From: an uncultured Thiotrichales bacterium
Lineage (GTDB): Bacteria > Pseudomonadota > Gammaproteobacteria > CAIRSR01
Assembly: GCA_903824965.1 (NCBI GenBank)
Contig: CAIJYR010000037.1
Location: 1-33,583 of the forward strand
Length of the DNA stretch: 33,583 nucleotides
Direction of reading: 5' to 3'
Part shown: piece by piece, positions 1 to 33,583 of the stretch
Numbering within the stretch: position 1 is the stretch's first letter
Layout of the letters: each line of letters opens with the position of its first letter
Position numbers and translations under genes: made by a program
The notes under the pieces: model-generated
Told to the model about the DNA's origin: nothing
Database searches by the model: none
What the model saw: only the letters and a program-made list of their open reading frames with translations

Positions 1-20
1 AGCCACAGTGCTCTGTGGCT
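1..20. repeat. Perfect 8-bp hairpin at the window edge
   Basis: AGCCACAG and CTGTGGCT form a perfect 8-bp stem around a 4-nt TGCT loop. No T-run follows directly on the plus strand, so a simple intrinsic terminator is not evident. It could be part of the structured 3' end of a mobile element or gene lying left of the window. The pairing is certain; the function is unknown. Confidence 0.6.
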
Positions 21-27
21 TAGGCTG

Positions 28-125
28 GTCAACCCCAGGCTTGCTTTCACAAGCCCCGCCTTTAGGCGGGGGTGGTTGACTTCAGAAATAACAAAATCAG
101 TCAAACACAAAAAAGTCAACCCCAG
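28..125 (+). mobile_element. IS200/IS605-like end palindrome with flanking direct repeats (remnant)
   Basis: CCCCGCC (54-60) and GGCGGGG (65-71) form a 7-bp stem with a TTTA loop. An outer GTCAACC (28-34) pairs with GGTTGAC (74-80). The 11-mer GTCAACCCCAG occurs at 28-38 and again at 115-125. G/C-rich hairpins with a TTTA-type loop followed by GGTTGAC are typical of the subterminal palindromes of IS200/IS605 elements, as far as I recall. No transposase or TnpB is visible inside the window, so this would be the end of an element lying to the left or a decayed copy. The pairing is directly seen; the family assignment is inference. Confidence 0.45.
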
Positions 126-147
126 AAGATTACCTCTCCCTGCCACA

Positions 148-166
148 CCTCTCCTTTCAGGAGAGG
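148..166 (-). terminator. Hairpin downstream of tgt, possible transcription end
   Basis: CCTCTCCT and AGGAGAGG form a perfect 8-bp stem with a 3-nt loop, 15 bp beyond the tgt stop codon on the minus strand. A T-run (complement of 110-115) comes only about 35 nt later, so this is not a canonical Rho-independent terminator. A third CCTCTCC copy lies at 134-140. It may stabilise the 3' end of the gatC-gatA-tgt transcript. Confidence 0.35.
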
Positions 167-180
167 GGCAACCTGAAAGC

Positions 181-1305
<1,125 letters not shown>

Positions 1306-1315
1306 TTACCGATCC

Positions 1316-2773
1316 TTATCGATCAACCGCTGTGGGCATCTGGGTATGCCAATCGGTTTCTTGTTGGTAGCGGTGTGCGATATTGAGCAAAGAAGCTTCC
1401 CGCCAATAGCCACCAATCATCTGCATCCCGACAGGGCGTCCCCCTACAAACCCAGCGGGCACCGAGATCGCGGGCAGACCGGCCAGGTTCACCGCAATCG
1501 TATAAATATCGGACAAATACATCGTGACTGGATCGGCTGTCTTCTCCCCCAGATTGAAGGCAACCGTCGGCGAGGTGGGCCCAAGAATCACATCGACCTC
1601 TTTGAAAGCACGCAGAAAATCGTTGCTGATGAGGCGGCGTACTTTCTGGGCTTTCAAATAATAGGCATCGTAATACCCTGCGGACAGGGTATACGTACCG
1701 ATCATGATGCGGCGTTTGACCTCGGCACCAAAACCCTCGCTCCGAGAACGGGTGTACAGATCCTGCAGATCGCGTGGTTGTTCACAACGATAGCCATAGC
1801 GTACCCCATCGTAGCGGGCCAAATTAGACGATGCCTCGGCAAGTGCCAGCACATAGTACGTCGGGACCGCAAGGGGCGTGTTGGGTAGGCTGATGGTTTT
1901 TAGCACCGCGCCAAGACGCTGCAATGTCCTCACCGCTTCTTGAATCACCCCATCGACCTGAACATCCAAGCCTTCCCCAAAGTATTCCACGGGCAACCCA
2001 ATCCGTACCCCAGCAAGCGGCGCGTTCAGGGTGGAGAGATAGTCGGGGGCGGGTCGTTCTAGGCTCGTCGAATCCCTCGGATCGAATCCGGCCATCGCAT
2101 CGAGCAGAATGGCGCAATCCTCGGCGCTGTGCGCAAGCGGCCCCCCTTGATCCAGCGATGACGCAAACGCAATCATCCCGTAGCGGGATACTTGTCCGTA
2201 GCTCGGTTTGATGCCCGTTACACCACAAAGGGCCGCCGGTTGACGAATCGACCCACCCGTGTCGGTGCCGGTCGCAACCGTCACCAAACGCGCCGCAACC
2301 GCCGCCGCCGACCCCCCCGAAGACCCCCCAGGCACTGCGTTCAAGTCCCAAGGGTTGCGTACAGGCCCATAGAAACTCGTTTCGTTGGACGAACCCATGG
2401 CAAACTCATCCATGTTCGTCTTTCCCACCATCACGGCACCGGCCTGCCGGAGACGCGCTACAACCGTTGCATCGTAGGGGGCAACAAAACTGTCGAGCAT
2501 CCGCGAGGCACAAGAGGTCTTCACGCCCTTTGTGCAAAAGATGTCCTTGTGCGCAAGCGGAATGCCTAGCAGCGCACCGCGCTCTCCCGCCGCACGACGA
2601 GCATCAGCCGCATCCGCCTCTGCAAGCGCGACGTCGTCCGTGATGCTGATGAATGCGTTGAGTGTGCCGTTCAGGGCGTGAATGCGCTTAAGGGTCTCCT
2701 CGGTCAATTCTCGACTGGAAAACGCGCCCGCATGGAGTCCAGCGGACAACTCGGCAAGGGTCTTGTCATACAT
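1316..2773 (-). CDS. gatA: Asp-tRNA(Asn)/Glu-tRNA(Gln) amidotransferase subunit A
   Basis: Glutaminase subunit of GatCAB, which converts misacylated Glu-tRNA(Gln) and/or Asp-tRNA(Asn) to the correct amide form using ammonia from glutamine. The 485-residue protein has the full amidase signature, [10 protein letters not shown] through [10 protein letters not shown]. The Lys-cisSer-Ser triad reads as K76, S151 and S175, at spacing matching characterised GatA. It starts with ATG 5 bp after the gatC stop, indicating translational coupling. gatB, which usually completes the operon, is not downstream; tgt takes its place, so subunit B must be encoded elsewhere if the enzyme is active. Confidence 0.97.
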
Positions 2774-2778
2774 GGGCG

Positions 2779-3066
2779 TTACTCGATGACCTTGGGAACC
2801 AGATACAAGCCTTCTGTCGCCATGGGCGCAATGGACTGGAACAAGCTACGCTCATCGGCCTCCGTGACCTGGTCGGGACGCAGTCGCAGCGTGGCATCCA
2901 AGGGGTGGGCCATAGGTACCACACCCTCCGTGTCCACGCCCTCCATCTGGCGAACAAAATCCAAGATGTTGGACAATTCTCCGGAATAGCGGGCAGCTTC
3001 CTCTTCGGTGAGCGCAAGACGCGCCAGGTGGGCAATCCGTTCCACATCCGCTTTTTGCAAAGACAT
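2779..3066 (-). CDS. gatC: Asp-tRNA(Asn)/Glu-tRNA(Gln) amidotransferase subunit C
   Basis: Small 95-residue subunit that wraps around GatA and stabilises the GatAB complex. The N-terminal segment [20 protein letters not shown] and the [16 protein letters not shown] region are the two conserved GatC helical blocks, and the length is normal. GGGGGAAG lies about 7 nt upstream of the ATG as a ribosome site. It is the first gene of the minus-strand gatC-gatA-tgt unit and is divergent from coaBC. An overlapping longer frame (2766-3092) is a shadow. Confidence 0.95.
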
Positions 3067-3100
3067 GCCATCTTCCCCCGCAAAAGAATCAATATCGACT

Positions 3101-3133
3101 ATTCTATCCCTGTTCTATCCTTGTTCTCTACTG
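3101..3133. repeat. Three 11-bp periodic repeats in the gatC/coaBC divergent region
   Basis: ATTCTATCCCT, GTTCTATCCTT and GTTCTCTACTG follow one another at exactly 11-bp spacing, about one helical turn. They sit in the 128-bp gap between two divergent genes, so they could be an operator for one or both promoters. On the minus strand the TAGAAT within this block also resembles a -10 box for gatC, but no good -35 box is at the right distance. Otherwise I see nothing in this gap. Confidence 0.4.
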
Positions 3134-3194
3134 TCCCATCGCCATGGATGGATTTTGATTGCCTTTCCCACACAATGTACCTACACTTTTCGTC

Positions 3195-4460
3195 ATGAGC
3201 AGCTTGTCTGGTAAGCGAATTTTACTCGGTATCAGCGGTGGTATTGCCGCCTACAAAACCCCTGAACTGGTTCGACGCCTACGGGATGCAGGTGCCACCG
3301 TGCGCGTGGTCATGACCCATGCCGCGACTACGTTCATCACCCCCCTGACCCTACAAGCCACTTCTGGCAATCCGGTTCACACAGAACTGTTGGATCACAC
3401 CGCAGAGGCAGGAATGGGCCACATCGAATTGTCTCGGTGGCCTGACGCCGTGCTGATCGCACCTGCTACGGCGAATCGGATGGCACGTCTTGCGGTGGGG
3501 TTGGCCGATGATCTGTTGAGCACGCTTTGCCTTGCGCTGGCCGAGGGGGTTCCGCTCTGCTTGGCACCTGCCATGAACCACCGGATGTGGTCTGCACCAG
3601 CGACGATGCACAATCGTGATACGCTTCTTGCGCGTGGTGTGCATTTGTTCGGCCCAACCAACGGCCCACAAGCGTGTGGAGAGGTTGGCTTGGGACGCAT
3701 GGAAGAACCGCAGCATCTGGTGGAGGATCTGGCGCGGTTGTTTGTCCGACCTTGGTTGGCGGGCCAATCGCTGCTCATTACGGCGGGCCCGACCCGAGAA
3801 GCCCTCGATCCCGTGCGCTTTCTGAGCAATCGCAGTTCTGGCAAAATGGGGTATGCCCTTGCAGCCGCCGCTGCCGCCATGGGTGCGCAGGTAACTTTGG
3901 TCACAGGCCCGACCTCTCTGCCGACCCCACCGAACGTTCGCAGAATCGACGTGGTGTCCGCCCAAGAAATGCTAGGTGCTGTGCTTGACCACATCAGGGA
4001 TTGTGGGATCTTCATCGCCTGTGCTGCGGTGGCCGATTATCGCCCCGTCGTCACTGCTCCACACAAGATCAAAAAACAGGGCGAAAACACCATGGCCCTC
4101 GTACTAGAACGAACCGAGGACATTGTGGCCACGGTGAGTGCTCTGCCACAGCGTCCGTTTGTGGTAGGGTTCGCTGCAGAAACGGAGCAACTCGAAGCCA
4201 ACGCCCTGAAGAAATTGCACAACAAGGGCTTAGATATGGTGGTCGCCAATTGGGTGGGTGGTGAGATAGGCTTCGAGAGCGACGACAATGCCCTTCAGAT
4301 CTATTGGGCAGGGGGACAGAAAATCCTTGCTCGTGCCAGAAAATCAGCGTTGGCGTATACCTTGTTGGAACTCATCGCCGCCCGATTAAACCCTGGCTTA
4401 CACCCTGGCCTGACCTCTGGACACATACCCACACCCGCGCCGACTGGCGCAACTGCATGA
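3195..4460 (+). CDS. coaBC: Bifunctional phosphopantothenoylcysteine decarboxylase / phosphopantothenate-cysteine ligase
   Basis: Carries out two consecutive steps of coenzyme A synthesis: CTP-dependent ligation of 4'-phosphopantothenate to cysteine (CoaB) and flavin-dependent decarboxylation (CoaC). The N-terminal CoaC half shows GISGGIAAYKTPELVRRL, the catalytic-His block GHIELSRWPD, the PAMN motif and the ACGEVGLGRM Cys loop. The CoaB half starts near ITAGPTREALDPVRFLSN and has the dimerisation/CTP motif KIKKQ. The ORF track begins at a TTG at 3159, but E. coli Dfp aligns from the ATG at 3195 (MSSLSGKRI), which I chose although no clear ribosome site precedes it. A dut gene often follows in related genomes and is absent here. 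Confidence 0.95.
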   Translation: MSSLSGKRILLGISGGIAAYKTPELVRRLRDAGATVRVVMTHAATTFITPLTLQATSGNPVHTELLDHTAEAGMGHIELSRWPDAVLIAPATANRMARLAVGLADDLLSTLCLALAEGVPLCLAPAMNHRMWSAPATMHNRDTLLARGVHLFGPTNGPQACGEVGLGRMEEPQHLVEDLARLFVRPWLAGQSLLITAGPTREALDPVRFLSNRSSGKMGYALAAAAAAMGAQVTLVTGPTSLPTPPNVRRIDVVSAQEMLGAVLDHIRDCGIFIACAAVADYRPVVTAPHKIKKQGENTMALVLERTEDIVATVSALPQRPFVVGFAAETEQLEANALKKLHNKGLDMVVANWVGGEIGFESDDNALQIYWAGGQKILARARKSALAYTLLELIAARLNPGLHPGLTSGHIPTPAPTGATA

Positions 4461-4475
4461 ATCCTACGCCACGCC

Positions 4476-7400
4476 ATGGATATTCACTCACTTACCCACA
4501 TTCTGCCACACGCCAAAAAAGGGTCTGCCCATGGGCAGCGTTCTCCCTTGCGGAAATGGTTCCCGCTGCTGATACCACTTGCGATCGCTGTCTGTGTGCT
4601 TGCCATGGTCGCGGCGGGTTTTGTCCTTCTCGCTCTTGAGAACAACCAAGCCCTTCGACAGAACCAACACCACTCCCTGCAGATGGGTACCACCCTCGCC
4701 GGAGCCATCGAACGCTTGGTCCAGAACCAGACCATCCTTCTAGAATCCATTGTCCAGGATCCTGCTTTGGCGCACCTGTTCACAGCGGGAGATGAGATTG
4801 CGCTGACTGCCCGTGCACACGAGATGATGTATTGGTTTCCTAGCGCACTCCAGATCCGACTGCTGCGCAAAGGCACAGCACAAACAGACGAAAAAACACA
4901 ACCTCCTCTCGGCTATGCGGCATTGGCATTGTTACGCGAAGTGGAGGCAGGACGGAAACCACCGATAGAAGTCCATTTTGCTGCCAATGGGAAGCGCAAC
5001 ATGGTCATCGTTCGGCCGATCTCCGATGGCACGGGAAATCTTGTGGGGCATCTCTTGGTACAAGCCTCCTTGGATACGCTTACCAGCCTGCTCGATGCCG
5101 TAAGCCAAGGGGGAAACCTCGTCGTGTTGACACAAGCGACTGGGGGGCGTGACACCATGATTTATCATAAAGGAGATGCCGAGGGTACCGTTTCTGCCGT
5201 CCCTGTGGTTCGTCAGGACATTCGAGGCACCCAATGGCGTCTGACCTACGCAGAGCATCCTCATGCCGAGGACAATCCCACCACTGCCTCGATGAGTGGC
5301 GTGTTGGGTGTGGTGGTGGTGATCATGGGACTGGTTTTGTTCGCGGTACAGGGGGTCTTCCGAAAAGCACTGGAGGAGGATATGGCCACCCTGGTTCTCG
5401 TGCTTCAGAATCGACGGGGCGAACGATGGGATGATCGTTTTGAGGAAGCGCATACGCCGTTCTTTCGTGCGGTTTTTCATGTCTGGGAGGCGATTCGACA
5501 AAGCAGCGAGGGTGATCCAGCGCATCCTCTTACATCACACCTTTCCTTACCTGTTCCATCGCAAGTGGTCGCGCCCGCTGTCTCTAAGCAGGAGGTGCGC
5601 GTGCATCCCATTTTCGAACAAGAGCCACAAGAACCAAGACCGCCCGCTGGTTTGATACCCGTATCAGAATCGTTTGACCCTGCGCCCATGCCTGTGCACA
5701 CGCCGAGCCAGGCCATACCAGTGCTGCCTCTTGCCTCCGATACTCCCGTACCGATCGCCACGCCGATCCTGCAGCCTCCCCTAAGTGCAGCAATGCCACC
5801 ACCGATCGCCACGCCGCCCATGCCAGACACAGCGGAGCTTGTGGCAACGCAGCCCGTTGCTCCAGAGACGAAAGCGCCAGCTCCAGTTCCTGCCCCACTG
5901 CCTGCCCCACCCCCCGCATTGGTTGCAGAACCGACACCCCCAAAGGTATCGACGCCCTCCCTGATGCTCTTGGATTTGGAAGAGGAACCTGCCGCGATCA
6001 TCGCACCCGCAGTGGAAACACCGCCCCCCGTCCAGGCAGCTTCCGGCAGCGGTACCCCCTTAGAATTGTCTTTTGTGGACGGAGACCTCTCGGATATTTC
6101 AGCGACCAACAAGGCAACCGTGGTTCTTCCAACCGTTCCGGTTGCCTCGTCGTCTGCGGCACTCACCCTTTTGGATCTGGGGGGTCAGGGAGATCCGGTT
6201 CCCTCAGCGCCTGTTGTAGACGCAGCACGGAACGCGCCAACACTGTCATCGCCTGTAAAAGAGACGTTTGTACCGATACACCCAGCCAAAGAGCCAGCTA
6301 AAGAGCCATCTAAAGAGCAAAGCGCCATACCTACTCACACACCACGTACTCCCCCCGAATTGTTCCGAGCCTATGACATTCGGGGCGTCGTTGATCACGC
6401 ACTGACGGTCGAGGGGATGCTTGAGATCGGTCGTGCCATCGGATCCGAAGCCCAGGATCGGGGCCAACGGAGCCTTTTGGTCGCACGCGATGGACGTCTT
6501 TCGAGCGCACGCTTTGCGAGCGCACTCGCGCAGGGCCTTTGTGCAACAGGATGCCATGTTATCGATATCGGGCAAGTACCCACCCCCTTGCTCTATTTTG
6601 CAACCCAGTTTCTGGAAACCCAGGCAGGCGTGATGATCACGGCTGGTCATAACCCTCCCCAATGGAACGGTGTAAAAGTCGTGCTACAAGGGGAAACGCT
6701 CTTCGGAGAGGGCATTCAGAAGCTACGCAAACGCATCGACACGGGCCAATTCAGGACGGGGGAGGGCAGTTTGCAAACCATGGAAGTCGCGTCTGCGTAC
6801 CGCACGCACACCACCGTAGACATTGAATTGCAGCGACCCTTACGACTCGTGGTAGACGGGGGCAATGGTGTGGCGGGTGCTTTAGCCGTGCAGATCTACC
6901 GTACCTTGGGTTGTCAGGTTTCGGATCTTTTCTGTGAAGTGGATGGGAATTTCCCAAACCACCTGCCCGATCCGAGTCAACCACAACACCTACGTGCCCT
7001 CATTGGCGCGGTGAAGGCACAGCAAGCAGATCTCGGCATGGCTTTTGACGGCGATGGAGACCGCCTGGTGGTCGTAGACGGCAGCGGCACGATCATCTGG
7101 CCCGACCGATTGATGATGTTGTTTGCCCGTGATCTACTCCCACAACATCCTGGCGCCACGATCGTGTTTGACGTGAAGAGCAGCGCACATCTCGCCGAGG
7201 TCATCAAAAAACACGGGGGACGTCCCCTGATGTGGAAGACCGGCCATTCCCTCATCAAGGCGAAGATGAAGGAAGTAGACGCGATCTTCGCAGGAGAAAT
7301 GAGCGGGCACCTGTTCTTCAAGGAACGCTGGTTTGGCTTCGATGATGGACTGTATGCAGGAGCGCGGTTGTTAGAACTTTTGTCCCGCGACGAGCGTTCG

Positions 7401-7718
7401 CCAAGCAGTGTGTTCGCGACCCTGCCGAGTGGCATCCATACTCCGGAATTGCGCTTAGATTTGCCCAAGGGGGAGAACGAACGCATCATGGATGCCATCG
7501 ACAAAACCAGAGCACGTCTCTCCGGTGCGACCGTCACCCGCATGGACGGGCTGCGGGCCGACTTTGAAGAAGGCTGGGGGTTAGTACGCGCCTCGAATAC
7601 TACGCCCTCTTTGGTGTTTCGCTTTGAAGCGCGTACCCCGCAGGCGCTTCGTCGCATCCAAGATGAGTTCCGGCACATCCTGCTCGAAGCAGGCCCAGGG
7701 TTGAAATTGCCGTTTTAG
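4476..7718 (+). CDS. algC: Membrane-anchored AlgC-type phosphomannomutase/phosphoglucomutase with Ser-to-Gly at the active site
   Basis: The C-terminal ~450 residues (from about 629) align throughout with P. aeruginosa AlgC, which interconverts hexose 1- and 6-phosphates for alginate, LPS and rhamnolipid precursors. Metal motif DGDGDR is intact (D858, D860, D862), as are GEMSGH (E941, H945) and the phosphate-binding RASNTTP. The phosphoserine loop, normally T-G/A-S-H-N-P, reads TAGHNPP: Gly724 (GGT at 6645-6647) replaces the serine that carries the phosphate. The N-terminus adds a membrane segment at about 29-51, an extracytoplasmic domain, a second membrane segment at about 275-295 and a ~250-residue Pro/Ala-rich linker. 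Long AlgC forms with such an N-terminal region are known in pseudomonads; this 1080-residue version is longer. It starts 15 bp after coaBC, so they are probably cotranscribed. Confidence 0.9.
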   Translation: MDIHSLTHILPHAKKGSAHGQRSPLRKWFPLLIPLAIAVCVLAMVAAGFVLLALENNQALRQNQHHSLQMGTTLAGAIERLVQNQTILLESIVQDPALAHLFTAGDEIALTARAHEMMYWFPSALQIRLLRKGTAQTDEKTQPPLGYAALALLREVEAGRKPPIEVHFAANGKRNMVIVRPISDGTGNLVGHLLVQASLDTLTSLLDAVSQGGNLVVLTQATGGRDTMIYHKGDAEGTVSAVPVVRQDIRGTQWRLTYAEHPHAEDNPTTASMSGVLGVVVVIMGLVLFAVQGVFRKALEEDMATLVLVLQNRRGERWDDRFEEAHTPFFRAVFHVWEAIRQSSEGDPAHPLTSHLSLPVPSQVVAPAVSKQEVRVHPIFEQEPQEPRPPAGLIPVSESFDPAPMPVHTPSQAIPVLPLASDTPVPIATPILQPPLSAAMPPPIATPPMPDTAELVATQPVAPETKAPAPVPAPLPAPPPALVAEPTPPKVSTPSLMLLDLEEEPAAIIAPAVETPPPVQAASGSGTPLELSFVDGDLSDISATNKATVVLPTVPVASSSAALTLLDLGGQGDPVPSAPVVDAARNAPTLSSPVKETFVPIHPAKEPAKEPSKEQSAIPTHTPRTPPELFRAYDIRGVVDHALTVEGMLEIGRAIGSEAQDRGQRSLLVARDGRLSSARFASALAQGLCATGCHVIDIGQVPTPLLYFATQFLETQAGVMITAGHNPPQWNGVKVVLQGETLFGEGIQKLRKRIDTGQFRTGEGSLQTMEVASAYRTHTTVDIELQRPLRLVVDGGNGVAGALAVQIYRTLGCQVSDLFCEVDGNFPNHLPDPSQPQHLRALIGAVKAQQADLGMAFDGDGDRLVVVDGSGTIIWPDRLMMLFARDLLPQHPGATIVFDVKSSAHLAEVIKKHGGRPLMWKTGHSLIKAKMKEVDAIFAGEMSGHLFFKERWFGFDDGLYAGARLLELLSRDERSPSSVFATLPSGIHTPELRLDLPKGENERIMDAIDKTRARLSGATVTRMDGLRADFEEGWGLVRASNTTPSLVFRFEARTPQALRRIQDEFRHILLEAGPGLKLPF
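5750..5816 (+). repeat. 16-bp direct repeat inside the algC linker
   Basis: ACCGATCGCCACGCCG occurs at 5750-5765 and 5801-5816, both encoding PIATP. It lies in the Pro/Ala-rich linker and suggests that the linker grows by slippage or local duplication. Confidence 0.7.
6288..6318 (+). repeat. 12-bp tandem repeat at the end of the algC linker
   Basis: AAAGAGCCAGCT, AAAGAGCCATCT and a partial AAAGAGC stand in tandem, encoding AKEPAKEPSKE just before the catalytic domain. This charged repeat is a likely length-variable hinge. Confidence 0.75.
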
Positions 7719-7770
7719 TCTGCGTCCCTGTAAGGTGCCTGATGGTTCGATTCGGACGATAGTTTGAGCG

Positions 7771-10353
7771 ATGAATCGCATCCCTTCGCCAGAAACCCCC
7801 GGCCATACCCCGGGCATACAACAATACTTGCGTATCAAAGCAGAACACCCTGACTCCCTCTTGTTCTACCGCATGGGGGACTTCTATGAGCTGTTCTTCG
7901 ACGACGCACGACGCGCCGCACAATTGCTGGACATTGCCCTCGCAACGCGCGGCACCAGTGCGGGCGCTCCCATTCCCATGGCTGGGGTTCCCTACCATGC
8001 GGCAGAGAGTTATTTAGCACGCCTGATTGGTCTTGGGGAGTCCGTTGCGATCTGCGAACAGATCGGCGATCCCGCGACTTCCAAAGGGCCTGTCGAGCGG
8101 CGGGTGATGCGTGTTCTCACCCCGGGCACCGTCACAGACGAAGCCTTGTTGACCGAGCGTCGTGATAACTTGCTCGTTGCCCTTCACCTCACCGGAAAAC
8201 GGTTTGGTCTTGCTGCACTCGACTTTTCGGGGGGGCGGATTACCGTGCTCGAAGGAAAGGATGAGGAGGATCTCGCAGGGGAATTGGAACGTCTACGTCC
8301 TGCCGAGATCCTGGTCGCGGAGGGCACTCAGCACCCAGTGCTTGCGGGCCGCCGTGGTGTACGTTCGCGTGCTCCGTGGCATTTTGATCGAGACACGGCA
8401 CAACGTCTCCTGACACGGCAGTTTGGTACCCGCGATCTGTCCGGCTTTGGGTGTGATGATCTCCCCCTTGGGTTGTGTGCTGCGGGTTGTCTTGTGCAGT
8501 ATGCCGAGGAAACCCAACGGGGTGCGCTCCCGCACCTTCGCGCCCTCAGCGCCGAGCGACGCGAAGAAGCGCTCCTGCTGGATGCGGCGACACGCCGTAA
8601 CCTGGAACTCGAAACCAGGCTCGTAGGAGGTACCGAACATACCCTGGCGGCGGTTCTTGATCGCACTGCCACCGCTATGGGCAGTCGTTTGCTTCGACGC
8701 TGGCTCGGTCGTCCCCTGCGGGATCGAGTCCTTCTGCGTGGACGCCACCAAGCGGTGGCTACTTTGGTGGCTGCACAGGGCTACCGTGACCTGCACGAAC
8801 GCTTGAGAAACGTGGGGGATATGGAGCGGATTCTCGCACGGATCGGACTCAGAACCGCCCGTCCCCGTGACCTCATGGGATTGCGAACAGGTCTCGCTTT
8901 GCTTCCAGACCTGCGGCAGCAGATCGCCCCATTGGATGCGCCGCTTTTGCAAACACTCTGCGCGGAGATCGCCGATTTTGCGGAGCTTCACGCACATCTC
9001 GATCGTGCCATCGCGGAGAATCCGCCCACAGTGTTGCGCGAGGGAGGAGTGATTCGCACGGGGTACGATGCAGAATTGGACGAACTGCGGACGCTCCATG
9101 AAGATGCAGGACAGTACCTCGTCGCTTTGGAGGCGCGCGAGCGGGCACGTTCTGGACTGCCGAACCTGAAGGTGGGGTACAACAAAATCCACGGGATCTA
9201 TCTAGAGGTAGGACGTGCCTATGCGGATCGTGTTCCGGCTGATTTTGTGCGTCGTCAGACCCTGACAGGCGCGGAACGCTATATCACACCGGAATTAAAA
9301 GCCTTTGAATACCGAGCACTCTCTGCCCGAGAACGATCGCTCGCCCGTGAACGCAGGCTCTACGAAGAACTCTTGGAAGGACTGCAACCAGAACTCCCCG
9401 CGTTGCAGCGTACAGCGGCTGCGCTTGCGTCCCTGGATACGTTGGCGAGTTTTGCAGACTGTGCTGTGACCCTGCGTTGGAGCGAACCCATCCTGAGCAG
9501 TATTCCAGGGATTCACATCGAAGCGGGTCGCCATCCCGTCGTGGAGCAGGCACAGGATGCCCCGTTTGTGCCAAATGGTGTTCATCTGGATGCCACACGA
9601 CGCATGTTGATCATTACTGGCCCGAACATGGGTGGAAAAAGTACATACATGCGTCAAACGGCGCTGATTGTCCTACTGGCCTATATTGGTAGTTTTGTGC
9701 CTGCAGAAGCGACCATCTTGGGGCCGATCGATCGCATTTTCACCCGCATTGGTGCGGCGGATGATCTGGCGGCGGGGCGTTCCACCTTTATGGTGGAGAT
9801 GACGGAAACCGCCAACATTTTGCACAACGCCACCCGCGAGAGTCTGGTGTTGATGGACGAAGTGGGTCGTGGGACGAGCACATTCGATGGTCTTGCGCTC
9901 GCCTGGGCATCGGCGGAACATTTGGCACGGGTGATCCAATCGTATACTTTGTTTGCCACGCATTATTTTGAGCTGACCACGCTTGCGAACGAGCGCGATG
10001 GCATTGCCAACGTGCATCTAGATGCGGCAGAGCATGGCGATCACATTGTTTTTCTCCATGCAGTCAAAGATGGGCCTGCCGATCGAAGTTATGGCCTTCA
10101 GGTCGCCGCCTTGGCAGGGGTGCCTCGGAAGGTCATTGACCAAGCACGCAGCCATCTTTTGCGCCTCGAAAACAACCAATCGATTCCGGCACGTCGGCGT
10201 GCTTTACAATCACCGCAACTTGCGCTTTTTCCCCCTGAGGAATCGCCGGTTGTGCTGGCGCTACGCACGCTTCCGTTAGACGACCTCACGCCGCGTCAGG
10301 CGCTGGATGTGCTCTATCGGTTGCGATCCTTGACTAAACCACCCCATGGCTAA
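7771..10353 (+). CDS. mutS: DNA mismatch repair ATPase MutS
   Basis: Recognises base mismatches and small loops and starts methyl-directed repair together with MutL. The 860-residue protein has the mismatch-wedging F-x-E motif (F38, E40 in GDFYELF), Walker [10 protein letters not shown] (617-625), Walker [17 protein letters not shown] and the C-terminal [16 protein letters not shown] block used for oligomerisation. Compared with E. coli MutS, which ends shortly after that block, this protein carries a short extra tail TKPPHG. The tail is encoded by a palindrome resembling an IS605-type end, and the stop codon lies in its loop. It begins 52 bp after algC. No strong promoter is visible in that gap. 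Confidence 0.97.
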
Positions 10354-10368
10354 AGTCCTGGGGTTTCG
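10336..10368 (-). repeat. IS605-end-like palindrome overlapping the mutS stop codon
   Basis: CCCCA (10342-10346) pairs with TGGGG (10359-10363), with an inner GG/CC and outer AAA/TTT extension. Read on the minus strand it gives AAACCCCAGGACTTTAGCCATGGGGTGGTT. This resembles the 51-80 palindrome (AAGCCCCGCCTTTAGGCGGGGGTGGTT), sharing the CTTTAG loop and the GGGTGGTT tail. It probably stems from the same family of mobile or REP-like elements. It could also act as an mRNA 3' stabiliser, but there is no T-run for intrinsic termination. Confidence 0.5.
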
Positions 10369-10419
10369 AGATTGTACCTTTAATCAGCTTAGACCCGACA
10401 CTCACCGAGGTATAACGTA

Positions 10420-11310
10420 ATGCTGTATTGGCTTGCAGGCGTTCTGTTCGCACTGACTTCCTTCGTGGCTGCTGCGGAACCGATTCCCGTAGTGGCGAGT
10501 TTCAGCATCCTCGGCGACCTGGTGCACAACCTCGGTGGCGATCAAGTACGCCTGAATACCCTCGTTGGCCCCAATGGGGACGCACACGTCTACCAACCGA
10601 TCCCTCGTGATATCAAAGCCATTTCCGAAGCACGACTGCTTGTGATCAACGGCCTTGGTTTTGAGGGATGGATGGATCGATTGATCCAATCCAGCGGTTT
10701 TAGGGGTCAGGTTGTGGTGGCAAGCACAGGCGTTGTGCCTCACCAGCATGGCGTTCTTGATCCCCACGCCTGGCAGGATCTACAGAATGGCATGATCTAT
10801 GTGCGCAACATTGCGGCTGCCCTTGCCGCCGTAGATCCCGATCATGCAACGGAGTATCAAAACCGGACAAAAGCATACCTGGCCTCCTTGGCGACACTCG
10901 ATCAGGAGGTACGCGACCAGTTGACCGCCCTCCCCCCCTCCAGTCGCAAATGGATCACGTCACACGATGCCTTTGGGTACTTTGCGACCGCCTATGGCAT
11001 GACCATCCTGGCACCGGTTGGGACCAATACCGACGCAGAAGCCTCCGCAGCGGGCGTAGCCGCACTCATCCGCCAGATCCGAAGGGAACAGGTGAAGGCA
11101 GTGTTTGTCGAAAACATCACGGATCCGCGTGTGGTCAAACAGATTGCCGCAGAAACCGGCGCGGTGATGGGGAGTACCCTGTACTCCGATGCCCTGTCCG
11201 ATCCGCAAGGGCCTGCCTCTACGTACATTGCCATGTTCCGCAACAACCTACAGGCCCTTGTGGGGGCGCTTGCGCCGACAGGGGGTTCGACTAAGGATCC
11301 TCTAAGGTAA
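10420..11310 (+). CDS. Periplasmic metal-binding protein, ZnuA/TroA (cluster 9) family
   Basis: Substrate-binding component for a zinc or manganese ABC importer. An N-terminal signal sequence (cut near AAA-EP, about residue 19) has no lipobox, so the protein should be soluble in the periplasm. Likely metal ligands by family comparison are H56 (DAHVYQP), H116 (DPHAWQD), H182 (SHDAFGYF) and D257 (YSDALS), a His3-Asp set as in TroA and AztC that usually favours zinc. The long His-rich loop of ZnuA is absent. GAGG lies 9 nt before the ATG. No permease or ATPase gene is adjacent, so its transporter must lie elsewhere. The 3' end overlaps the convergent dihydroorotase-like gene by 20 bp. Confidence 0.88.
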   Translation: MLYWLAGVLFALTSFVAAAEPIPVVASFSILGDLVHNLGGDQVRLNTLVGPNGDAHVYQPIPRDIKAISEARLLVINGLGFEGWMDRLIQSSGFRGQVVVASTGVVPHQHGVLDPHAWQDLQNGMIYVRNIAAALAAVDPDHATEYQNRTKAYLASLATLDQEVRDQLTALPPSSRKWITSHDAFGYFATAYGMTILAPVGTNTDAEASAAGVAALIRQIRREQVKAVFVENITDPRVVKQIAAETGAVMGSTLYSDALSDPQGPASTYIAMFRNNLQALVGALAPTGGSTKDPLR

Positions 11311-12583
11311 AGACCCGCTTTCCTTCCATGAGCGTGTGGAGAACACGCCCTTTTAGTTCCCATCCGTGGAAGGGGGTATTATGGCCACGACTCACCAGGC
11401 GTGCAGCATCCACCGTCCAGCACCGATGCAGATCGAAGACACAGATATCGGCACGTGCCCCGATCTGGAGTGTGCCGTAGGGTTGGCCGAGGATTCGCGC
11501 CGGTTGCCAAGAAAGGCGTGAGAGGAGCGTAGACAGGTCTAGGACACCCTCGTGGACGAGGCGCAAACCAAGCGGTAAAAGCGTCTCTAGGCCGGAAATG
11601 CCGGGCTCTGTGGCGCAGAAAGGTGCAAGTTTGGCGTCTGGTTCGTGCGGCTGGTGATCCGAGCAAATGGCCGAGACTACATCACTTGCACAGGCCAAGC
11701 GCAGGGTATCGCGATCGTGTTGGGTACGCAAAGGCGGGAGAACGTGGCAGTCTGCATTGAAATTGGCAATGTCCCGTTCTGTGAGATGCAGCTGATGCAT
11801 GGCCACATCCGCCGTGATGGGCAACCCACGCGCCTGCGCTTCGGCGACCATTTCTACCGAGCGTGCGGCGGAGAGCAGTGTAAAATGGACACGGATACCG
11901 TCCTGCTCTGCCAACACCAAGGCACGTGCTACCGCGACGGTTTCAGCGGCCACAGGAATCCCAGGCAAACCCAGCTGCTCTGAGATGAATCCCTCGTGGG
12001 CACAGCCCCCCGCAGAGAGCCACGGATCCTGTGGATGCAAAAACACTGTCAGACCAAAGGTCGCAGCATATTCCATTGCGCGGCGCAAAATCAGGGTGTT
12101 GGGGATCTGCCGTAAGCCGTTGCTTACGCCGACACAGCCTGCTTTGGCAAGGGCGGCCATTTCGCTGATTTGTTCGCCAGCCAACCCCTTCGTGAGGGCA
12201 CCGAGGGTCAGTACCCACGCCCGATCCGATTGATCCGCACGAACTTTGATGAGTTCCGCGACTGCGGGGGTATCGATGATGGGTACGGTGTCGGGGGGTA
12301 CACACACCGTTGTAATGCCACCTGCGGCGGCTGCGGCCGTTTCGCTTGCGATGGTACCCTTCTGTTCTTGGCCTGGTTCGCGCAAATACACCCGCAGATC
12401 CACGAGGCCCGGGCAGACCACAAGGCCCGTTGCGTCGATCACCTCATCTGCCTCGAAATCGGGCGAGTCACCGAGGGCTACGATGCGCTTTTCTGCAAGG
12501 CAAAGATCCAACACAGCATCTAGGCGCCGAGAGGGGTCTATCACCCGTCCGCCTCGAATGCGAATCCGTTTGACAGGGTTCAT
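11291..12583 (-). CDS. pyrC': Dihydroorotase-like pseudoenzyme (PyrC' type), partner of PyrB
   Basis: Has the dihydroorotase/cyclic amidohydrolase fold, but the zinc-binding H-x-H motif (normally DLHVHLREPG) reads DLRVYLREPG, so both histidines are lost. The usual HLSTA block reads TLLSAA, while SDHQPHEPDAK is retained. This pattern and the position right after pyrB match the inactive PyrC' of Pseudomonas, which is needed to assemble aspartate transcarbamoylase. I infer a structural rather than catalytic role; a functional dihydroorotase should lie elsewhere. The ORF track starts at 12637 inside pyrB. The ATG at 12583 (MNPVKRIRI), 8 bp after the pyrB stop, fits the family start better. Confidence 0.9.
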   Translation of the reverse strand: MNPVKRIRIRGGRVIDPSRRLDAVLDLCLAEKRIVALGDSPDFEADEVIDATGLVVCPGLVDLRVYLREPGQEQKGTIASETAAAAAGGITTVCVPPDTVPIIDTPAVAELIKVRADQSDRAWVLTLGALTKGLAGEQISEMAALAKAGCVGVSNGLRQIPNTLILRRAMEYAATFGLTVFLHPQDPWLSAGGCAHEGFISEQLGLPGIPVAAETVAVARALVLAEQDGIRVHFTLLSAARSVEMVAEAQARGLPITADVAMHQLHLTERDIANFNADCHVLPPLRTQHDRDTLRLACASDVVSAICSDHQPHEPDAKLAPFCATEPGISGLETLLPLGLRLVHEGVLDLSTLLSRLSWQPARILGQPYGTLQIGARADICVFDLHRCWTVDAARLVSRGHNTPFHGWELKGRVLHTLMEGKRVFTLEDP

Positions 12584-12591
12584 GCTGGAGA

Positions 12592-13602
12592 TCACTCGTG
12601 CAAGCGTTCGCGCCCGGCGGCGTGGCTCCCCAGACACAAGGACATCACTGCCATCCGTATCGCAATGCCATGGGTGACTTGCTGAAGGATGACGGACTGT
12701 GGGCCATCTGCGACCGCAGAGGACATCTCGACCCCTCGGTTGATGGGGCCAGGGTGCATCACCAAGGCATCGGGTTTGGCCAAGGCAAGTTTTTCGGGGG
12801 TCAACCCGTAGACATGAAAGAACTCCAGGCCCGAGGGCAACATGGCGCTGTCCATGCGCTCTCGTTGAAGACGCAACATCATGATCACGTCAACGTCTTT
12901 CAGACCCTCGCAGGGGTTGGTAAAAACACGTACCCCCAGTTCCCCCAAGTGGCGTAGCAGTAGGGTGCGTGGCGCAATGACGCGAATCTCCCGTACACCG
13001 AGCAAGCGTAGTGCGTGGATCTGGGATCGTGCCACCCGCGAGTGGGTAACATCGCCCACAATGGCGACGACCAAAGCCGAAAAATCCGGCTTATGGCGGC
13101 GGATGGTAAACATATCCAGCAAGGCTTGCGTTGGGTGTGCGTGGCGACCATCGCCCCCATTCACGACGCTGACGTGGGGCGAGGCGTGGGACGCGATGAA
13201 ATGTGCGGCACCGCTTTGACCATGTCGTACCACGAACATGTCGATGTGCATGGCTTCTAGGTTGCGCAAGGTATCGAGCAACGACTCTCCCTTGACCGCC
13301 GAGGAGGTGGGGAGATTGACAGTCAGTACATCGGCGGACAGTCGCTTTGCGGCCAGTTCGAAGGTGGTGCGTGTGCGGGTGCTGGCTTCAAAAAACAGGT
13401 TCGCAATGGTCTTGCCACGTAACAAGGGCACTTTTTTGACCGACTGTTCGGGGAGAGACGCGAAGGACTCTGCGGTATCGAGGATCTCCGTGATCAGCCG
13501 ACGACTCAGACCTTCAATGCTGAGAAAGTGGCGCAGACGACCCTTACCATCTACCTGCAGCTTGGCAGAACCAAGCCAGGTGGGAGACTCTTGGAGATTC
13601 AT
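12592..13602 (-). CDS. pyrB: Aspartate carbamoyltransferase catalytic chain
   Basis: Condenses carbamoyl phosphate with aspartate, the first committed step of pyrimidine synthesis. Similarity to Pseudomonas PyrB is continuous: [19 protein letters not shown] (carbamoyl phosphate site), [29 protein letters not shown] and [10 protein letters not shown]. The ORF track starts at 13713, but the natural start is the ATG at 13602 ([10 protein letters not shown]); the upstream in-frame 37 codons do not resemble PyrB. It is followed at 8 bp by the dihydroorotase-like partner. The 146 bp upstream separate it from the pilus cluster and hold only a poor promoter candidate, TTGGTT-N17-GACAAT. I see no regulatory-chain gene (pyrI). 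Confidence 0.96.
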
Positions 13603-13748
13603 GGATCTGTTCAAAACCGATTCTGTGCAGTGCGAGGGAAACCACAAGGAAACGAACGGATCAGAAATGAGCAGACCACGCCGATCCCCCCTATTGTCTC
13701 TCCTTGTCTCCAAAAAACCAACCCATGTGAAGCTGTGCAGACTACTGG

Positions 13749-14471
13749 CTAGGGTGGCGGTGCCACCACGGGCCGATAGAGACTGTCTATTTTTGCTGCC
13801 GTTGCGCTGGTCAGATGACTTTCCACATACAAGGGCAAGATTCTGGTTTGGAGACTACCCAAAACGGGAACAGTACCAACTCCTCTAAGATAGAGACCGA
13901 GCGCCATATCGGAGGCATGGGAAGGCTTAAAAAATTCATCGGTAATCAGAAAACAATAGACAGCACTCGCCTGATCGGACACAGTCGATGGATAATACCA
14001 AAGACGACCATAATCGGTTCCCTTTGCGAGGATAGTATCGCAATTGTACTTCTGGGTAGCATCCGACGCTAATTCCGTTTTCAAGATGGGAAGAAGCGCA
14101 GGTGCATTCCCTGGATTACTAGCCCTGCTACAATCCGTGGTAGCTGAGAATTTACAATAATCTTGATCGTCAGGCGTGGCATTGTTGTACGCCACACGAA
14201 AATACCCAAAATATCCTCTGTAATTTTCTGTGTTTGGAGTATTATTCACCACACCACTGATGGATCGGCTTGCCACGTAATTCCATTGCCCCATCATTGC
14301 CCAATAGATCCGAATCCGTGCCAAGGATTCATCCACGGCTTTGGCTTCGCTCACTGCGTAGTGTTCGATAAGAGAGGATACAAGCAGCATAATGGCCATA
14401 GAGACCACCATGGTCGTCACCAGAACGGATCCTCGTTGCTGTGTAAGACAAACATGCCTATGATGGATCAT
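13749..14471 (-). CDS. PilX/MshP-like minor pilin protein
   Basis: A 240-residue protein with a prepilin-like N-terminus, QQRG then [17 protein letters not shown]. The Gly14 before the hydrophobic helix would be the prepilin peptidase site. The usual Glu5 of the mature protein is replaced by Thr, as in PilX, MshP or GspK-type tip subunits, which often lack it. The rest is a Cys-containing soluble domain that I do not recognise. It lies 14 bp after the PilW-like gene and ends the cluster. By position it probably belongs to the initiating tip complex of the filament. Confidence 0.7.
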
Positions 14472-14485
14472 CGAAAGGGTTTACC

Positions 14486-15310
14486 TTATTGGACGTTCAT
14501 CAAGAAGCTCGTGCGGTAGGTTTCTTGATAATCCCACTTTGTATAGGCCTCATCATGCCAACTGGCCAAACGAGGATCCACCAGGGTGTATTCTAGGTCA
14601 ATCGTACCCGTAGCCACGGGCCGATTCTTTGCATCAATCGCAATGTACGAGAGATACCCATTGGCAGTTAAAGAGCTTGTGGTGTTCGGACAATCGTAGT
14701 ACGGATCGCCAATCAACGGGCCACCCGCCAAGGGATCGTTAGGATTCGCAGGCGCGACCCCTGCTACACGACAGGGAATAGGCTCTGTGCTAAGGATGCT
14801 GCTCATTCTTGGACTGGTTGTGTTGAGCAGTGTGTTGGTTGTGGTCGGCTTCAGTACCAATCGGTTGTTGGTATTGCCGTAGGCATTGTTGGCAACACTC
14901 AGCGTTGAGGAGGCAGAATCACTGATGGTAATCGTGCTACCTGCGACATTTCCTGCCACTGCAGCCGACGAAAGCACTGTTGCTAAAGCTCCACCCCCTA
15001 CCCCGCCATAATTGGCTTCACGAAAGCCCTCTATGCGCTCGGTATCTTCGATCACCTGAGACACTACATTTGCACCTCCCGTAGTACCCCCATCCACCGC
15101 CTGTCCTGTTCCGAGCATGTCGAACACCAGCCGTGCCTCCTCGTTCAACTGGCATCGGGTGATCATCGCAGCAGACATTTGTTGTGCCTGAACCAACAGA
15201 GTAAGCAGTACCAGAGACAACCCGAGGGCTAAGGTGGCGGCTACCAAGACCTCAATCAGCGTAAATCCGCGTTCGCTGCCACGGGTTGCGATTCGACGAG
15301 ACGTGATCAC
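14486..15310 (-). CDS. PilW-like minor prepilin
   Basis: A type III-like prepilin signal, SERG followed by FTLIEVLVAATLALGLSLVLL, gives cleavage after Gly15 and Glu20 as mature Glu5. The following QLNEEARLVFDMLGT segment resembles the helix of PilW-type minor pilins. The 274-residue length is in the usual PilW range. It starts with GTG overlapping the stop of the preceding prepilin gene in GTGA (15307-15310), so translation is coupled. A variable Ser/Thr/Asn-rich domain follows. It is likely a filament-initiation subunit at the tip or base. Confidence 0.8.
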   Translation of the reverse strand: MITSRRIATRGSERGFTLIEVLVAATLALGLSLVLLTLLVQAQQMSAAMITRCQLNEEARLVFDMLGTGQAVDGGTTGGANVVSQVIEDTERIEGFREANYGGVGGGALATVLSSAAVAGNVAGSTITISDSASSTLSVANNAYGNTNNRLVLKPTTTNTLLNTTSPRMSSILSTEPIPCRVAGVAPANPNDPLAGGPLIGDPYYDCPNTTSSLTANGYLSYIAIDAKNRPVATGTIDLEYTLVDPRLASWHDEAYTKWDYQETYRTSFLMNVQ

Positions 15311-16029
15311 TGCGTGAGCCCTCCCACGATGGTTTGTAACTCAATCTCCTTCGGTGGCCCTAGATCTCCCAAGGGATTCGTAGCACTCCGGTAGCGAAAG
15401 GGATATTTTAGATACACAACCAGCAAGCGGCAATTGGCACCATTGCCATCAGGAAGAAGGACATCGCCAACCCATCTACAATGTGCATCCGGATTAGGAG
15501 CCGTGGTCGCACCTACCGTTGTAGAGAAATCAAAACTCAAGCTGGCCGTAATCCCCCTCGCACGATCCAACCAGACTACATTGCAATCTTTCCCGCCGCC
15601 ACAATCTTGTCCGGTACCCGCAGCGTTCGAGGTGTTCACGTGGTCGATCTGGGAATCCGCGAAAATCGCTGTGGTGATATCAACATTGCGACCTGGCAAG
15701 ATTCTTTGCATACTTGCACTGGTTGTTTGTGAATTGTAGACATAGCGCGTTGTCCCTGAGACAGGCTTGAACCAGTCCCACGCTGTAGCGGCATCCGTGA
15801 TTGGATACCGAAAGGTAGCCACTGCCCTTTCCATCTCGCCATTCAGGACAAAGATCGCCTTTTGCTTGAGCGTAAACAGAAGGAATTCCTCGTCTACCAT
15901 CGCCCAAGTACTCATCAATGCGACGACCAAGATCGACGAAAGGACAGTGGCCACCATGACTTCGATGATGGTCATGCCCTGCATCGAAGTGCGTGGCGCG
16001 GTATCTCTTGGGTGTGTGCCGAGGATCAC
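15307..16029 (-). CDS. PilV/GspI-like minor prepilin
   Basis: Prepilin N-terminus SMQG then MTIIEVMVATVLSSILVVAL: cleavage after Gly18 leaves Met1 and Glu5 in the mature subunit. The remainder (240 residues in total) is a globular domain with two Cys pairs (DCGGGKDC and CRW...NCR) that may form disulfides. The start is GTG, chosen because GAGGAG at the end of the upstream transglycosylase gene lies exactly 8 nt before it; the internal ATG close to the pilin signal has no ribosome site. It overlaps the next gene by 4 bp. Confidence 0.8.
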   Translation of the reverse strand: MILGTHPRDTAPRTSMQGMTIIEVMVATVLSSILVVALMSTWAMVDEEFLLFTLKQKAIFVLNGEMERAVATFRYPITDAATAWDWFKPVSGTTRYVYNSQTTSASMQRILPGRNVDITTAIFADSQIDHVNTSNAAGTGQDCGGGKDCNVVWLDRARGITASLSFDFSTTVGATTAPNPDAHCRWVGDVLLPDGNGANCRLLVVYLKYPFRYRSATNPLGDLGPPKEIELQTIVGGLTQ

Positions 16030-16034
16030 CTGCG

Positions 16035-16727
16035 CTACTCCTCGTCAAGACAAGTGGGACAACGCTTTAGACGGGCCTCGCGTTTCCGAAGCAAATACTG
16101 GCTCATCATGAGTTGGGTTTCTGTGGCTGAAAAACCGCACGGATGGCCATGCCAACAAGGGCCTCCGCTGGTATGGAGGCGTGGGAAAATCAGCGCAGCG
16201 GATACAGAGTGCCTGCCTGAGACCCTTGGGGCACAAACTCCGCCCGGATCGTCGTGCTGGAGACAATGCAGGACTCGTTCGACGTAGTCTCTGGTTTCTG
16301 GGTAGGGCGGAATGCCACCATAACGCACAACGGCATTTTCGCCAGCGTTGTACCCTGCCAACGCCAAGTGCAGATCACCATCGAATCGGTCGAGCAAAAA
16401 CCGCAGATAGCGTATCCCACCAACGATGTTTTGCTGGGGATCCAACGGATCCTCGACACCGAAGCGACGAACGGTCTCTGGCATCAACTGCATCAACCCA
16501 ATGGCCCCTTTGGGGGATCGTGCCTCTGAATAAAAACCAGACTCGACAGCTACGACTGCCTTGACCAAGGCGGCATCCACGTTCCAGTAAGAGGCTTCCC
16601 GTTCGATCAGGGCGTGAACGTCAGAAGCCAAGGCCGGAGAGACCAGCGTAAGCCCCAACAACAGTGCCAAGACCCGTCTACCCAGGATGGCAAGGAACGG
16701 CTGTTTTCGCACAATCGTACCATTCAA
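16035..16727 (-). CDS. SLT-family lytic transglycosylase with a Cys-rich tail
   Basis: Exported murein-cleaving enzyme: the signal sequence ends near SPALAS. The goose-lysozyme-like SLT domain shows catalytic Glu62 (VAVESGF), GAIGLMQLMPETVRRFGV, and AGYNAGENAVVRYGG with YVERV. Such enzymes open the peptidoglycan for pili and secretion machines, and the position inside the cluster fits that. After about residue 150 an unusual 80-residue tail carries six cysteines (C155, C165, C191, C197, C223 and C226, with CPTC at the end). I do not recognise this tail; disulfides or metal binding are possible. It starts 19 bp after the PilO/PilP-like gene. Confidence 0.88.
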   Translation of the reverse strand: MNGTIVRKQPFLAILGRRVLALLLGLTLVSPALASDVHALIEREASYWNVDAALVKAVVAVESGFYSEARSPKGAIGLMQLMPETVRRFGVEDPLDPQQNIVGGIRYLRFLLDRFDGDLHLALAGYNAGENAVVRYGGIPPYPETRDYVERVLHCLQHDDPGGVCAPRVSGRHSVSAALIFPRLHTSGGPCWHGHPCGFSATETQLMMSQYLLRKREARLKRCPTCLDEE

Positions 16728-16746
16728 GACAGGATCACCCCCAAAG

Positions 16747-17589
16747 CTATTTGGCAGTTGCCGCTGGTCTGTATTTCAACACATAGGTTTGTTTGCCATT
16801 CGGTGTATCCTCGGACATATTCACACGATCACCCGCAATCGAATCGATGTGTTTTGTTTTGTCGAACGTACCATTCTCGTAGTAGTCCCTGTGATCGATG
16901 GTTGCGTAGGTTCCATTGGGATCTTTGCCCATGCCGGTCATGGTAAAGATCCAGGTCAAGTCGATGCTCTGACTCACGCTCTTGAGTTTGGAATCAAAAG
17001 CAAATCGCTGGAAGGGATTGCGTTTGTTCTGCTGGGCGACCTGATCTTTCAGAGCACGTAAGCGATCATTGCTCAACGGTTCTGCATTGTTCCGTGGACT
17101 GATGGTGAACGAAATGACATGTTGCGGCAACGATTTGGGTTTGTTGTCTTTATCCAGTTCTCCCATGGAGTACGGGTGCACTTGCAAATCGGTGATGGTG
17201 ATGTCTCTGGATTCTAATCCCGCAGAGAAACGCAGGAATGTATAATAATCAACCAGGATGTCGATTGTAAATTTCGTGCTATCCTGCTGGTCGGGTGTCA
17301 GTCTACGGATAATGACGTTTTCGTTCTTGGCGATTTCATTAAAGTTTCTTAAGAATTTCTCAACCGAATTCACAGGAGCACCAGTCTGCTTGGCATGCTC
17401 CGCAATGGTTGCTAACGTCACTGAGAGGTTCTTAGCCTCCCTTCTCAGGTAGTCATCGATGTTTCTGGCATCGATGATACTGGCTGCACGATCCACGTAG
17501 AGCGTTGCATAGCCACAGAACAAAGCAGCAAAGACGAAGTACAGCGAAGAAACAACCAGTGTTCGATGTGCTGTAAAAAATTCATTCAT
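16747..17589 (-). CDS. PilO-PilP-like fusion, alignment subcomplex protein
   Basis: A 280-residue bitopic inner-membrane protein: short cytoplasmic N-terminus, one membrane helix at about 11-31, then a coiled stretch and a ferredoxin-like region at about 55-165, the layout of PilO/GspM. The last part, from NPFQRF (191) to about 275, ends in short beta strands spaced like the PilP/MshK/GspC homology region (TGMGKDPNGTYATIDHRDYY, then GDRVNM and YVLKY). I therefore read it as a natural PilO-PilP-type fusion. It starts 12 bp after the PilM-PilN gene. PilP domains contact the secretin, so this one protein could link inner and outer membrane parts. The PilO half is fairly clear; the PilP half is inference from layout. 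Confidence 0.6.
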   Translation of the reverse strand: MNEFFTAHRTLVVSSLYFVFAALFCGYATLYVDRAASIIDARNIDDYLRREAKNLSVTLATIAEHAKQTGAPVNSVEKFLRNFNEIAKNENVIIRRLTPDQQDSTKFTIDILVDYYTFLRFSAGLESRDITITDLQVHPYSMGELDKDNKPKSLPQHVISFTISPRNNAEPLSNDRLRALKDQVAQQNKRNPFQRFAFDSKLKSVSQSIDLTWIFTMTGMGKDPNGTYATIDHRDYYENGTFDKTKHIDSIAGDRVNMSEDTPNGKQTYVLKYRPAATAK

Positions 17590-17601
17590 GGATGTGCCTT
17601 T

Positions 17602-19719
17602 TTAATGATTCTTACTACCGATGGCTTGTTCTATCGATGCGTCGTGATTTTTCATAATTTGCTGGTATTGTCTGACAGGATCTCCACCCGATACCTGAGG
17701 AACTGACAAACGTTTCGTTGGATCATAATGTGCCTCCAATGAAAACCGCACCACAGGCTCAGCATCGGAAGTATCAATGGTAAGGCCACCAAAGGTGATA
17801 TCACTAAAATCTCCCATAAACATATCTGTGTCCTTTTTTAAGTTCTCCACAAAATCCGCAATCACGCCAACATGGCCTTCCGAGCGTGGCAGAGCAGCGC
17901 CTTTCATCACGAGTTTTGCAGAGGCGGATGGCGTTTTTCCTGTGGAAACACCATCCAAATAAACATCGGTCAACCAGAGATTTTCGCTGATGTTCTTACC
18001 GATCGATAGAAATTTTTCCGTCCACAAAACCTTGTTTTCCTGACCGGTGACGACTGCGATGAGAGTGCTTTTTTGAACCTTTTCGCGTAAAGTCTGATTT
18101 GAAGCAAAATCTCCAAGGCAGGGAGCAAGATTTTTCATAAAATTCTGCGTAATACCGGTATACTGGTCATAGCCGAGATACAACAACCCACACAGGAGGA
18201 GCATGAGCGCGAAAAAGCCGTTTCGCTCATCTTCCATGTTCTCGCTAGGTGTCTCCTCGGTTTTCTTACCGGAAAAAAGCTTCGTCACTTGAGAAACGAT
18301 ACTTTCTTGCGGTTTTTGTTGCTTTGCCGTCGCTCTCCGCGATCCCGCAGCGCCACCGCTGCCCCCCCCTTTCCTTCCCGTGCTGCTTACAGCACCGGCT
18401 AGCGCCCGGTTGGCTTTAGAAGGGACTGCCATCATTCCATGCGTTGCATTGTACAAAAACTGTGTTTTGCCAACCGAGACCAAGGGGCCATCGGTACCCG
18501 ACAATAAATTGATAGAAACAAGAGAAGAATGATTTACAAAGGTATCAAATAACTCAAGCGTATTCCTTCCATAGCACTCCTGAATCGCGTGGGGCAATCC
18601 TGCATTCAACCAGGCATCGAAATTAAGAATGTGTTGAAGTTCTCCAAAGAGGGAAATCCTGCGTGGTAATCCACAAGCACGCTGTTGTTGGAAATATTCT
18701 AAGGTTGCGGCAATCTCATCATTGAGTTTCTGTAACAAGGGAATCAATACTGACTCTTGGATACTCAATGCACGCCTATCCAGGTGCGCATTGACTTTAC
18801 GCAAAATCTGCACCAGCAGGTCATTCTGAAGACGCAAACGGTGCTCATCGATCCTGTTTTCTTGTTCCAGTTCAGACAAGGCATCTCGGTTTGCCAGTAC
18901 CAAAGAGACCTCTCCATGACTGGCACCTGTCTCCATCGCCACGGTACTGACCAAGGTGACGATGTTTGGCAGATGGTCTCCGCTCTTCAGGGCCCCCAAT
19001 ACTTGTTTGGGAGTAACCCCTGTTCTCTCCGCAACAGCGCGGAGCAACGTGGCGATCCCGATGGGGATGTGTCGTACCGTGAGCGCACCAATCCCAACAT
19101 GGGCGATCATAACCTCGGTGTACTCAGCACCCACGAGAATGGCACCGTATGGTTCGTCGGGCACTTGTTCCGCCTCTTTGAGGAGGAGGGCTTCGATGGG
19201 AACGATACCCTTGAGTTTCCCGGCAAGCTGATCCAGCACTGCGAGTAGGTCACGCAACAAGCCAGTGTCTACAAAAGAGTAGACACCATTGCTACGGGTT
19301 GCCCCCTGATGGTGCTCGCCCAGGTCTCCATAGCCAAAGGAGACATCTTTGGAACCGAGCAATCCCCTGCCAAATTCACGCACACGTTTTGGATCTGCCG
19401 ATTGTAATTGATTCGCTTTGACGTCCGAGAAAACCAATCGTTCAGAATCCAACAGCAGGTGACAATGGGTGATTTGCGCACGCAGAGAGGGAGAGAGCTC
19501 CGCAAGAACCGTCTGCAGCATTCGCTCCGGGCGTGAATGCTTGCCATCCGTCGGTAGGAGAAATTCGCCAGCGTCCTGTAGCTTCTTTGCGTGGTCATCG
19601 CTCGCACCAACGGTACGCGCATGCCAGCCCGAAGCACCCAGGTGAATGAACAAGCCAACACCTTTCGACCCTGCATCAGCACCACCGTCGACCACAGATT
19701 TCGATTTTGAAAACCGCAT
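17602..19719 (-). CDS. PilM-PilN fusion (GspL-like), inner-membrane assembly protein
   Basis: The 705 residues begin with an actin-like PilM domain (about 20-430; VGLFIHLGASGWHARTV, LSIQESVLIPLLQKLNDEIAATLEYFQQQ, and a GELQHI segment). A Gly/Ser/Lys-rich linker (about 440-500), one membrane helix (about 502-517) and a periplasmic PilN-like domain follow (WTEKFLSIGKNISENLWLTDVYLDG). In most type IVa pili PilM and PilN are separate and interact through the PilN tail; GspL and MshI-type proteins are natural fusions. It probably couples the ATPase to the periplasmic alignment complex. It starts 45 bp after the GspF-like gene. Confidence 0.75.
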   Translation of the reverse strand: MRFSKSKSVVDGGADAGSKGVGLFIHLGASGWHARTVGASDDHAKKLQDAGEFLLPTDGKHSRPERMLQTVLAELSPSLRAQITHCHLLLDSERLVFSDVKANQLQSADPKRVREFGRGLLGSKDVSFGYGDLGEHHQGATRSNGVYSFVDTGLLRDLLAVLDQLAGKLKGIVPIEALLLKEAEQVPDEPYGAILVGAEYTEVMIAHVGIGALTVRHIPIGIATLLRAVAERTGVTPKQVLGALKSGDHLPNIVTLVSTVAMETGASHGEVSLVLANRDALSELEQENRIDEHRLRLQNDLLVQILRKVNAHLDRRALSIQESVLIPLLQKLNDEIAATLEYFQQQRACGLPRRISLFGELQHILNFDAWLNAGLPHAIQECYGRNTLELFDTFVNHSSLVSINLLSGTDGPLVSVGKTQFLYNATHGMMAVPSKANRALAGAVSSTGRKGGGSGGAAGSRRATAKQQKPQESIVSQVTKLFSGKKTEETPSENMEDERNGFFALMLLLCGLLYLGYDQYTGITQNFMKNLAPCLGDFASNQTLREKVQKSTLIAVVTGQENKVLWTEKFLSIGKNISENLWLTDVYLDGVSTGKTPSASAKLVMKGAALPRSEGHVGVIADFVENLKKDTDMFMGDFSDITFGGLTIDTSDAEPVVRFSLEAHYDPTKRLSVPQVSGGDPVRQYQQIMKNHDASIEQAIGSKNH

Positions 19720-19764
19720 GACATGTTCCTATCGCTGCGAAGACAATCACCAAGAGTCAATACA

Positions 19765-20808
19765 TTAATGTTGCACCATTTTACCCATATCGAATACCGG
19801 CATAAACACAGCGATCATCATGCCCGCCACCGACATGCCGACAATAAGGGTAAGAATCGGATTAATCAAGGCCGTCCATCGTTCCAGTTCATTGTCCAAC
19901 ATCCGCTCGAAGTAATCCGCAGCAGACAGCAACAAGGAATCCAAGGTACCCGCCTCCTCACCGGCAGCGATCATTTGCAAGACAATGCCTGAGAAAACAT
20001 CGTACTCTCGGAAGGAATCCGCGATCCCCTTGCCGCGTTCAACATCGCTAACGATGGCGTAGATCAATTCTTCGATATACACATTGGCGACTGACCCAGC
20101 AGCCAACTCCAACGACGGTAATAAATCCACTTCGTTTTGCAATTGGACAGAGAAGGTACGCAAAAAACGACTCAAAGACGCCAGACGAACCAATCTACCC
20201 ATCACAGGCAGACGTAACTTATATCGATCCCACAAGTAACGACCTTCTGTCGTGGCAATCCAAGCCAATAGACCCCCCACGAGGATGAAAACCGCTATAA
20301 AGACGATATAGTAATTGGCACGCCACCAATCCCCAAAATCCATCAGCCATTGGGTCATGGTCGGTAATTCTTTTCCGAAAGAGGCAAACATGTTCTTGAA
20401 TCGCGGAAGAATAAAAAAGATCATTCCGTTCAACACCGCGATGAATGCAATAAACATAAAAATGGGATACGCAAGCGCAGATCGTATCTTGCCCTGGGAT
20501 TCATCCATCTTTTTGAGATAGAGGGAGATATGTTCGATGGCGTCTCCGAGACGGCCCGACATCATCCCCGCACGAACCACATTGACGTAGATCTGATCGA
20601 AAACCTTCGGATACTCGGCAAGGGCATCGCCAAAATCGACTCCGTGTTCTACCTCATGCACCACAGACTCCATGGTGTCCCGCAGTACCCCTGCTGGGGT
20701 TTCTTCTGTTAAGTTTCTCAGCACATCCACCAGCGGCAACTGACTCCTCACCATGGAAGACAATTGGCCCGTAAAAATCAACAAGGTGGAAAGCGATACC
20801 GCTGACAT
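19765..20808 (-). CDS. GspF/PilC-type inner-membrane platform protein
   Basis: Polytopic platform on which the assembly ATPase acts to lift pilin subunits. Two T2SF domains are visible: the first with QLPLVDVLRNLTEET and ALAYPIFMFIAFIAVLNGMIFFILPRF, the second with VDLLPSLELAAGSVANVYIEE and MIAAGEEAGTLDSLLLSAADYFE. A final membrane helix NPILTLIVGMSVAGMMIAVFMPVF follows. At 347 residues it is shorter than typical GspF (~400), missing most of the N-terminal cytoplasmic leader. The start overlaps the ATPase stop in TAATG, so the two are translationally coupled. Confidence 0.93.
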   Translation of the reverse strand: MSAVSLSTLLIFTGQLSSMVRSQLPLVDVLRNLTEETPAGVLRDTMESVVHEVEHGVDFGDALAEYPKVFDQIYVNVVRAGMMSGRLGDAIEHISLYLKKMDESQGKIRSALAYPIFMFIAFIAVLNGMIFFILPRFKNMFASFGKELPTMTQWLMDFGDWWRANYYIVFIAVFILVGGLLAWIATTEGRYLWDRYKLRLPVMGRLVRLASLSRFLRTFSVQLQNEVDLLPSLELAAGSVANVYIEELIYAIVSDVERGKGIADSFREYDVFSGIVLQMIAAGEEAGTLDSLLLSAADYFERMLDNELERWTALINPILTLIVGMSVAGMMIAVFMPVFDMGKMVQH

Positions 20809-23693
20809 TAACTTTTCTCCCCCAGCACACGGATCACCTCTTGGAAGGTGGTGACTTCATCTTCTACCAGTTTGAGACCGTGACGAATCAAGGTGGTCAT
20901 CCCAGACTCTAGAACGTGTTGACGTAGCGCCTCAGCACTGAAATTCTCTTGCATGATGATCCTACGCGCTTCACTCGTCATCTCGAATACCTCGAAAACG
21001 GCCTGACGACCAGAGTAGCCATTCTGCAGACAACGTTCACATCCACGACCCTGGGCATATTCCATCTCTGGATCAATTTCAATCCCTAGATCTTCCAGTC
21101 GATGGGCAGTAATCCCTTCTTGTTCGAGTTCATCTAGGATACGGCTTCCCATCACAGCTGTTTTACAGTGCGGACAGATCTTTCTAACCAAACGCTGCGC
21201 AATAGCCAGCGTCAGGGCCGTGGCAACCAGGAATGGCTCAATCTTCATGTCCAACAAGCGAGGCACCACCCCCACCGCATCGTTGGTATGGATGGTCGAG
21301 AATACCACATGGCCTGTCAACGAAGCCTGAATGGCCATGTTGGCCGTCTCTGCGTCACGACACTCACCTACCATGATGACGTTCGGATCTTGACGCAGAA
21401 TGGTGCGCAAACCGCTCGCAAAAGTGAGGCCAATCCGTGCATTGACCTGCATCTGATGCACCCCGGCAAGTCGATACTCGACAGGGTCTTCCACAGTCAA
21501 TACATTCTTTCTTACTTTGTCAATGGCGCTCAGACAAGAATATAGCGTAGTGGTTTTGCCAGAACCCGTAGGGCCACTAATCATGACGAGACCGTATGGT
21601 GCCTTGAGCTTCTCCAACAACAACCGCAAATCGCGTGCCAAGAACCCCACTGCCTCAGGTGTGGGACGTAGCGCATTCTTGTCCAACAAGCGAAAGACGA
21701 TCTTTTCGCCGTAGACGGTCGGAAAAGTCGAAACACGCACATCAATGGGACTCCCTTTGATGATGCGTCCAAAACGACCATCTTGAGGGCGACGCTTCTC
21801 GGCAACATCCATGCCTGACATGATCTTGATGCGAGAGACCACCTCAGGATGCAGATCCCTTGGTAAAGAATGCTCCTCATGCAGAATACCGTCGATACGG
21901 TTTCTGACGACCAGGGCTGCTTCCGTGGGTTCGATATGGATATCTGAGGCACGTTGTACCACAGCACGCTGGAGAAAAGCATTCACGTGGGTGGGTACGT
22001 CCATGTCGGTGGTGGCGACCCGAATCGCCCCTTTCTCATCCTCTTCCAGATCAATGACCGCCACCAAATCGAGACCGTTGGAGGCATCCTCACCACTCTT
22101 TAGGCGCTGGACAGTCTCCAGAAAGATGTCTGGATATGCCAAATACCATTGCAAAGAATGACCCGCCGCAAGATGTTCTATCGCATCACGCGCAACCAAA
22201 TCGTAGGGATCAATGGTGGCAACCCGATACCCCTCTTCGTCTCCCTCCTCAGGAGTCAATGCCACCGTACCCAGCCGCTGTGCCTGTGCCATCGATAGCC
22301 AAGGCGGGGAGGGTCGTTGAATACTGCTCGTCAACTCTTCTAGCGTGCCCAGCACGGGCATACGCAATTGTTCGGAAACCGTCTGAAAAATTTCAGCGCG
22401 GTATTTTAACGCGCCGTCTTCGGCCAAGATTCTGAAAAACGTCCGACCCGTGGTTTGTGCGCGATCTGCCAGCGACAGTGCTTCGTCACGGGTAAGATGA
22501 TTGGCCTTGATCAACTGCAACGCCAGACCACACAGGGACTCCGATACCTCGGGACGATATTCCTTCACAACCTGCGCACGTGCACCAGTACTTCCCTCTA
22601 CTCGATCCACACGGACGGTCGCCGAGCTGCCCACAGTGACCGTAGCAGCCGCACGAACCGTAGCACCCGCCCGAACCGTTGCATCGCCCCCCCCCGTTTC
22701 ACTGGCCGTGGCCGAAGGCGCAGGCACACGGGTGGTTTTATCCTGGGCTGCGGTGCCAGGTTCGACAAAACTCAGTTGCAGACGTGTCGTTCCAACCAAC
22801 AACGTGCTACCGCTGTACACGGGCACCGCATGTATCAAGTCTTCATTGTCTACCTTCGTACCATTGGAACTCCCCAGGTCTTCTATCAGCCAACCCGCCC
22901 CCTCCTTCCAATGGATGCGGCAGTGTCGCCGTGAAGCATGTTCGTCGGCAATGGGAAAATCGGGTACGCTCCCCTTGGCATTCGTGGCACGACCAAACAG
23001 ATACTCTAGTTTGCCTGCAACCCCCGACAATACCTCTCGGTTGCCGCCAGAATAGACCAGGGTTACACGCAGCAGTGCATTCTGTCCAGGAACAACAAGG
23101 GCTTCGCTCGCAGTGCGATGTGTGGGTACCGCCACGGCGGTACGTGCGTCAATTGTCTCATCATCGGCATGCGCTGTCGGTGCCGCCCCCCCTAGAGGGC
23201 GCGGTGCCTGGATGGTTGCATCCAGGCCGAGAGTAGGTAAGGCTCCGGCTCGAAAGACCAATGTCTTATCATGCTCAAGCCCCCCCTCTTGCACGGGACA
23301 TTGCAACGCCTGCGTCCTGTTCATCGCATCTTCGAGCTGTTCCATTGTGCCATCCTGAATGTGTACCGCTACCAGGGTTCTACCCAACCGGAGTGTGTCT
23401 CCCGAATGCAGGGGCATGACATCCCCTACGAGTTGGTCGTTGAGCCGGGTACCGTTCGAGGATCCTAAATCCTGTACCACCCAACCACCACGTGGAACAC
23501 TCCACCAAAATTTACAGTGCTGACGTGAGACGAGATCATCCTCCACGGTCAGATGTGCTACCTGCTCCCCCGGTAGACGACGTCCTACGAGTACCTCTGT
23601 GCGATCGGGGCCGATACGCTCTTCACGTGTTTTGCCCTGCGCATCTCGCAAACGTAGCCGCATTTCTGCGACTTTGTTGTCGCTCTCACCCAC
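20808..23693 (-). CDS. Type IV pilus/type II secretion assembly ATPase with two N-terminal FHA domains
   Basis: Residues ~27-112 and ~208-312 are FHA phosphothreonine-binding domains, each with intact GR, SR-x-H and SSNGT motifs (GRRLPGEQ / SRQHC / GSSNGT; FGRAT / SRRHC / GSSNGT). A linker with repeated D-x-T motifs (DKTLVF, DATIQA, DETIDA, DKTTRV, DATVRA) surrounds FHA2. Residues ~385-450 are a degenerate GspE/MshE N-terminal domain. Residues ~550-961 are a PilB/GspE motor: Walker A GPTGSGKTT (707-715), Asp box VEDPVEY, Walker B VIMVGECRD (usually GEIRD), HTNDA His box and the tetracysteine zinc site CPHC / CERC. The GTG start has AGGTGA upstream, overlapping the kinase stop 8 bp away. The ATPase assignment is very sure; control by phosphorylation is inferred. 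Confidence 0.95.
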   Translation of the reverse strand: MGESDNKVAEMRLRLRDAQGKTREERIGPDRTEVLVGRRLPGEQVAHLTVEDDLVSRQHCKFWWSVPRGGWVVQDLGSSNGTRLNDQLVGDVMPLHSGDTLRLGRTLVAVHIQDGTMEQLEDAMNRTQALQCPVQEGGLEHDKTLVFRAGALPTLGLDATIQAPRPLGGAAPTAHADDETIDARTAVAVPTHRTASEALVVPGQNALLRVTLVYSGGNREVLSGVAGKLEYLFGRATNAKGSVPDFPIADEHASRRHCRIHWKEGAGWLIEDLGSSNGTKVDNEDLIHAVPVYSGSTLLVGTTRLQLSFVEPGTAAQDKTTRVPAPSATASETGGGDATVRAGATVRAAATVTVGSSATVRVDRVEGSTGARAQVVKEYRPEVSESLCGLALQLIKANHLTRDEALSLADRAQTTGRTFFRILAEDGALKYRAEIFQTVSEQLRMPVLGTLEELTSSIQRPSPPWLSMAQAQRLGTVALTPEEGDEEGYRVATIDPYDLVARDAIEHLAAGHSLQWYLAYPDIFLETVQRLKSGEDASNGLDLVAVIDLEEDEKGAIRVATTDMDVPTHVNAFLQRAVVQRASDIHIEPTEAALVVRNRIDGILHEEHSLPRDLHPEVVSRIKIMSGMDVAEKRRPQDGRFGRIIKGSPIDVRVSTFPTVYGEKIVFRLLDKNALRPTPEAVGFLARDLRLLLEKLKAPYGLVMISGPTGSGKTTTLYSCLSAIDKVRKNVLTVEDPVEYRLAGVHQMQVNARIGLTFASGLRTILRQDPNVIMVGECRDAETANMAIQASLTGHVVFSTIHTNDAVGVVPRLLDMKIEPFLVATALTLAIAQRLVRKICPHCKTAVMGSRILDELEQEGITAHRLEDLGIEIDPEMEYAQGRGCERCLQNGYSGRQAVFEVFEMTSEARRIIMQENFSAEALRQHVLESGMTTLIRHGLKLVEDEVTTFQEVIRVLGEKS

Positions 23694-23701
23694 GGGTCAC
23701 C

Positions 23702-26191
23702 TCACACTTTTTTCACCACACGAAAGCCCACCGAAGGCCACTGGCTATTCTCCGGTGCATAGAAACGAGCGGTACAGCGTGCTTGAGAGGGCATACTGTC
23801 ATAGCTGCCCCCCCGTAGGCTGCGATCCCTGACTTTCCTCTCTTTTCCTTCTTTCGCCATCCGAGCGCCTTTGCCTACTTCCTCGATCGGCTCATGGACG
23901 GGATCGACCATACCTTTGGTCAAAGCATCATAATATTTAGGCGACCACACATCCAAGCACCACTCCCACACATTCCCGCACAAATCGTAAATCCCACGCA
24001 GGGTTTTTCCTTCGGGATAATCCGTCACACGCGAGAGCGATCCCGTACCAATGTTGGCCCGCACAGTGAGTGGTTTACGATCATCCTTCCCCCACGGGTA
24101 GACACTGCCTTGGGCTATCTTCTCCCCATTGCGTGCTGCATATTCCCATTGCGCTTCGGTGGGTAATTCCCCCCACACCGATTGCGCGAACGCTTTGGCA
24201 TCACTCCAGCTCACACCCACCACAGGATAGGCATCACGACTTGGATCATCGGGAAATCCAAGGGGTCTGCGGTGTCCGGTGCGTTGTAAGAATTGACGGT
24301 AATTCGCGTTGGTGATTGGGTACACGGTCATTTGAAAGGGCGAAATGCGCACCTCACGACGCGGTTTTTCATGCTCATTGGCCAAGGTGTCGCTTGGGCT
24401 TGCGCCAATCATATAGACGCCTCCTGGAAAGGACACCCATGCGAGTTCGTCCGGTGCAGGTGGAATAGGCCATGGCGGTTGTTCCACACTCTTCAGTAGA
24501 CTCAACACGTCAGCGGCTGAACGGGGCCGATCCTCAGGTTCATACGCCATGAGCTGTAGGATGATTTCGTCCAAAACCCTCGGGAGACCCGCGAGGTATG
24601 CGCTAGGGGGGGTAATTTCCTCCCGTCGAGGCCTCGGGGGAGAGGCTCCCGTCGGATAGCCATCCTCCCCAAACAGCCTAACCGGAGACTTGGCCAAGGA
24701 GGTCGGGGGGGTCACACCGGTAAACATTTCATAGGCCATGATCCCGAAGGCAAACAGATCGGCGGCAGGGCCAACGCACTCAGGCGAGGTGTATTGCTCC
24801 GGTGCCATGTAACGAGGGGTTCCCGCGATCTGATCCTGCTTCGCCCCCAACAAGGCGATACCGAGATCCATGATCACAGGCTGGCCGATATCCCCTTGAC
24901 GCAGCATAATGTTGGCTGGTTTCAGGTCACGATGCACAATATGCTTGTGTGCGATCACCAAGGCTTCGGCAACCGCGCACAACAAACGAAGCCGATCACC
25001 TGCTGTGTCGCGCAACCGCTGTTTGTTTTGATCTATCCAGTGTTTTAGATCACTCCCGCCCTCGATCAACTGCATCACGATGCCAAGACAAGAACCCTGT
25101 GCACCGCTCATGCCTGAAGGACAAGGCCCCTCATAGATCCCGTAGATGGGACAGATATCACGGTGATAAATCTTATGAGAAATGACCACTTCTTGGCGTA
25201 GGCTCTCCAGAAAACTGGGATCAGAAACAAAATCATGCCTGAGCAGTTTGATGGCCACCTGACCCAAACCATGTTTTTGATCGGTCGCACGGTACACCAT
25301 GGCGGATGCACCTTCCCCGATCTTCTCCCAATTGGCATAGCGACTTTTGCCGGGGATCAGAATCTCTAAGGGGCCAAGAATATCCGCAGCCGATTGCGGA
25401 CGATCATCCGGATCATATTCCATCAACTGTAAAATAATTTCGTCCAATCCCTTGGGCAGGTTTTTGCAAAAAGTGCTGGGTGGGGGAATATCCTCTTTCC
25501 GAGGGCGGGGCACTTCTCCGGTATTCAAGATGTCCCACAGGGAAGCGGGTGAAGTCCTTCCGGTAAACATCTCATAGGCCATGATCCCGAACGCAAAAAG
25601 ATCCGCACGATGATCTACCTGTTCGGGGGCCGTATATTGCTCCGGTGCCATGTAGCGAGGCGTTCCAGCGATCTCGGCTTTCTCCGTACCACGCAGCGCA
25701 ATGCCAAGATCCATCAGTACAGGTTGTCGGATGTCACCCTGGCGCAGCATGATGTTCGCCGGTTTCAGATCTCTGTGAACAATATGCTTATGGGCAACCA
25801 CCAGGGCAGCGGCAACCTGATACAACAAAAACAACCTTTCTTCGATGGTTTCACAGATACGGTCTGCGTTCTCTTTCAGCCAGTGTTTGAGATCGGATCC
25901 ACCATCGATGAACTCCATCACGATGCCAACACACTCATCCCCCTCTGATCCCATCTCGGAGGGGCAAGGCCCCTGATAAATCTGGTAAATCGGACAAATA
26001 TCACGATGATAAATGGCGCGGGAGATCATCACCTCTTGGCGTAGGCTGTTCATAAAACTCGGATCAGCCGCATACTCACGTTTGAGCAACTTGATGGCTA
26101 CTTTGCCGAGGCCATGCTCCTGATCGACAGCACAAAACACATTGGCAGAGGCACCCTGACCTATTTTTTTCCAATCAACGTAACGAGCCAA
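23702..26191 (-). CDS. Tandem double Ser/Thr protein kinase with a C-terminal FGE/sulfatase-modifying-like domain
   Basis: Residues are numbered from the ORF-track start. Two Hanks-type kinase domains stand in tandem (about 1-280 and 285-570). Each has a Gly loop (GQGASANV, GEGASAMV), VAIK lysine (K36, K317), HRDLKPAN (D143, D424), GTPRYMAPEQ, and DLG in place of DFG (D163, D444). All catalytic residues are present in both, so both may be active. Residues ~585-831 form an FGE-like domain (LPTEAQWEYAAR, GNVWEWCLD, RGGSY, GFRVV) lacking the first catalytic cysteine of true FGE, so it is probably a binding module. There is no membrane helix. The start is TTG; the codon at 26191 is preferred because GAGAGGG lies 7 nt upstream of it, but only 1 nt before the track start at 26197. 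It lies 8 bp before the FHA-ATPase gene, its probable target. Confidence 0.92.
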   Translation of the reverse strand: MARYVDWKKIGQGASANVFCAVDQEHGLGKVAIKLLKREYAADPSFMNSLRQEVMISRAIYHRDICPIYQIYQGPCPSEMGSEGDECVGIVMEFIDGGSDLKHWLKENADRICETIEERLFLLYQVAAALVVAHKHIVHRDLKPANIMLRQGDIRQPVLMDLGIALRGTEKAEIAGTPRYMAPEQYTAPEQVDHRADLFAFGIMAYEMFTGRTSPASLWDILNTGEVPRPRKEDIPPPSTFCKNLPKGLDEIILQLMEYDPDDRPQSAADILGPLEILIPGKSRYANWEKIGEGASAMVYRATDQKHGLGQVAIKLLRHDFVSDPSFLESLRQEVVISHKIYHRDICPIYGIYEGPCPSGMSGAQGSCLGIVMQLIEGGSDLKHWIDQNKQRLRDTAGDRLRLLCAVAEALVIAHKHIVHRDLKPANIMLRQGDIGQPVIMDLGIALLGAKQDQIAGTPRYMAPEQYTSPECVGPAADLFAFGIMAYEMFTGVTPPTSLAKSPVRLFGEDGYPTGASPPRPRREEITPPSAYLAGLPRVLDEIILQLMAYEPEDRPRSAADVLSLLKSVEQPPWPIPPAPDELAWVSFPGGVYMIGASPSDTLANEHEKPRREVRISPFQMTVYPITNANYRQFLQRTGHRRPLGFPDDPSRDAYPVVGVSWSDAKAFAQSVWGELPTEAQWEYAARNGEKIAQGSVYPWGKDDRKPLTVRANIGTGSLSRVTDYPEGKTLRGIYDLCGNVWEWCLDVWSPKYYDALTKGMVDPVHEPIEEVGKGARMAKEGKERKVRDRSLRGGSYDSMPSQARCTARFYAPENSQWPSVGFRVVKKV

Positions 26192-26197
26192 TGGCAA
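24443..26197 (-). repeat. Intragenic duplication of the kinase domain (about 0.85-0.9 kb units)
   Basis: The two kinase halves share long identical protein blocks, such as HKHIVHRDLKPANIMLRQGD and IAGTPRYMAPEQYT, in the same order. Unit 1 runs about 26197-25358 and unit 2 about 25357-24443. They differ in the C-terminal lobe, where unit 2 has a longer segment after the TSLAKSP region. This indicates an in-gene duplication with moderate divergence rather than two unrelated kinases. Confidence 0.85.
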
Positions 26198-26198
26198 A

Positions 26199-26205
26199 CC
26201 CTCTC
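26199..26205 (-). promoter_or_regulatory. Ribosome-binding site that sets the kinase start
   Basis: GAGAGGG on the minus strand lies 7 nt upstream of TTG at 26189-26191 and only 1 nt upstream of TTG at 26195-26197. The spacing favours the downstream TTG as the real start. Confidence 0.6.
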
Positions 26206-26213
26206 AACGCAGT

Positions 26214-28229
26214 TTATGGGTGGACAACTTCCGAAGACAGTGTACGTGTCGCGTCTGCAAAAAGTCTTTGTTGTTCTGAATCAACACCAGCCAGCCCACT
26301 GGCCGCAACCTCTGCGAGGGCAGAACGTGCCTTTTCAGGCATCCCGTGCGCAAGGTAATAATGCACTAAATCCAGCATCAAGCCGCGCCACTCAACGGTA
26401 TGCTCCCGAACTAGGTCGGACGCCTGCTCCCAATCCGAGAGAGCTACCTCAGGATGTCCCGCTCGGTATTCACAATGGCCAAGCCGATAATAGGCAAGCC
26501 CACGCAGATCGCTCTTGAACCAAACAGGATTCGCTACTGCAAGACGCAACAAGCGAATCGCTACGCTTTGGTACAGATTGTTCTGTTGTGCATGATCCAC
26601 AAAATCCATCAAAGACAAAATCGTAGTGGCACTCAATGGATACCGAGAGAGGCGCTGCTCTGCCATACCTAACTCGATCTCATAGTGCTGACCAGACGCC
26701 ATCAAGAGATACACGGCAGTGACAGCGTATCCTGCCTCTCGTTCGTTGAGCGAGGCCGCCTTACGATAATTGGTGGCGGCACTGCTCAGATCACCTGCCT
26801 GCTCCATAAAAGCGCCCGCATCTCCCCAGGCGGTGGGCGAATCAGGGTGAGATAACAACAAATGACTGAAAAACAAACGAGGTGCTGACCACTCTGCCAC
26901 CCGTGTATGCACTTCTGTGATCCACAACACGCCCACTACGACCACAACACCCAGCGGAGGCAACAACGGCAATCCGCCCACATGGCGTTCCGATGGCGGT
27001 TGACAGTCCATGAACATCTCATCTACGGGCAGCGTTTTTTCCCAACGCACCGCCCAATGCAACCAAGCAGCGAGATAAAAGGCAAGTGCCATCACGACCC
27101 CAACGGACGGCAGATAATTCCGGTGTTCAAAGACCAATTCGAGGGGGACGACGGTTGACTCTAAAAGATGTCCCACCAGAAACCACCACAATGCAAACAC
27201 CAAGGGCAGTATGAGACGCTTTCGCCAGGCATAGACCGATGCTACAAGCAACCCAAACCAAGCGACCACAGCCACCAGGGTCGTCCATGGCTGGAGCAGA
27301 CCCCTAGAAACGATCACATCATCATGGTAAAGCCCCATGTACCCATGGTCAGGCACCAACAACAGAGCGACATAAAACCACAGCACCCTCGCTTCTGTCA
27401 TGAGACGCTGTGTCAAATTAAAATCACGGAATTCATACCGAGGAAGCGGAAACACCGATAGGTACACAAGGTAGCCAGTCACCAAGACCACGGGCAGCGC
27501 CACAGCTACAATGGTAAACCGCTTTGTCCAGGGTTCAATGCACGGCGCAACAGACAAACGGAAAAACAACAACTCCACAACCAATTCCAAGTGACCTAAC
27601 AGCGCCCCACTCTCCTTGCTGAGCACCGCCAATCCCCCGGCCAGCAGCGTAGCAGCGATCCACCATACCCCCTGCCGTCTCCCAACGATCAATTGTTCCC
27701 GACCGTGGACAAAAGCCAACAATCCCACCAATGTGAACAAGGCAGAAAGAACAGTCATCCGCTGCACCGTGTACAACACGGTACTGACGTGAAGGGGGTG
27801 CAGAACCCACAAAAGGGCTACCCCACCTGCCAGCCAACGAATCAATCCTTGGGGCTGTGTATCCCGCCACCAGTAAGGCAACAACCGCCCCGCCAGCAGA
27901 TAGACCAGCAAACCACAAACGGCATGCAAAACGATGTTGGTCAGTTTCAAGCCCGGCAGGGGGTGATCCCCACCGAGATAATAATTAAGCCCGAAACTCC
28001 ACATCGAAATCGGCCGACCAAGTGGGCCGCCGCCAGCTCCTGAGGAAACAGCCCCCACCCACTCCGACCACCCCAAATGCTGCCAGTGCAAGGTAGGGTT
28101 CTTGGCAAGAGCACCTACATCGTCAAAGACGAGGAAACCGTCAAGACCAGGGAAATAGACCGCCAGTACCAGCACCAGAAGCGACAGCGCAGCAAAATAA
28201 GGGGTGATCACGAACTGAGCGGCACCCAA
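26214..28229 (-). CDS. Polytopic GT-C/TMTC-like membrane protein with C-terminal TPRs, possible pilin glycosyltransferase
   Basis: The 671 residues have about ten or more membrane helices up to ~440 and a soluble C-terminal region (~470-671) with helical pairs resembling TPRs (SAATNYRKAASLNEREAGYAV; GLAYYRLGHCEYRAGHPEVALS). The N-terminal loop has FLVFDDVGALAKNPTL, with Asp pair D36/D37, then RPISMWSFGLNYYLGG and LKLTNIVLHAVCGLLVYLLAGRLL. This order matches the TMTC/protein O-mannosyltransferase group of GT-C enzymes, where the loop-1 acidic residues are catalytic. It directly follows the pilin gene, so I infer pilin O-glycosylation. The track start is TTG, with no good ribosome site; a GTG at residue 7 is possible. 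It could instead be an O-antigen-type protein or a TPR scaffold. Confidence 0.6.
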   Translation of the reverse strand: MGAAQFVITPYFAALSLLVLVLAVYFPGLDGFLVFDDVGALAKNPTLHWQHLGWSEWVGAVSSGAGGGPLGRPISMWSFGLNYYLGGDHPLPGLKLTNIVLHAVCGLLVYLLAGRLLPYWWRDTQPQGLIRWLAGGVALLWVLHPLHVSTVLYTVQRMTVLSALFTLVGLLAFVHGREQLIVGRRQGVWWIAATLLAGGLAVLSKESGALLGHLELVVELLFFRLSVAPCIEPWTKRFTIVAVALPVVLVTGYLVYLSVFPLPRYEFRDFNLTQRLMTEARVLWFYVALLLVPDHGYMGLYHDDVIVSRGLLQPWTTLVAVVAWFGLLVASVYAWRKRLILPLVFALWWFLVGHLLESTVVPLELVFEHRNYLPSVGVVMALAFYLAAWLHWAVRWEKTLPVDEMFMDCQPPSERHVGGLPLLPPLGVVVVVGVLWITEVHTRVAEWSAPRLFFSHLLLSHPDSPTAWGDAGAFMEQAGDLSSAATNYRKAASLNEREAGYAVTAVYLLMASGQHYEIELGMAEQRLSRYPLSATTILSLMDFVDHAQQNNLYQSVAIRLLRLAVANPVWFKSDLRGLAYYRLGHCEYRAGHPEVALSDWEQASDLVREHTVEWRGLMLDLVHYYLAHGMPEKARSALAEVAASGLAGVDSEQQRLFADATRTLSSEVVHP

Positions 28230-28238
28230 GGGTGCACA

Positions 28239-28808
28239 CTACTGTGCAGGCGTACCGGTCGCAGAGAACGCACCACAGGATCCCCCATTGGGAGGTGTTC
28301 CGCCGTTTAGATAATGCTCACGATTAAGAAAATTTTCCCAGCCGATGGCGGCTGCAGCAGTGGCAGCTATGCTGGAGAACAACACGACACCCTGATTACC
28401 ATTGGCGGCAGAGGGGATGACTGTTATGCACGTGTGAAAAATACCCGCAACACCACCACCAGAGTTAGTTGTGTGCACCACATAGCGTGCGAAACGCGGA
28501 CTCCCCGGAAGGGTCAAGGTCGGAATCATCGGTGACAAATTGGTAGCACCCGCCGCAACGTTGGATGACAACTCCTTACCGTCTAGTCCGTTAACAAGTG
28601 CTGTTGCCGACCCTGATCGTGACCCAAGATAACCAATCAGTGCGCTATTGATTCTCCCAGCCATCTCCACAGCTTCGTCTGTTTCCGCCGTTTTCACGTA
28701 ATTGAGCAGTTTCGGAATGCCTACTGCGGCCAAAATACCGATAATGGCAACCACCACCATCAACTCGACCAACGTAAAACCACGCTCTTTTGCTGCACGC
28801 ATCATCAT
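28239..28808 (-). CDS. Major type IV pilin (PilA-like)
   Basis: Classic type IVa prepilin: a short positive leader ending KERG, cleavage after Gly10, then FTLVELMVVVAIIGILAAVGIP with mature Phe1 and Glu5. The 189-residue protein has a C-terminal Cys pair (C127, C178) that could form the D-region disulfide. The surface is rich in Ser/Thr/Asn/Gly, compatible with O-glycosylation. GAGG lies 8 nt before the first ATG; three ATG codons follow one another. It is followed at 9 bp by the GT-C-like gene. It is the likely main filament subunit of the cluster, although a pseudopilin role cannot be excluded. Confidence 0.9.
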   Translation of the reverse strand: MMMRAAKERGFTLVELMVVVAIIGILAAVGIPKLLNYVKTAETDEAVEMAGRINSALIGYLGSRSGSATALVNGLDGKELSSNVAAGATNLSPMIPTLTLPGSPRFARYVVHTTNSGGGVAGIFHTCITVIPSAANGNQGVVLFSSIAATAAAAIGWENFLNREHYLNGGTPPNGGSCGAFSATGTPAQ

Positions 28809-28867
28809 TGTAATATCCTCGCTATTAGTTGGTTAATCAGTCACATCACAAGATCAAGGTCTCAGGA

Positions 28868-29548
28868 TTAGTTGGCAGCACGGTACCCTGGCATCAGGAC
28901 GCGTGCCCCTGCCGGTTCGGTACCATAGCGGTATTCTAATCGCACATAGTGCTTAACATCAGGGTTGTACCACCAACGCTCCATCCCGACCCAATCACTT
29001 TGAACGCCACGGGTGCGCATGACCAAAACCCAGCATGGAAACGTTCCTGCAGGCACGGAGATTGTTTCCTGACCTTCTACCGTCCAGGACACATTGTGCC
29101 TGATCATTTCCCCAGCACGCAGATACTCCTCCGTAAAGACCACTTGTTTTCCAACCGCAAGGGGAAACAGATCTTGAGGATCCCGAGTACGATACACCAT
29201 TTCTCGAACGGTATCGCCCTGTTTCGATTTTACCTTAAACAAGCCACGACGTACCAAAAAGTCATTTGGCACATCCACACGCTGGAAAGTCACATCCTGA
29301 CCTACGACCGAGGATACCAAAAGCTGATAGCCATCGCTGTAGCGCCAGGTATCCCCCTGACGCCAGGTGGGTACCTCTGGGGAGAGCGCATCCAACCCCT
29401 CAGTCCGGGACTGTTCTGGCATTGGGTTGGTGTGTGCCAACTCGGCACCGTGCTCACTTCCGGTACCCTGCGGTGGAACGCCCTGTTGCGCACATCCCGC
29501 CAACAAGGCAAAAAGTGCCGTTGCCATCAATCTGCCAAAATTTGTCAT
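28868..29548 (-). CDS. Lipoprotein of unknown function in the pilus cluster
   Basis: Signal peptide with lipobox LLAGC: Cys19 would be lipidated, and the following Ala argues for sorting to the outer membrane. A Pro/Gly/His linker is followed by a ~160-residue beta-rich domain (WRQGDTWRYSDGYQLLV, PAGTFPCWVLVMRTRG, ERWWYNPDVKHYVRLEYRYG). This layout is seen in uncharacterised periplasmic lipoproteins; I cannot name the family. GGAG lies 6 nt before the ATG. Position between the secretin and the pilin suggests a pilotin-like or secretin-associated role, which is inference only. Confidence 0.75.
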   Translation of the reverse strand: MTNFGRLMATALFALLAGCAQQGVPPQGTGSEHGAELAHTNPMPEQSRTEGLDALSPEVPTWRQGDTWRYSDGYQLLVSSVVGQDVTFQRVDVPNDFLVRRGLFKVKSKQGDTVREMVYRTRDPQDLFPLAVGKQVVFTEEYLRAGEMIRHNVSWTVEGQETISVPAGTFPCWVLVMRTRGVQSDWVGMERWWYNPDVKHYVRLEYRYGTEPAGARVLMPGYRAAN

Positions 29549-29564
29549 CCGAGTCTCCGAGAAA

Positions 29565-29584
29565 CCCCACCCGAAAGGGCGGGG
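29565..29584 (-). repeat. G/C-rich hairpin upstream of the lipoprotein gene
   Basis: CCCCACCC (29565-29572) and GGGCGGGG (29577-29584) pair over 8 positions around GAAA. The single A/C mismatch becomes a G-U pair in minus-strand RNA. It resembles the IS200/IS605-type end palindromes at 54-71 and 10342-10363. ATGA (29585-29588) follows on the plus strand. Confidence 0.5.
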
Positions 29585-29591
29585 ATGAAAG

Positions 29592-29825
29592 GAGACGGTT
29601 TTGGGTAACCGTCAGTGTTCAGGTTCCGGTCTTTCCCGGCTGTCAGCCCGTAAGAGCAACTTAGCTTTCGCTAATTAAAGGTCTACCCACCCAGAACAAG
29701 AAGGTCGTTCAGGGTATATTCACTTCTTGTCGGCTGCCTTTCGGCGGGCTGGTTGAATGTTACACCGCTCCACCAGCAGAGCAGACTCCGCTAGGTGGAA
29801 CGGGTAGAGCGACTCAACTGTAACA
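29592..29825 (+). ncRNA. Structured RNA candidate, HEARO/IscB-type omega RNA without nuclease gene
   Basis: The 278-bp gap inside the cluster is packed with perfect inverted repeats. GACGGTT/AACCGTC is at 29594-29613, GGCT/AGCC at 29638-29648, TTAGC/GCTAA at 29661-29674, ACAAGAAG/CTTCTTGT at 29696-29730 and TGTTACA/TGTAACA at 29758-29825. Inside the last is a long stem, CCGcTCCACCAGC with GCTaGGTGGAaCGG (29765-29803). Size (~230 nt) and density of stems fit an omega RNA. The plus-strand 5' edge follows ATGA (29585-29588), the insertion signature described for HEARO elements, and from memory the sequence resembles that family. No iscB or tnpB ORF follows. Two stems have GAAA loops on the minus strand, so that orientation remains possible. 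Confidence 0.5.
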
Positions 29826-29826
29826 C

Positions 29827-30270
29827 CTAAAACAAGGTATGTTTCGAGCTTGGAAACCCGAACCATTCCTGCCGTTTCACATTGCTATTCCCATCCATCG
29901 CGTACTCGTACAGTCCTGGTGGTGTCGCGAACCAAGGAAACTGCTTCATGGCGTCCGGCCTGGTATGGGCACGCAATACCAAGTAGCCGTGATCATCGGT
30001 GAACGCTTCATACACGAACTTCGCATCCGGCGGTATCGTCACGTTGATTGAGCTAGGTAGGTGCGATTCTGTGAACAGCGCAAACGGCTGCTGCTTGTTG
30101 AGCAACTCCACCTCTGCTTTGGCGAGTGCATCCACTGTTTGTTGTACGGTTCCAATGGTCGAGGTCATCCCCATCTTGGCAATCACTGCCCAAGCAACCG
30201 CAAACAGCATACAGAAGGTTCCTCCTGCCCAAAACACAGCAATCAGAAAACGCTCGGCGCCACTCGACAT
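29827..30270 (-). CDS. Small bitopic inner-membrane protein of unknown function
   Basis: A 147-residue protein with one N-terminal membrane helix (about 8-31; FLIAVFWAGGTFCMLFAVAWAVIA), a short helical stretch and a ~90-residue periplasmic domain (SINVTIPPDAKFVYEAFTDDHGYLVLRAHTR). I do not recognise a family. The start overlaps the end of the secretin gene region as TGAcATG, so the two are almost certainly translationally coupled. A secretin-assembly or alignment role is plausible by position. The stop codon lies at the edge of the structured RNA element, so its last residues may have been altered by that insertion. Confidence 0.75.
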   Translation of the reverse strand: MSSGAERFLIAVFWAGGTFCMLFAVAWAVIAKMGMTSTIGTVQQTVDALAKAEVELLNKQQPFALFTESHLPSSINVTIPPDAKFVYEAFTDDHGYLVLRAHTRPDAMKQFPWFATPPGLYEYAMDGNSNVKRQEWFGFPSSKHTLF

Positions 30271-30271
30271 G

Positions 30272-32488
30272 TCACTCGTCCTCTACCACACGGCGGGCAC
30301 CCAACGCATGATCTTGGAGGGTGTGACGATCTTCTTCCAAAATAGCCCGTTGGTGGTACATATAGTCCCGTGCACCGACATCATAAGCCGTCAATGTCTT
30401 GCTATCGACCAGTTTCGGCGTGATGAAGAAGATGGTTTCCTTATGATTTAAGTTGGCCGTCTTGCTGCGAAACAAGTTCCCCAGTATGGGAATGTCCATC
30501 AGACCCACCACACCGCTGTCCCCTTCCAGATTGCTGTCTTGGAACAGACCACCGAGCACAAAAGTGTCCCCATCCGGGACGATGACATTGCTCTGTACTT
30601 CCTTTTCGTCTGTGGTGAGTGCAGCACTGAAGGAGGAGTTCTTGGCATCGATATTCAAACGAACCAGTTGCCGGAAATCGGCCACCTTCAAGGGATCAAT
30701 GACGCTAGGGGTGATCTGCATTTCCAGACCCGCATCCACCGTCTTGATGTCGGAACGTGTGCCATCGCCTGTCGTGACCGGAATGCTCACCTTCGTCTTA
30801 CTGGTGATTTTGGCCAGCACATTGTTCAAAGTCACCACATGTGGAGACGCAAGAACCTGCGCTTTGTCCTGGCTCTGCAACGCATTCAGTTGCATGGCCA
30901 AGGCACCCTTCGATCCTTGCAACACATAAGAGAGCAATCCCGCACCCGCTCCGCCAGAAAGGGGCAACAACGTGATGGGGTCTGTGAGGGGTGTCCGGGT
31001 GGAAGCACTCGTTACCGTTAGAGGGCTAGTAGACGTAACACCCCCAGTCGTCACCGATACTCCACCAGTAGACGCTACAGTCGTTGAGTAACCAGGCCCT
31101 GAATTCGTTGTTCCAGAGCCAGCTGCTGAGGGCGTAGTAGATCCGTTAAGAAAGACTTGCGTTGTTCCCGTACTCCTCGCCACGCCATAGTAGGAGGCAA
31201 CATTTTGGGCTGCACTGGCGGCCAAAGAGCCTGCAGCTGATCCGGTGCTAATCCCCACCGCGCCGTTGGCACCACCCGCATTGGTGGCGGCACCCCACTG
31301 CACCCCGAGGTTACGACTCGTGCCTGATTCGGCTTGGACGATCATCACCTCCAGGTCGATCGACGGCATCTGTTTGTCGAGATCCCCGATGATCTTTTTC
31401 ACATTGTTGATGACATCGGGTGGAGCCTCAACGATCACAGAGTTGGTACGCAGATCGATGGCAAATTTAGGTTTAGGCATCTCGCAAGGTTTCGACTCTG
31501 CACCACTGTTAGGCGAGGACGTGTAGGAACCAAAACCAGAGGCCGTTTGGGAGGATGTACTGCCTCCCGTGCTAGCATCATTTCCCTGGCTGGGACTCTT
31601 TCTGAAATGAGCAGCGGGATCCTGCTCAGAACCTGAGGAAGCAGGCGCACCTTGCACAGCGTTGCTATTTTCCTCGAACAAAGAGCGCAGGGTCGCATCC
31701 ATGCCAGGGACGCTTATTTTCTCGCCCTGGAAGGCAAGGGTGGTAGGGCCAACACTCGCAAAATGCACGGGGATAATCTGCATCGTCACAGACCGTCTCG
31801 CGATGATCTGTTCCTCAAGGCACTTCGCACGATTTTCGCTGTCACGCAAACGGATTTCACCCGCTTTTGAATCAAGATCACTGGTACGCAGCTTGGCCCG
31901 TGCGTCATCTCCCGACTGTCGATCGGCAGCACCCTTCTCTATCTTGCTGATAAAATCCTTCGCGCGGATCACAGACTTGGTAGACCCTTTCAGCAAAATG
32001 GAACGGGTCTCGGAATCGGCTTTTGCCTCTAGATCGGCATTCACCACGCCCAAACGCTTTAACGCCGCCAGCATGAGTTCAGGGGTCGTGTACTGTAGCG
32101 GAACCAAATCTTGGGTGGCACTGCTTGCTGCGACAATGGTGATCTGGTTCGTGGTCTTATCGTAGGTATAAGACAGGTAAAGCTCCGCCATAATCTTGTT
32201 AAAGGCAGAGTGCAGATCAAGGTGTGCCTTGTCATCAAAATTGAAATTCACCGTACCCACGACATCCGGGTTGACGATCACAACCATGTCTTTGTTGTTG
32301 ATCGACAATATCTTTCTCAACACATCGGCCACAGGTTCCTGGTGCGAATCTCGAATGAAAAGATCATTGCGCCAGTCAATGACAGCGCCCGCATCCTCCG
32401 CTCTGGCCCCCCACTGCAACCCGGCCAGGAACAGAAAAGCCACCACCACCGCCCACCCTCTACGACGACCTGCTTGTGTATCGCTCAT
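30272..32488 (-). CDS. Outer-membrane secretin (PilQ/MshL/GspD superfamily)
   Basis: Forms the outer-membrane channel through which the filament or substrate passes. A signal peptide ends near residue 30 (GARAED). An N0-like domain (~35-125) and an N1 KH-like domain (~126-186) are followed by a charged helical stretch. A Ser/Gly/Gln-rich linker (~275-335), another short N domain (~340-372) and the secretin core (~375-705) come next. The conserved core end is VPDGDTFVLGGLFQD, then GDSGVVGLMDIPILGNLFRSK and ETIFFITPKLV. Within the core, about residues 400-500 are Ser/Thr/Gly/Ala-rich low complexity, larger than usual. AGAGGTGGGGG precedes the ATG. Confidence 0.93.
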   Translation of the reverse strand: MSDTQAGRRRGWAVVVAFLFLAGLQWGARAEDAGAVIDWRNDLFIRDSHQEPVADVLRKILSINNKDMVVIVNPDVVGTVNFNFDDKAHLDLHSAFNKIMAELYLSYTYDKTTNQITIVAASSATQDLVPLQYTTPELMLAALKRLGVVNADLEAKADSETRSILLKGSTKSVIRAKDFISKIEKGAADRQSGDDARAKLRTSDLDSKAGEIRLRDSENRAKCLEEQIIARRSVTMQIIPVHFASVGPTTLAFQGEKISVPGMDATLRSLFEENSNAVQGAPASSGSEQDPAAHFRKSPSQGNDASTGGSTSSQTASGFGSYTSSPNSGAESKPCEMPKPKFAIDLRTNSVIVEAPPDVINNVKKIIGDLDKQMPSIDLEVMIVQAESGTSRNLGVQWGAATNAGGANGAVGISTGSAAGSLAASAAQNVASYYGVARSTGTTQVFLNGSTTPSAAGSGTTNSGPGYSTTVASTGGVSVTTGGVTSTSPLTVTSASTRTPLTDPITLLPLSGGAGAGLLSYVLQGSKGALAMQLNALQSQDKAQVLASPHVVTLNNVLAKITSKTKVSIPVTTGDGTRSDIKTVDAGLEMQITPSVIDPLKVADFRQLVRLNIDAKNSSFSAALTTDEKEVQSNVIVPDGDTFVLGGLFQDSNLEGDSGVVGLMDIPILGNLFRSKTANLNHKETIFFITPKLVDSKTLTAYDVGARDYMYHQRAILEEDRHTLQDHALGARRVVEDE

Positions 32489-32623
32489 CCCCCACCTCTG
32501 GTGTACTGCTCGCCGTCTGCCAAGCCCACAATGGAATTAAAATGTTCAGTTTTCTTCTCGAATGCGCCCTGCTGAGTAGCACCCGCACACCACGACACAC
32601 AGCAGTCCGTGCGTCTCAAGACG

Positions 32624-33319
32624 CTACCGAAACTCAACCCACGATGGGTACCGTAGGGTTGCCCACCGGCTCGCTGCTGTTTCCGTCTGCTTGGCAGCAC
32701 TCGCTTCCAAGCCGGAGACAGTATTCTTGACCTCTTCTACAGACTTCACAGGGCCGCTCAGCAGGAGGGAGTTAGTTGCCGTGTCTTCCGATACAAACAC
32801 ATCACTGCCAAACACGCGCACACACACAACGCCCTGCGAAGAAACACATGCCTCACGATGCGGATAGAGATTTCCGATTGCGTCACGTACCGCATGTGCA
32901 CTCAGATACCGCAACGCTATCCATGTCTGGTGGGCGGATGCATCAGCATCCATCCTGAAGGCAATTTCTTTGGCCATCCGCACAGAGGTCGCATCCCCCC
33001 TCACCACGAGGACATTGCTGGCTTCGTCTGAGGAGACAGAGACCTTGATGCTGAGCTTCTTCAGAGTCTCTCCGACGTTGCCGACTTGCGCATACCGCAG
33101 CGAAATCAGCGACTCTTGCGCCATCCCACCCCAATGTCTGGCATGTCTGTGATGTTTGTCGGCCTTGTGAGGCACACCTTTAGGCATGGGAGCCGCGTGC
33201 TGGTCAGTCGCGGAGGACTGTACAGGATCCGCAGCCTGCACTTCCCCCAGCAAGCCCACTATCACCACACCAGCTAGCACCTGATAGACACGACGACCTG
33301 CTCTCTTGCTCATTTCCAT
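32624..33319 (-). CDS. Small exported protein with two secretin-N-like repeats
   Basis: The ORF track starts at TTG 33343; ATG 33319 or, better, ATG 33313 (MSKRAGRRVYQVLAGVV) gives a clean signal peptide ending near VQAADP, with GGGG about 9 nt upstream of the latter. After a His-rich stretch (HKADKHHRHARHWGG) come two repeats of the NolW/secretin-N pattern. One is SLRYAQVGNVGETLKKL with ASNVLVVRGDATSVRMAKEI; the other is LRYLSAHAVRDAIGNLYP with TNSLLLSGPVKSVEEVKNTV. No secretin core follows in frame. It is likely a periplasmic ring or partner for the secretin encoded 135 bp downstream. Function is inferred from the fold pattern and position. Confidence 0.7.
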   Translation of the reverse strand: MEMSKRAGRRVYQVLAGVVIVGLLGEVQAADPVQSSATDQHAAPMPKGVPHKADKHHRHARHWGGMAQESLISLRYAQVGNVGETLKKLSIKVSVSSDEASNVLVVRGDATSVRMAKEIAFRMDADASAHQTWIALRYLSAHAVRDAIGNLYPHREACVSSQGVVCVRVFGSDVFVSEDTATNSLLLSGPVKSVEEVKNTVSGLEASAAKQTETAASRWATLRYPSWVEFR

Positions 33320-33394
33320 CACCCCGATGCGTTTTTTAGCCAACCAAGATCGCCGAAATCACCAACGTGAACTCGGACATCCCAACACACAGCC

Positions 33395-33423
33395 ATTATG
33401 CTACGGAGATGTGGCAGATTCAA
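33395..33423 (-). promoter_or_regulatory. Sigma70-like promoter for the pilus/secretion cluster
   Basis: On the minus strand TTGAAT, a 17-bp spacer and CATAAT give a good -35/-10 pair about 75 nt upstream of the first gene's start. It is the best promoter-like sequence I found on this strand upstream of the ~20-kb cluster. Confidence 0.6.
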
Positions 33424-33474
33424 TTACCTCTACTGGGTAAGGTCAAAAAAGTTTTAACCAAGTAATCAGGGAAG

Positions 33475-33538
33475 TCGCCATTTTTCGCGAGACCCGACTG
33501 GGACATCCCAGTCGCCGTCGGGAGCGAAAAATTGGCGA
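33475..33538. repeat. Large imperfect palindrome at the right edge
   Basis: TCGCCATTTTTCGC (33475-33488) pairs with GCGAAAAATTGGCGA (33524-33538) with a single extra base. Inside, CCCGAC pairs with GTCGGG, and TGGGA with TCCCA around CA. The whole 64-bp unit could form a long cruciform. There is no T-run after it on either strand. It may be a dispersed intergenic repeat or the end of an element; the DNA to its right (33539-33583) is G/C-rich and shows no feature I can support. Confidence 0.6.
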
Positions 33539-33583
33539 CATGCCGTGCCTTCGGCGCCCGCGCCGCCCTGCGTCCGCCACGAC

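Follow-up and report, generated by a model that had tools for sequence, protein, structure and literature searches.

A conserved kinase-motor gene pair and candidate phosphothreonine control of a type IV-filament assembly ATPase

The stretch of DNA analyzed here (the window; 33,583 nucleotides of contig CAIJYR010000037.1 from an uncultured Thiotrichales bacterium) carries the gene of a GspE/PilB-type motor ATPase with two FHA domains, and the gene directly upstream encodes a Ser/Thr kinase fused to an FGE-sulfatase (SUMF1-like) domain. The pairing of the two genes is conserved among orthologous loci, and the two proteins diverge in a correlated manner. From these comparisons we consider it probable that the genes belong to a type IV-filament (pilus or type II secretion-like) motor module under dedicated phosphothreonine control, in which the kinase would modify threonines in the linkers of the motor and the FHA domains would bind them. 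Phosphothreonine is the residue read by FHA domains.

All genes of the cluster are on the minus strand. Their order begins with a secretin (30272..32488), a small ORF, a lipoprotein-like protein conserved in the homologous clusters (28868..29548), a pilin-like protein (28239..28808), a polytopic TPR membrane protein (26214..28229), and the kinase-FGE protein (23702..26197). It continues with the FHA-ATPase (20808..23693), a GspF/PilC-type platform protein identified with Pfam (19765..20808), a 705-aa protein with a PilM-like cytoplasmic fold, a long helix and a C-terminal domain, as in PilM-PilN or GspL (17602..19719), a 280-aa single-pass protein also conserved in the clusters (16747..17589), a transglycosylase, and three proteins that are similar across clusters, of which two weakly match pilin N-methylation. 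The kinase and ATPase ORFs are separated by exactly 8 bp (23694-23701), and the ATPase stop and platform start overlap by one base, 20808, in TAATG; both arrangements had been described in an initial annotation of the sequence. Besides this ATPase gene, the source genome has four full-length genes of the GspE/PilB type, along with four shorter matches to the family, and the FHA-motor machine is therefore an additional one.

The ATPase (961 aa, GTG start) has an FHA-linker-FHA-linker-motor architecture, in which Pfam detected two FHA stretches (E 1.7e-30) and a T2SSE domain (PF00437; E 1.3e-121). FHA domain 1 spans residues 19-113 (23355..23639; G37 R38, S56 R57 H59, N80) and FHA domain 2 spans residues 216-310 (22764..23048; G234 R235, S254 R255 H257, N277). 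Both have the FHA fold, and the residues GR, SRxH and SxNGT, which include the GR, SxxH and NG of the phosphothreonine pocket as defined in PMC1262709, are intact in both copies. AlphaFold2 gave pLDDT values near or above 90 for both domains, and FhaA, OdhI and GarA are among the solved folds close to them. The initial annotation was thus correct in assigning two complete FHA domains to this motor. The two linkers (23049..23354 and 22524..22763) are predicted to be disordered, with pLDDT values below 50 across most of their length; their positions in the model are of too low confidence to reveal docking.

The linkers are followed by an N1 region related to MshEN (22014..22511) and by the T2SSE core (20829..21998, Pfam) with its Walker A motif at residue 707. 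The N1 region has a degenerate c-di-GMP motif, and MshEN itself is recognizable in some orthologs; direct c-di-GMP control via this domain was set aside on account of the degenerate ligand motif. The T2SSE core, the Walker A motif and the conserved Cys columns of the tetracysteine place the protein among the GspE/PilB-type assembly ATPases. Its scores remained below the curated cut-offs for T2SS GspE (TIGR02533; 494.6 of 630.25 bits), T4aP PilB (TIGR02538; 473 of 675.65 bits) and CpaF/TadA (TIGR03819; 53.9 of 373.15 bits). Because neither the GspE nor the PilB cut-off was reached, we refer to a type IV-filament machine and give no finer subtype.

The kinase-FGE protein (831 aa, TTG start) has no convincing membrane segment by hydropathy. 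Pfam detected two Pkinase stretches (E 5.6e-65), corresponding to kinase domain 1 at residues 7-268 (25394..26179) and kinase domain 2 at about residues 288-560 (24518..25336), which are 65% identical in protein and 69% in DNA. Both copies retain VAIK, HRDLKPAN and DLG (for DFG), matching the VAIK, HRDxKPxN and DxG motifs of Hanks-type Ser/Thr kinases, and the tandem kinase proposed from the initial reading is thus real and catalytically intact in sequence. The tandem arrangement is no defining trait of the system: almost every other member has a single intact kinase domain, and the double kinase is therefore peculiar to the source lineage. L056 combines one kinase domain with a long stretch in which Pfam detects no kinase.

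Residues 586-829 (23711..24442) form the FGE/SUMF1-like domain (Pfam FGE-sulfatase, E 2.3e-40), which had been overlooked in the initial annotation, as had the threonine motifs of the motor linkers. The CxxxxC pair of formylglycine enzymes is absent; at what we take to be its position, the RGG tail, most members have one Cys and three have none. An active formylglycine enzyme was ruled out by the lack of this pair, and the domain may be a ligand sensor.

Loci were gathered by ATPase similarity alone and supplemented with loci from genomes of the same family. The initial annotation had made a direct link between kinase and motor depend on their staying together in other genomes, and this was the rule: the orthologous motor is adjoined by a kinase-FGE gene at 19 clade loci out of 21. 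The first of the two exceptions is L180 (genome G002), where the kinase-FGE gene sits at a different place in the genome and adjoins a match of the TPR membrane gene; its retention away from the motor indicates that the cluster was split and that the kinase was not lost. The other exception is the disrupted locus L048, in which the motor lacks its N-terminal region and the upstream ORFs are transposase-like, with the look of an insertion sequence as judged from their translations. At L046, the contig end cuts the locus and part of the kinase-FGE gene is visible. The 61 other GspE/PilB loci that served as controls (789 kb) had no kinase, FGE or PP2C neighbor and one FHA neighbor, as scored with HMMs that were built from the clade and that distant kinases could therefore escape. 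The contrast of 19/21 with 0/61 ruled out chance adjacency of kinase and motor.

The reverse search gave the same picture. A kinase-FGE profile matched eight of 399 sampled genomes of the phylum at E<1e-70, the source genome included, and all eight copies in the seven non-source genomes (two in G166) adjoin this motor. Since the matches at this threshold adjoin the motor, a generic kinase was ruled out. The motor profile detected further members in G169, where a divergent kinase-FGE gene adjoins the motor, and in G217 (a 75% complete assembly), where FHA is present and the kinase is not adjacent to the motor. In G057, a more distant relative, kinase and FGE fragments lie upstream and are followed by a TIR domain. 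The locus and phylum samples overlap, as seen from the identical matches L139/L039, L140/L043 and L141/L067, and several sources are MAGs, so that taxon labels and contig-end neighborhoods are provisional.

In the motor tree, the clade and two distant relatives form one side of a 100/100 branch; long branches were flagged at L056, L157 and L159, and the deepest forks are thus unsure. The closest named motor is from a Gammaproteobacteria MAG, followed by alphaproteobacterial and Magnetococcales lineages; a Magnetococcales-like host is not supported by this placement. Azospirillum rugosum IMMIB AFH-6 also has the cluster, with a single-kinase ortholog of the kinase-FGE protein. Pairwise distances over 19 rows were correlated between kinase-FGE protein and motor (r=0.911) and between platform and motor (r=0.841), with a Mantel p of about 0.0005 in each case. 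The kinase-motor correlation indicates co-inheritance and is not by itself proof of interaction; shared linkage and co-divergence would also fit a kinase whose target lies elsewhere in the machine.

The linkers contain a repeated threonine motif. In the N-terminal regions of the orthologous motors, FHA domains excluded, [DE]-x-T-[IVLM] occurred 90 times versus 10.6 expected from shuffling, a statistic that is only descriptive because the motif was chosen after viewing the sequences. Stronger evidence comes from the bias for threonine over serine and from the control motors. The serine version occurred nine times despite a Thr:Ser ratio of 409:317 in the same regions, and the N-terminal extensions of the control motors had no comparable excess (16 motifs versus 11.3 expected). 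The preferred form is D-A-T-V-V, with tandem arrays in some relatives (e.g., DATVVRPRD in L143), and linkers contain up to ten sites. In the 961-aa ATPase, the sites are Thr144 (HDKTLVFRA), Thr160 and Thr180 in linker 1 and Thr320 and Thr339 in linker 2, where weaker ATV repeats occur at Thr345, 351 and 359. The HDKTLVFRA pattern, acidic at -2 and hydrophobic at +2/+3, resembles the DgcB peptide LEKpTSIVAS and the GarA/OdhI tails (PMC6733907). These threonine-specific repeats are plausible candidates for substrate and FHA-ligand sites. The strict motif is absent from the motor N-terminal regions of L041, L049, L056 and L145, which is a real weakness of the phospho-switch reading.

According to our proposal, the cytosolic kinase-FGE protein, probably triggered when its FGE-like domain senses a ligand, would phosphorylate threonines of the acidic-x-T-hydrophobic motifs in the disordered linkers that precede the motor. 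The resulting phosphothreonines would be ligands for the FHA domains, either in cis or from one subunit or hexamer to another, and this contact may alter how the motor assembles, how active it is or how it docks to the platform in the inner membrane. By analogy, we assume that phosphorylation would be activating.

The kinase could instead target the platform, the PilM-like protein or the TPR membrane protein; the motor would then be recruited to the phosphorylated partner through its FHA domains, with the linker threonines being secondary. FHA domains frequently bind in trans, PpkA/Fha of type VI secretion offers a precedent (cited in PMC11217815), and the kinase and TPR genes remain together in the split cluster of G002; however, the motor linkers themselves show a strong enrichment of the motif, also where the motor has no FHA, and we regard such recruitment as rather unlikely. 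Less probable still is that the FHA domains and acidic-Thr repeats cause motors to cluster, tuned by phosphorylation, at the pole or the envelope, as has been described for Rv1747, and do not form an allosteric on/off switch. Long disordered linkers together with two FHA domains would provide the multivalency for this, and condensates of Rv1747 are favored by PknF and undone by the phosphatase PstP (PMC9312465), although the valency is low in several members, which have one FHA domain and two or three sites. We would be surprised if the FHA domains made only phospho-independent structural contacts while the kinase acted on gene expression or other targets. EssC of T7SSb does carry two FHA domains without phosphothreonine residues (PMC4925161; PMC11217815), but those residues are conserved in the motor FHA domains, and the kinase shows both specific linkage to the motor and co-divergence with it.

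Control of an ATPase by an FHA domain and a kinase is not new in kind, since PknF-Rv1747, T7SS variants and, as regards an FHA domain with a disordered region, class III Tad motors (PMC12019362) precede it. PknF-Rv1747 of M. tuberculosis is the closest working precedent for a kinase with an FHA-motor: a two-gene operon of a kinase and a double-FHA exporter with a disordered linker (PMC3908365), in which the condensates are formed by the N-terminal part of Rv1747. In both systems, the kinase gene is directly upstream of the ATPase gene, and the layout of a kinase gene beside an FHA-linker-FHA ATPase is conserved in our clade. Rv1747 function is modulated by threonine phosphorylation (PMC3908365, PMC9312465), and by analogy the same may hold for the motor. 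Because the ATPase families differ (ABC exporter versus GspE/PilB motor), the motor system is not a member of the PknF-Rv1747 type, which also lacks the FGE domain and belongs to another phylum.

Class III CpaF of Tad systems likewise has an FHA domain and a disordered region before a pilus motor ATPase, although it belongs to the TadA/CpaF family and has one FHA domain, and the accessible part of its description does not mention a dedicated kinase (PMC12019362). FHA domains on a pilus ATPase, called unusual in the initial annotation, are therefore already known from pilus motors as such. For the PilB/GspE family, a literature search with most subscription papers outside its reach found no such control, and a phrase search of the same reach returned no paper on PilB/PilT phosphorylation. 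Control of PilB/GspE motors is mainly ascribed to c-di-GMP and PilZ-type partners. MshE-type motors are of the same superfamily and also have an N-terminal regulatory domain, which Pfam recognizes as MshEN in several clade members; unlike them, our motors have FHA domains and Thr linkers added in front, and the ligand motif looks degenerate.

In GarA/OdhI and Bdellovibrio DgcB, the FHA domain binds a phosphorylated Thr motif within one protein, with a tail pattern as in HDKTLVFRA (PMC6733907), and the proposed switch would work in a similar way; these proteins are metabolic inhibitors or a diguanylate cyclase, have a single site and have no motor. T7SSd/T7SSe and EssC have an N-terminal FHA domain on a secretion ATPase, a kinase in the cluster and, in some variants, a PPM phosphatase (PMC11217815), but the ATPase is FtsK-type and the T7SSb FHA domains lack the phosphothreonine residues. 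The T6SS (PpkA/PppA/Fha) is also controlled by a kinase and an FHA protein, but there the FHA domain has a protein of its own. Among the ORFs scanned there were no T6SS genes, and the best score against the curated TagH model (TIGR03354) was 53.1 of the 120.25 bits of its cut-off. Chlamydial kinases with a C-terminal NirV/DUF323 (FGE-like) domain resemble the kinase-FGE fusion, but a link to a pilus motor is not described in PMC1262709.

Some clade motors have no FHA domain and retain the motif (L042, L047, L050-L053 and L055). Such FHA-less motors, like the G217 motor without an adjacent kinase, count against the proposed switch. Clusters with FHA-less motors encode an EAL-FHA protein at L050, L051, L052 and L055, in which the EAL and DDFGTG motifs are present; its FHA pocket is variant and retains SR and NG but not the His. 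At L053 the FHA domain is on a histidine kinase, and at L047 it is on a protein whose cyclase match is sub-threshold. The locus stretches examined for L049, L054 and L067 revealed no FHA. For lineages with FHA-less motors, the phosphothreonine switch could operate by docking of the FHA protein of the same cluster on the phosphorylated motor.

A broader claim is more tentative. The clusters may represent type IV-filament machines that form a class of their own, spread over several lineages of proteobacteria, in which the assembly motor would be a multisite phosphothreonine switch with a dedicated kinase-FGE writer, a store of tandem DATV-type repeats, an FHA reader in cis or on other cluster proteins, including EAL-FHA proteins through which a c-di-GMP phosphodiesterase would reach the motor, and a PP2C eraser in the cluster. 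Such a switch would replace or top MshEN/c-di-GMP control. If phosphorylation by the kinase holds, it would be a case of direct Ser/Thr phosphorylation of a PilB/GspE motor by a dedicated kinase at a recognizable motif, accessible in the named Azospirillum strain; the secretion motors served by kinase/FHA/phosphatase modules would then include a further family in addition to T6SS, T7SS variants and ABC exporters, and kinase-FGE fusions would gain a role.

A PP2C phosphatase may reset the switch, its gene lying either in the cluster, as in some members, or at another genomic site. The absence of a nearby phosphatase noted initially holds for the window, where no PP2C gene was found, yet PP2C genes occur in six homologous clusters (L044, L047, where it is cut by the locus end, L048, L050, L052 and L053). 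The source genome has five PP2C matches, one of which (C103) lies beside another kinase and an FHA gene.

The disordered linkers of the FHA-GspE motors carry threonine motifs that are candidate phosphorylation sites, and the motor linker of locus L143, in which DATVVRPRD-like units form a tandem array (L143:3128-4552), is the clearest multisite case. At another locus, L048, the motor has lost its N-terminal region together with the kinase; the PP2C phosphatase gene is still there despite the loss of the kinase. ORFs that by their appearance encode insertion-sequence transposases were observed 5' of this motor (L048:1-3555). A trio made up of another kinase gene, a PP2C gene and an FHA gene was found on contig C103 of the genome to which the window belongs, and this trio is a possible source of phosphatase for the window motor.

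The gene 5' of a distant clade motor in genome G057 (L157:2-1078) ends with an FGE domain and, after it, a TIR domain (PF13676, E 1.2e-25). A Planctomycetota MAG contains a double-FHA protein gene close to a GspE gene (L072:1-2559); this locus is not part of the motor clade.

Elsewhere in the window, the N-terminal stretch of a 1080-aa phosphoglucomutase/phosphomannomutase (4476-7718) weakly matched a dCache sensor domain, and a separate ORF with Secretin_N domains (32624-33343) lies immediately 5' of the full secretin gene.
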